DNA from: Torymus aiolomorphi
Taxonomy: Eukaryota; Arthropoda; Insecta; Hymenoptera; Torymidae
Reading direction: 5' to 3'
NCBI GenBank assembly: GCA_036365515.1
Contig: CM070873.1
Span: forward strand, 21,131,257 to 21,195,256
DNA: 64,000 nucleotides
Positions 1-64,000 of this stretch are shown in pieces (position 1 is the first letter of the stretch; every line of letters starts with the position of its first letter). Below the pieces are notes generated by a model. That model saw nothing but the letters and a program-made list of their open reading frames with translations, did no database searches and was not told the DNA's origin. The translations under genes and the position numbers were made by a program.

Positions 1-2
1 TT

Positions 3-1985
3 GAAAAATGTTTCAAAAATGTTTCTAATACACATATTCCGACCGATGTCGCTGAAATCGTTTCTCTGGGTCGCAATTTCGCATTTACACAACACAACAT
101 GCAGAAATCGATTGTTTTTAACACCATAAAAAACGTAGAATCAATGTTTATTTCTTCACAACTCAATACCGATGACAAAAATAAAATTAGACAAGATATA
201 GTGAAAGCTATAAAGTTTCAAAATAATTGTAAACAACCAACGAAAAATAGTGACTTATCTTTACTTAAGAAAATCAAAACCGCTCAAAAATTTATTAACG
301 ATAACAAAAATATATTCTTTACACAATCTGATAAAGGCAATGTTACCGTGTGCTTAGAGAAATCTGACTATATGGAAAAAATGAATAGTTTATTGAATGA
401 TAATAAGGTGTACAGAGAAATAAAAAGAAAACCGTTAAATACATTACAAAATAATGTCTATAGGATTCTGAAAAATCTGAATGATAACAACTTTCTAAAA
501 CAAAAATATCATAATATACAACTTACGCAGACAAACACATCTCTTGCTAAATGTTATGGATTACCAAAAATCCATAAACCAAAACTATCCTTTAGACCGA
601 TAATTTCAACTGTGAACAGCCCTACACATTTCTTAGCAAAAATAATTTATGAAAACCTCAAAACATGTTTCCCTCTTCCTAAATCACACATAGATAACAG
701 TTTTGATCTAATTAATAAAATTACGAATATAAAAATTCCAGATAACTACATACTGATATCTTTAGATGTGGTTTCACTTTTTACAAATATCTCTGTAGAC
801 CTTGTTATCCAGAGTTTGGAAAAACGAGCGCAGTATATTCTCAACAATTGTAAAATACCGTTCGGTGATATTATTTCTTGTACCAAATTTTTATTTGAAA
901 ATGTATTTTTTACTTTTAATAACAAATATTACCAACAAATTTTTGGGACACCTATGGGTTCTCCAATCTCTCCGTTTTTTGCTGATCTAGTCATGGAAGA
1001 TTTAGAAATTGCTTGTTGGAAGAAACTAAAAACAGAATTCAACATAATACCTATGTTCTATTTTCGATATGTTGATGATTCGATTTGTTGTATCAAAAAA
1101 GACGATATTCATGTATTGAATCAATGTTTTAACAATTTTGATCCCAACCTTAAGTTTACTTATGAAATTGAAATTAATAACAATATTAACTTTTTGGACG
1201 TGTCTCTCATTAAACAGGATGGTAATATTATCACTGACTGGTATTCAAAATCGATGTCATCTAATAGAACTTTAAACTACTACAGCAACCACCCGATATC
1301 ATTAAAAAAGAATATAGTTTTTAACTTGATTGATAGAGCTATACTTTTATCAGATAAACGTTTTCATAATAGAAATATATTGCGGGTTAAAAATATACTT
1401 AAAGAGAACTCATATCCACCAGAGTTTATTGACAAACATATAAGATCTAGACTATTTAAAATTCGTTTTCAAAATAAAAGAAACAGTCCTGTAAATACTA
1501 ACCGACACAACATTAAATTATCACTTCCATTTTATTCAAAATTTTACAACAATTGTTCAAAATTTTTACGGAAATACAATATTGTAACGATCCCAAATAT
1601 AGTTAATAAATTCTCAAAACTAGTTGTTCTTGGCAAAGATAAAACCAACAAACTCGAGCAAACGAATGTGGTTTATGAGTTCTCTTGTAAAGATTGCAAT
1701 GCACGGTACATAGGCGAGACAAAACGTGCCCTAAATAAACGAATTGCCGAACATCGCAAGAATAATAATGATGAGTTGGTTGTCAATATACATAAAAATG
1801 AATATAATCATGAATTTGATTTTGAAGCAGTAACAATTAGAGATATTGAAAATAACTATAATAAAAGACTTATTTCTGAAATGTTATTTATTAACAGTAC
1901 ACCAAATACAATAAACAAAAAAGAAGATACACAGAATCTCAGTAGAGAATACAAATCTATCTTTAAGCTGTTACATAAAAAGTAA
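3..1985 (+). CDS. Penelope-like element reverse transcriptase with C-terminal GIY-YIG endonuclease (5' end outside window)
   Basis: The frame is open from the window edge, so the first internal methionine (base 99) is probably not the real start; the upstream codons read in frame with residues such as SLGRNFAF, typical of the region before the RT domain. Counting from that methionine, the RT core holds a YGLPKIHKP block near residue 155, a TPMGSPISP block near 288 and the catalytic FRYVDDS at 322-328. The last 100 residues hold a GIY-YIG-type nuclease (VVYEFSCKDC, then RYIGETKR). RT plus GIY-YIG in one chain is the hallmark of Penelope-like retroelements, in which the nuclease nicks the target and the RT copies the RNA. 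No stop interrupts the visible 660 codons, so this copy is young or still constrained. It is followed by a hammerhead-like tail, as expected of the family. Confidence 0.92.
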   Translation, partial: EKCFKNVSNTHIPTDVAEIVSLGRNFAFTQHNMQKSIVFNTIKNVESMFISSQLNTDDKNKIRQDIVKAIKFQNNCKQPTKNSDLSLLKKIKTAQKFINDNKNIFFTQSDKGNVTVCLEKSDYMEKMNSLLNDNKVYREIKRKPLNTLQNNVYRILKNLNDNNFLKQKYHNIQLTQTNTSLAKCYGLPKIHKPKLSFRPIISTVNSPTHFLAKIIYENLKTCFPLPKSHIDNSFDLINKITNIKIPDNYILISLDVVSLFTNISVDLVIQSLEKRAQYILNNCKIPFGDIISCTKFLFENVFFTFNNKYYQQIFGTPMGSPISPFFADLVMEDLEIACWKKLKTEFNIIPMFYFRYVDDSICCIKKDDIHVLNQCFNNFDPNLKFTYEIEINNNINFLDVSLIKQDGNIITDWYSKSMSSNRTLNYYSNHPISLKKNIVFNLIDRAILLSDKRFHNRNILRVKNILKENSYPPEFIDKHIRSRLFKIRFQNKRNSPVNTNRHNIKLSLPFYSKFYNNCSKFLRKYNIVTIPNIVNKFSKLVVLGKDKTNKLEQTNVVYEFSCKDCNARYIGETKRALNKRIAEHRKNNNDELVVNIHKNEYNHEFDFEAVTIRDIENNYNKRLISEMLFINSTPNTINKKEDTQNLSREYKSIFKLLHKK

Positions 1986-2216
1986 AGTATATTCTCGATC
2001 TAATTCAAAATTTGTTATTGTTTACGTTTTGGTAGGAAGCCAATATATATATATAAGTCATGTTGCTATGTACTTTCACATTACTCGACGGATCGCTGTG
2101 CGATAACTTAGGTAATTCGTTTCGCATTTTTTTTTAAATTTTTTCAACCATTGTAAGTTAAGACTAGCGTGAGCTCATTCTGTTAATTATATTATTATAT
2201 ATTTTTTTTAATAAAG

Positions 2217-2242
2217 CCTGAAGAGGTCGACAAACCCGTCGA

Positions 2243-2250
<8 letters not shown>
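2217..2250 (+). ncRNA. Hammerhead-like core in Penelope 3' tail
   Basis: About 230 bases after the stop codon lies CTGAAGA, a perfect 6-bp stem (GTCGAC twice, 2226-2231 with 2238-2243) around a six-base loop, then GAAACG. This follows the hammerhead order CUGANGA, stem II, GAAA. Penelope-like elements are known to carry minimal hammerhead motifs in their terminal repeats. Position 7 is the tolerated variable base. I could not assign stem III and the cleavage site with confidence, so activity is open. Confidence 0.6.
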
Positions 2251-3558
<1,308 letters not shown>

Positions 3559-3679
3559 TGAGTCCTTGATATTAACGGTCGTGCTGTCCAGGGAGTCAGG
3601 GTGGTAAATGACAACCATATGTACTTTATTTCCTTGTCCTAACTCCTTGGACAGCATGACCGTTAATATCAAGGACTCA
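3559..3679. mobile_element. Short foldback MITE-like element
   Basis: TGAGTCCTTGATATTAACGG at the left end is matched by its reverse complement at the right end, giving arms of about 38 bp with few mismatches in a 121-bp unit. The core between the arms is unique. It sits between two copies of the diverged AT-rich direct repeat. No target duplication could be fixed. Confidence 0.6.
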
Positions 3680-4205
3680 AAAAAAAAGCCTAAATGATTA
3701 AGAAAAAAGGAGTTTATAAATAGTAAAGTAAATTTAGAAAAAAATGCATTTAAAAATAAAAATTTATTTATATCTTAAGTGATCTATGCGGATAAGTGAA
3801 CTGTGTAGAATGGACATGCATAAAAGTAATAAAAAGATTTCTCTGTGTATAATATAAAAATATATAATTTGCGACATAACTTGTGAAAAGTAAAACCATG
3901 ATTCTCATCAGTAAATTAAGTCTAAGATGGGCTTTTGCGTCAGAGCAATACACGTTTCAAAAGTGTTATGTTATGTTTCTGAAATTTAAGTTAAATGTAT
4001 AATTGAAGCTGGTTTCATACACGTAACTTAATGATAATTAATAACATTGTCTAAAACTTAACTTAATACAAAAAAATTATTAAAATTCTATTACATTTAT
4101 ATCTGAAATATCTTTGTTTTTTTTTAGCAAATGTATTTGTATAATATCATTACTTACATATTTTTAAAATTCTGTAACAATTGTAACTTAAACCTTTTTT
4201 AAATT
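3680..4205. other. AT-rich, gene-free
   Basis: The third copy of the diverged direct repeat lies near 3695-3810; after it I see only AT-rich sequence with no frame, splice pattern or repeat I can name. Confidence 0.5.
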
Positions 4206-4451
4206 TCTAAATATGTTGTAAGCGCTCGTGGTGCTATCTTAATAGTTTTGAATTTTTAATCGGACTTCAACGAGCAAATCTCTTATGCGTTAGTCGAATG
4301 TCTATTCTCAAATCGAGAAAAGTAGCTTTTGTTTAAGCTTCCTCCTCTCTCGATAAGAATTTTTTGACAAACGGCGACACACATAAGAGAAAATTTTTTT
4401 TTTTTTTTTTAAATGAATAACTATTAATTTCGGAATAAAATATAATATAGG

Positions 4452-4518
4452 GGAGTTTCGTCCTTGTCGTACTTGGTGGACTCGTCAGGAAGACCCAAGT
4501 AGACATATCTTCGACTCC
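4452..4518 (-). ncRNA. Type III hammerhead ribozyme, canonical core
   Basis: Read on the minus strand: stem III GGAG with UC at the cleavage site, stem I GAAGA/UCUUC, CUGACGA, stem II GUCC/GGAC, GAAA, then CUCC closing stem III. All conserved core positions are present. Loop I contains UACUUGG (plus-strand 4495-4501) and loop II contains CCAAGUA (4470-4476), which are perfectly complementary over 7 bases. That predicts the loop-loop contact that stabilises natural hammerheads. Cleavage is predicted after the C paired with plus-strand base 4513. Core and folding are read directly from the sequence; activity is inferred. Confidence 0.88.
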
Positions 4519-5064
4519 AAAATAATGAAATTACTGTGAATTCTTATAGTGTGTAAGTTGTAATTTTATATGTGGATTTGAAAAATTGGTTGCCATCTAG
4601 TGTTAAAAGGTTGGAACTAAGATTATACAAGGAAAGGCATTTTAGTGTCCGAATGCCATTTGATTCTAAATATGTTGTAAGCGCTCGTGGTGCTATCTTA
4701 ATAGTTTTGAATTTTTAATCGGACTTCAACGAGCAAATCTCTTATGCGTTAGTTTGTCAAAAAATTCTTATCGAGAGAGGAGGAAGCTTAAACAAAAGCT
4801 ACTTTTCTCGATTTGAGAATAGACATTCGACTAACGCATAAGAGATTTGCTCGTTGAAGTCCGATTAAAAATTCAAAACTATTAAGATAGCACCACGAGC
4901 GCTTACAACATATTTAGAATCAAATGGCATTCGGACACTAAAATGCCTTTCCTTGTATAATCTTAGTTCCAACCTTTTAACACTAGATGGCAACCAATTT
5001 TTCAAATCCACATATAAAATTACAACTTACACACTATAAGAATTCACAGTAATTTCATTATTTT

Positions 5065-5131
5065 GGAGTCGAAGATATGTCTACTTGGGTCTTCCTGACG
5101 AGTCCACCAAGTACGACAAGGACAAAACTCC
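5065..5131 (+). ncRNA. Type III hammerhead ribozyme copy with core mutation
   Basis: This is the same ribozyme in the inverted monomer: GGAGTC (5065-5070), GAAGA/TCTTC stem I, CTGACGA (5095-5101), GTCC/GGAC stem II and CTCC closing stem III. The invariant GAAA has become AAAA at 5124, the catalytic G12 position. The 7-base loop-loop complement (5082-5088 with 5107-5113) is intact. Loss of G12 is known to abolish or strongly reduce cleavage, so this copy is predicted inactive. Confidence 0.85.
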
Positions 5132-5253
5132 CCTATATTATATTTTATTCCGAAATTAATAGTTATTCATTTTAAAAAAAAAAAAAAAAAAATTTTTTCT
5201 CTTATGTGTGTCGCCGTTTGTCAAAAAATTCTTATCGAGAGAGGAGGAAGCTT

Positions 5254-5716
5254 AAGGCCATGTGATACTCAAATGAAAATCCCTACCTTACCGATATGTC
5301 GGTAACAGACTGTATATTGAGTAATAATTAAATTATGAATAATTTTTTTAACAAAAACGCTCTGTCAGGCGCTCGGGAATTCTTCGAAGATGATTATGTC
5401 AAAGTTTCACAATTGAAATAATAACTGTCATCGAGTTATTTAGTTTTTAGTCATATTTTTTAGCTAAAAATTGAATAACAGCTCGAATATACATCGGATT
5501 TGCGTGAAATTTAACACATATGCTTGTTGTATCATTTGCGAGCGCCTGACAGTCTTCTTTTTTTGAAAGTCGCCAAACAGTATTATTTTATTTTTTTACA
5601 TAAATAAACTTCCGACACTAAGTTGTGAGGTTGGCATCACTTCTATATCACTATCGTAAAATGGCAGACAGTAAGGCATACCAACCTTTTTCACGCGATG
5701 TATTTGTTTACGTTGT
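5254..5716. other. Gene-free AT-rich stretch
   Basis: No coding frame or structured repeat was found. The first 20 bases (TTAAGGCCATGTGATACTCA) resemble the reverse complement of sequence flanking the foldback at 22.1 kb, so this may be a shared repeat edge. Confidence 0.4.
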
Positions 5717-6315
5717 ATTGTTTTCGGAAATGGCAGTAGATGGCGCTATGACTACCATTTGGAAAATAAAATTATAAATTATATGATAAAATGATAATTA
5801 AAGTAAAATAGAATTGAAAAACTTTAGCTTTGCAAATTATCTGATTATTGTTGTGCGATATACATATACATATATCTAAACGATAGAATAGCGATGAATT
5901 GCGTTCATAACCTCAAAATCATCATGTGATAATGTTTTGAATATGATATTGTTTTCGGTAATGGCAGTAGATGGCGCTATGACTACCATTTGGAAAATAA
6001 AATTATAAATTATATGATAAAATGATAATTAAAGTAAAATAGAATTGAAAAACTTCAGCTTTGCAAATTATCTGATTATTGTTGTGCGATATACATATAC
6101 ATATATCTAAATGATAGAATAGCGATGAATTGCGTTCATAACCTCAAAATCATCATGTGATAATGTTTTGAATATGAATCTTTTATAAGAGGAGGAACAA
6201 TGTTTTTCTCTGCATATTTGTACAGAAATATTATGATATAAGTAAATCGAAACGATATAATAGCGATGAATTGCGTTAATAACCTCAAAAACAATATCTG
6301 ATGTTTTGAATACAA
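5717..6315. repeat. Tandem ~236-bp repeat, 2.3 copies
   Basis: TTGTTTTCGGAAATGGCAGT begins a unit that is repeated almost exactly about 236 bp later, near 5953. A third, partial and diverged copy (AGCGATGAATTGCGTT and following) lies near 6255. No open frame is shared by the copies. Confidence 0.85.
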
Positions 6316-6429
6316 ATATTATAGCTGAAATAATACATCTACTTTCAAACCTAATTTACAAATATTTGATTCTTTATAATAACCATTAACTTATAACAGT
6401 ATAAACTATTGTTTTTCACATACTTATGA

Positions 6430-7960
6430 GGAAATACGGGTCCGCGAAAATTTTTGTAAATAGCCTATAAAGGAGTTTTCACTGAGAAAGTTATTATTGT
6501 GGAGAGAATTCCCGATCAAACCAAGCTTCTCAAGTAATATTTATTATATTTTGTAACAAATAGAAATATGTAAATTATTAAACAATTTTTTTCCGCGCGA
6601 TTTTGCGAAATGCGCATGCACGACATTATTTGTAAAAAGCTTATGAAAGGGTTTTGATTGCGGAGTTATGATTTCAGAGTTATGATTGCGGAACGATTTC
6701 CCAAAGAAATCAAAGCTTCTCAAATAATATTTGTTATATCTTGTAACAAATACGAATTTATACATTATTAAACAATTTTTTTCCACGCGATTTTTCGAAA
6801 TACGTCTGCGCGACATTTTTTGTAAAGAGCTTATGAAGGGGTTTTCCTACATAGCTATGATTGCCAAACGATTTCCCCAAGAAATCAAAGCTTCACAAGT
6901 AATATTTGTTGTATCTTATAACAAATACAAATTTATAAATTATTAAACAATTTTTTTCCCTACGCGATTTTTCGAAATACGTGTGAGCGAAATTTTTTGT
7001 AAAGAGCTTATGAAGGGGTTTTCCTACATAGCTATGATTACCGAACGATTTCCCGAAGAAATCAAAGCTTCACAAGTAATATTTGTTATCCTTGTAACAA
7101 ATACAAACTTATAAATTTTTAAACAATTTTTTTCCACGCGATTTTCCGAAATACGTGTGCGCGAAATTTTTGTAAAGAGCTTATGAAGGGATTTTCCTAC
7201 ATAGCTATGATTGCCGAACGATTTCCCGAAGAAATCAAAGCTTCACAAGTAATATTTGTTATACCTTGTAACAAATACAAATTTATAAATTTTTAAACAA
7301 TTTTTTTCCACGCAATTTTGAGAAATGCGCATGCGCGACATTTGTTGTAAAGAGCTTATGAAGGGGTTTTCGTACAGAGTTGTGATTGCCGAACGATTTC
7401 CCAATGACATCAAAGCTTCTAAAGTTACATTTGTTATATCTTGTAATAAATACAAATTTATAAATTATCAGACAATTTTTTTCCACGTAATTTTGCGAAA
7501 CACGCATGCACGACATTTTTTGTAAAGAGATTATGAAAGGGTTTTCGTTCAGAGTTATGATTGCGGAACGATTTCCCGAAGAAATCGAAGCTTCACAAGT
7601 AATATTTGTTATATCTTGTAACAAATACGAATTTATAAATTATTAAACAATTTTTTCCGCGTGATTTTTCGAAATACGTTATGCGACATTTTTTGTAAAG
7701 AGCTTACGAAGGGGTTTTCGTATAGAGTTATGATTGTCGAACGGTTTCCCAATGACATCAAAGCTTCTTAAGTAATATTTATTATATCTTGGAACAAATA
7801 CACATTATTTATAAATTATTAAACAATTTTTTTCCACGCGATTTTCCGAAATACGTGTGCGCGACATTTTTTGTGAAGAGCTTATGAAGGGGTTTCCTTC
7901 ATAGCGATGATTGCGGAACGATTTCGTAATGACATCAAAGCTTCTTAAGTAATATTTATT
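6430..7960 (+). repeat. Satellite array, ~175-bp monomer, about 9 units (orientation A)
   Basis: The box GCGACATTTTTTGTAAAGAG recurs near 6443, 6618, 6808, 6986, 7159, 7334, 7509, 7682 and 7861, at spacings of 173-190 bp. Between boxes the monomers share TATGAAGGGGTTTT, GAACGATTTCCC, AAATCAAAGCTTC and a run ending AAACAATTTTTTTCC, with obvious divergence. Several short frames in the array are by-products of the repeat. The reverse complement of the box defines the 17-20 kb array. Confidence 0.9.
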
Positions 7961-8218
7961 AGGCACGACCGCTACTCGGGAGAGCCTTATAATTTCACCA
8001 GAGTGAAAATTGTAAGAATACAAATACCGAATATTTCATGTGTAAAAACCATTTTCCACTCAGAATAAGTGCGTTATGTATGTCTGTACGTCCGTATGTG
8101 CGCAAGTTACTCCATTATCTCAATGAATTTTCAATAGATTTCATCAGGATTGCGCGAAACACTCATCTAATTACACCTAAGTGACAGTTCTCTAGCGAGA
8201 ACAATCGATAAAAAAATT
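7961..8218. other. Spacer between arrays
   Basis: The satellite stops at a GC-richer word (GGCACGACCGCTACTCGG). After it comes a stretch with GTATGTCTGTACGTCCGTATG, a pattern common in insect repeats. Nothing codes. Confidence 0.4.
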
Positions 8219-9056
8219 TGATATATTTCCTTTCTTTCGTACATTTATCTAAATATTTCCTTTCTTACGTGCATACTTATCTAAAAAATAACAGACTCAC
8301 TATTAGAAAGCAATAATAGTCGGTGAAGTGGGAATATTACGATAAAATAACACGATTTAACCTCTTTTATTTCAAAATATAAATATTCGTAATTACTTAG
8401 AAAAACGTTTACTTATTGCGTAGGGCCATCGCTATATACCCATTGTAGGCGAGAGACACGATCGTATCTCGCCAGAAATGTGCGATGTGAGCAGGCGAGG
8501 CTACAGGAGTCGCGGCGCGCTATACGTCTCGTCTGCTGTGATGGAAGTAAATACCATTGACCCGTATGATAACGAGGATAGTTTTCATCGAACCAGATGT
8601 TGCCTATAATTGTATTTCATTTTCTAATTTTTATCTGAGAAATTCTATTCAGAGGAATTTTTGGTTATTGAGGAGCATCCGTAATATACGATGATGAACT
8701 TGTATTGCCAAAGGCAGCCCTATCGAAATATTCCCTTTCTTTCGTACATTTATCTAAATATTTCCTTTCTTACGTGCAGACTTATCTAAAAAAATATTAG
8801 ACTCACTATTAGAAAGCAATAATAGTCGGTGAAGTGGGAGTATTACGATACAATAACACGATTTAACCTCTTTTATTTCAAAATATAACAAAATACGATA
8901 AAATAACACGATTTAACCTCTTTTATTTCAAAATATAAATATTCGTAAATACTTAGCAAAACATGCAGTTATTGCGTAGGGCTATCGCTATATACCCATT
9001 GTAGGCGAGAGACACGATCGTATCTCGCCAGAAATGTGCGATGTGAGCTGGCGAGG

Positions 9057-9107
9057 CTACGGGAGTCGCGCCCGTCCCGCAACGCCGGACGGGCGCGACT
9101 CCCGTAG
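9057..9107. other. GC-rich perfect hairpin, 21-bp stem
   Basis: Bases 9057-9077 pair without mismatch with 9087-9107 around a 9-base loop. The stem starts CTACGGGAGTCGCG. It lies in an otherwise AT-rich tandem unit. The first unit (near 8505) has only a shortened remnant. Confidence 0.9.
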
Positions 9108-9606
9108 AGTAGCGGCGCGCTATACGTCTCGTCTGCTGTGATGGAAGTAAATACCATTGACCCCTATGATAACGAGGATGGTTTTCATCGAACCAGATGT
9201 TGCTTATAATTGTATTTCATTTTCTAATTTTTATCTGAGAAATTCCATTCAGAGGAATTTTTGGTTATTGAGGAGCATCCGTAATATACGATGATGAACT
9301 TGTATTGCCAAAGGCAGCCCTATCGAAATATTCCCTTTCTTTCGTACATTTATCTAAATATTTCCTTTCTTACGTGCAGACTTATCTAAAAAAATATTAG
9401 ACTCACTATTAGAAAGCAATAATAGTCGGTGAAGTGGGAGCATTACGATACAATAACACAATTTAACCTCTTTAATTTCAAAATATAAATATTCGTAAAT
9501 ACTTAGCCAAACAATCAGTTATTGCGTAGGACTATCGCTATATACCCATTGTAGGGGAGTGACACGTTCGTATCGCGCCACAAAAGTGCGATCTGACCGG
9601 GCGGGC

Positions 9607-9657
9607 CTACGGGTGTCGCTCCCGTCTCGCTGCACCCGACGGGAGCGACTCCCGTAG
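9607..9657. other. GC-rich hairpin, second unit, compensatory change
   Basis: Bases 9607-9626 pair with 9638-9657 with one T-T mismatch. Compared with the hairpin in the previous unit, one G-C pair has become T-A, with both sides changed (GTCGCGCCC to GTCGCTCCC, and GGGCGCGAC to GGGAGCGAC). Confidence 0.88.
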
Positions 9658-9837
9658 AGTAGCGGCGCGCTATAGGTCTCGTCTGCCGTGATGGAAGTAA
9701 ATACCATTGACCCCTATGATAACGAGGATGGTTTTCATCGAACCAGATGTTGCTTATAATTATATTTCAATTTCTAATTTTTATCTGAGAAATTCTATTC
9801 AGAGGAATTTTTGGTTATTGACGAGCATCCGTAATAT

Positions 9838-10810
9838 GGGAGCGTCTGCCAGAAACCAGCCAGCGGGCGCGCGGGACGCATTTTTCATGTAAAACACGCT
9901 CTGTTCAACTCGCTCGTAATCGTATTTTGAGTCTCTCAGAAAAAAACAAAAGACATATTTCGATAGATTTTTTCCTGCTCTTTCCAATGGTGCTATTCTT
10001 TTTACTCCCAAACACTTTCTTCTGGTCGGAAATTCGAGTGAAAAGTTCAGAATCATTTTTCTTAAAGTATAACATGTTGTTCTTCAAAATGCATAGCACC
10101 ATTCGAAAGTACAAATTAAAAGCTACAAACCTCTACATTTTAAAGTTGGAGAAACGTAGAGCTCAAAAGTAATAAGATTAAGAAGACAGCGGCGAGCAAA
10201 TTTTTTGCGCTGGACCCGAATGTGCTTTTATAAACGTAGTGCATATTTTCGTTGTTTCCTATTAAAAGCATTACACAATGTTTTATCAGTGCATCGTATG
10301 TTACGTTTTAAATATATTAATTTTTTATTTAAACCTTAATTCTTTTATTTTTATTTGCGATTATTTTTATTGGTCTTTTCACGATACTAATGTATAATAT
10401 ATATATACGCATACAGAGGCGCGTCCAAGAGCAGAACAGATTTCACGCGGCCGCTCGCCGCTGTGTTTTCAATCTTCTTACTTTTGAGCCCTTCATTTCT
10501 CCAATTTGAAAATGTAGGGTTTTGTAGCTTAAGACTTGTACTTTCGAATGGTCGTATGCATTTTGAAGAAAAACATGATATACTTTGAGAAAAATGTCTC
10601 TGAACTTTCAACTTGAATTTAAGACCAGAAGAAAAAGTTTCGGAGTAAAAACAATAGCACCGTTGGAAAGAGCAGGAAAAAAGCTATCGATATATATCTT
10701 GTTTTTTTCTGAGAGACTCAGAATACGATTACGAGCGAGTTGAACAGAGCGTGTTTTGCATGAAAAATGCGTCCCGCGCGCCCGCTGGCTGGTTTCTGGC
10801 GGACGCTCCC
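9838..10810. mobile_element. Foldback transposon with GGGAGCGTC ends (~370-bp TIRs), ATAT duplication
   Basis: GGGAGCGTCTGCCAGAAACC at the left end has its inverse at the right end, and similarity between the arms continues for several hundred bases. ATAT is duplicated at 9834-9837 and 10811-10814, and the neighbouring tandem units supply the empty site with a single ATAT. The element has no transposase and is non-autonomous. It is related to the larger element at 37.9-39.8 kb, sharing TCGATAGATTTTTTCCTGCT and CTTTCCAATGGTGCTAT inside the arms. The superfamily is not identified. Confidence 0.88.
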
Positions 10811-11136
10811 ATATACGATGATGAACTTGTATTGCCAATGGCAGCTCTATCGAAATATTCCCTTTCTTTGGTACATTTATCTAAATATTTCTTTCCTTGC
10901 GTGTATACTTATCTAAAAAAATATTAGACTCATTCACTATTAGAAAGCAATAATAGTCGGTGAAGTGGGAATATTACGATAAAATAACACGATTTACCTC
11001 TTTTATTTCAAAATATAAATATTCGTAAATACTTAGCAAAACATTTAGTTATTGCGTAGGGCTATCGCTATATACCCATTGTAGGGGAGAGACACGTTCG
11101 TATCGCGCCAGAAAAGTGCGATCTGAGCGGGCGAGC

Positions 11137-11182
11137 CTACGGGATTCGCTCCCGTCTCGCTGCACGGGAGCGACTTCCGTAG
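11137..11182. other. GC-rich hairpin, fourth unit
   Basis: Bases 11137-11155 pair with 11164-11182 with three adjacent mismatches near the outer end. The inner half keeps the T-A version of the variable pair seen in the second hairpin. Confidence 0.8.
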
Positions 11183-11298
11183 AGTAGCGGGGCGCTATAC
11201 GTCACGTCTACGGTGATGGAAGAAAATACCATTTACCCCTATCATAACGGCGATGGTTTTCATCGAACCAGATATTGCTTATAATTATATTTCAATTT

Positions 11299-11814
11299 CT
11301 AGTTTTTCTAGTATCACCGTAAAATTTCTAGTACCACCGTAGACCCGTTGCACAGAGTATAACATTTACTAAGTTTCTTTCAACTGCTCTTTCTTGGTTA
11401 CTAACCAGATGATCTAAGAAATCTTTAACTGAGCAGAGAGAGAGAGAACGCAGGAGTTCTTTTTATGCCGATTGGGACTGTAGGTACCTTGCCCCAGAAC
11501 AGACAATACTATTTCTTAAATTATTTTTCCCACGAAGCGTCCATGCCTACAATAATTAAATAAAATAAATAATAATAAAAAAATAAATAAAATAGGTACG
11601 CTTTCGGAAAATCAATAGAGTTAGACGAAAAGTATAATGAGCTGACTAATTCGATAACCACAAACACGAAAAATGTTCAATTGAAATCTTCGAGTCTACG
11701 GTGAACGGACGAACCACCATAGACCCACGGCACACAGTTTAACGTTTACTGCGTTTACTTTCGACTGCTCTTGCTTGTTTACTAATCAGATGATCTAAAA
11801 AAATCTTTAGCCGA

Positions 11815-11876
<62 letters not shown>

Positions 11877-12240
11877 CGCAAGTGCACTTTTTATGCCGTT
11901 TGGTACATTACGTATCTTGCTCCAGAACAGACAAGAATATTTCTTGAATTATTTTTCCCACGAAGCGTCTATGCCTATAATAATTAAATAAAATAAATAA
12001 ATAAATAAATAAATAAATAAAATAATTACGTTTTCGGAAAATCAATAGTCTTGGAGAAAAAGTATAATGAGCTGACCAATTCAATCGCCACAAACACGAA
12101 AAATGTTCAATTGAAATCTTCGAGCCTACGGTGGTTCGACCCCACCCGCAAGTTGAGTGGGGACGAACCACCGTAGACCCGCCGCACACTAACATTTACT
12201 ACGTTTACTTTCGACTGCTCTTTCTTGGTTACTAACCAGA
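11299..12240. repeat. Tandem ~400-bp repeat, 2.3 copies, with (GA)n and (AAAT)n runs
   Basis: Units share AGACCCGTTGCACA-like starts, TTGGTTACTAACCAGAT, CCAGAACAGACAA, CCCACGAAGCGTC and ACACGAAAAATGTTCAATTG. The first begins near 11335, the second near 11715 and the third, partial, near 12175. The length differences come mainly from GA (11816-11874) and AAAT (about 11986-12021) microsatellites within units. No frame is conserved. Confidence 0.85.
12126..12176. other. Hairpin starting CTACGG in the second array
   Basis: CTACGGTGGTTCG and CCCCAC pair with GTGGGG and CGAACCACCGTAG, giving 13 + 6 bp interrupted by a single A-A mismatch. The loop is 11 bases. The outer CTACGG is the same as in the hairpins of the preceding, unrelated array. 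Confidence 0.85.
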
Positions 12241-13524
12241 TTATCAAGAGCACTTGCGTACACTGTAGGTGGCAACCGACAGGTGCCTGACGGTTAACAT
12301 GTGGTCATATGATAACATAGCAGCCAGCGGCGAGTCGCAGAATTCGTCCGAGCGCCCCGAGCGCCGCCGAGGCTCCCTTAGGCCGTCGATCTTGCAGTTG
12401 CGTCGCCGCACTGCGCAGGCGAGATTTGGCAACACTGCGGTTTTACGTAGTAAAGAGCGACAACAACACGAGCGGACGCGTCGACGCCGGCACGCCGCGC
12501 CTGCGCGAGAACAGTAATGGGCGCTGAAGACACATACACACAACGCGGACGCTATAGTTGTAGAAAGTACATCACCGAGGCCGGGAATGCTACGGCGATG
12601 ATGCAATTGACTGAAGTTTACTCTCCCGCGACTGATTCGTGTAAGTACTTTACTTCGAACTAAGACTTTATTCCGTTGTATTTGTAGTATAGCCGAACCT
12701 AACCTCTAAATTTTCATCTGCCCTCTTCCCTAGCAGTTCAATACTGCTCTCCTCATTCCTAATACTTGACGTATTATTAATACATTTTGTTTTGCCTAAA
12801 GTGAAGAGCTGCTGTAGATGACCACGCGCTTCAACGTAATTCTACTTCTCTCGAGGGAAGCCGGTGCAGCTATCTTTCCCCAAGGACATTACCGAGTCGA
12901 ACAGGACGGAGAAACGACGGCGATGATGCAGTTGAATTAGGTCCATGCTCCCGCGACTGAATTGGGTAAGTACTTCACTTCTGACTGGGACTTTATTTTG
13001 TACTATTTGTTGTATAGCCGAACCTAACCTCCAAATTTTCACCTGCCTTGTTCCCTAACCCCAGCAGTTCTATACTGCTCTCCTCAATCCTTATGCTTGA
13101 CAAATTATTAATATACTTTGTTCTGCTTAAAGCGAAGAACTGCTGTAGATGACGACGCACTTCAACGTAATTCTACTTCTCTCCTCTCGAGAGAAGCCGG
13201 TGCAGCTATCTCTTCCCAAGGACATTACCGAGGCGAACAGGACGGAGGAGCGACGGCGATGATGCAGTTGAATAGGTCCATGCTCCCGCGACTGAATTGG
13301 GTAAGTACTTCACTTCTGACTGGGACTTTATTTTGTACTATTTTTTGTATAGCCGAACCTAACCTCCAAATTTTCACCTGCCTTGTTCCCTAACCCCAGC
13401 ATTTCTATACTGCTCTCCTCATTCCTTATGCTTGACAAATTATTAATATACTTTGTTCTGCTTAAAGCGAAGAGCTGCTGTAGATGACGACGCACTTCAA
13501 CGTAATTCTACTTCTCTCCTCTCC

Positions 13525-13526
<2 letters not shown>
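12241..13526 (+). repeat. Exon-like tandem cassettes, subfamily 1 (3.3 copies of ~330 bp)
   Basis: Units start GTGAAGAGCTGCTGTAGATGAC, carry ACGGCGATGATGCA and CTCCCGCGACTGA, and end at a splice-donor-like GTAAGTACTT at 12641, 12966 and 13301. Between donor and next unit lie AGCCGAACCTAACCT and pyrimidine-rich sequence, but the acceptor AG is eroded here (CCTAAA). The first unit begins in a GC-rich, CpG-rich block (12320-12560) that could be a promoter. Stops occur in all frames of the unit core, so it is not coding. A tandemly duplicated noncoding transcript is the best reading, but transcription is not shown. Confidence 0.5.

Positions 13527-13599
<73 letters not shown>
13527..13599. repeat. 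(TA)n microsatellite truncating a cassette
   Basis: A run of about 36 TA units interrupts the fourth subfamily-1 cassette some 60 bp after its start. Confidence 0.95.
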
Positions 13600-13602
<3 letters not shown>

Positions 13603-14117
13603 CGCGCTCGAACGTACAACACACGACAAGAGCTATAGATAACTCGGAAATCGTTGAATTCACGCGATGCTATGCACTTAGGGTCGTGTATCCCCGCGCG
13701 GGCACACGCAAAGGCCTCTTCCCGAGGATAAACTGCGAGAAAGAGAGAAAGAAAGAACATACAGGCTCTTTTGGTTGCTACACAAGGAGACCTACTATAG
13801 TGTTCATGATGGTGACTCCTGCTGGCTCTCTGCATGAGTCATCCATGTCACTGCTTGCTTACTTGCCATCCATGGAAACTTTCGATGAAACTCGATTTAA
13901 TGGCCTTTATGCAACTTTGCTCCATCTGCTTTATGAATAAAAACATGCCGATTTACTTGAGCTAATTCGATGCTGAAAAATGCTTGATATTCCTATGATG
14001 ATTTTGATGCTGTTCTTGTTTATTAATATTTTGTTTTTCTACAGGAGCTACAGCAAGGCTTCTTTGTGCTCCGCCTGTACCAATTTAATCATGTTTTAAA
14101 TTTACTTTCTTGCCTAG
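13600..14117. other. Unassigned sequence between cassette subfamilies
   Basis: Moderately GC-balanced sequence with a short open stretch (13686-13940) that lacks any motif I recognise and is probably chance. The last 80 bases are the intron-like pyrimidine lead into the first subfamily-2 cassette. Confidence 0.4.
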
Positions 14118-15382
14118 GGTGAAGAACTGCTGTAGATGACATCAACATCTTGAGCTGCTGCTGTTACCGGTTTTCTTTTTATTTGGACCAAATGATGGAG
14201 TGATTTATGTGGACATCGGCAACCCCTGAACTTTTTGGAAAAATTTTGTGGTGAGTAGTTTGCTGTAAGAAGGTTAACTTTTTTACTATACAAGTAACAC
14301 CTATCCTGCAACTCTTCCCTTCCCTTTGACAGAAGCATGGCTTCTCTGTGCTCCTCCCGTACCAATTGAATCATGTCCTAAATTTACTTTCTTGCCTAGG
14401 GTGAAGAGCTGCCGTAGATGACATCAACATCTTGAGCTGCTGCTGTTACCGGTTTTCTTTTATTTGGACCAAATAATGGAGTGTTTTATGTGGACATCGG
14501 CAACCCCTGAACTTTTTGGAAAAATTTTGTGGTGAGTAGTTTGCTGTAAGAAGGTTAACTTTTTTTTTTACTATACAAGTAACACCTATCCTGTAACTCT
14601 TCCCTTCCCTTTGACAGAAGCATGGCTTCTCTGTGCTCCTCCCGTACCAATTGAATCATTTTTTAAATTTACTTTCTTGCTTATGGTGAAGAGCTGCCGT
14701 AGATGACATCAACATCTTGAGCTGCTGCTGTTACCGGTTTTCTTTTTATTTGGACCAAATAATGGAGTGTTTTATGTGGACATCAGCAACCCCTGAACTT
14801 TTTGGAAAAATTCTGCGGTGAGTAGTTTGCTGTAAGAAGGTTAACTTTTTTTTTTACTATACAAGTAACACCTATCCTGCAACTCTTCCCTTCCCTTTGA
14901 CAGAGGCATGGCTTCTCCGTGCTCCGCCCTTACCAATTTAATCATGTTTTAATTTTACTTTATTGCCTAGGGGGAAGAGCTCCTGTAGACGACAACAACG
15001 TCTTGAGCCTGATACCGTTTTATTTACTAGGACCAGATGGTGGAGGCATGCATTTTATGTGGACACCGGCAACCTTTGGAACCTTTTGGAAAAATTTTCC
15101 GGTGAGTAGTTTGCTGTAAGAAAGTTTACAGCTTTACTACAGCTGAAACCTATCCTAAAACTCTCTTCTTTCCCTTGGCAGAAGCGTGGCTTCTCTGTGC
15201 TCCTTCTGCTGCCAACTTGTTCCTGTTTTAATTATGTTTTATTGCCTAGAGCGAAGAGCTCGTGTAGACGACATCGCGACGTCTTGAGTTGCTGTTGTCG
15301 CAGTTTTGCTATATCATCAGCCATGTTCACTTGTTGCTGTATGGTAAGGAGTTACGATTATGTGAGGAGTAAGGCGCATTCG
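14118..15382 (+). repeat. Exon-like tandem cassettes, subfamily 2 (5 copies, ~283-bp period)
   Basis: Exon-like blocks of 131-133 bp start at 14118, 14400, about 14685, 14971 and 15250. Four are preceded by a polypyrimidine tract and TTGCCTAG, while the third has TTGCTTAT and has lost the AG. All end at GTGAGTAG or GTAAGTAG donors (14251, 14532, 14818, 15102, 15383). Each block carries the GAAGAGCT and GTAGA words, so stops appear in every frame. Spacers keep TTTGCTGTAAGAA and CCCTTTGACAGAAGC, a possible second acceptor. Shared opening words tie this to subfamily 1 upstream. A spliced noncoding RNA with duplicated exons is inferred. Confidence 0.55.
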
Positions 15383-15769
15383 AGTAAGTAGTTAATCTGT
15401 CGCGGTTGTCAAACTTGTTTTGCCTGAATTTTGAAATTAACTCAGACTAGTAAATTGGCTAACCTGCATCTCTTATTTCCTTTGAAGAAGTTGTAGTTTC
15501 TATAGCATTTTTAGCTCGATTGTTGAAATATTTTTTCTTTTGGTGTTGTTTTTCCATTGGTTATTCCATTCATTGTGTATAGTGTTGTTCACTAATTGTC
15601 GGAAGTTTTTGGTGATCTTATGTTTACTATCGAAATGTGTTAGGTAATAGGTTGCATGCCAATTTTCCTTTTCCGGTTAATTCGGTGAGACTTCTTGTAT
15701 CAAGGTGGAAGTCGCAGATTGAGAATTTACCCTTGGCTTCTATTAATATAACTTATATAATTAAACTTT
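15383..15769. other. Gene-free spacer
   Basis: Sequence after the last donor-like site. No acceptor-led block, frame or repeat stands out. Confidence 0.4.
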
Positions 15770-16960
15770 GAGGGAGGGTCGGGTGGTCTCAGTTGGAAAT
15801 GTAAATGCGTCTTTTCGACTTTTGAGTTGAAAAGAGGCTTTTCCCTTCTCGGCAAATATTTTAAACTTTAGACACACTATAGTATACATGCTGAGGGATT
15901 GTATATCAAGTTTGAGATCTAAATAATCAGCGAGTAGATCTGAAATTAGATGTACAATTTCTCAGCATGCATTGCATTGTGTGTCAACATTCTGTTAAAC
16001 TCTAAGCGAGGGTCAGGAGGTCTTAGTTGGAAATGCACATGCGTCTTTTCGACTTTTGAGTCCAAAAGATGCGTTTTCATTCGCTACAAATATTTCAAAT
16101 TATACACACACTATATTATACATGCTGAGGGATTGTATATCAAGTTTAAGATCTAAATAATCACCAAGTGTGCAGTTATTGCCTTTTCTGTGTGTTTTTC
16201 AGGAAATTTTCAAGAAAAATGTTGTTTCCCCAACACTGGCTGATGGAAAAAGTCTGAAATTAAATATACAATCTCTCAGCATGTATTCCATTGTGTGAGG
16301 AAAATTTGGTAAACTCTAAGTGAGAGTCAGGTGGTCTTAGTTGAAAATGTACATTTGTCTTTTCGACTTGAGTCCAAAAGAGGAGTTTTCATTCTCTCAA
16401 AATATTTTAAACTTTACACACACCATGCAATACATGCTGAGGGACTGTTTATCGAGTTTCAGATCTAAATAATCAGAAAGGGTGGAGATATTGCAATTTT
16501 TTGTGCCCTTTTCAAGAAATTTTCAAGAAAAAAGTTATGTCCTCCATACTGGCTGATTGAGTAGATCTGAAATTAGATGTACAATTTCTCAGCATGCATT
16601 GCATTGTGTGTGAACATTCTGTTAAACTCTAAGCGGGGGTCAGGAGGTCTTAGTTGGAAATGCACATGCGTCTTTTCGACTTTTGAGTCCAAAAGAGGCG
16701 TTTCCACCCGCTAAAAATATTTCAAATTATACACACACTATGTTATACATGCTGAGGGATTGTATATCAAGTTTAAGATCTAAATAATCACCAAGTGTGC
16801 AGTTATTGCCTTTTTTGTGGGTTTTACAGGAAATTTTCAAGAAAAATGTTATTCCCCCAACACTGGCTGATAGAAAAAGTATGAAATTAAATATACAATT
16901 CCTCAGCATGTATTACATTGTGTAAGGAAATTTTGGTAAACTTTGAGGGAGGGTCAGGTG
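15770..16960. repeat. Tandem repeat, 4 diverged units of ~233-315 bp
   Basis: CATGCTGAGGGATTGTATAT recurs at about 15888, 16121, 16433 and 16748 (third copy with small changes). Units also share GGTCTTAGTTGGAAATG, TCTTTTCGACTTTTGAGT and TACAATTTCTCAGCATG. The last word is inverted relative to TACATGCTGAGG, so each unit contains a small internal inverted repeat. The length difference reflects an extra block (TTTTCAAGAAAAATGTT) in the longer units. Confidence 0.85.
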
Positions 16961-19900
16961 GTCTCAGTTGCAGTGCTATTCCGCGCGGACAGTGTGTCGA
17001 TAGCGTAGATCCCTGTATATTTTTATTACCATAACCTAACTATAAATTACCATCTGAGCTACGCCAGACTCAGCAATTTACTCCGACGTCCTCTTAAATC
17101 GTTAGTCGGCAGAAACTTTCTGCACAAAATGGCTTGACTTGCTATTTACAAAAAATGTCACGCACACAGATTTCGTTGAATTCCGGCAAAAGAATATTGT
17201 TAAAGCGTCTAGAAATTGTTAATTATGATAAAATTTATTGTTTACGTCCATCTTGATTTGGGAATGGGTTGTTAGCCAAAAGAGCGGCTATAAAAAACAC
17301 TTCACAGACTCTTTACAAAAAATGTCGCGCGCGCGGACTTCCGCCGAATATTAAGAAATTAAATGTTTTCAACTATTATAAATTGGTATTTACAATTTAG
17401 TTACAGGCGATATCGCTTACTATGTTCTATTTAATGATAAAATCGTCCATCGGCAGAAACTTTCTGCAAAAACCCTTCACAGGCTCTACAAAAAATGTCG
17501 CGTGCTCGTATTTCCGCCAAATATTGCGAAATTATATGGTTTCAACTATTATAAATTCGTAATTATTACTTAGTTAATTGCAAATTTGGTTATTAGTTTA
17601 TATTATATCTTTATGTCGTCCATGGGCAGAAGCTTTCTACAGAAAAAGGCTTCACATACTCTTTACAAAATATGTCGCGCAAACGGATTTCGTTCAAATT
17701 ATGATAAAATTCATTGATTACGCCCATCTTGATCTGGAAATGGGTTGGGAGCACAAAGTGCCGCCATCAAAAATGCTTCGCAGGCTCTTTACAAAAAATG
17801 TCGCGCGCTGGTATTTCCGCCAAATATTGCGAAATTACATGTTTCAACTATTATAAATTTGTAATAATTAGTTAGTCAAATGCATATTTTGTTATTAGTT
17901 TATATTATATCTTTATCTCGTCCATGGGCAGAAGCTTTCTACAGAAAACGGCTTCACATGCTCTTTACAAAATATGTCGCGTACACGTACTTCGTTGAAA
18001 TCCGGTAAAATAATATTGTTAAAACGTCTAGAAATTGTTAATTATGAGGCAATTCATTCATTACGTCCACCTTGATTTGGAAATAGGTTGTTAGTCAAAA
18101 GTGCCGCTGTCCAAAACCCTGCACAGGCTCTTTCCAAATATATCGCGCGCACGCATTTTAACCAAGTATTGCGAAATTTCATTGTTTCAACTATCACAAA
18201 TTGGTAATTATTAGTTAAATTCAAATGAAGTTATTTGTTTGTATATAATCTTTAAATCATTCATCGGCAGAAACTTTCTGTACAAAATGGCTTCACATGC
18301 TCTTTACAAAAAATGTCGCGCAAACAGATTTCGTTGGAATCCGGCAAAAGAAGATTGTTAAAGCGTCTAGAAATTGTTAATTATGATAAAATTTATTGAT
18401 TACGTTCATCTTGATTTGGGAATGGGTTAGCCAAAAGTGCGGCTATAAAAAACCCTTTACAGACTCTTTACAAAAAATGTCGCGCGCGCGGACTTCCGCC
18501 GAATATTAAGAAATTAAATGTTTTCAACTATTATAAATTGGTATTTACAATTTAGTTACATGCGAATTCGCTTACTAGGTTATATTTAATGTTAAAATCG
18601 TCTATCGGCAAAAACTTTCTGCACAAAACCCCTTCACAGGCTCTTTACAAAAAATGGCGTTGCTCGTATTTTCGCCAAATATTGCTCAATTACATGGTTT
18701 CAACTATTATAAATTGGTAATTATTAGTTAAGCTCAAATTAAGTTATTCGTTTGTATATAATCTTTAAATCGTTCATCGGCAGAAACTTTTCACACAAAA
18801 AGGCTTCACATGCTCTTTACAAAAAATGTCGCGCACACGGATTTCGTGGAAATCCGGCAAAAAAATATTGTTAAAGCGTCTAGAAATTGTTAATTATGAT
18901 AAAATTTATGGATTACGTCCACCTTGATTTGGGAATGGGTTGTTAGCGAAAAGAGCGGCTATAAAAAATACTTCACAGACCCTTTTAAAAAAATGTCGTG
19001 CGCGCGGATTTCCGCCGAATATTAAGAAATTAAATGTTTTCAACTATTATAAATTGGTATTTACAATTTAGTTACATGCGAATTCGCTTACTAGGTTATA
19101 TTTAATGATAAAATAGTCCATCGGCAGAAACTTTCTGCACAAAAACCCTTCACAGGCTCTTTACAAAAAATGTCGCGCGCTCGTATTTCCGCCAAATATT
19201 GCGAAACTACATGGTTTCAACTATTATAAATTTGTAATAATTAGTGAGTCAAATGCATATTTGGTTATTAGTTTATATTATATCTTTATATCGTCCATGG
19301 GCAGAAACTTTCTACACCAAAAGTCTTCACATGCTCTTTACAAAATATGTCGCGCACACGGATTTCGTTGAAATTATGATAAAATTCATTGATTACGCCC
19401 ATCTTGATCTGGAAATGGGTTGGGAGCACAAAGTGCCGCCATCAAAAACGCTTCGCAGACTCTTTACATAAAATGTCGCGCGCTGGTATTCCCGCCAAAT
19501 ATAGCGAAATTACATGGTTTGAACTATTATAAATTTGTAATAATTAGTTAGTCAATTGCAAATTTTGTTATTAGTTTATATTATATCTTTATCTCGTCCA
19601 TGGGCAGAAACTTTCTACACAAAAAGGCTTCACATGCTCTTTACAAAAAATGTCGCGCACACGGATTTCGTGGAAATGCGTCAGAAGAATATTCTTTAAA
19701 CGTCTAGAAATTGTCTATTATGATAAAATTCATTAATTACGTCCATCTTGATTTGGGAATAGGTTGTTAGCCAAAAGTACGGCTATCAAAAACCCTTCAC
19801 AGATTCTTTAAAAAAAATGGCGCGCGCTCGGACTTCCGCGGAAATTAAGAAATTAAATGGTTTCTACTATTATAAATTGGTAATTACAATTTAGTTACAT

Positions 19901-20030
19901 GTGAATTCGCTCACTAGGTTATATTTAATGTTAAAATCGTCCATCGGCAGAAACTTTCTGCACAAAAAGTCTTCACAGGCTCCTTACAAAATATGTCCTG
20001 TATACGGATTTCGAAGAAATTCATGAATTT
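16961..20030 (-). repeat. Satellite array, ~172-bp monomer, about 18 units with ~1,675-bp higher-order period (orientation B)
   Basis: The box CTTTACAAAAAATGTCGCGC recurs near 17143, 17312, 17487, 17664, 17790, 17963, 18132, 18302, 18467, 18640, 18815, 18985, 19160, 19340, 19465, 19640, 19807 and 19983. Monomers come in types, for example one with GATTTGGGAATGGGTTGTTAG and one with CTTCCGCCGAATATTAAG. A short 125-bp spacing occurs twice, at 17664-17790 and 19340-19465, and the whole pattern repeats after about 1,675 bp. The same box in the other orientation marks the 6.4-8 kb array. Two nearly identical short frames (17578-17856 and 19244-19471) are satellite by-products. Confidence 0.9.
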
Positions 20031-20589
20031 TTTTACTTTCTTATATTTAGATTACTTTTAATATAGTTTCAGATTAAGTTTGTTAAGTACGGCTTTATGA
20101 TCCGAGTATTGCGTGGTAATTTTCCCATTATTGTGCGAAAAGTTTTATTTCATATACACATTGGCATTCGCAAAATGTCACATTCCCGCAAGCTGATCGA
20201 GCGTGTCAAAAAGTAGCTGAGCGTGCGGGAATGTTTTCACGCTCGCACACTTGGGTACTTTCTGCCTACTATTATTGAAATATTAATGAAATCAACAAAG
20301 TAATAATAAAATATTATTAATGCATACTTTTTCATGTTATTCATGTACATATGCAATAAAATGTAGTAGTTATAGCTTTGCTTGATTTTATTTAATACTG
20401 CTGATTATTTATTTTTCAAATTACAATTTAAATAAGTTTTAATAACCTTGTACGATAAGGTAAAATAATGCATGATGTATATAGCTGTGGTGAATATTTA
20501 GGCTTATATGTGTATTATTTTGGTATACGTAATTAGGTAGTTAGAACTTGTGTTGTCCTTAATATCATTTAGTACTTGAAAGTACTAGG
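20031..20589. other. Gene-free spacer with one GC-rich hairpin
   Basis: At 20180-20190 ACATTCCCGCA pairs with TGCGGGAATGT at 20224-20234. The loop holds AGCTGATCGAGCGTG and AGCTGAGCGTG as near-direct repeats. The rest is AT-rich without frames. Confidence 0.55.
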
Positions 20590-20750
20590 AAAACATTGAA
20601 AAAAAATTTAAAAAAAAAAAGAAAAAAAAACGAAAAAGAAAACGAAAATTTAAAAGGAAAAGATAATGAAATGAATAAAGAAACGAAAAAGAAAAGAAAA
20701 TTAAAAAGAGGAGAGAAAATAAAATCGGAAAAAGAAACAAATAATGACAT
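20590..20750. repeat. Purine-rich (A/G) low-complexity tract
   Basis: About 160 bases on the plus strand are almost free of C and T, mixing A runs with GAAAAAG-type words. The Phe/Ser-rich frame on the minus strand is an artefact of this composition. Confidence 0.8.
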
Positions 20751-20929
20751 TATACTCGAGTGTTGATTATTGAAAATCACCTCAGAGCTAAATATAAACA
20801 TCAATTTAACAAGAAAATAACATTGTAAATGCATCTAGATATTTCGATCCATATCATTGTTTTATGAACAAGTATAGTACATGACTACAACTTGCAATCT
20901 GAGTATCCTTTGACAAATTTGCATCTTCT

Positions 20930-21600
20930 ATTTTTGTAATGAATGATATTACTAATAATAATAATTAGTAACATTTATCGTTCTATAATCAAATATTATT
21001 TTTATCATATTGCATGTTATCGTAAAATACTGCAGTAATCGATAATTTATTTATAAATTTGCAATCATAGATTGTTTTCATAATGTTACATGGTATTTAT
21101 ATAAGTATTTTTGATTTATCGATCTATAATGAAATACTATGTTTACGATATTGCATGTTATCGTAAAATACTGACAAAATTGATAATTTCTTTATAAATT
21201 TGCAATCATAGATCGTTTTCATAATGTAGCATGGTATCTATATAAGTATTTTTTATTTATTGTTCTATAATCAAATATTATTTTCATGTTCTGGCATGTT
21301 ACCGTAAAATACTGCAGTAATTGATAATTTCTTTATAAATTTGCAATCATAGATCGTTTTTATAATTTTGCATGGTATTTATATATGTATTTTTTATTTA
21401 TCGATCTGCAATCAAATACTATGTTTGTGGTATTGCATGTTATCGTAAAATACTGCAGAAATTGATAATTTCTTTATCAATTTACAACCTCCGATCATTT
21501 TCATAATTTTGCATGGTAATTTATAAGAGTATTTTTCATTTATCGATCCACAATCAAATGAAATTGTTACAGCCCTTAATAATTTCTTTATCATTTATCA
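20930..21600. repeat. Tandem ~141-bp repeat, 4-5 diverged units
   Basis: AAATTTGCAATCATAGAT recurs at about 21056, 21196 and 21337 and in altered form near 21478. Between copies lie CATGGTATTTATATAAGTA, TCGATCTATAAT and GCATGTTATCGTAAAATACT. No coding potential. Confidence 0.85.
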
Positions 21601-22142
21601 TAAAAATAAAGTATAACGTCTTATTCTCGCAAAATTTACTTATAAGAATTGTTGTTTGAAAAAAATGTATAAACTTGATATGAATATTTTCATAATTTTT
21701 TATGAAAAAAATTGTTGCTTATATTATGCACTCAGAGAACAACATCTTCTGTTTAAATTCGAAACTACAATATTGTAACTGTTACATATTATATTTTAAT
21801 AAGGAAGAGTTTAAACGGAAAATCTCAGATTGTAACTATTACAATGTCTATATTTACAGCAATACATTGAAATTGTTTAAAAGAACTCGGTGACTTAACT
21901 ATTACAATGCTTATATACCGAAATATTGAAATATACGCATGTTAATAGTTACGAATGTTACGAGGCCATATTATTAAAAAAATGCTCTCAGTGCACGCCA
22001 TCTGTGAGTGTTCTTGGAACTAAAAGTTCTACGCATAGATTAAGTATAGTTTCAGCGCCATCTACTGTTTAATATACAGTAGTTGGCACCCACCTACATT
22101 ATCGACTGAACCCAACACAATTTTTGTTGAGTATCACATGAC
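21601..22142. other. Gene-free AT-rich stretch
   Basis: Only a short chance frame is present. The last 30 bases (GAGTATCACATGACCTTAAG) resemble the flank of the hammerhead repeat at 5.25 kb in inverse orientation. Confidence 0.4.
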
Positions 22143-22912
22143 CTTAAGGATGTACTGGCTATAAGATCGCCAAATGTTTGTGAATTCGATAAACTGTAAT
22201 AATTAATTGTATGAGATAATTGACCAAATTTAAGTTCTTGTGGGTGATTCAGGAGTATAATACGAATATAATAAGCATTCAAAATTGAAAATAGAATAAA
22301 GATTGACAAAGTTCTGCTATTTTTTAGTTACAAAAACCGATTTATTAAGTAAATTTTTAATACTGAAAACGACAAAGTACCAAACTTTTAATTTTCATTC
22401 GATTTTTAATTTCTAAAGCTTATAATATTCCTATAGTGATCTGTAATCGATCGCGAGTATTGAAAATCGACTATTTATCCAATATAATTTGTGATTGCAG
22501 TTTATTCCTCGTACAGTCCCGGCCAAAAGTTAAGTGACTAATATTAAAACAACAATAACAAATTATGTAGGATAAATAGACAATTTTCAATGCTCGCGAT
22601 CGATTACAAATCATGACAGGAATATTGTAAGCTTTAGAAATTAAAAATCGAATGAAAATTATAAGTTTGGCACTTTGTCGTTTTCAGTATTAAAAATTTA
22701 CTTAATGATTCGGTTTTTGTAACTATAAAAAATAGCAGAACTTTGTCAATCTTTATTCTATTTTCAATTTTGAATGCTTATTATATTCGTATTATACTCC
22801 TGAATCACCCACAAGAACTTAAATTTGGTCAATTATCGCATACAATTAATTATTGCAGTTTATCGAATTCACAAACTTTTGGCAGGAACCTTATAGCCAG
22901 TAGATCCTTAAG
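22143..22912. mobile_element. Foldback element with ~350-bp arms
   Basis: Bases 22143-22497 recur inverted at 22557-22912 with scattered mismatches. The arms share GGGTGATTCAGGAGTATAAT and TCAAAATTGAAAATAGAATA. The loop of about 60 bp contains CAGTCCCGGCCAAAAGTTAA, which resembles Tc1/mariner terminal sequence, so a mariner-derived MITE pair is possible. No transposase is present. Confidence 0.75.
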
Positions 22913-23297
22913 AACATTTTAAAACTCTTTAAATACTTTAGAGTTAATTGTTTGTTGAATATGTCGTTAAAATTGAATTTCTTTCCTAGTTTTAATGTGT
23001 CAATGACATATGTCGGGAGTTGAATGCCCGACACATTCACGCACCATTTTTCGTATTTATTCTCTGCTATATAAGGTTCAACAAACTGTATGTTTTGGTT
23101 TTGGTGGTTGACCCTACTTGTATTTTTTCTTTCTAAGTGTATGTATCTATCTTTTTCAACTCGTTTATTGTATTTTTAAAAATAAATAGTATTCAATTTT
23201 TTTTCTCTAAATTCACTCATAGTGGACTTATAATAAATTTAAGTCTAGTAGTATAATAGTTCAAAAACAATGAAATAATACTTTTTCCTACGATATT
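22913..23297. other. Gene-free spacer
   Basis: AT-rich, without repeats or frames that I can support. It leads into the 3' side of a truncated Penelope fragment on the minus strand. Confidence 0.35.
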
Positions 23298-23753
23298 CTA
23301 TAATGTAGTACTTATTTTTTCAATATCTTTTTTCATATGAAATATGCGCGTGTGTAAGTCTATGATTTTAATATTAAGTAATTGAAACATAATTTTGTCA
23401 GCAAACATATTTTGTTTAAGTTTACAGTTCATAGAGAACATGTGGTTCTTTCTTACGTTTTTTGTAATATGATCTAAGTGGTTTGGAACGGCGCGGTAAA
23501 ATCTACATTTTATTAAAAATTTAATCCATTCTCTATAACATTTTTCATTGTATAAAATCTTTGCTAATTTATAAAATAATTTTTTTGCATCAAAACCGAA
23601 ACATCTAAATATCAAATATAGAACAAAATTTAAGTTTATGTCTATTCTACTTTTTAAGTAATGCGATAATAGTTCTTTATATGTTTTGTGCTGGTTTAAC
23701 ATACATATAAACGTGTTTTGTCGAATTTCTGGAATCCATAAAGTTTCCATGGT
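23298..23753 (-). pseudogene. Penelope-like element N-terminal fragment
   Basis: A 150-residue frame rich in Lys/Asn/Tyr contains FLIKCRFYRAVPNHL followed by a helical Lys/Asn-rich stretch. This resembles the poorly conserved N-terminal region ahead of the RT in Penelope-like proteins. RT and GIY-YIG parts are missing, so this would be a truncated copy. A hammerhead-like tail in the opposite orientation lies about 425 bp beyond its start, matching the inverted arrangement of the other Penelope loci here. Identification rests on weak motif resemblance. Confidence 0.45.
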
Positions 23754-24177
23754 GCAATTGAAAATGGCCTAAGTTATTAGGAGCACACATTCGTTGGAGG
23801 TGTAACTGCGCCGTCTATAGGCTGGCATATACCGCTAACGTAAACATCAATGCTTCACCTCTAACTATACGTGTTCCCCTAATACCTCTCCGTCTTTTCA
23901 CGAGGTTTGCCATTGGTGTCTCTCCCACCCGTACATCATTTTTGATCTCCTAATAGTTTGTATCTGTGTTATTATAGTTAGACGTACACACACATAATCG
24001 ATAGTATAAAAGACGAAATTTTATAACAAGCTGGTTATTGACGAGCGGAGTGTTTCCCGTGTAACCAACATGACCAATTTCTCATTGCAAGTTTATTTAT
24101 AGTCGTATTTTTAATGTGATTATTCTAATTTGTGCGTTTAATATACATGTAAAATTTATTGTAAGTTTATTAGAATC

Positions 24178-24213
24178 CTGATGAGGGACACAAATACAAG
24201 TGTCCAAAGCGTC
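24178..24213 (+). ncRNA. Hammerhead-like core, Penelope-type tail
   Basis: CTGATGA is followed by a perfect 6-bp stem (GGACAC 24186-24191 with GTGTCC 24200-24205), then AAAGCGTCG where GAAACGTC is expected. The layout matches the tail motifs at 2.2 and 50.0 kb. The loss or shift of the G before AAA suggests an inactive copy. Confidence 0.55.
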
Positions 24214-24431
24214 GAATCAACACGACAAATGGTGTTTTTATTTTAAAAACAACATTAACCTGGTAGATGGGCCATCAATATCAATCATATCAATTTACAA
24301 GTATTCTACCATTACCTGCAAAAAACAAATAAGATATTACTTTTAATTTAAAGCCAAATAATAATACTCTTTGCTGTACAATCAAGAGTAGTCTACCTAT
24401 AGATTTTCGACCCGAAAATTATCTTGGTCAT

Positions 24432-24638
24432 CTACTGGGCTTCACCAGACGTACTCTCGACTCGAATGGTGTTCATAATTCTGACTGACCTGTTACAATT
24501 CTCAAAATCAACGCTTTGACAGTCGAGTGTAATATCATCTCGGTAGCATTGTGACGAAGTCACAAGTAGATACGAGGTATATTCCGATACTGGAACAGTA
24601 AGTAAATTTGGCATCGGCGCAATTTCAGTGGACGACAT
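24432..24638 (-). CDS. Possible first exon of a second Harbinger-type protein
   Basis: A 68-residue frame begins MSSTEIAPMPNLLTVPVSEY. Nearly the same start (MSSTEIAP, then LLTVPVSEYT, with M to L and N to D changes between) is encoded on the plus strand at about 32,590 inside the palindrome spacer. Amino-acid-level conservation between two places suggests it was coding. It runs divergently from the HARBI1-like gene, with 134 bp between the two starts. No domain is recognisable. Confidence 0.35.
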   Translation of the reverse strand: MSSTEIAPMPNLLTVPVSEYTSYLLVTSSQCYRDDITLDCQSVDFENCNRSVRIMNTIRVESTSGEAQ

Positions 24639-24772
24639 TGACGTCCTGGAACGGCCAAAAACGGGTTATGACTACTGAAGCTGTATTCCGTATCTCAAAA
24701 CAATAATCAGCTGATCGTCGAGTTGGTGGTTAATTTAAAGATTTAAAGAAAGTTCGGTAAATAGTAATAACA
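24639..24772. promoter_or_regulatory. Shared divergent 5' region of the Harbinger genes
   Basis: Contains CAAAACAATAATCAGCTGATCG, which recurs, slightly changed, at both inner ends of the palindrome (about 32,510-32,540 inverted and 32,660-32,690). Conservation next to three different starts suggests a promoter or transposase-binding region. No TATA box can be assigned with certainty. Confidence 0.4.
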
Positions 24773-26236
24773 ATGGATTTGAATAAAGCTGTGGTAATAC
24801 AAGCTATTGTGTATGAATCTTCAACTAGTTCAAGCAGTGACAGTGATATAGAAAATGAATTAGGTTTAGTACTGAATGATTACGAGCGTGGCGATCAAAA
24901 CGGAAATAGAAGACTTCGAGTACAGTACTTTATTGAAACTGTAATTTATAGATACACTGAAAAAGAATTTAAAGAAAATTATAGGTAAGTATACTGATGA
25001 AACATAATGTAATTTACTAGTATTTAATAATGAAATGATCTATCAAACTTTATTCAATATATGCAATTTTAATCAAATACTAATTATTTCAGAATGAATC
25101 GCACAACATTTTATTATTTATTACACCTAATAATATCAGATTTAGAGGGTAAAGTATTGGGATTTGGAAGACTCCAATTTCTCCTGAAAAACAATTATTT
25201 ATAGCACTATACTTACTTGGAACTCCAGATTCTTATAGGTATATATACATACATATTTACATTTTTATTATTATTCAAACTTTGTTTTTGACATTCTTAA
25301 TGTTTTATAGATCAGTAACTACAAATTTTGATGTTGGGAGAGCTACAGCTTGGCGTGCAGTGCACCGTAATGTAAAAGCTATCTGTAAGAACAGAAATTA
25401 TTTTATTTGTTGGCCTTCACAAAATGATGCAATTTCTATTTTTAGTAGAATTGAAGAAAGATATGGATTTCCAAAGGTATTAGGAGCAGTTGACGGTGCA
25501 CACATTGAAATTCCTGCTCCGAAAAGGGATTCTCAAAGTTATGTAAACCGCAAGGGTGCGCATTCAATCCAGTTACAAGTAAGTTGTTTTATTATTATTA
25601 ATATTTATATAGAGAATAATAATTTATACAGCAAAATTACATACAATTCTGCAAATTATTATCAATCACAAAGTATTCCAATATGTTTTTTCAGGTAATT
25701 TGTAATGATAAACTGGAGTTTATTCATTGCTATGTGGGACTTCCAGGATCAGTGCATGACATGAGAGTTTTTCAGTACTCTGGAGTACAACAAAGATGCA
25801 ATGCAGACTATTTCCCAGAAAATAGTCATTTATTAGGTGATTCAGCGTACAGTATTGAAAACCATGTCATGGTACCTTATCGAGATAATGGCCACTTAAA
25901 CTTGAAGCAAATTTCTTTAACAGAGTGTTATTCACGACAAGAATGATGGTAGAACGCTCTATTGGACTATTAAAATGTCGGTGGAGATATCTTATAGAAA
26001 AATTGCCTATGGGAAGAACCGACTTAATTCCCCATTGTATATTGTATATTGTGTTGCTGCATTCTACAATATTTGTCTAAATCAAGAAGATACTTTTGAT
26101 CTTGCTCTGATTCCTGCTCTGATTCCAAACACTATTGATATGGATCCCGCACCTCTACTTTTAAATAATGTTATACAAAATCCAGGAGCAGTGAAGAGGA
26201 ATGCAATTTGCCATTTTTTGGATAGAATTTTGTAGT
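24773..26236 (+). pseudogene. PIF/Harbinger transposase (HARBI1-like, DDE_Tnp_4), frameshifted, three introns
   Basis: Exons are bounded by GT-AG introns at 24986-25092, 25239-25310 and about 25580-25694. The catalytic triad is visible: D in GAVDGAHIEIPAP, D in HLLGDSAYSIEN and E in MVERSIGLLKCRWRYL. GLPGSVHDMRVF lies between the first two, as in HARBI1 relatives. These transposases cut and paste elements with 3-bp TWA targets together with a trihelix partner protein. The frame is broken near 25,165 (before the SPEKQLFIALYLLGTPDSYR stretch), near 25,940 and again near 26,040, so this copy is dead. Trihelix-type partner genes lie 6-8 kb downstream. Confidence 0.88.
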
Positions 26237-26257
26237 TTTTTAATCCTCAATAATAAA

Positions 26258-26979
26258 CGCCCTGTTGAAAATATCCATGTGGATTTTACATTGATTTCCA
26301 CATGGAATCCATATGGAATCCATATGGAATCTATACGGATTCCATATGGATTCCACGTCGATTCCATGTGGAAATCAGTCCCAAATCGTCCTGTGGATTT
26401 CCACATGGAATTCCATATAGATTTCTATATGAATTTTTCTACAAACATTTGTAAAACAAAATCCGTATGGATTTCCATGTAGATTTCCATGGAGAAATCC
26501 AGGTAAAAACGATATGATCCATATAGATTTCCATATGGATTTTCATGTGGTAATTTAAATGTTTATAAAAATGTTTATTTATAAAATTTTTAAATTTTTT
26601 TACTAGGGATACGTTTTTTACCATGTCAGTAAAGCATAAAAAATTATAAACTATAATTTCCTCTTATGTAATTCTTCGAAAAGATTCTACAGTACTTGTT
26701 GTCAAAAATATGTATCCTAGTAAAAAAAAAATATAACAATTTTATAAATAAACATTTTTATAAACATTAAAATTACCATATGGAAATCCATGTGGAAATC
26801 TATATGGATCATGTCGTTTTTATCTGGATTTCCCCATGGAAATCTACATGGAAATCCATACGGATTTTGTTTTACAAATGTTTGTAGAAAAATTCATATA
26901 GGAATCTATATGGAATTCCATGTGGAAGTCCACAGGACGATTTGGGACTGATTTCCACATGGATATTTTCAACAGGGCG
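26258..26979. mobile_element. Foldback MITE ending CGCCCTGTTGAAAATATCC
   Basis: The first ~20 bases are inverted exactly at the right end, and similarity between the arms continues for over 250 bp. The arms are built from short self-complementary words such as ATCCATATGGAT repeated many times, giving nested hairpins. It starts about 22 bp after the degraded Harbinger gene. The end sequence resembles Harbinger-type TIRs, but no clean TWA duplication is seen. Frames through it are repeat artefacts. Confidence 0.75.
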
Positions 26980-27245
26980 TATTTTCAAAAAAAGACCACT
27001 TTTTGCTCTTCCCATGCATTGTTTCTAAAGCAATGTAATTATTATACTACATTATGTCAATTCCATGTTAAATAGGTAATTTCTTAGAAACAACATTTCC
27101 TTGAAAATAAGTTTACAAAAAATAAGCTTTCGTTTCTTGTAACCTTCTGTTTATAATACAATATTTGTAAATTAACAGTATTAAAGCTTCAACTATCTTT
27201 TATAAAATATTATAGTAAGTTCTTCACTTTCACATTACATGTTTT
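26980..27245. other. Gene-free AT-rich spacer
   Basis: I see no frame, repeat or structure here. Confidence 0.35.
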
Positions 27246-28387
27246 GCTTCCTCATAGAGGAAGCTTTGTGATAGTAAAAAAAAAAGTTTATGAGATAATG
27301 TGTTAGAAATGTTATTTAGCAAATTTGGAATCGAAATACACTATTTTTAGAAAATGTCCGTATGGATGTGTGTATGTGTGTGTGTGTGTGTATGTATGTC
27401 CGTATACGCTGATATCTCATGATTTATTCGACCGATTTTAACGGGAGAGTGATCATTTTTTTAGATTTTGCTTCCACAATTGGGGTCAATATTCTATTTT
27501 TGTAAAATTTATTTTTTTTTATAGCCATTTTTTAATTTTCAAAATTTTTATTTTCGATTTTTTTAATATTTAGAACAAATATTGTTTGTATATCATGAAT
27601 TCTCTGCATGTAGAATAAAATTATCTACAATTTAAAAAAAAAAAAGTCGGTAGCTATATTTCGTCATAAGTTATTGATGAAAACGTAATTTTTTGTAAAT
27701 AGGTTATATTTCGAAATTAAAAAAAGATATTAACATGAATATTTTTTTGGTTATAAAGGATATTAAGTACTATAACTTACTAAATTTTTAGGTTTTTTTA
27801 TTCATTATTTAAAAAAAAAAAATAATTTATAAAAAAAAGTGATTTTTTTGTCGTTCAATAACTATAGTAAAATTGGCTTAATCACTTTGAAATTCTTTGG
27901 AGGGGTAGATTTTGTATACCAATCGAGTGAGTTCTTTGGGCAAAAGGATTGATCCATAAATTTCGAAGATATTTGAGGTTAAAATTTTTTCCAATTTTTT
28001 TTTAAATCGTAATTTCTCGAGAACGGCTCTATGTATTTTTAATTTTTTAATTTTTACATTTCTGTTAATAACAAAAGAACCGCGATAGCTAGAAAATTAA
28101 TTTTTTTAGAAAATATAGATAATTTAATTATGTTTCGAATGCTATAAATTACATTCAAATACATAGAGCTCTAAATATCAGTTGCAAATTTATAGGCAAT
28201 TGTGATATATATTTTATGTATGTGAAATTTTGTGGAAATGTATAATCTATAAAAATTTGAATAAATTATGTTGTTTGTTATTTCTGTCTTTCTGAAGTAT
28301 TAAATTTTAAATATTGGAATTAAAAATTAATTAAAGGAATTAGTAAATTAAGTTTGAGGAAGCTACGTGCCAATTAATTGGCAGCGG
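27246..28387 (+). mobile_element. Hairpin-ended repeat family, copy 1
   Basis: Begins with a short hairpin (GCTTCCTC, four bases, GAGGAAGC). It ends with GAGGAAGCTACGTGCC and a palindrome GCCAATTAATTGGC followed by AGCGG. Just inside the start is a (GT)n-rich stretch, then text common in insect repeats (ATATCTCATGATTTATTCG, GGTCAATATTC). The longer copy at 61.2-62.9 kb has the same two ends. There is no coding frame. The end hairpins recall Helitron-like elements but no CTRR end or TC start can be fixed, so the class is unknown. Confidence 0.6.
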
Positions 28388-28514
28388 TTTTTTGTATTGC
28401 AACGTAGTTACATCTTAACATATTTAACATGATCGCTCCTATAGCATTCAATATTGAAGCAATATTATCTTAATATTGCTTTGACATATTCTCTATATTC
28501 GTTAATGTTCCCAC
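28388..28514. other. Short AT-rich spacer
   Basis: Links the hairpin-ended repeat to the next foldback. It carries ATTGAAGCAATATTATC-type words like those inside the foldback arms, so the foldback may extend slightly outward. Confidence 0.35.
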
Positions 28515-29554
28515 AACGTTAGTATATATGGAGGCAACCATGGAGCAATATTGCTGCAAACCATGATTTCCGTTTCTCCATTGCTTTTGTCAAATGATGG
28601 ATTATGCTATACATGATAGCAATATTGCAGCAATATTCATCTAATATTTGACAACGTCTGAATGAAATATTGGGTATATTTATAATTATACTTTTTGCAG
28701 ATTTTTCTTTTGATTTTGGAATACTGCAACAATATTCCCTTAAGACACAATAATACTACAGAGTAGTACAATAATACTAAACCTAAAATTTTAAATGTTT
28801 ATTTATGTTTTAAAATCATTCTTTAAAACGAAATTAATCTATTTCACATAAAATTTTGAGTCCCCATTGTAAAGGGGATATCAAAAACAAGGCAAACCTT
28901 GTAATTCGGACTCTTCGGAAAGATACATTTGAACGGTTGGATTGCACGGCTTATATACTCTCGGCCATCCAGTGTAACCACAGAAAGCGCTATCGGCGTG
29001 CCGCATAGCGGATAAATAGCAGAAGCTTGCTTGTCGAGAGCCGGCCATCACAAGTTCCCCTTTGTCACCGCTATGTGGCGCGCCGATAGCGCTTTCTATA
29101 GATACACTGGATAGCAGAGAGTATATAAGCCGTGTAATTCAACCGTTCAAATGATTCTTTACGAAGAGTCCGAATTACAAGGCTTGCCTTGCTTTTGATA
29201 TCCCCTTCACAATGGGGACTCAAAATTTTACGCCTTATCTATGTGAAATAAATAAATTTCGTTTTAGAGATTGACTTTAAAACATAAACACTTAAAATTT
29301 AATGTTTCTATATAATGTTATTGAGTCTTTGGGGAATATTGTTGTAGTATTTCAAAATGGGAAGAAAAATCTGTAAAAAGTATAATTATAAATATACCCA
29401 ATATTTCTCAGCCGTTGTCAAATATTGGACGAATATTGTTGCAATATTGCTATTATGGATAGCCTAACCCATCATTTTACAAAAGCAATGGAAAAATGGA
29501 AATTATGGTTTGCAGCAATATTGCTCTATTGTTGCATCCTTATATACTAACGTT
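28515..29554. mobile_element. Foldback element with ~490-bp arms and a 56-bp GC-balanced loop
   Basis: Arms 28515-29011 and 29068-29554 are inverted copies with moderate divergence, starting AACGTTAGTATATA. The outer arms repeat GCAATATTGCTGCAA-like palindromic words. The inner arms hold CTTATATACTCTCGGCCATC and AGAAAGCGCTATCGGCG. The loop (about 29012-29067) contains TTGTCGAGAGCCGGCCATCA and is not repeated. There is no reading frame. The whole unit could form a hairpin of nearly 500 bp. Confidence 0.85.
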
Positions 29555-30529
29555 GATTGTATTGAGTGTTACAGGGGGAGTAGGTACCCTTTTAATAATC
29601 AATCAATAGCCACTAAACTAATCGTCTTTTCAATATAGAGAAGAATAGGAGACTTTCGAGCAGGAATAAAACTATACATACTGTACATTTCTATTGTTAC
29701 AAATATTAAAATAACATTTTGAAAATGTCTGAAATTAAAATATACATTTGGAATTAAAAAATTTACTTACGGCATTGAAATATAATAATTAAATATTCAT
29801 CATAATTGAAGTATACTACATGTACAGTCTTATCCCCATTCAATAATGATGCACTCTCCGGTACTTTACTTTTTAATAAATAATTGAATGACAGCATTGA
29901 ACTATGCTTAAATACGGTATATGATCAATAATCAAGTGATTAATCTCATAATATCACAAATCGTAATCTTCAATTTTCGATCTTATTACATGTAGATAAT
30001 ACGCAAGTGTATGAAAGCCTGATATTGAACACGTGATGGCTTCCAATATACAAAAGCTAAATTATTGCCCGACAATCCAAGGAAGTAAATACAACCAAGT
30101 AAATATTATGTCTGAACTACAACTAAATATTACATAATATGACTAATATTTAAATAATTAATTTCATAATATCACAAATTGTAATTTTCAATTTTCATTG
30201 TTATAGCATATAGATAATAAACAAGTGTACAGAAGCCTGTTATTGAACAAGTGAACGCTTCCAATAGACAAGAGGTAAATTATTTATTATCCGACAATAC
30301 TGAAGTATATCTATCATTCCTATTATATCTTATTTTTTAAGAGTTTCGACTAAATCTTGCATAACAGCTAATTTTCTCTCTCTATAATTTTCTGTGTTTT
30401 CTCTTTTTAATCGCTTGATTTCTAATTTTCAGTGCTTCTAGTGCTAATTTTGGATGCTCTATAAAAACGAGAATAAAATCACGTAATTATGAAATGGTTT
30501 AATCAGTTATTACTAATATATATAAATAT
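29555..30529. repeat. AT-rich region with a twofold ~225-bp direct repeat
   Basis: ATCTCATAATATCACAAATC near 29,941 and its neighbours recur near 30,165 (ATTTCATAATATCACAAATT), with shared AAGTGTA, GAAGCCTG, TATTGAACA and GCTTCCAATA words. The remainder is AT-rich, without genes. Confidence 0.65.
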
Positions 30530-32455
30530 ATACATACTTAAGTTAGTTGGCGACGATTGATTAATATCTAAATTGCCTAACAGCATATTAGTTCCAGCCT
30601 CAGACAGTGGCTTAATCCACGGCTTCTTTTGAAATAATTCATCGAGCTCCTAAATTAAAAAAAAATAATAAATTGATTTTTTTGTAATACATCATAAAAT
30701 ATATTAGATTTTTTTAGGAGAAAATAGATGCTCAAACTGTATGCAAATAATATAAATACGTATCATTACAAAATTACTTCATAACAATTACACGTCTTTT
30801 TGTCATTACCGCTTTAATTATTGTGATCTTTCATATTTTTGTGAGCTCTTTCAACGGAATCCATTTTTGACGTACACTGAATAGTACTTACATTATACCA
30901 TTTGCATATCATGCCATCAGTTATTTCTTTTTCAAAATTTTTTATAAGTTAAATTGCCTTCACTATAAGCAGCATCGTTTTCTTTATATAAGTGGATTAG
31001 TAGAAGCGTTTCCGGATTATTCCAAGCATAACGACCAGTCTCTTAAAAAATATAATAGTATATTATGCACCAAGGGAATAAAGTGGGCTGTGTGCTCCCT
31101 GCGCGAGAGTTGTCGCCTGAGCGAAGCGAGGGCGACAAACGCGCAGGTTCGCACAACCCACTATATTCACGAGTGCAATATACGACTTTTTAATACAACT
31201 ATCATACAGTTCGTACTCGTTTCCCGCTGAAAAGGGAAAAAGGCTGCATATTGATTCCCTAACCTCACTCTCGTTTCCAGCGCAACGCACTGTTTGCGCC
31301 CGAGCCGAAGGCGAGGGCACATGTGCGTGGCGCTGGGGACTAGAGTGGGGGTAGGGAATGAACGTAGCACTTTTTTCCCACTTCAGCGGGAATAAAGTAC
31401 GAACTTTATGATGGGGTGTGTTAAAAAATAGGCTTTTATTTATTTTATGTAAATTGTTTTTTAAACAATCGTATATCAGTTATTTCTATACGTACTCACT
31501 TTTACTACTGATTTCATCATCTTCAATATTATCGTTTTCATATATTTCAATGAGCTTCTTCAATTCATCACTGTTATTTTGTATTCTATTAGTATTATTA
31601 CTAATTTTTTCAATGTCCGTTGATAGACTATTTGATTTTTGTTGATGAATTGCTGCCTTGTGTTACTCTAATAGCTGTGTCGGAAACAACATATCTGTAA
31701 CAAAATTATTTTATTTGATACACACGTAACTTGTTTAATGTAAATTTAAAAATCTACCTGTCGGAGCACGGTTAAAAGTTTCTAGGTCAACAAAAAGAGT
31801 AAAGCTCTCCATTGTTACAGGTTCAATGAGCGTCAATTCAAATGCAGCACCTTTTTCAACATTGAATACTCCTTCTTTCAGGGTAGCAGTATCTCTTTGA
31901 AATTCACTGTTACGTATATTTGATGAAGTATGTTATATCACATTACATGAACTGCTCAAAGCCGATAAGTGCTCATGCAATAGTTCAGTTGCGTATGCTA
32001 AATCTAAAATAAAGAGCATATGTATGTTAATTTACTTAGCTTATTTTGTTATCAACATTATATTAAAAAAATAGACTTTACCTTTTAAGGCTTGATCACG
32101 CTTTGCAACAGGAACCTTTAAAGAATGCACTTGATGTGATGCATCCATTAATTATAATTCAACTAAATTATTAGTTTTGATTAGTTCTGAGCTTTTCTAC
32201 ATCATTTAACATTTTCTGTCTATAATTTGGATCTAAAATTATAAGAATAGAAAGATGTTACTATGTACAATATTATAAGAAAGCACAATATCTAAGCTAG
32301 ACCACATTCGTATAACCTAATGTATTGTGCTTTACCTAAGTTATGTACTTACTATTTTCGACTCTTACAACATCTTCAAGATTTACAAGAACCTTGAAGG
32401 TTTCTTTAGTTATTGGGTCTAATAAAGCTACTTGCTTTCGCTTTGCACTATCCAT
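30530..32455 (-). pseudogene. Trihelix (Myb/SANT-like) Harbinger-associated gene, left palindrome arm
   Basis: The start MDSAKRKQVALLDPITKETF (32455 downwards) is the first exon. A second exon (about 31,760-32,005) encodes the stretch with FELTLIEPVTMESFTLFVD. A later exon (about 30,790-31,041) encodes TGRYAWNNPETLLLIHLYKE and, beyond it, KMDSVERAHKN and SGNDKKT. That is the spacing of a trihelix DNA-binding domain as found in Harbinger-type partner proteins. The last exon holds ELDELFQKKPWIKPLSEAG. Introns have GT-AG ends. The domain's central Trp is replaced by a TGA stop and other breaks follow, so the copy is dead. An inserted GC-rich block lies in the intron before the trihelix exon. Confidence 0.65.
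31045..31430. mobile_element. GC-rich insertion private to the left arm
   Basis: Absent from the matching intron of the right arm. Contains CTGAGCGAAGCGAGGGCGAC and CGAGCCGAAGGCGAGGGCAC. GGGAATAAAGT occurs near both ends in the same orientation (31077 and 31390), suggesting terminal direct repeats. No reading frame is convincing. The class is unknown. Confidence 0.55.
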
Positions 32456-32545
32456 TGCTCTAAAATTTGAAACTTTAACTGAAACACAGATTGTATTCAA
32501 AATTAACTGGACGATCAGCTGATTATTGTTTTGAGATACGGAACA

Positions 32546-32655
32546 CAGCTCCAGTAGTCGTAAGTTGTTCTTGACCATTCCAGGACGTGAATGTCATCCA
32601 CTGAAATTGCTCCGTTGCCAGATTTACTTACTGTTCCAGTATCGGAATATACCCC
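32546..32655. promoter_or_regulatory. Palindrome spacer, likely shared 5' region
   Basis: Matches sequence upstream of the HARBI1-like gene in inverse orientation and contains the MSSTEIAP-type start on the plus strand. It lies between two divergent trihelix gene copies, so a bidirectional promoter is plausible. Confidence 0.35.
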
Positions 32656-32740
32656 GTATTTCAAAACAGTAATCAGCTGATCGCCGAGTTAAATTAGAAT
32701 AAAATCTGAGTTTCAGTTACAGTTTCAAATTTAAGAGCAA

Positions 32741-34240
32741 TGGATAGTGCAAAGCGAAAGCAAGTAGCTTTATTAGACCCAATAACTAAAGAAACCTTCA
32801 AGGTTCTTGTAAATCTTGAAGATGTTGAAAGAGTCGAAAATGGTAAGTACATAACTTAGGTAAAGCACAATACATTAGGTTATACGAATGTGGTCTAGCT
32901 TAGATATTGTGCTTTCTTATAATATTGTACCTAGTAACATCTTCTTTCTATTCTTATAATTTTAGATACAAATTATAGACAGAAAATGTTAAATGATGTA
33001 AAAAAGCTCAGAACTAATCAAAACTAATAATTTAGTTGAATTATAATTAATGGATGCATCACATCAAGTGCATTCTTTAAAGGTTCCTGTTGCAAAGCGT
33101 GATCAAGCCTTAAAAGGTAAAGTCTATTTTTTAAATATAATGTTGATAACAAAATAAGCAAAGTAAATCAACATACATATGCTCTTTATTTTAGATTTAG
33201 CATACACAACTGAACTATTGCATGAGCACTTATCGGCTTTGAGCAGTTCATGTAATGTGATCCAACACACTTCATCAAATATTCGTAACAGTGAATTTCA
33301 AAGAGATACTGCTACCCTGAAAGAAGAAGTATTCAATGTTGAAAAAGGTGCTGTATTTGAATTGACGCTCATTGAACCTGTAACAATGGAGAGCTTTACT
33401 CTTTTTGTTGACCTAGAAACTTTTAACCGTGCTCCGACAGGTAGATTTTTAAATTTATATTAAACAAGTAATGTGTGTATCAAATAAAATAATTTTGTTA
33501 CAGATATGTTATTCCTGACACAGCTATTAGAGAAACACAAGGCAGCAATTCATCAACAGAAATCAAATATAGTCTATCAACGGACATTGAAAAAATTAGT
33601 AATAATACTAATGGAATACAAAATAACAGTGATGAATTGCAGAAGCTCATTGAAATATATGAAAACGATAATATGGATGTTGAATTCGGTCTGAGCCCAA
33701 GGGAGGGCGCCGCGCGCGGCGCGACGGCGCTGGCGAGACTGGAGCGGAACGGACACTCTCGCTCAACCGGTCGAACGACTCAGACGCTCGGCCACTGCGC
33801 TCCTGCACATCAGTCATCTATTTTGTTCCGACCAAGAGACGTTTTCTTTCTAGTTTTCAAGTCCCCATTAAATTATATATTTCTTGTAAGCGCGTCGCAC
33901 ATCATTGTAATTCTTGTCTCAGTGAGCAAAAATAAAGACAAGGCCCCTAAGGGATTTTTTTCTGACCCACCTTCAACCCAACTCATACAATTGAAGATGA
34001 TGAAATCAGTAGTAAAAGTGAGTATGTATAGAAATAACTGATATACGATTGTTTGAAAAACAATTTACATAAAATAAATAAAAACCTATTTTATATTTTT
34101 TAGAGACTGGTCTTTATGCTTGGAATAATCCGGAAATGCTTCTAGTAATCCATTTATATAAAGAAAACGATGCTGCTTATAGTGAAGGCAAATTAAATTA
34201 CAAAAAATTTTGGAAAAAAACTATTTAAAAAAAATTATTA
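32741..34240 (+). pseudogene. Trihelix (Myb/SANT-like) Harbinger-associated gene, right palindrome arm
   Basis: Mirror copy of the left-arm gene. First exon MDSAKRKQVALLDPITKETF at 32741 ends at a GGTAAGTAC donor. The second exon (about 33,196-33,441) and third (from 33,505) have TTTAG and TTACAG acceptors. The trihelix exon starts about 34,104 with TGLYAWNNPEMLLVIHLYKE and stops soon after KKFW in TATTTAA. The third exon is interrupted by a probable solo LTR. The terminal exon with ELDELFQKK lies at about 34,330. The gene is not functional as read. In autonomous Harbinger elements the partner protein brings the transposase to the nucleus and to the element ends. Confidence 0.65.
33678..33989. 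mobile_element. Probable solo LTR with 5-bp target duplication
   Basis: A 312-bp block absent from the left arm begins TGTTG and ends ATACA (TG...CA). It is flanked by ATGGA and ATTGA, and the empty site in the other arm reads ATTGA once. It is GC-rich at its 5' side (GGCGCCGCGCGC) and holds an AATAAA signal about 50 bp before its end. These are LTR traits; no internal retrovirus-like or retrotransposon coding sequence is present. Confidence 0.6.
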
Positions 34241-34418
34241 AAAAATATCTATTTCCTCATAAAAAATCTTCTAATATATTTGATGATATTACAAAAAAAA
34301 TCAATTTATTACTTTTTTTTTTAATTTAGGAGCTCGATGAACTATTTCAAAAGAAGCTGTGGATTAAGCCACTGTCCGTGGCCAGATCTAATATGCCATT
34401 AGGCAATTTAGATATTAA

Positions 34419-35096
34419 CCCATTTAGTCCTAAATATCGTCAATTTTCACTAAATTTCCATCCAGTTTTTTTTCATATTATTTGTATTAAAAAAAAATTC
34501 AGGAACATGATATCCGACGTAAAATTTTGTGCTCTTTTAAAATATGGTATCAGAATTTTTCTAACATTAATGCTTAAAAAGTTATAAACAATTTTTTGTA
34601 AAAACAGCAATTTTTTCTATTAAAAAAATATTTTTGATCTAAAATTTTTATCTGAAAACGGTAATATATACATCCTTTTACGGATAGAAAAGTGTTTTCG
34701 AGTCATAAACTTAAAGATAGGTAGGGTTCAGAATAAAAAATTAAACATGGCGGTCCCCAAAATGGCGTCCGAAATAAAAATGTCGTTGATAAACTACAGG
34801 ACGCTGCAGCTTAAGAAGTATGAGCTATTTCAAAAAAATGCCAAGAGTGAAAAGTTCTTCGAATTCGTTGAGAAATATACTGGAATTTTTTCAGATTTTT
34901 TGGTGACATTTTGAAAAATTTGTTATTTAAATTTTTAGAAAATTTTAAAAAATTCACGCCAATTTTTGAAAAAATTCTAGCATATTCTTTGATAAATTAT
35001 AAGCATTTTTGTTCTCTGCAATTTTTTCCAAAAGTTGATAGTTTTCGCAGGAAAAAATCATAAACTCTCTAAATGATGTATCAAGAATATTTTTTT
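34419..35096. other. AT-rich, gene-free stretch
   Basis: Outside the palindrome arm. Contains TTTTTTTT and AAAATTTTTGA words and sequence in the style of common insect repeats (GGTCCCCAAAATGGCGTCCG). No frame or structured repeat is supported. Confidence 0.4.
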
Positions 35097-35170
35097 GCCA
35101 TACCCCGGCCGAAAGTACCACATTCCTTCCCGGCGCAAAAACGGGAATGCGGTATTTTCGGCCCGGGTAT
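35097..35170. other. Hairpin, ~28-bp imperfect arms
   Basis: CATACCCCGGCCGAAAGTAC and CCACATTCC face GGAATGCGGTATTTTCGGCC and CGGGTATG around a loop with CCCGGCGCAAAAACGGG. It contrasts with the AT-rich surroundings and precedes a GC-rich block. Confidence 0.75.
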
Positions 35171-35249
35171 GACGAAATAGTGCATTACGATACGGGTGGG
35201 AGAGGTGGTTATTTACCGCAGGAGACATTTTTCGCACGAGCGAAGCGAG

Positions 35250-35267
35250 TACACACACACACACACA

Positions 35268-35299
<32 letters not shown>

Positions 35300-35311
35300 C
35301 GTACACGCACA
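35250..35311. repeat. (AC)n then (GCAC)n microsatellite
   Basis: A short AC run changes into about ten GCAC units and back. Cys/Val/Arg-rich minus-strand frames here are artefacts. Confidence 0.9.
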
Positions 35312-35479
35312 CTAGGATAGGCAGGGTTGAGCGGTAACCGCAGAGCGCGTGCGCGGTAGAAACACGTGCCTAGAGGGGGGGGGGGCACACTCCAGAGGGC
35401 GACGCGTAGCGCGGTATCGAGAGCGAGACGCAAAGAGCGCGAGAACAGCGGGCCATGCAGGCGGCAGGCGAGAGAGTGG

Positions 35480-36452
35480 CGCGCGCGCACCCACACGGAG
35501 AGAAGTCCGAACGCCTGTGGACCGCTCGCGCTCAGAGCGAACGCTACGCCATCGCGCGCGCCCTGTGTATGACCGTGTGCGCGCGCGTATTTGATGTTAA
35601 TAGATGGACGGACTGTCGGCTGTGCCCGAGTGTCTCTCCACCGTGCGCGCGCTGTGTTGCAAGCGGCGCGCATCGCTCTCGATCGTGTCTGCACGGTGTT
35701 TCGCCCTGCAATCCGAGGCCAAATCAGCCACTTTCGTTCAAGTAATCTTGAACCATTTCTTTCCGCACACAACTGTAAAATCATGGGAACCACTATGCTT
35801 TCTTATGTATTTTGATCCGTAGAATCCAAATATTCAAGTCTCTTTACGATCAAATTTGTGCAAATTGTTTAAAATGCAATTATTTAAATAATTTACAAAT
35901 TGTTGTTTTTTGCTATCGGAGTATTTTTTTTCTAAAAATATACATTATTTCATGATGAAAATGTCCTTCCAACTACTATTAAAAAGTGAAAATTAACAGT
36001 TATAATTTTTTGAAATTTATTGAAATTTCTCGACGCAAATTTTTTTTTGTTTAAACTCGCTGCCATTTCCTTCCCATTGAACCGATTGCTTTGAAATTTT
36101 GAGAAAAGATTCTTGAAGGCTATCCGCGGCTCATAAGCTTATTAAAATATCTTCAAATATTTGCAAAACGCAACGGCAATTTTTTAACAACAAAAAGTCA
36201 CAATCACAAATTTTTATCTTCCACGACAAAAGTTGTGTTACGAAATTTCGATTTGACATAATCTAACTGTTTAGTATTGAAATTTAATAGTTAAAGAAGC
36301 TCTCTGCCAAGTTTTAGATCTCTAGGTTAGAAGGGTGCGAAATGGTTCCGAAATTCGCAGCCGCGGTGTACCGCGCGCTCGGTCTGTCTGACACGCTCAT
36401 GAACGCGGTTGCATATAATCGCAATAATTCAATGGTTTTAATATCTAGAGAT
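35480..36452. repeat. Left long inverted arm of a nested composite element
   Basis: Found inverted at 50085-51385 continued at 52391-52455. The GC-rich part (to about 35,740) holds CTGTCGGCTGTGCCCGAG. The AT-rich part holds ATTTAGTATTGAAATTTAAT and GCGCGCTCGGTCTGTCTGAC. The frame starting MDGLSAVPE is present in both arms only because the arms are copies. These arms bracket a degenerate transposase gene, so they may be its long TIRs. The outer ends could not be fixed. Confidence 0.75.
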
Positions 36453-37060
36453 CTATAACTTAGCAGAGATATTCTTTAACTATTATATTTTAATCGTACA
36501 TACTTAGATTTTATCAAAACAAAAATTTATAACACAACTTTTACCGCTAAATATAGAAACTCAAAATTATCGATATCTACTATTTAGAAAATCCCCGTTA
36601 CGAATTTTAAACATTTTTAAATAAATTTAATCAAATCTATTTAGTATTGAAGTTTAATAGTTAAAGAAGCCGTCTGCCAAGTGTTAGATCGCTAAGTTAG
36701 AAGGGTGCGAAATGGTTGCGAAAATCGCAATCGCTGCGTACCGCGCGCTCGGTCTGTCTGACGTGCAATTTAACATGCTCATGAACGCGGTTGCATATAA
36801 TCACAATAATTCAATGGTTTTAATATCTAGAGGTCTATACCTTTGCAGAGATATTCTTTAACTATTATATTTTAATCCTATATAGTTAGATTTTATCAGA
36901 ACACAAATTTATAACACAACTTTTACCGCTAAATATAGAAACTCAAAATTATTGATATCTACTATTTAGCAAATCTCCTTTACGAGTTTTAAATATTTTT
37001 AAATAAACAACAGACCTTTTATCATATCTGCTAATTATGAAAGATGTTAAAGAAGATATA
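36453..37060. repeat. Second subrepeat unit inside the left arm
   Basis: AAGAAGC(T/C), TTAGATC, AGAAGGGTGCGAAATGGTT and CGCGCGCTCGGTCTGTCTGAC recur about 365 bp after the first unit near 36,290-36,400. The right arm has a comparable internal duplication near 50,160 and 50,530. Confidence 0.7.
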
Positions 37061-37186
37061 ACACAATTTTTAATTCAAAACAATAAAGGGAATGAGAGTT
37101 GAAGAATAAGAATGAAAAAAAAATTCACGTATTGCATAACAATTTTAAAATTTTTGCTTTTCAAAAGTCGTTTTTATTAAATCACA

Positions 37187-37867
37187 TCAGGTTTTTCTGC
37201 GAAGCAATGTTATTTTGAATATGCAATTTACAACGCATGTCTTGTTACAATATATTGCACATTTTTTCTTAAATAATAACGAAGGCGTAATCGTAGATAA
37301 AGAATCGTATTTAATAAGTTTGAACTCATCAATATCTGCAACTCTATATGCAAAATAATGAGTATCAAAGCTAATAATTTGGAAAAGCACATATTCAAAA
37401 AATATTTCATTATTTATAAGATAAATCTTTTCAATTTTTCCAAATTCGGGACCATCTTCAAACATATTTCCTATAATTATCTTTCCAATCGAATACATGA
37501 TATTATTTATCGTTATTTTGCACAATTCTTTTTTGATAAATGTTGACGAAAAAGTGTTGATAGAATCGTCATGGGTTGAGAAAACATAACTTACATTTCT
37601 ATTGTTATACTTCGAAAATTTGAGATTCATTAAGCTTAAATTGTATCGAATACCGATGCTTTTCAAAATATTCTTATTTGATGATGAAGCATTTAGAATT
37701 AATTTTATGTCACGGTGCTTTGACTCGGGTCGAAGTGAGCAGCAGTTAAGCAGTGGTCCAATCTTCGGTATTAATCTCTTATAATGAATTGAACTATAGA
37801 ATTTAAATTTTAAATCACCAAAAAATTCTATGTACAATTTATGATGTTCATACATAAGAGATTCTAG
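37187..37867 (-). pseudogene. C-terminal part of a large DDE-type transposase gene
   Basis: A 222-residue frame begins MYEHHKLYIEFFGDLKFKFY and contains SSIHYKRLIPKIGPL and RPESKHRDIKLILNASSSNK. This matches what should follow the last motif (DQIPRGDVVWTLYSKLRQ) of the gene piece at 40.0-42.5 kb in a family of large animal transposon proteins. The two pieces lie on the same strand on either side of the long-TIR element at 37.9-39.8 kb, so one gene has been split. Superfamily assignment (EnSpm/CACTA-like suspected) is from memory of family motifs only. Confidence 0.5.
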
Positions 37868-37879
37868 GCGATATATATA

Positions 37880-39809
37880 GGAGCGTCCAGCAGAAACGGG
37901 CCACCGAGCGCGCGCGGTGCCTTTTTTCGTGTAAAAGGTGCTCTGTTTAACTCGCTCATAATCGTATGCTGCGTCTTTGAAAAAAAAACCAAGGACCTAT
38001 ATCGATAGATTTTTTTCTGCTCTTTCTAATTACGCCATTGTTTTTATTGCGAAACGCGTTCTTCAGGACGAAAACTCGAGTTGAATATTGAAAGCCATTT
38101 TTCTCAAAGTATATCATGTTTTTTTTCAAAATAAACTACACCATTGGAAAGTACAACTCTTAAGCTTAAAAACCCTATCTTGGAGAAGTTGGAGAAATAA
38201 AGGGTTTAAAAGTAACAACATGAAAAAGACAGCGCCGAGGGTCCGCGCGAGCCCCTCGCGCCCGTGCGTACGGCACGTTTAAGTGCACGCTCTATTCAAT
38301 TCGCTAATAATCGTGTACCAAGTCTCTGAAAAAAGAACTAAGGACATATATCGATAGATTTTTTCCTGCTCTTTCCAATGGTGCTATTATTTTTATTCCA
38401 AAATGCTTCCTTCTAGTTAAAAATTCCATTTGAATGTTTAAACTCTATTTTTTCAATAAAATATCAGTCTTTTCTTCAAAATGAATTATATTCTTCAAAA
38501 GTACAAGTCTTAAACTATAAAATATTATATTTTTAAGTTGAAACATGAAAAGTTCAAAAATAGTAAGATCAAAAAGACAGCGGCTGCCCGAACTTTTTAC
38601 GCTATACTCAAGGGCGGATTAATACACGCGATGTGCTATTTCGCCCTTTCTTTTTTGTAAATATAAAATGTTTTGTAACTTACAATGCCAATGCGTGGAC
38701 ATAATTTTGTGGATCTAGTTGTAACAGTTAGTATAATATTACAATGAACTTTGTTCATTTATATAACAAAATTTGAAAAACATAATATATTAAACATAAA
38801 AATATCCATGAACGCACTGAAAGCAGTGAAACAGAAATTTAAAATAACCTTATAGATTGTTTAATCTGGCATAACAATATTACCTTTTCCTTTAAATTAT
38901 AATTTTTTTACATTTTTTTGATTTTATAAGAATTGTCCTTTTTGCGACATCCGCTTCTTTCTTTGTTTGAGTTTTAAGTACTTTTCCTTTTTTGATCGGT
39001 GGATATAATTGAGAATCTTCTGACGCTGAAAATCTTTTAAGTTCTAACTTTTTGGCATCATTTAATAATTTAATACAATGAAACAATTGAGTTCCAGGTA
39101 TTGTCTTAGCTAAGGCTAGCCTGTTTTGTAGCTTTTCTGTAGCCTTTAAGTAATCGTCTTTTGATGAAAAAAAGCACTCAATATTGAGTGCACCCCCCGC
39201 GGGGTGATGTTTTTCATTGAAGGTAGCGCGTTTGGTGCTTGCCATCTAGCGGGCACTTCGGATACTAATCCCGAACAGAAGCATTTCGGAATAAAAATAA
39301 TAGCACCATTGGAAAGAGCAGGAAAAAATCTATCGATATATGTCCTTAGTTCTTTTTTCAGAGACTTGGTACACGATTATTAGCGAACTGAATAGAGCGT
39401 GCACTTAAACGTGCCGTACGCACGGGCGCGAGGGGCTCGCGCGGACCCTCGGCGCTGTCTTTTTCATGTTGTTACTTTTAAAACCTTTATTTCTCCAACT
39501 TCTCCAAGATAGGGTTTTGAAGCTTAAGAGTTGTACTTTCCAATGGTGTAGTTTATTTAAAAAAAAAAAGCATGATATACTTTGAGAAAAATGGCTTCCA
39601 ATATTCAACTCGAGTTTTCATCCAGAAGAAAGCGTTTCGCAATAAAAACAATGGCACCATTGGAAAGATCAGGAAAAAATCTATCGATATAGTCCTTGGT
39701 TTTTTTTTTCAAAGACGCAGCATACGATTATGAACGAGTTAAACAGAGCGCCTTTTACGCGAAAAAAGGCACCGCGCGCGCTCGGTGGCCCGTTTCTGCT
39801 GAACGCTCC
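37880..39809. mobile_element. Long-TIR foldback transposon (GGAGCGTCC ends) with an internal frame
   Basis: Ends read GGAGCGTCCAGCAGAAACGG and its near-inverse. The arms are about 560 bp and each contains two tandem subunits (TCGATAGATTTTTT twice, plus CTTTCCAATGGTGC or its variant). TATATATA flanks both sides (37872-37879 and 39810-39817), consistent with an AT-rich 4-bp or 8-bp duplication. It has the same family of ends as the element at 9.8-10.8 kb, where the duplication is a clear ATAT. It interrupts a transposase gene. Confidence 0.85.
38892..39245 (-). CDS. Unrecognised 117-residue protein inside the long-TIR element
   Basis: The frame begins MASTKRATFNEKHHPAGGAL and runs through ECFFSSKDDYLKATEKLQNR and TIPGTQLFHCIKLLNDAKK to a lysine-rich end (ILIKSKKCKKIII). 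It is balanced in composition, with a plausible helical middle (residues 30-70) and a basic tail (from about residue 80) that could bind nucleic acid or act as a nuclear signal. It occupies the unique centre between the inverted arms. I see no catalytic motif, so it is not obviously a transposase. It may be a captured gene fragment or an element-specific protein. Confidence 0.45.
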   Translation of the reverse strand: MASTKRATFNEKHHPAGGALNIECFFSSKDDYLKATEKLQNRLALAKTIPGTQLFHCIKLLNDAKKLELKRFSASEDSQLYPPIKKGKVLKTQTKKEADVAKRTILIKSKKCKKIII

Positions 39810-39965
39810 TATATATAGGATCCCTTATATAAATTGAGCATTCGAGATAATCTATTTTGCCCTCGAACGATCTCGAAATCTCGAATAATCGAATCCGTCT
39901 CGAATCTCGAAAGGAGAGAAACAAAAGACGAAACAGGGGCGCGCGTAGCGCGCTGATTAACGCTA
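39810..39965. other. Non-coding segment between element end and transposase gene
   Basis: Contains repeated CGAGATTC/TCTCGAAATCTCG words and a GC-rich GGGGCGCGCGTAGCGCGC. It separates the two pieces of the broken transposase gene and may be a further small insertion. Confidence 0.4.
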
Positions 39966-42550
39966 GTTCTTTTACAATTGGTGAAGTTAATAGATCAACA
40001 ATTTTGACGTAATTTGCTGTATAACGTCCATACTACATCACCACGTGGAATTTGATCACCTATTATAATTCCCAAATAGCGAGTAAAAGAAAGCATTTCG
40101 CTGACAGACATTTTCAATTTTTTATTTTTCCGTAAATAATCAGCTTTTATTTGCGGTGGCAAATTAGATGACTCATAGTCGAAATCTGTAGATTTTAAAA
40201 TATAATTCAAATGCTATATGTAATAAATTTGTTTTCTATCGAGTATAACAATATATTACTAAGATCATAATTACACATTCCTTCAAAAATATCATGCATT
40301 ATATCTGCAGTTGCATTATTGATGACGTGAAAGTTTGGAAAACTGTTGAATATTTTTTTTAATGCCACTTGTAGAGCTTCTAATGCTAGCTTGCGTAATA
40401 TGGCCATCAATATTGGAAGTGTTGATGTGTTTCACGTCCTCTTCATATTTCTCTACGGTACGAATCAATGACTCATCTTCTTGGCACAATGTTCGAATCT
40501 GATAACATCCAGCATAGCATATTCGGCAGCAATGTGTTGCAGCAAATGACTCAGTAAATCCAAATATGCTATTCAATCCAAGATTGTCACCCAAGATAAG
40601 ACATGTTAAACACAATTCATAGGGACTTCCAGATCTTCAATGATACAAATTTCAGGTTCATGATAAAAATCTAAATTCTTATAAATGCGTAGCCTTTTAT
40701 CTTCAGTATTAAATTTTAAAAATGGATTTTCATATTTTTTTAATATCTTTTGAATTTCTTCTGAAGCTTCATCACTTATGGCGTTGTCTAAATTTTCATT
40801 TAATTTTCTTAGTAGAAACGGATTGTGTGATGTAGCAATGAATTTTTCCAATACTTTCATCATATATTGGATATCAGTTCTGGTAAAATGTAAATTTTCA
40901 TATAATTCCACAGTTATTTTTAAAATATCGTTGTAAAGATCAATTTCTTAATTTTATTCTTCTAAACCAATCAAAAATAATACTATCCAAATAAATTGAA
41001 GTGTTAAAGAAAATTTATAAATAACTACGAATTATAAAACAAACACGTTTTAATAATAAACTTTTAGTAAAAAAAAGTGTTATAAATATTAAAAATGTTT
41101 TACTAAAACAAATGAACTAAACTTTAAAAACACGTTATTGACGAAGATACATAAGATATCTTCCTAAAACAAAATAAAATAGAACTTAAAATTAACCTAA
41201 TCTAATTCTGCCGATAATATATTAACTGCGCGTGTGGCCGAGATTTTTCTTGCTTTTTCCATCTGAAAGATGTATTTTTGCAGGAACGACCACACGTGGA
41301 AGCACGCGTTTGGAAACTCAACTTTCAATACAAAAAAAAGTTTATAAAGATAATCTTCAGCATTCAGTAAATCTTCAAAATTGTAAACAAATGAACTCAA
41401 AACTACGTGACAACAACTCAAAGAATCTAATGAACCGCAACATACAATGTACGGTTGAACCAGCAAATTTAGATCTTCATACTTTTTGTTAGTTTTGTCA
41501 ACCGTTTTTTGAAATTCACTGTGCTCCTGAAATAAATATTTTACTTTTAAATCTGTTACTTATTAAAAAAATTATACAAAAATTGTACATAAACTTTAAA
41601 CATATTAACCTTAATATTCTGAATAAAAGATTGATGCGTATCCAATGGCAGTGGTCTCCAATTGCCAGGTTTTACTTTTATAAGGTGCTTGATTAAAAGA
41701 GGTAGAATAAGGAAGGCCAATGCACGTTTGTGAGCTACAAAGCGATTAAAATATTTTAATAGTTATAATAGTTATTATACTACTAAAAATCGTAGTGAAA
41801 ATATTAACTCACCATCATTACATAATATATCATTCCTTTGTATTATATTTCTTAAATCTGTAAAATTAATTTCTTTAACTTTGTTTTGACTTTCTTGTAG
41901 ACTTCCTGTTGCTTTGTTTTTACTTTTTTTTTCTTTCAATAATTTGCTTTTGGCAAGAGATTTAATTTTTTTTTGACACATTGGGCCATTTATTGACAAG
42001 GAATTGCAAACATTGAATTTCAAACATATATTTTTTAGCTAATTTAACTGGTCAAATATTACACATTTAACGTATTTGAGTATAGATGTAATGATATCAT
42101 ACGCAAACGGTCTTGCTGTTTTCCTTGCAGAGGACATTTCACGTTCAACTATTAATCTACTTAAATCTCTTCTAAGCGACACAATTTTTTGACTTTTAGC
42201 ATATTTAAACAATATAATATTACCAATTAAATTATTGGGATCATTTAACTGTTTAAATAATGGTTTATTCTTTTGAACTAAAACGTAATGAAAAGAATTA
42301 ATTAAACATTTTGTATACAAATAATGTAGGATCAAGAAAAATTTAATAGAGTAAAAAAAAATACTTCGTGTGTAATACTCGTGATAATTTAATAAAGTAA
42401 TAGAATTTTCATTAGATCGGAACTACTTTGAGGAATTTCCAATGTGACAAGCACAACGTCCTCATTATTTCTAGCATCATCGTCACAACCATCAATATCA
42501 TTATCACTAGAGCTCGTCAACTTTTGCACTGGTCCATTTTCAACAAAACA
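39966..42550 (-). pseudogene. Large DDE-type transposase gene, N-terminal and central part, frameshifted
   Basis: Read on the minus strand, the pieces are an acidic start (SSSDNDIDGCDDDARNNED near 42,500), a Lys-rich region, ILGDNLGLNSIFGFTESFAA with the Cys pair of CCRICYA (near 40,540), NFHVINNATADIMHDIFEGM (near 40,320) and KMSVSEMLSFTRYLGIIIGD with QIPRGDVVW (near 40,090). The D/H/E-rich DIMHD-EG block and GDNLG block recur in transposons of several animal phyla. Frames shift several times, and a few gaps may be introns, so it is not expressed as one protein. Its promoter side is cut off by the Penelope insertion. Confidence 0.55.
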
Positions 42551-42658
42551 GTTTCATTACTACAACTTCCTCTCGCACAATCACGCTCATTATTCCAATT
42601 CTTATATAATTTAAAACTGTTATAAAAGGATTTAAATGTATTTTTATTGGTGCACGTG

Positions 42659-43329
42659 TGAACGTACAAAAAATATTAAACATAACGGCAATTATAAAAT
42701 TTCTTGTCACATTAAAGAAAAAACTTTCTTTTCCCTTACCATTTGAGGTGGTATATCAATTTAAAAATTTATAAAGCGGCCATTGCGTGGACTCCGCGTG
42801 TCAAACAGTTTTTCTTTTTACAATAGATTTTTAATACATCACCAACATTTGTAAAGCAATACCTGTATAATGAGAATATTTAGAAAAATTAAATTGTACT
42901 AACGAAAAAAACCAAAATAAGAAAAAAGGCATGAAAATTCAAAAAACTTACATGTTACAAATCAGTCGTTTAGTCATAACGTCAAAAGCTGTTTTACCCA
43001 GGATGATGTAATCTCACTGTTCAAAAGAAACAATAAGAGTTACGGGCATCTCCGGGGCTATTTATACGGAATAAAGTAGTGGGGATAGAAATTTAGTAAG
43101 GAAATTGACTTAGTAACGCAGTGCCCACCAATGAAAAACTACTCTCTGCTACGTAACCGACGAGAATTTATGAATTTGTTAGGTTTGTTACGAATGTTGG
43201 TTGATCTATTAACAATGTCGACTGTGGATTTATAACAATTTTTTAGTTTCATAGTATCAAACTGTCTATTCATATTATTATTGGTACTATAAATGTGTAA
43301 CATCTCAGAAAACAATCTTTTATTCTTAT
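42659..43329 (-). pseudogene. Penelope-like element 2: 3' end of the minus copy (GIY-YIG tail and 3' flank)
   Basis: About 43,130-43,329 encodes on the minus strand the last part of the GIY-YIG domain and the C-terminus, matching the plus copy at 49.27-49.45 kb. From 43,130 down to 42,659 lies its untranslated tail, inverse to 49.45-49.93 kb. The match stops before the hammerhead-like motif of the plus copy, so this end is truncated. The reading frame is cut at TTAT by the inserted transposon. Confidence 0.85.
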
Positions 43330-46300
43330 GGCCGAATCCATCTCAAATCAGACAGCCCGCGTATGCCCATTTCACCTATCAGGTTGAAATAAAAATATTT
43401 ATGTTCTACTCGAAAAAATATTTTACACGTGTTTTTTTATTTTTTTGTTTCATCAAAATTTCATGCGTTCAGCGATACCGAAAAATTCCGAGAAAATTCT
43501 TTCATTGAGAAAAAAATTTTTCAATGTGATTTTCAGACTGCTATTGTTTCAGCAGTTTTTCAAGCTTTTAAACGTGTAACACATAATTTCACTCAGTTTT
43601 GAGCCCTCTTTAACGGCCTTAATGTCATTTTCAAAAAAAAAATAAAAAATCCACGAGCTATGCACTTTTTACTGAAAAATTCATTTTTTAGAGAAGTGCC
43701 TTTTTCTCGAAAACCCCATGTTTTTTTGCACAATTTTTGTTGTCGTGATAGAGGACGGTAATGCCTAGCTAGACGTATTTGTGAGATTCGGTACTTTTTT
43801 CCTGGGATAGTGATCACTAATGAGATAACACACAAACAAATTTTTCACGCTTAACGCTTATATATAGTCAATGATATTAGAGTCAATGTAAAGGTATTTA
43901 TCTTTGTGCGTATGTAATATACATGTACGTGCGCCTACTTATAGGAGTATATGTACTAGTACATTTGTCCGCTAGATGGATATGGTTTGACTTAACATTT
44001 ACAAAGAAAAGTTCGGTTTCTGCTATATATCACACATCTCGTCTTATTTAAAACCATCATCTTTTGGAAAATTATTACATATTTACACCTTATCAACTCA
44101 ACTACGATGTCTCAATATTACTCAACAGAGAGAATCAAATGTGCAGACTTTTTAGACAAACACAAACAAATTATTTACAAATCTAGTTCCGTACGTTTAA
44201 AACAACTTGAGAATCTTGCTCATCCATTGAAGCACCTCTATCCTCATTTACCTTTGACACCTTCTACATATCTGTGTCAACATTGTTACAATCGTGCTTT
44301 AGAATTGGTGAGTAGTACTGACAATGAATTTATAACGGATAATGAAGTTACCGATAACGTAGTTGATAGAGATGAAGATTTTTTACCAAGTACTCCAGAA
44401 CGCATTGAAGAATTTAATAATGAAATAAGTACATCTTTCTTAGGTTCTGTATCGCCTCTTAAAAGAAAAAAATCTTATACATGAAAAATCAATTGAAAAT
44501 TACGTAACAAAGAAGAAAAAAAATACTTTCAACATTGTCTAATACCCTTGATGTGAAGTTGAACAATGTTTATGACGTTTCTATAACAGCAAATGAATCA
44601 ACTGTATGCCATTGTACAGAATGGATACAAAATCTTGGTCTAGCCTTGCAAAAGTGTTCTACGGTATCAGAAAAAATAAAAATTCTGACTTTGCTACCTT
44701 CATCCTTTACAAAACATGAAATTTTATCTTTATTTCCAGAAATAACAATGTATATGATCAACAAATCGAGAAATCTTGTTAAAGAAAAAGGAATTTATTC
44801 AGAACCAGATGCATATTCAGGCCATCCGATTGATGAAAACATGGAAAAAATTGTTATGGAATATTATTTAAATGATGATTTTAATTGTTCAAGACAAAGT
44901 CCTAATAAATGTGACGTTGTTACAATTAAAGTTAACAATAAAAAAGAGAAAAAAGTTAAGCGTTTTCTTACTCGAAGTTTAAAAGAGACGTATAAAGTAT
45001 TTAAAAATGATTATCCAGAATTGAGAATTGGAAAATCGAAATTTTATAGTTTGCGACCAAAGTATGTCTTACTTAGCCCCATCAAAGAAGTTTGTCTCTG
45101 TATCTATTGCGCAAATTATGATTTATTTCTTACGAGCTTAATTAATTTTAGAGGGAGTAACGTCACAGAGTTGGATGAAAGTCGGTCACAAATAATAAAT
45201 GCAACAATGTGTTCTGAGCCATCTGATTTATGTTATTTACAAGAATGTAAACTATGTCCAGGGATTAAGGGAATTACGTTTCATGTTTTAAAACTGCAAG
45301 ATGTAGAAGGCACAGAAGAAATTACATATGCTTTGTGGGATAATGGAAACCTGATTAAAAGACACTATCAATTTCTGCTTTTAAAGATGAACTTTCGGTT
45401 TGGACCATGAGGGTTAGTACTCACATGTATGTAAAAAATATACAACGCAAAGCTATAAAAACAGAAAGAGAAAGTGCTAAAAAGACTCACATCATTTAGT
45501 TCTTCAAATAGACTTCGCTGAAAACTGGGCTGTGATTCATAATAAAGCTGTTCAAGGAAATCATTGGGTTAATGATCAAATTTCTATTTTCACAGCAGTC
45601 TCTTATCAAGGGGATTCGACACAAAGTTTCGCAGTTATAAGTGATGACCGAAAACATGATTCAGCGTATGCTTTGCTAGCAGTACAAAAAAATTATAAAA
45701 TTCTTGAAAGAAAATTGTTGTGATTCAATTAAAAAAATTACCATCGTATCAGACGGCGCTGCGAGTCACTTTAAAAATCGCTTTCAATTAGATGAACTAA
45801 AACGAGCACCGTGTGATATAAAATGGTTGTTCTCTGCTACTGGGCACGGCAAAGGAGCTGTAGATGGTGTGGGTGGATTTATAAAGCATTATGCTACTTC
45901 GCATAATCTTCGAGAGCCCCTTGAAGAAGCTATTCAAAACGCAAATGATTTTGCAATACATGTTCAAAAATATACTGATGCTATTAAAATAATACATTTA
46001 CAAGATGCTGAAATAGAACAATTCAGAAAAGAAAAAAATATTGATTGGCTTACAACTCCAAAGTATCCTGGAATTCAAAAAACTCATATATGGGTTAAAA
46101 AAACATGTGACGATAAAATACATTGTTTGACAGCAAAGACCGCTGATCGTCCGCTTACTGAATTAAGAACAATGAAGCAGAAAAACAAAGGTAGTAAAAT
46201 AGGTATACAAATGAAAAAAAGGTATAAAAATAAAAAATCAAAAAGACGCAAATAACAAATAAATACATAGTTATGTGTACCTGTATATTACATACACACA

Positions 46301-46873
46301 AAGACAAATACCTTTACATTGACTCTAATATCATTGACTATATATAAGCATTAGGCGTGAAAAATTTGTTTGTGTGTTATCTCATTAGTGATCGCTATCC
46401 CAGGGAAAAAGTACCGAATCTCACAAATACGTCTAGCTAGGCATTACCGTCCTCTATCACGACAACAAAAATTGTGCAAAAAAAACATGGCGTTTTCGAG
46501 AAAAAGGCACTTCCCTAAAAAATGAATTTTTCAGTAAAAAGTGCATAGCTCGTGGATTTTTTATTTTTTTGAAAATGACATTAAGGCCGTTAAAGAGGGC
46601 TCAAAACTGAGTGAAATTGTGTGTTACACGTTTAAAAGCTCGAAAAACTGCTGAAACAATAGCAGTCTGAAAATCACATTGAAAATTTTTTTTCTCAATG
46701 AAAGAATTTTCTCGGAATTTTTCGGCATCGCTGAACGCATGAAATTTTGATGAAACAAAAAAATAAAAAAACACGTGTAAAATATTTTTTCGAGTAGAAC
46801 ATAAATATTTTTATTTCAACATGATAGGTGAAATAGGCATACGCGGGCTGTCTGATTTGAGATGGATTCGGCC
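43330..46873. mobile_element. 3.5-kb DNA transposon, ~600-bp TIRs, TTAT target duplication
   Basis: Ends read GGCCGAATCCATCTCAAATC and its exact inverse. The arms (43330 to about 43925 and about 46281 to 46873) stay highly similar throughout. TTAT lies on both sides (43326-43329 and 46874-46877). The plus Penelope copy at 49.27 kb supplies the empty site with one TTAT, proving the insertion. The centre encodes a broken DDD-type transposase. Four-base duplications and this protein type suggest a Sola-like element, but that is unverified. Confidence 0.93.
44107..46255 (+). pseudogene. DDD-type transposase of the 3.5-kb transposon, frameshifted
   Basis: Four open pieces follow each other in the same direction. 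The first has a Cys pair (LCQHC) near its middle and an acidic stretch. The second is a Lys-rich 291-residue piece with CLCIYC and YLQECKLCPG, possibly zinc-binding. The third starts at the catalytic-looking LQIDFAENWAV, followed by GNHWVNDQISIF. The fourth holds IVSDGAASHFKNRFQ and SATGHGKGAVDGVGG. Asp in DFAEN, in SDG and in AVDG form a plausible DDD set of an RNase H-like transposase. The C-terminus is strongly basic. Frames break near 44,480 in A-runs, near 45,400 and near 45,715, so it is defective unless these are sequencing errors. Confidence 0.75.
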
Positions 46874-46877
46874 TTAT

Positions 46878-48600
46878 AACTTTTGTGATCAGCGATATTG
46901 ACCTTATTAAAATCTATTTTATGATTGTAAAAGTTTGCATGTTCGGCTAAAGCCGACGTGGTGTCACCATTCTTAACACTACGCTTGTGTTCATTAATGC
47001 GTAATCGTAATTGTCTACCTGTCTGTCCAATATATGACATTTTACAATCAGCACAATTCACTTTGTAAACTACACCACTTTTTTCAAACTTATCAACATT
47101 ACCCTTACCTAATTTAATGTATTTAGAAAGTTTATTGCATGGTTTTTGTATAACCTTATAACTATTACGAGACAGAATTGATTTTAATTTGTAACTGAGA
47201 TGTTTAACGTATGGGACAACGATGAGCGATTTTTTAGAATCATCTGCAGTATTCGAATCGTTTATGTCAGTTTGTAATTTTTTTGTAAAAGATAACCTAC
47301 GTTGCATACCCTCGTTAATAAATTTTATCGGTTAACCATTCTCAACAAGTAATTGTTTTACAATATTTAAATTTTGTACATGAAATCTACTGTGTGATAA
47401 ATTAATAGCTTTATCAACCAAACTATAAACAATCGCTCTTTTTGTGATAAAGGATGATGCGAATCAAAGTGAACGAATCTACCAGAATAAGTACTTTTTC
47501 TGTACCAATTTGAAATAATTTTATTACCTTCTCTTATTAGAGACATTTCTAAAAAATTGATAGATTTATTCTCTTCATTTTCCATCGTGAATTTCAAATG
47601 TTCATTAAACTCATTAAATTCACATAAACATCGATCTATATAATTTTCCTTAATAATCAATAGACAGTCATCAACATAACGTTTATAGAAAACAACACTA
47701 TTTTTAAGGACATTGAGACAATGAAGTTCTAAATATTCGAGAGCTAACTCTCCAAACCACGGACTAGAACAACCACCTATAGGAGCCCCATGAATTTGTT
47801 TGAAGTACTTGCCATCAAATTTAAAATACGTAGAAGACATAAGAAAAATAACACCATCAAGAAACTCTTGTAAACTTAAATTAATTCTGCACTTTAAATA
47901 TTTCCATTTACGTCTGATCCCCGTAAGCACTAAATCAATATTTATGTTAGTAAATAATGAAACAACGTCAAAAGAAACTAATCTACAATTATCGGGTACG
48001 TTAATTTTTGAGACAGAATCTAATAATTCGTAACTATTTTTAAGTGAGGATTTAGGTTTCGGCAAATACTTTATAAAAAACGTAGAAATAGCTTTATCAA
48101 GTTTATACGTTGGCGAGTTAACCGTCGAAACAATAATTCTGATTGGCAAATCTTTTTTATGGATCTTTATTAAGCCATATGCACGCGCTAGATCTGTATT
48201 GTTATTGTTTGTTTTCAAAATGTCAAAGCTAGAATCAAGGTCACAAACGCCACGATTAATCCACTTTTTTATTAATAAATCTACTGACTTTTTTAGAATG
48301 TTAAGTGGACTTTTGGGAAGTTGCTTATAATATTTATGATCCGAGAGAACTTCAAGGACTTTTTTATTATAATTTTCCCTGTCAATTGCAATCGTAACAT
48401 TTCCCTTGTCAGCTTTAGTAAATAATATATTTTTGTTATCTTTAACAAATTTGTCAGTAGCTGAAATTTTACTCATAATAACTGCATCTGTATGTGACAA
48501 ATGTAATTTCTTTTTTGCAAAGGAATTTACACCGTTAACTAACTCACCACGTAATTTATTAGATATAATATAACAATCCAAATTTTTAAGAATTTGAAAA
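46878..48600 (-). pseudogene. Penelope-like element 2: RT and GIY-YIG of the minus copy
   Basis: On the minus strand from 48,581: KADKGNVTIAI, YGLIKIHKKDLPIRIIVS, GAPIGGCSSPWFGE and the catalytic FYKRYVDDCLL of the RT, then after a frame break near 47,340 the GIY-YIG nuclease (VVYKVNCADC, YIGQTGRQ). Order and spacing match the element at the window start. The 5' end is truncated at about 48,600, where it meets an inverted second copy. The 3' end continues beyond the TTAT insertion at 43.3 kb. One frame break and the insertion make it dead. Confidence 0.9.
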
Positions 48601-48619
48601 TATATGCTCTGACTCGGAT

Positions 48620-49452
48620 TTATTTCAAATTGGTACAGAAAAAGTACTTATTCTGGTAGATTCGTTCACTTTGATTCGCATCATCCTTTATCACAAAAAA
48701 GAGCGATTGTTTATAGTTTGGTTGATAAAGCTATTAATTTATCACACAGTAGATTTAATGTACAAAATTTAAATATTGTAAAACAATTACTTGTTGAGAA
48801 TGGTTATCCGTTAAAATTTATTAACGAGGGTATACAACGTAGGTTATCTTTTACAAAAAAATTACAAACTGACATAAACGATTCGAATACTGCAGATGAT
48901 TCTAAAAAATTGCTCATCGTTATCCCATACGTTAAACATCTCAGTTACAAATAAAAATCAATTCTGTCTCGTAATAGTTATAAGGTTATACAAAAACCAT
49001 GCAATAAACTTTCTAAATACATTAAATTAGGTAAGGATAATGTTGATAAGTTTGAAAAAAGTGGTGTAGTTTACAAAGTGAATTGTGCTGATTGTAAAAT
49101 GTCATATATTGGACAGACAGGTAGACAATTACGATTACGCATTAATGAACACAAGCGTAGTGTTAAGAATGGTGACACCACGTCGGCTTTAGCCAAACAT
49201 GCAAACTTTTACAATCATAAAATAGATTTTAATAAGGTCAATGTAGCTGATCACGAAAGTTATAAGAATAAAAGATTGTTTTCTGAGATTTTACACATTT
49301 ATAGTACCAATAATAATATGAATAGACAGTTTGATACTATGAAACTAAAAAATTGTTATAAATCGACATTCGACATTGTTAATAGATCAACCAACATTCG
49401 TAACAAACCTAACAAATTCATAAATTCTCGTCGGTTACGTAACAGAGAGTAG
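48620..49452 (+). pseudogene. Penelope-like element 2: inverted partial copy (late RT and GIY-YIG)
   Basis: Starts within the RT after the catalytic motif (WYRKSTYSGRFVHFDSHHPL in a broken frame) and runs through VDKAINLSHSRFNVQNLNIV, then a stop near 48,952, then the nuclease (CADCKMSYIGQTGRQ) to its natural end. The DNA is about as close to the minus copy as recent paralogues. It meets that copy head-to-head with almost no spacer, a pattern common for Penelope-like insertions. Confidence 0.88.
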
Positions 49453-50080
49453 TTTTTCATTGATGGGCACTGCGTTACTAAGTCAATTTCCTTACTAAAT
49501 TTCTATCCCCACTACTTTATTCCGTATAAATAGCCCCGGAGATGCCCGTAACTCTTATTGTCTCTTTTGAACAGTGAGATTACATCATCCTGGGTAAAAC
49601 AGTTTTTGACGTTATGACTAAACGACTGATTTGTAATATGTAAGTTTTTTGAATTTTCATGCCTTTTTTCTTATTTTTTCTTATTTTGGGTTTTTTCTTT
49701 AGTACAATTTAATTTTTCTAAATATTCTCATTATACAGGTATTGCTTTACAAATGTTGGTGATGTATTAAAAATCTATTGTAAAAAGAAAAACTGTTTGA
49801 CACGCGGAGTCCACGCAATGGCCGCTTTATAAATTTGTAAATTGATATACCACCTCAAATGATAAGGGAAAAGAAAGTTTTTTCTTTAATGTGACAAGAA
49901 ATTTTATAATTGCCGTTATGTTTAATATTTTTTGTATGTTCATTGTATTTAGCCTTGATAAGGGGAGTTAATTATATTCCCGAAACGTCGGTGTATCAAT
50001 AAATTTATGATGCTCGAAAGGATCTATGGTGTACGAATTCATTACATCCTCAATAAAAATTATATTATATTATGTTATAG
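49453..50080 (+). other. 3' untranslated tail of the inverted Penelope copy
   Basis: Matches the inverse of 42.66-43.13 kb up to about 49,935 and then adds the hammerhead-like motif and an A/T-rich end. The tail gives way near 50,080 to the right long inverted arm of the host element. Confidence 0.75.
49953..49990 (+). ncRNA. Hammerhead-like core in Penelope 2 tail
   Basis: CTTGATAAG replaces the usual CTGATGAG. A stem GGGA (49963-49966) with TCCC (49978-49981) follows, then a canonical GAAACGTC. The GAAA side is kept and the CUGAUGA side is altered, so activity is doubtful. The position in the tail matches the motif at 2.2 kb. Confidence 0.5.
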
Positions 50081-50084
50081 ATCT

Positions 50085-51385
50085 CTAGATATTAAAACCA
50101 TTGAATTATTGCGGTTGCAACCGCGTTGATGAGCGTGTCAGATTGCACGTCAGATAGACCGAGCGGGCAGAACACAGCAGTTGCGGTTTTCGCAATAATT
50201 TCGCCCCCTTACAACCTAGAGATGTAAAACTTTGCAGAGAACTTCTTTAACTATTAAACTTTAATAGTAAATTGTTTGATTTTGTCAAATTTATTTAAAA
50301 ATGTTTAAAATTCGTAGCGGAAATTTTCTAAATAGTAAATATCTATAATTTTGAGTTTCTATATTTAGCGATAAAAGTTGTGTTAAAATTTTTCGTTTTG
50401 ATCAAACATAGCTATTTAGTATTCAAGTTTAGTAGTTCAAAAGGCCCTCTGTCGAGTTTTAGATCTCTATAGGTTATAAGGGTACAAAATAGTTGGGAAA
50501 ATCGCAATTGCATTCATGAGCGCGCCAGACTGCAGGTCAGGCAGACCGAGCGCGCGGTAACACCAGTTGCGATTTTTGTAACCATTTTGCACCTTCGTAA
50601 CTTAGAGATCTAAAACTTGGCAGAGAGCTTCTTTAACTATTAAACTTCAATACTAAACAGTTAGATTATGGCAAATCGAAATTTCGTAACACAACTTTTG
50701 TCGTGGAAGATAAAAATTTGTGATTGTGACCTTTTGTTATTAAAAAATTGCCATTGCATTTTGCAAATATTTGAAGATATTTTAATACGCTTATGATTCG
50801 CGGATAGCCTTCAAGAATCTTTCCTCAAAATTTCAAAGCAATCGGTTCAATGGGAAGGAAATGGCAGCGAGTTTAAACAAAAAAAAATTTGCGTCGAGAA
50901 ATTTCAATAAATTTCAAAAAATTATAACTCTGTTAATTTTCACTTTTTAATAGTAGTTGAAAGGACATTTTCATCATGAAATAATGTATATTTTTAGAAA
51001 AAAAAATACTCCGATAGCAAAAAACAATATTTTGTAAATTATTTAAATAATTGCATTTTAAACAATTTGCACAAATTTGATCGTAAAGAGACTTGAATAT
51101 TTGGATTCTACGGATCAAAATACATAAGGAAGCATAGTGGTTCCCATGATTTTACAGTTGTGTGCGGAAAGAAATGGTTCAAGATTACTTGAACGAAAGT
51201 GGCTGATTTGGCCTCGGATTGTAGGGCGAAACACCGTGCAGACACGATCGAGAGCGATGCGCGTCGCTTGCAACGCAGCGCGCGCACGGTGGAGAGACGC
51301 TCGGGCACAGCCGACAGTCCGTCCATCTATTAACATCAAATACGCGTGCGCACACTTTCATACACAGGGCGCGCGCGATGGCGTA
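50085..51385. repeat. Right long inverted arm, inner part
   Basis: Inverse of 35.55-36.45 kb with clear divergence and internal duplicated units. The innermost part starts TAGATCTCTAGATATTAAAA. The GC-rich part is cut at GATGGCGTA by the CACTGAG element. The arm continues after that insertion. Confidence 0.8.
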
Positions 51386-52388
51386 CACTGAGAAAAATGT
51401 TGTAGTCAATTTTATTATAACTGTAATAAAAATTACTATAAAGTATAGGAAGGGTGAGACAAATACACTTTATGCTGCATTTTTATTATAATTGTATGAA
51501 TAATTACAAAATTTCTTGTAATTTTTATGACAGTTGTTGATTAGAAAGTATTACGAAATAAAAGAAAAATTGCTATACACATAGCAAAAATTGTGATATA
51601 ATAAAATTTAAAATATATGCTTTTAATTTTTATTAGAATAGAATATAAATTTTATTTTGTAGCGTTTAAATTTTATTTTGTAGTGTATAAATTTTATTTT
51701 GTAGCGTATTAAAAATTACTATAAACATAGTAAGAAGTGCCACATTCAAAAATTGCTACAGGCCATAAGAAAGTTTGCTATTCAACATAGTAAAAATTGC
51801 TACAACATTAGTACTTTCTGCGCAGATCAAGGCGCCCACGTGTCTGATTGAGGTTATGTTTCTACGGGAATTTCACTTTGTCTTGCTTTTAAGTTTACAA
51901 AACATTCAAAACCTTACTTCAATTATTTTATTTTTATATTATGCACATTAATGATAAGTTTCTTTGTGTTATCAAAGTTATTTATTGTCATTATTTAATA
52001 TTATCTGAAATTTTCTTGAAATCGATGGTTTGGCATGTACAAGTTCCAAAATTTTACACTCAAGAATCCTATTTGGGTAAGTGGTTAGCGCGTTCGATGG
52101 CCGCGGTGAAGGTTGCAGGTTCGATCCCAACGCTCGTAAAAAAAATATTTTTATTTCTCATTTTAATTTATTTTCACATTAAATATTGTATGATTAGAGT
52201 CTGAAAATAGTTCTGAAAACAGGAAGAACGAGAAAAAATTTAATTTTTTGAAATTTAAGGTCATTCATAAAAATTACTATGTTGCATAGCAAAAATTGTT
52301 ATAATTTCGATTTGTCTCTCCGTTCCTACAAAATATAGTAATTTTTCTTATGTTTATAATAAATTTTACTACAACATTTCTCTCAGTG
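51386..52388. mobile_element. 1-kb CACTGAG-ended TIR element with internal pol III-type boxes
   Basis: Ends CACTGAGAAAAATGTTGTAG and an almost exact inverse, with TIRs of about 55 bp. TA is present on both sides (51384-51385 and 52389-52390), and the other arm (35.55 kb) shows the empty site GCGTAGCG, which fixes a 2-bp TA duplication. There is no transposase. Repeated TAAATTTTATTTTGTAG-like words fill the middle. A tRNA-like stretch lies at 52.07-52.14 kb. A CMC- or mariner-type origin is possible. Confidence 0.85.
52072..52140 (+). tRNA. tRNA-like sequence (pseudo), A and B boxes intact
   Basis: TGGTTAGCGCG (52082-52092) matches the A box and GGTTCGATCCC (52118-52128) the B box of tRNA promoters, at typical spacing. 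The acceptor and T stems do not pair properly, so it is not a working tRNA. It lies inside the CACTGAG element and is followed by a T/A-rich run that could stop pol III. Confidence 0.6.
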
Positions 52389-52390
52389 TA

Positions 52391-52514
52391 GCGTTGGCTC
52401 TGAGCGCGAACGGTACACAAGCGTTCGGACACTTCGGACTTCTCTCCGTGCATGTTGCACATGAGAGAGGGAGAGAGAGTGGGAGCGCGAGAGAGTAGGG
52501 AGATACAGGAGAGA
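52391..52514. repeat. Right long inverted arm, outer part
   Basis: GGCTCTGAGCGCGAACGGT and GGACTTCTCTCCGTG correspond to the inverse of 35.48-35.55 kb. Beyond about 52,455 the match fades into GA-rich sequence. Confidence 0.65.
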
Positions 52515-53105
52515 ATTCGCCTTGTTAAGACCAGCGTCAGCGCCCCTCACGACAAAATCTGAACTGCTTATTGAAGGATAAACACAGCTATTTAGCATGA
52601 GCGGTATATGAAGAAAAGTTTATTTAATTAAGAAATAAAATAAATAGGGATGGTATGAACGTCGAAAAGTTTTTTACTGATTTATCCGATATTGTAAAAT
52701 ATATTGGCAATCACACAAGGCGTTATGTGAAAGGCGAGAGAGTTTATAAGGCAAATCGCATGATATTTTCTAGGTTAGCCAAAGAAAATACTGATTGCTC
52801 AGCAGAGTTAGTAGCACTGTGCAACACAGTTCTTTGGCTAACCTATAAAATATTATGTGATTTGCCTTATAAACTCTCTCTCGCCTTCCACATACGGCCT
52901 TCGTGCCATTGCTAATATATCTGATAATATCAGACAAATCAATAAATGATTTTAAGACGTTCATCGGATCACAACTTATTTTATTTTTTAATTAAATAAT
53001 CTTTGGTTCGTATACCGCTCATGCTAATCAGCAGTGTTTATCCTTTAATAAGCAGTTCGAATTTTGGCCGCGAGGGGCGCTGACGCTGGTCTTAACAAGG
53101 CGAAT
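52515..53105. repeat. Palindrome with ~275-bp arms
   Basis: ATTCGCCTTGTTAAGACCAG at the left has its inverse at the right end. The arms run to TTAGCCAAAGAA and its inverse around a 43-base loop. The arms differ by many substitutions and small gaps. Short frames on both strands are mirror artefacts. It carries no gene. Confidence 0.85.
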
Positions 53106-53276
53106 AGCCGTAGAGTCGCGCGTAGTACTGAGCGAGAGTGGGAGGGAGAGAGTAGCGGCCGTACAGTGGCCATACATATGAGAGAGGAAGATAGTGCGAG
53201 TATAGGTGCGAACAGCCATGTAGCCGTGCAGCGCGCACTACACGGAGAAAAGTAGGCAGCATCGCACAGTGGTCCC
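53106..53276. other. GC-rich remnant resembling the outer inverted arms
   Basis: GAGTGGGAGGGAGAGAGTAG and CGCGCACTACACGGAGAAAAG resemble GA-rich and CTCCGTG parts of the 35.4 and 52.4 kb arms. Probably a further partial copy. Confidence 0.4.
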
Positions 53277-53819
53277 AAATCCACCTTTACTGGTATTTTG
53301 CCCGCTTCAAGCGAATTTTTCACGGATCAAAGTGATTCAAGCGGGATATTAAAGCTTTTATAATTTAGAATTAGAAGCCACTACACACAAGGGTGGCAAC
53401 CAGCCCTATTTATTATTAAACAACCCCTAAACTTATATAGAAATTTTACATTTTAGAAAGTAAGTATTTTTACATTTTACAAAGTATCTCCTGTAACCGA
53501 AAACATTAATTATGAATATACATATATATTATATACATATATTATATATATATGTGTGTGTGTATGTGTGAATGTGTGTTATAAATATAACATATATTAT
53601 AAATTAAACACTGACAGCAAACAACATATAGGTTTCGGTATAAGTTTAGAGGTTATTTAATAATAAATAGGGGTGGTTACCACCCTTGTGTGTAGTGGCT
53701 TTTAATTTTATATTATAAAAGCTTTAATATCCCGCTTGAATGACTTTGATCCGTGAAAAATTCGCTTGAAGCGGGCAAAATACCAGTAAAAGTGGATTTG
53801 GGGCCACTGTGCGTCGGTC
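53277..53819. mobile_element. Foldback element CAGTGG...CCACTG, ~165-bp arms
   Basis: CAGTGGTCCCAAATCCACCT at the left has a near inverse at the right. The arms include TTGCCCGCTTCAAGCGAAT and CACACAAGGGTGGCAACCA with their inverses. The middle has AT and GT dinucleotide runs. Inversion extends 4 bases outside (CGCA/TGCG), so the exact ends and duplication remain unclear. It has no transposase. Confidence 0.75.
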
Positions 53820-54375
53820 GCTGTGTTGGCAATCCGCGCGCTCGACTGCTACCCCCGTCAGCACGCAGCAGCCTGCCGGCAGCGCCGTACACTGTGACGT
53901 GCGCCGTGACAACTATCACGCTACACGATGCGGACCATGGTCACCGTGTATTCTAGTGACCGCCTCGGGATTTGGCGTAGATGCGTACACACTCGATGAT
54001 TCTGAACTGCACCGAATGGCTACCTTCAGAGTACGGTGAGCGAGAACAGCAGTATGCGGGTAATTTCAGAGTAGTCGAGCGAGCACAGCGAGCAGAAACT
54101 ATAGAGTGAGTGGAGGCTAGGTCACTTGGAATATTTACATTAGTTTATTCTGTATGCACGTGTAAGGAGTTTATCAAAGAATTTTCTTATTAGGTATTTC
54201 ATGAAACAAGATGGAGAAAATGTATTTCTACATTTATCAGATAAATATAAACATTTCTTTTTCTTTCCTTTTCTGTTAAATATAAAGAAAATCGATTCTT
54301 TGTGTTCTTTTTGTATACATGTTTGAGTTTATTTATATATTTGCGGTTATTTGGTAATAATTTTATTACCCATCA
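53820..54375. other. GC-rich then AT-rich unassigned stretch
   Basis: The first 300 bases are GC-rich and contain GGTGAGCGAG, a possible splice donor near 54,035. They could be a promoter or first exon, but no downstream exon is supported. The rest is AT-rich with nothing visible. Confidence 0.35.
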
Positions 54376-54628
54376 GCGTACGACAGTAAGTATGACGAAA
54401 TAGCCGGGGGACGCAATGTCCACTCAAATAGGGCAGCTAAGTAGACGGGCGACAGTATGCAAAAGATTATTCAAAAAATTTTGAAACCCAAGTAGCCGGT
54501 GGACGGGAGGTCGACGCATATAAAGGACTTACGCAAACTTGCGACGTATAAGCAAGATGATTATTTACAAAATTTTTAAAGTGAAATAGCCGGGGGACAT
54601 GAGGTCCAAGTAAATAATGGAATTACGT
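54376..54628. repeat. Tandem ~93-bp repeat, left block
   Basis: Units carry GCGACAGTAAG-like starts, ATTATTTAAAAAATT, AAGTAGCCGG(G/T)GGAC and GGTCCACG. The same repeat resumes at 56.89 kb on the far side of the TIR element, which therefore inserted into the array. Confidence 0.75.
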
Positions 54629-56009
54629 AAGGTAAAGTCTCCAAATGCGGGACAAATTAAAAATGGGACCGAAATCGGGACAGCAGTAAAATAATTACTA
54701 TAAAATGTTAATAGGGTAACGGCATTACTTTGTTAGCATTATTTGTGATACTATGTATGCACGTCAATTTTGTCTTAATTTACTTTTTTAATTGATTGCA
54801 AACGGCATCCAAACTTTTCGAGGTTATATTTCAGTAGCGTGAGAAGTCAAATCTTTGTCCAATTTTAGGCGCCTCATAGTTCCCGAAACCCGAAAGCGGA
54901 ACACATTTAAAAGTATTGTCCTGACATAGGGTTCGTGTAACGTCCCGATTTAGGTCTCAGCTCGACATAGAGTCTCCGGGAATAGCAGTCGTACACGTAA
55001 TGTTTTTTTAGTCTTACTTATTTATTAGAAAAAAGTATTTAAATAGGTTTATTTTTGTATAGATTAGTAAGATAGATTGTGTATCAATGATTAGATTAAA
55101 AAGTTTTTAAAAATGTTGGTTGTCGGTTCTGAAAACACCGTTTGTATATGGTTGTAGGGTGACTTCACTAGTGAATGAACAAATAAGGAAATTGTAATTT
55201 TTGTTATTCAATTAAGAGTCTTAAAAATGGGTTAAAAGTAAAAATATGTTTTAATTAGTATTTTAAAATCTTCAAACATTACGTCAGTGACAAAATTTTA
55301 GATAAAGAATATAAAAGTAGAAATTTTGTTTAAAAGAAATCTGTAAATATCTCCTAAAAACCAGTAAATGAACACACGGTGCTAGTGACTAAACACTTTG
55401 AAACCAGTGAATGAACACTCACTTTGTATGCATTTATGTAAGTTCAGTAACTGTAATTGTACAATCTGAATATTGACAGTTGACACCAGGATGATAATGA
55501 TACACTTTATGTATTAAAACTAAACATTAAATATTAAATATTATTGATTTTTCATATAGTACTGAATGAGGTGCGAATAACATTCATTCACTGTGTTGTC
55601 GGGATAAGACTCGCGGCCTAGCAAAGAAGTGTTCGTTCGTTCACTAGATTCCGGAGTATAAAATGAACCAATATTGGAACACCTAAATTATATTTAAATA
55701 ATTAACTTTATTCTTAAAAATAATGTCGAATCGTCAACTAATAAGTATGAAACTTCATTTAGACGTAAGACGTAAGATTTTAGCACAAAAACTTTCGATT
55801 TTAAAAAATCTTCAGCACACAGTGCATCTGTGTCACCCTTATAGTGAATGGCGTATATTTAATTCTCATCACGATATCGCAATATTAATCATTTTTTTTT
55901 TCATCCAAGGCAATTCATTTCATAGCCTGTACAATATATAAAATGAAAAGAAATTTCACTAAAATTTCAAAATCATGATTATATTTGATACACAAAATGT
56001 ACAATTAAA

Positions 56010-56283
56010 AAATGAATTTAGGCGGCAAATAATCGGGCAAGGATAAAGAAGGTAACTTACTTAAGGTAACTACCTTATCAAACACCTTATACTTGTTTCA
56101 ATACTTTTATAGAAAAGTTCTTTTTGAAACAGTGTGTATAAAGTATTTTTTTAGGAAAATTACATTGGGAAGGGTAGGTAAAGGTAAAGGATGAAAAAAC
56201 GAGAATGAAAAAATAACGGCTCAGATCGGGTTCGAACCGACAACCTTCTGCATACCGAGCAGCTGCGCTACTATTATTTGCCG
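56010..56283 (-). mobile_element. tRNA-derived SINE-like repeat, minus copy
   Basis: On the minus strand a tRNA-like head with B box GGTTCGAACCC (inverse of 56228-56238) is followed by TTATTTTTTCATTCTCG, CATCCTTTACC and a body matching the plus copy. It ends in GCCGCCTAAATTCATTTTTT. The head is shortened at its 5' side relative to the partner. Confidence 0.6.
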
Positions 56284-56439
56284 CGATTATTTGCCGCCTA
56301 AATTCATTTTTTAATTAAACATTAATCCTCGGGTGTATTCAATTTTCAAAATATTAAATTGTCTGTTCGGTTGAAATAACGCAGACGGAGGGATTTGTGG
56401 ATAAACATAGATTGAGAACGAGAAGTAGCGGTTAGGATT

Positions 56440-56765
56440 GGGCAAGGATCGGCGTCCCAGTGGCGCAAGTGTAGCGCAACTACCCGGTATGCAGAAGGTT
56501 GTCGGTTCGAACCCGATCTGGGCCGTTATTTTTTCGTTCTCGTTTTTTCATCCTTTACCTTTACTTACCCTTCCCAATGTAATTTTCCTAAAAAAATACT
56601 TTACACACATTGTTTCAAGACGAACTTTTCTATAAAAGTATTGAAACAAGTATAAGGTGTTTGATAAGGTAGTTTACCTTCCTTATTCTTGCCCGATTAT
56701 TTGCCGCCTAAATTCATTTTTTAATTAAACATTAATCCTCGGGCGTATTCAATTTTGAAAATACA
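56440..56765 (+). mobile_element. tRNA-derived SINE-like repeat, plus copy
   Basis: The head has A box TGGCGCAAGTG (56461-56471) and B box GGTTCGAACCC (56504-56514). The T arm GTCGG/CCGAT can form 5 bp around TTCGAAC. The body matches the minus copy in inverse orientation. TTGCCGCCTAAATTCATTTT with about 50 further bases occurs both here and directly after the minus copy. Confidence 0.65.
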
Positions 56766-56884
56766 AAATGTACAAATTTTACAATTCTAAATATTGTATC
56801 AAAATGTTCATTCACTGGTGAGTGTTCCAATACTGGTGTAGTCACCCTACTCGGAATGTGTCCTGCTTTCGAATACTTTACCTT

Positions 56885-57110
56885 GGACGTGCGACAGTAA
56901 GCAAGGCGATTATTTAAAAAATTATTAAACCCAAGTAGTCAGAGGACTGAAGGTGGACGCATATAAGGGAGTTACGTAGATGTGCGGTAATAAGCGAGGC
57001 AATTATTTGAAAAATTCCTCAACCTAAATAGCCGGGAATGCAAGGTCCACGTAAATAAGGGAATTACGTACACGTGCGACCATAAGCAAAACGATTATTA
57101 TTATTTTAGG
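56885..57110. repeat. Tandem ~93-bp repeat, right block
   Basis: Continues the array of 54.38-54.63 kb with GTGCGACAGTAAGC, AACCCAAGTAGTC and AAGGGA(G/A)TTACGTA words, about 2.3 units. Confidence 0.75.
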
Positions 57111-57119
57111 TTTCTAAAA

Positions 57120-57121
<2 letters not shown>

Positions 57122-57207
<86 letters not shown>
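57122..57207. repeat. (TA)n microsatellite
   Basis: A run of about 43 TA units separates the tandem block from AT-rich sequence. Confidence 0.96.
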
Positions 57208-57212
<5 letters not shown>

Positions 57213-57519
57213 TTGATTTGACGAATTTCATTAAAATTGGTAACTTCAAACATCAAAATAAATATACCTTTTACAAAACTCGTTATAATACTAATTTTTT
57301 CTTAGAAGTATACTATTTTGAGAGTACAACCCCTAAAGAATTTTTGCTCTATTTTAAAAATTCAAATTTTGGTGAATATTTTTAGAAAAAGTCGCATTTC
57401 TCAAAAAAAAAAAAAAAAAAAAATCCTATTGGTTTTTTAACATAACAAAATCTAAAAAGTCAAAAAAAACTATTGAAATAGAAAAAAGAGGCGTTAAACT
57501 AAATTCAGGTTCAGGGTTT
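57208..57519. other. AT-rich, gene-free
   Basis: Contains a run of A and words common in insect repeats (AAAAGTCGCATTTCTC). Nothing further is supported. Confidence 0.35.
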
Positions 57520-57632
57520 AACTCGATACATGAACGACAACGCAAATGGTAGCCGTTTTTCTGCCTGGGGTCCAGTAGACCCCGTGTGACCATTATGATA
57601 TTGGACGGAGGTGTGACCATTACGGGTTAAAT
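57520..57632 (-). mobile_element. piggyBac-like terminal fragment
   Basis: Read on the minus strand, TTAA (57629-57632) is followed by CCCGTAATGGTCACACC, then a second TAATGGTCACAC and GGGGTCTACTGGACCCC, a small hairpin. A TTAA target next to a CCC start and a subterminal repeat is the piggyBac pattern. The opposite end is not recognised. Confidence 0.4.
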
Positions 57633-58081
57633 AACCAATATCGTCAGCTTACAAATATTTTAAAATATACCTTGTATATCGTTTTTAAAACCGATTATCA
57701 TGCTTTTTGTATCTTACATCATAACGTAAACAATTGCTGCAAACTGCTTTAGCCAGACTGCTTTCTCAAAGAGAAAGGGCGTGCATTCCGGTGTTGGTAC
57801 GATATGTTATCCCGAAGATTGTTTTATTTATTCAGCCAGAGTACAAATATACTAGTGTTATAAGATCAACATTTATTGCAATAGGTGAACAAAATTATTT
57901 CTTATAGAAATGACATTAAAATTAAAATGATAAATCCGAAACTCAACTTGCTCAACTTCAAAAGTACCTAATACCATACTTACAAATAGTCCGATATTTT
58001 TAAAGTTACAAGGCCAATAATGTAAAAATTCTCTTTGAGAAAGTAAAAGACAATCGTGCACGTCAATTTTATACTTACAGC
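57633..58081. other. Gene-free spacer
   Basis: AT-rich. The minus-strand frame that crosses it continues from the exon-like block upstream of it but has intron-like composition here. Confidence 0.35.
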
Positions 58082-58194
58082 GAGTTAATTCCTCCAAAAA
58101 ATACATGTGGGCCCCAACGCAGTCCATCATGGCGCGGCGCTGCGCAGTCCTTATACGCCTTCTTACGAACCTCCCGGCTCGACGGCTTGTACCT
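58082..58194 (-). CDS. Exon-like GC-rich block, unknown product
   Basis: On the minus strand a TTAAATTAG acceptor-like site leads into a 113-base GC-rich block that ends at GTAAGTAT, a strong donor. Two of three frames are open; one includes RRAMMDCVGAHMYFLEELT. Its composition is far from the AT-rich surroundings. No family is recognised, so it could be a host exon or a captured fragment. Confidence 0.35.
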
Positions 58195-58869
58195 AATTTA
58201 ATTGAATTTGTAACATATAATAACATAATTAGATATTTGTTTAACAAATAGAAAGATTGAAAATATGATCAAAAAGAATTTTTTCGTTTCGTTTACGACG
58301 AAATCCCTTTTATGTAATAAATTACAATGCCAAAAATACCTTTATTTATTTTATATTTAGTTATTATTTGTATGATTTAATAGTCAAGAGAGTATGTTTA
58401 TATTTAAAAATATTAATTTTTAAAGTTGTTAGTTAATTTATAATATTTTCTCAATATTTGCTGAATTAGGTGACATGTCACCTATTTTACACTTTTGCAC
58501 CCTTCAAAGCCAATATCACCTCAGGGAGGTCCTTAATTTTTTTTTCTTGGTAGTATATTTAGTATACTTTAAAGCCTTTTTTATAATCTTTTGCTAACGC
58601 ATTTACAGAAGGAAGTTACTTCTTCTAACAGCTACATTTAGTTACTTTCCAATATCCTATTTTATAAAACGGGATTTGTAATGTAAAAAAGTATATTTAC
58701 CGTTGCTTCCCACTACCTGCTGGTTATTATCACTCATCTATAATTATAAAAGAATATCTTTTTGTTTTATAAAAATGAAAAGAATATAAAATGAAACGAA
58801 TTAAATAATAATAAATATTGTTTTAGGAATGAAGACGTACTTTGAAAATGAAATGCGTACCAATTAAAT
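58195..58869. other. AT-rich, gene-free
   Basis: No frame, repeat unit or structure worth calling. Confidence 0.4.
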
Positions 58870-59400
58870 AAAAATGTATTTATTTATTTATTTATCAACA
58901 GGTATAAGCTCTTTTCAGTACAAAAGAAATTACAGAGTAAAGCCGCAGTAAACGAGTACAAAACTTAGAGCATAATCTACTACAGCTATACGTAAAAGAT
59001 TTAATTGAAGTTTAAAAGTTACTAATGTATGTAGAGTATTCTCCTGGAGCTGTCTAAAATTGCGCAGAGAATAGCTTCAGTGACGATTAAGGAAATAATT
59101 ACAAATACAATGAGATCCCATTAAATTGTGCCTGATTTTGAACGCTAAAACATAATTATGATAAGGATGCAATGAATTTATAGATTCAATATTACAACAT
59201 GACTCAATTACACTATAGTCGTGCTCTAATCTGCTCATAAACATGCTCAATTTATAAGACAAATAGCTTCAAAATTTGTATGGAGTAGATTCTAATTTAT
59301 TAATTGAAGCTTGAGTTAATAAAGACCAAGTTGCAGAACGATAAAGCAGATTGTACAGGACTATAGCTTTATATAAATAAATTATAGAAGAGTACATTAA
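58870..59400 (-). pseudogene. Probable LINE 3' fragment with (TAAA)n-type tail
   Basis: On the minus strand, fragments such as LYRSATWSLLTQASINKLES and KLSMFMSRLEHDYSVIESCC followed by SINSLHPYHNYVLAFKIRHN look like the degraded C-terminal part after the RT in non-LTR retrotransposons. A simple AAAT repeat near 58,880-58,900 sits where the 3' tail should be. Frames are broken and the clade is not assignable. Confidence 0.4.
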
Positions 59401-59810
59401 AAATCTGTACATGAAAAATATAAACAATTTTTTTCGCTCATTACATCGTACATATACCCACGTGTATCACATTAATTTCGAGATAATTATTATCTGTTCA
59501 AAATTATATATTAAATATTTCACCCTATCTTAATCTAAGGAAAAACTATAGTAAAAGCTGTAGATAAGACATACATACAATCATTCGAAATCACACACTA
59601 TCAATAATTCAGATTTGCGTTGCTTCCTCTTGATATTCTTCTAATGTAAGAACAAGTGTTGTAGAACCAATTTCTATTAGAAATAAAATATCGTGACAAA
59701 TCCGACAGAAGTAATGATTTTCAGAAATATTTGCTTTTGTTGTTTCGTTTTCCAAGCTTGTATATCATCATTATATCATATCATTATTCTATATCATCAA
59801 CTTATTTAAT
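59401..59810. other. AT-rich, gene-free
   Basis: Nothing beyond chance frames; leads into a direct repeat pair. Confidence 0.35.
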
Positions 59811-60265
59811 CTCATCAATCGTGCAAGTAGGAGAAGTAATAAACTTATTAATTGTAAGCATGGATCCCGACTGCAGTTTCCGGTTGTTCTCCTATAAGAG
59901 AAGAACCAGGCACGTCCAGAGAAGCCCCAACAAAAGTTTCAAGGAGAAATTTAACAGTTACAGGATGTACTTATGCATTTCATTTATTGACAACATATAA
60001 ATATTGCGATAGTTAGTTGCTGGCTTAATCAAGTTGCTGTTGCAGTTCTACTCAGTGTGAAATTTAAAATTTTAATAGTTTTTGGCAATGTTTTGTGAGA
60101 CTTCGTAAATAATTTGATAAAAAGTGACGGAATCCGGGTTTGAACCGGGCCCGCCAACTCAAAAATCGGATACACTACCAACTTAGCCATAGCCGCCAAT
60201 ATACATCTTTCTGCTAATCAACGTTAATTTTAATTGTACTCCTTGACTCTTTTCATCATTTCATA
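59811..60265 (-). mobile_element. tRNA-derived SINE-like repeat, copy A
   Basis: Shares with copy B the words GTAAGTAGGAGAAGTA-like, ACTGCAGTTTCCGGTT, AGGCACGTCC and GTTAGTTGCTGGCTTAATCA. A tRNA-like head lies at the right end on the minus strand, with the body leftwards, as in a minus-strand SINE. A short plus frame (MDPDCSFRLFSYKRR) is shared by copies but lacks any domain. Confidence 0.55.
60126..60196 (-). tRNA. tRNA-like sequence (pseudo)
   Basis: On the minus strand: TGGCTAAGTTGG as A box and GGTTCAAACCC as B box (inverse of 60136-60146). CCGG/CCGG can pair in the T arm and CCGA/TTGG in the anticodon arm. The acceptor stem is poor. Best read as the head of the SINE-like repeat. Confidence 0.55.
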
Positions 60266-60392
60266 TTCTCTGAGTGTATTAATCTACACGTGACACGTCT
60301 AAGACCGCAGCAAATCGACGTCGTCTTCATCGATGGAATCTTTTTTATCGGCTCCGTTATGTTGTAAAGTTTTGAAATTTATTACCGTCCTA

Positions 60393-60760
60393 TTCAATCT
60401 TATCAATCGTGTAAGTAGGAGAAGTAGCAAATTTATTAACTCAAAGCATGGATTCCGACTGCAGTTTCCGGTTATTCTCCTATAAAGGAAGACCAGGCAC
60501 GTCCGGAGAAGCCTCAAAAAAAGTTTCAAAGAGAAATTTAACAGTCTCATGATGTACTTATCGACAACATATAAATATTGCGAAGTTAGTTGCTGGCTTA
60601 ATCAAGTTGCTATTGGAGTTCCACTCGGTGCGAAATTTAAAATTTCGCCAGGTGACACGCGAATCAAACACACTGAGTCAAGGCCGCCGATGATCATCGT
60701 TCTGCTAATCAACGTCATATTGTAATTGTACTCCTTGCCTCTCTTCATTTTTTTTTATTC
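60393..60760 (-). mobile_element. tRNA-derived SINE-like repeat, copy B (head damaged)
   Basis: Matches copy A over the body and over the flank TTCTGCTAATCAACGT and TTGTACTCCTTG. The tRNA-like boxes are replaced by unrelated sequence around 60,655-60,690. Copies A and B are in the same orientation about 580 bp apart, so tandem duplication or repeated insertion is possible. Confidence 0.5.
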
Positions 60761-61188
60761 GTGAGTATATCCACCCGTAACGGCTTTTTGTATTTTCACA
60801 TTTTCTTATTACACTTGAAATTTCTTGAGTACACCTTATTTTCATCCATCGAGTAATTATCCTAACAGTTATTGCCTTTAGATGGTCATTCAATAGTATT
60901 TTTTCTTGCTGATCCATAATACATTATTTCTATGCTATTATTTCTATTATTAGTGCTTTACATGTATTTCAATGGAGAGCACACAGATAGGTTTAGGCAC
61001 ACAAATAGGGAGTCTTATCCTATTTATGGAATAAGCAAATTGAAACTATGCAATCTTATGATGGACAGTAATATAATAACATATAACGAATAAAATATAA
61101 AATTCTAATGTATGTAAGAAAAGTAGTACTTTTTAAAATAACTTAGAATTAGATAATCGCACTAAATATAAGTGATACATACAATTTT
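60761..61188. other. Gene-free spacer
   Basis: AT-rich with no supported feature. Confidence 0.35.
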
Positions 61189-62920
61189 GCTTCCTCCTAG
61201 AGGAAGCTTTGTAATAGTAAAATTTTCAACTTCGTTAAAACTCTTTATAAACATCATTAGAGGTGTTAGAAGTTTGTTTCACATGATTTTAGAAAATGTC
61301 TGTATGGGTGTGTGTGTGTGTGTGTTATGTATGTGTACCACTTTATCTCCGGATCTACGCGGTCGATTTTAACCATCAGGTTCTCATTTTTTTTTGTTTT
61401 TTTATTCCGAATTCGGGAAGAAAATAATTTTTGATGATTTACTGATTCGTTTTTGTATTATTTCAAATTTTTGATTTTCGAAAAATTTATTTTTGATTTT
61501 TTTGAATGATCGGATTTAAATTTTTGAATCAGATGGGTCGCATTCGAAAGAGCATAAAAAAACCTATAATTTAAAAAAAAAAAAATTTCTAGCTATCACA
61601 GTTCTCTTGTTATTAACAAAAACGTGTTTTTTTTAAAAAGCTTATAACTCCTAAACTAAACGGTCAATTTTTTGCAGAAAATTCACGATAATGCAGAATA
61701 TAAATTGCTATAATCTGTGAAAATTTTAATCCATTCTGTTGGTTAGTTTTTGAGAAAAAAATTAAGAAATGGAAAAAATGTGTTCTCTATGTCGCACGTT
61801 TTATGGAGTAAACCTGGATTAATCGTTTTGTAATTTCTTATAGAGGTAGATTTTGGATAGATCTCGGCTAAGTTCTTTGGGCTACATGATCGGTCCATAA
61901 ATTTCTGAGATATTTGAGGTTAAAATTTTTTTAACCTTTTTTTCAAATCGAAATTTCTCGAAAACGGTTCTATGTAACTGAATCGGATGTGTGGCATTCG
62001 AAAGCAAATTTAAATACCTATATTTTCTAAAAAAAATTTTTCTTTTATAGGGTGTTCTGTTATTATAAAAAAAAACGTAAGCATTGAAAAATGAAAAAAT
62101 AAAAAAAATGAGTTTTGTATGTGCAACTATTGCTGGAATAAAATTGACTTATTCGCTTCAACATTTCTTGTAAAGGTGTATTTTTTAGATTTTTATGTCG
62201 ATTTCTTGGGGCAAAATGATTGGTCCATAAATTTCAGATATTTGAGGTTAAAATATTTTTAGTAAAATTAATACATGAAAAAAATTGAGAAATTGTCGAT
62301 CACTCAATCAAGTTTCATTTTAGAAGTTTGTTTCAAATAGTTTAAATTATACGATAATAACGTAAGTCTCATAAATAAAATCGGAAATTTTTCTTATACT
62401 ATTCAGTTTTAAATATTCAAAGGCAAGAATCTAATCTTCAAAATTCAAACATACTCGATTTTGGCGCTTATTCTATGTAGACCAATCAAATGAGCTAGCA
62501 ACAACCAATTAAAACAGTCTTATTGTGATGACAGATTTCCTCCATCACTTTTTTAAGAGAGGTAACTAAAGACGGTATTATTTAAATAAAATAAAAAATA
62601 TACCCCTACAGCGAGTTTTCAATCATTATGAAAGCAGATAAGATTATGAAAATAAACAATTTATTAAAATAATACAGATGTTTGTTATTTCTTAAAGAAC
62701 TAATTATTTTGAAATATTTTCGAATACTTGTTTTTCAAAGAATATTTCATAAATCGACTCAAAATTTTAACCACTTATGACACTTATTAAAAACTATATT
62801 TGGTTAAAATTTCAATACATTTTCTTCATTTGTTTTTGAGAAAAATTATTTTATAAAAGTATAAAAAAAGGAATTGATGAATTAGTTAGAGGAAGCTACG
62901 TGCCAATGAATTGGCAGCGG
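61189..62920 (+). mobile_element. Hairpin-ended repeat family, copy 2
   Basis: Same two ends as the copy at 27.2-28.4 kb: GCTTCCTC hairpin GAGGAAGC at the start, then GAGGAAGCTACGTGCC and TGCCAATGAATTGGCA with AGCGG at the end. The 1.73-kb interior repeats a block (GGTCCATAAATTTC, GAGGTTAAAATTTTTT, TTTCTCGAAAACGG) two to three times, explaining its greater length. It has no reading frame. Confidence 0.6.
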
Positions 62921-64000
62921 TGTTTGATTTACAATCGACACTTGCACAAAATGTGTCTGAAGTTTGCAATGTTGGCGTGCAATGAAATAACTAAAAAATC
63001 ATTTTATTTCAAATTTATACTAATTAATATTAATTTTGCATGTAGATTTAGTGTTTTATAGTATAAAATGACTTTATGACAAAGGTTTAGATAAAAATTC
63101 CATTGTTTAATAACGTTAATTAATCATAAAAAATTATTTCGTTACATTCCAACGATGCAAACTTCAAAGCCATTGCACAAATTGGTATTGAACTAATTTG
63201 TATTAAAGAGATATAATAGATCACCGGTATAATTTTGTCTACATATACATATCTAATGGAAACTGTTAATAGAATCGTTTAAAAGAAAGTTTATGAGTAC
63301 AGTATCTATATCCTGACTAGACCTGAAGTTAGTTTTGCTCAAATAAACGTTTGAAAATTATTTAATTAAATAATGAAATTGGATTAATTATCCGGTTCTA
63401 CATTATATATATTATTGTATATTAAAAAAATAATATAAATACTATAAAATATAGTAAGATAAAAATATAAAAATGAATAAATAAGATAAACGAATAAATA
63501 AGATGGTACATAATCCTGGTAGAAAATTTATCCGTTAATTCACATAAATTATAATTTATTACTTTTTGTAAGGCTTGTAGATATTTCAAATGTAACTTCT
63601 TTTAAGTCACGTATCCCCTCAAATTTATTACATTAACAATTAATCGTTTTTTTTATATGCAACAAAGTTTTACGCATGAATCAGCTTAAATTATATATAC
63701 CTGCATACAGGAATTCGGGAAACTTTCTACCAAGAAATTGATAATTATAACAATAGAAATTATATCGATATATAAATATAACAAACATCTATTTTAAAAA
63801 CGGTTTTCTTCGCTCATGGTTCATAGTCGCGCTGACTACTTACAATTATTGTTTGTGTTGTATATATTGTACTCATTTCATTTCAGACTTACATGATCCA
63901 GAAATGGATTGGTTTTACATTTCATTTACATCTATTTACCTATATATTCTAGTATCACAGCATTAATTACAACTCTAATAGTCTAAAGTCGTTTGCATTG
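62921..64000. other. AT-rich, gene-free to window end
   Basis: I see no coding frame, repeat array, TIR pair or RNA gene in this last kilobase. Confidence 0.45.

What the first reader, a model, noticed from the sequence alone, without database searches (positions are those of the whole stretch)
4206..5253. Complete type III hammerhead ribozyme in a ~460-bp repeat, with a 7-bp loop-loop match
Seen: all hammerhead core elements in order, three stems, and a perfect 7-base complement between loops I and II, in a repeat with a direct period of 459-464 bp. Known: hammerhead satellites and retrozyme-type repeats in animals produce unit-length, often circular RNAs. Inference: this repeat is transcribed, self-cleaves into monomers and may circularise, making it a small noncoding mobile RNA family not obviously tied to any protein here.
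Basis: partly seen in the sequence, partly recalled or inferred. Interest (0 to 1): 0.9.

Follow-up and report, generated by a model that had tools for sequence, protein, structure and literature searches.

The report
Genomic imprint of a ribozyme circle
A stretch of probably insect DNA holds two mirror-image copies of one 460-base noncoding unit, each running past a full turn from a different starting point and each carrying the sequence of a predicted self-cutting (hammerhead) RNA, a pattern most likely left when a small circular RNA was copied back into the chromosome.

Summary
On the minus strand, 4518-4452 has every core base of a type III hammerhead, three stems and a 7-bp loop I/loop II match. 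Arm A is 549 nt (1.2 units), arm B 504 nt (1.09 units); they start and end at different points of the unit, none at the predicted cleavage site. They differ by one substitution, which changes the catalytic base G12 to A in arm B, plus homopolymer lengths. I read this as a young insertion made by reverse transcription, primed from both sides of the target, of a circular (or multimeric) retrozyme-like RNA. A Penelope-type enzyme is the likeliest machine: its insertions are often head-to-head, and one lies in this window in that form. Described animal retrozymes carry type I hammerheads; a type III one in a probably hymenopteran genome is a new variant of a known kind. Transcription, cleavage, circularity and copy number are untested; the genome search did not complete.

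The parts
4205..4753 (-). Arm A: 549 nt = one 459-nt unit plus 90 nt of a second turn; sense reads 4753 to 4205
4752..5255 (+). Arm B: 504 nt = one 464-nt unit plus 40 nt of a second turn; sense reads 4752 to 5255; 1 substitution in 459 aligned positions from arm A plus 5 nt of homopolymer length
4452..4518 (-). Type III hammerhead with intact core; predicted cleavage between 4513 (C17) and 4512
5065..5131 (+). Second hammerhead, identical except G12 to A at 5124; expected to be nearly inactive (inferred from PMC2553840)
   Evidence: (RF00008, 29.9 bits)
4495..4501 (-). Loop I segment UACUUGG, complementary to loop II
4470..4476 (-). Loop II segment CCAAGUA, complementary to loop I
4664..4753 (-). 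First copy of the 90-nt terminal direct repeat of arm A
   Evidence: 90 of 90 identical
4205..4294 (-). Second copy of the 90-nt terminal direct repeat of arm A
4752..4791 (+). First copy of the 40-nt terminal direct repeat of arm B
   Evidence: 40 of 40 identical
5216..5255 (+). Second copy of the 40-nt terminal direct repeat of arm B
4752..4753 (.). Head-to-head junction with 2-nt microhomology (GT); sense 5' ends of both arms meet here
4394..4410 (-). Internal A17 tract downstream of the hammerhead in arm A
5174..5192 (+). The same tract in arm B, A19

Best explanation
This locus is two head-to-head copies of one 459-464 nt noncoding unit, each longer than a full turn, each starting and ending at a different point and each carrying a type III hammerhead sequence; it was most likely made by reverse transcription of a small circular RNA that the hammerhead would release. 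The proposed cycle: a tandem master copy elsewhere would be transcribed, cut into monomers by the hammerhead and ligated into a circle (inferred). A reverse transcriptase, likely of the Penelope type, would then copy the circle twice, once from each nicked strand of the target. Each cDNA would start inside the circle, go past the joined cleavage site and more than once around, and the two cDNA 3' ends would be joined through 2 nt of microhomology (inferred). Shown directly: the permuted arms longer than one unit, the head-to-head junction, the near-identity of the arms, the intact core of arm A and G12A in arm B. This copy has one hammerhead per arm and so would be unable to make new circles by itself.
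For: Arms of 549 and 504 nt of the same unit with exact 90- and 40-nt terminal repeats. In unit coordinates arm A starts at 79 and ends, after a full turn, at 168; arm B starts at 1 and ends at 40; none of the 4 ends lies at the predicted cleavage site (after 319), so the template was not a cleaved linear monomer. The arms differ by 1 substitution in 459 positions plus 5 nt in a T/A/T homopolymer tract, so both likely came from the same or nearly the same template, recently. Copying arm A back on itself cannot give arm B: the mirror match from arm A's outer end stops after 168 nt, where the left flank would follow, but arm B (504 nt) goes on for 336 nt of unit. Sense 5' ends meet in the centre, as expected if both target strands primed cDNA; a purified Penelope-like protein cleaves and extends both strands and starts inside its RNA (PMC11167929, part 1 of 4 and passages). 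In rotifer Penelope copies head-to-head is called the most frequently observed inverted form, and an insertion without target duplication is described (PMC3846280, passages). The window has a Penelope-like element with RT and GIY-YIG (Pfam E 1.7e-5 and 3.2e-4, both just under Pfam's own cut-offs; 184 relatives at E up to 0.001), head-to-head over 647 nt at 98%. [quoted passage not shown] The longest frame around the circle is 68 aa.
Against: No second locus could be examined: the 3 viral contigs patterns and the 1 genome contigs pattern found nothing and the genome search did not complete (11 of 11 tries). No target-site duplication was found. The window is rich in palindromes: one search lists 13 self-inverted stretches of 100 nt or more, this one included, so the head-to-head form is not unique to it. 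The rotifer study explains head-to-head Penelope copies by self-priming on an antisense template, not by priming from both target strands. In one search the unit matched nothing else in the window but an A-rich 20-mer at 57405-57424, so it shares no sequence with the Penelope element. A multimeric linear RNA would explain the arms nearly as well as a circle. Without pseudoknots the 67-mer folds into a different hairpin (-19.0 against -11.7 kcal/mol), and hammerhead stems I and II have probability about 0 in the pseudoknot-free ensemble; the 7-bp match could be that blocking hairpin rather than a loop contact. The circle is 52-56% paired, below the more than 70% described for other retrozymes (PMC4918200, passages).
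Confidence: 0.55

Rival explanations
1. The template was a linear multimeric transcript of a tandem array (a satellite read-through), not a circle; reverse transcription and two-sided priming are otherwise the same.
For: Arms longer than one unit and ends away from the cleavage site need only a repeating template. In vitro a Penelope-like protein uses RNA not processed by its hammerhead as the dominant substrate (PMC11167929, passages). Axolotl retrozymes also make multimeric RNAs (PMC7229834, part 3 of 6).
Against: The second-turn stretches match the first exactly in both arms (90 of 90, 40 of 40), with no sign of differences between neighbouring units; no array of the unit in this window.
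Confidence: 0.2
2. A DNA event: a piece of a tandem satellite array was inverted and duplicated (fold-back repair or a fold-back transposon), and the hammerhead is a passenger.
For: Many palindromes in the window (13 self-inverted stretches listed, this one included), so fold-back processes may be common in this genome.
Against: Fold-back copying of arm A alone cannot make arm B without a jump of exactly one unit. Of 11 self-inverted stretches inspected, the hammerhead element is the only one whose two arms each carry an exact terminal direct repeat; 4 of the other 10 have direct repeats of 69-95% identity, 2 of them (16417-16612 and 36228-36542) in or beside tandem arrays. Neither flank is repeated in the other flank, so it is not a whole-read fold-back artefact either.
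Confidence: 0.15
3. It is an integrated copy of an infectious, viroid-like or delta-like circular RNA.
For: Delta-like circular RNAs of a toad and a termite carry type III hammerheads with loop I/II pseudoknots, and related motifs lie in termite and fly genomes (PMC7936874, parts 1-3 of 4).
Against: No CUGANGA or CGAAAC on the opposite polarity of the unit, no Rfam ribozyme there up to E 5, no frame over 68 aa, so no delta antigen; unit 459-464 nt against about 1500-1700 nt.
Confidence: 0.05
4. The hammerhead is a chance resemblance in an ordinary repeat.
For: Rfam score below the gathering cut-off; pseudoknot-free folding favours another hairpin.
Against: All core bases, three stems, permitted cleavage triplet; E 0.0022 over 64 kb and 4227 families; 1 descriptor hit in 60 random windows; loop match in 0.85% of shuffles.
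Confidence: 0.04

Closest known systems
Animal non-LTR retrozymes (Cervera and de la Pena 2020, PMC7229834, parts 1-3 of 6)
   Same: Small noncoding A+T-rich unit with a hammerhead; proposed circular RNA intermediate; Penelope-like elements present in the same genomes
   Different: Those have type I hammerheads, RNAs of about 170-400 nt and tandem copies; this has type III, 459-464 nt, and a head-to-head pair of permuted arms with one hammerhead each
Plant LTR retrozymes (PMC4918200 and PMC7761336, passages; PMC7229834, parts 1-3 of 6)
   Same: Type III hammerhead; circular RNA; predicted fold of the circle blocks the hammerhead
   Different: Those are 600-800 nt circles, with two hammerheads in ~350-bp LTRs, 4-bp target duplications and GC over 55%; here GC is 32-33%, there is one hammerhead per arm and no adjacent 4-bp duplication
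Type III hammerheads with loop pseudoknots in delta-like RNAs and in termite and fly genomes (PMC7936874, parts 1-3 of 4)
   Same: Type III in an insect; long loops with Watson-Crick loop I/II complement
   Different: The toad and termite ones have an extra hairpin on helix I and a 6-bp stem II; in termite genomes they are isolated motifs; that study's search of hymenopterans for this architecture found none
Penelope-like element insertions (PMC3846280, passages; PMC11167929, part 1 of 4 and passages)
   Same: Head-to-head inverted copies, partial tandems, internal initiation, microhomology junctions
   Different: They encode RT and GIY-YIG; their own hammerheads are minimal type I

Membership tests
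Hammerhead ribozyme, type III architecture | Conserved core (CUGANGA ... GAAA, NUH cleavage site) in order | tested here: met
   Arm A; arm B fails at G12
Hammerhead ribozyme, type III architecture | Three stems with helix III open | tested here: met
   stem III 5, stem I 6, stem II 4 bp
Hammerhead ribozyme, type III architecture | Loop I/loop II tertiary contact | tested here: inconclusive
   7-bp complement, reached in 1695 of 200000 shuffles, but the same bases form a competing hairpin
Hammerhead ribozyme, type III architecture | Self-cleavage | not testable with these tools
   no assay
Rfam RF00008 (curated family) | Score at or above gathering cut-off 48.5 | tested here: not met
   33.6 and 29.9 bits; not filed as an RF00008 member
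Animal non-LTR retrozyme | Type I hammerhead | tested here: not met
   type III; no type I descriptor hit in the window
Animal non-LTR retrozyme | Noncoding, low-GC unit | tested here: met
   GC 32-33%, longest frame 68 aa
Animal non-LTR retrozyme | Unit of ~170-400 nt in tandem copies | tested here: not met
   459-464 nt; 1.2 and 1.09 units per arm
Animal non-LTR retrozyme | Expressed as circular RNA | not testable with these tools
   no RNA data
Animal non-LTR retrozyme | Highly self-paired RNA | tested here: inconclusive
   -83.9 kcal/mol against a mean of -68.3 (s.d. 5.5) for 100 shuffles, the lowest shuffle being -89.3; 52-56% paired
Plant LTR retrozyme | Two hammerheads in terminal repeats, adjacent 4-bp target duplication | tested here: not met
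   one per arm; no duplication
Plant LTR retrozyme | tRNA primer binding site and polypurine tract | not tested
   not searched
Viroid-like or delta-like RNA | Ribozymes in both polarities or delta antigen ORF | tested here: not met
Penelope-like insertion form | Head-to-head inverted copy with partial second turn | tested here: met
   for the locus; PMC3846280 passages for the form
Penelope-like insertion form | Sequence shared with an autonomous Penelope element | tested here: not met
   no match of the unit to the Penelope element in the window (no other Penelope element compared)

The most novel reading that the evidence does not exclude
A lineage of type III hammerhead retrozymes lives in hymenopteran insects and is moved by Penelope-type enzymes that copy an RNA circle from both sides of a cut at once, each cDNA running more than once around, so that single loci record the circle directly as permuted, head-to-head arms.
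Probability: 0.3. Interest if true: 0.75.

Novelty: new variant of a known kind. Interest (0 to 1): 0.52.

Why it matters
How circular hammerhead RNAs of animals return to the genome, and which reverse transcriptase does it, is open: a review says animal repeats show no conserved motif that tells the partner (PMC7761336, passages). A young locus whose two arms are permuted, longer than one turn and head-to-head would be a readable record of that step and makes it testable by surveying the ends of other copies. It also would put type III hammerheads, which the papers I saw report in animals mainly from delta-like RNAs and scattered termite and fly motifs, into a mobile element of another insect order.

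Tried and rejected
Tandem satellite reading: rejected for this locus, as the long direct repeats are only the 90- and 40-nt overhangs and no other copy lies in the window. miRNA hits of Rfam (MIR8007, MIR1888, MIR2606, mir-259): all below their cut-offs and explained by the inverted repeat. Endless or long ORF around the circle: none, longest 68 aa. Antisense hammerhead: no core. Type I hammerheads in the window: none by descriptor. A degenerate type I-like stretch by eye in the Penelope 3' region near 49951-49998 has no Rfam hammerhead support (its only match is an unrelated family at E 0.8). Pol III boxes (consensus recalled): no convincing A plus B pair. Target duplication: longest match between 60 nt of each flank is 6 nt, 25 and 46 nt away from the edges. 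Relatives: patterns in viral contigs and genome contigs gave 0; these collections are viral and bacterial/archaeal, so this says little. Two further protein searches meant to name the host gave 22 rows and 1 row, none naming an insect. Paper searches: no title or abstract start in the listings (25 of 32 papers listed; 20 of 22; 9 of 9; 20 of 22; 12 of 5,315; 15 of 55; 15 of 25) showed a type III hammerhead retrozyme in Hymenoptera; some searches were about mechanism. Two hits that looked promising (PMC12465672, PMC10886601; passages) were a shark reference and a remark on plant retrozymes. Passages of PMC2837043 and PMC6155905 gave background only.

Full report
What is there. The region 4205-5255 consists of two arms of one unit joined head-to-head. 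In the sense of the hammerhead, arm A reads leftwards from 4753 to 4205 (549 nt) and arm B rightwards from 4752 to 5255 (504 nt); they overlap by GT at 4752-4753. After rotating arm A's unit to arm B's start, the two units (459 and 464 nt) align with 1 substitution and 5 nt of length change in a T/A/T homopolymer tract. Arm A starts at unit position 79 and ends, after a full turn, at 168; arm B starts at 1 and ends at 40; the overhangs of 90 and 40 nt are exact.

The ribozyme. Arm A (4518-4452, minus) has all core bases of a type III hammerhead, GUC at the cleavage site and stems III, I and II of 5, 6 and 4 bp. Rfam RF00008 aligns end to end at 33.6 bits, E 0.0022 for the whole window and all 4227 families, under the gathering score of 48.5. 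A descriptor search gives this site alone in the window with GAA, one more with AAA (arm B), and 1 hit in 60 Markov windows. Loop I and loop II share a 7-bp complement, reached in 1695 of 200000 loop shuffles. A difference of two base pairs between stems I and II, as here (6 and 4), is said to go commonly with a loop pseudoknot in type III hammerheads (PMC3088659, passages).

Cautions on the ribozyme. The loop complement extends to an 11-bp imperfect hairpin, and without pseudoknots the 67-mer prefers that hairpin (-19.0) to the hammerhead (-11.7 kcal/mol); the 7-bp loop helix is worth -7.3 by itself, so the two states are close before loop penalties. In the folded circle the hammerhead stems have negligible probability. 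Plant retrozyme circles are likewise drawn with the hammerhead in a blocked conformation (PMC4918200, passages). So an on/off switch is possible, and the 7-bp match alone does not prove a helpful loop contact. The circle folds at -83.9 kcal/mol against a mean of -68.3 (s.d. 5.5) for 100 shuffles, though the lowest shuffle reached -89.3.

The one substitution between the arms is G12 to A in arm B (5124). G12 is the general base; the same change slows a hammerhead about 100,000-fold or more (PMC2553840, passages). Whether it is a copying error, a later mutation or a feature of the template cannot be told from one locus.

What this copy can do. Each strand of the locus holds one hammerhead core in sense, outside the 90- and 40-nt overhangs. 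A transcript could be cut once at most, and would also carry the other arm as a long complementary strand. It could not release a monomer.

How it was made. None of the four arm ends lies near the predicted cleavage site (unit position 319; ends at 1, 40, 79 and 168), so a cleaved linear monomer was not the template. A circle or a multimer was. Simple fold-back copying of arm A would have entered the left flank after 168 nt (mirror match 4205-4372 / 4752-4919), whereas arm B continues for 336 nt of unit. Two cDNAs primed from the two target strands on one repeating RNA give exactly this layout, with sense 5' ends meeting at a short microhomology. [quoted passage not shown]

The machine. A Penelope-like element lies at 46816-49452 (RVT_1 E 1.7e-5, 25 bits against a cut-off of 29.6; GIY-YIG E 3.2e-4, 21.4 against 22.6), backed by 184 relatives of its RT. 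Its arms 46873-47518 and 48620-49266 are head-to-head at 98% over 647 nt. In rotifers head-to-head is called the most frequently observed inverted form of Penelope copies, and an insertion without target duplication is described (PMC3846280, passages); that study, however, explains the form by self-priming on an antisense template. A purified Penelope-like protein cut and extended both target strands and started reverse transcription inside the RNA (PMC11167929, part 1 of 4 plus passages). Against the link, the same study found hammerhead cleavage unnecessary in vitro, the unit shares no sequence with the element here, and the window has many other palindromes: 13 self-inverted stretches of 100 nt or more, this one included. 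Of the 11 looked at, this is the only one whose arms both carry exact terminal direct repeats; 4 of the other 10 showed direct repeats of 69-95% identity. The 2 listed but not inspected are a TA run (2242-2844) and 3557-3681.

The host. Of the 184 relatives of the window's Penelope RT, 120 are listed, and only some name an organism; the first 7 rows that do are from Copidosoma (2), Ooceraea, Diachasmimorpha, Fopius, Temnothorax and Trachymyrmex at 36-42% identity. Copidosoma, Diachasmimorpha and Ooceraea were checked as Hymenoptera; the others are recalled as such. The next row with an organism, Haematobia irritans, is a fly (recalled). A mobile element is weak evidence for the host, so 'hymenopteran' is probable, not shown; two more protein searches did not help.

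Place among known things. Animal retrozymes carry type I hammerheads and give RNAs of ~170-400 nt (PMC7229834, parts 1-3 of 6), plant ones type III in LTRs (PMC4918200, passages). Type III hammerheads with loop pseudoknots occur in toad and termite delta-like RNAs and in termite and fly genomes; that study reported none of that architecture in hymenopterans (PMC7936874, parts 1-3 of 4). The element works like a retrozyme but fails two features of the animal family (hammerhead type; unit size and tandem form), so I do not file it there; it is best called a new variant. The paper listings, which are partly capped, showed no such element in Hymenoptera; the library lacks most subscription papers, and further type III examples in flies were announced as in preparation.

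Limits. One locus, no RNA data, no genome survey: the genome search did not answer in 11 of 11 tries. Transcription, cleavage, ligation, the identity of the enzyme and the host are inferences.

Noticed in passing
46816-49452: Penelope-like element with RT (minus) and two GIY-YIG copies in head-to-head arms 46873-47518 / 48620-49266, 98% identical over 647 nt; its minus-strand RT and GIY-YIG parts lie in different ORFs, so this copy looks inactive.
   Followed up: partly
42659-43928 and 46277-49942: 42659-43928 is the inverse of 46277-46876 joined directly to 49262-49942, i.e. a copy lacking the 2.4 kb between; the inverted pair brackets ORFs at 43996-46255, possibly a DNA transposon with long inverted ends.
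   Followed up: no
31517-33683, 28514-29555, 22143-22912, 26363-26963, 52515-53105, 53263-53813: Six further long self-palindromes (80-93%) in 64 kb; none shows exact terminal direct repeats.
   Followed up: partly
6675-7961, 12592-13527, 14052-15298, 15939-16970, 17288-20020: Several tandem arrays with units of about 173-343 bp; the descriptors found no hammerhead in them.
   Followed up: partly
5124: The only substitution between the two arms hits the catalytic G12, one of about 15 core positions in 459; possibly chance (about 3%), possibly because an inactive circle is a better template.
   Followed up: no
49951-49998: Degenerate type I hammerhead-like stretch (CTTGATAAGGGG...CCCGAAACGTC) near the 3' end of the Penelope copy, by eye only; no Rfam hammerhead hit.
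   Followed up: partly
25153-25698: ORF with a weak DDE_Tnp_4 match (E 0.0014, 18.7 bits against a cut-off of 24.8), perhaps a decayed Harbinger-like transposase (recalled).
   Followed up: no
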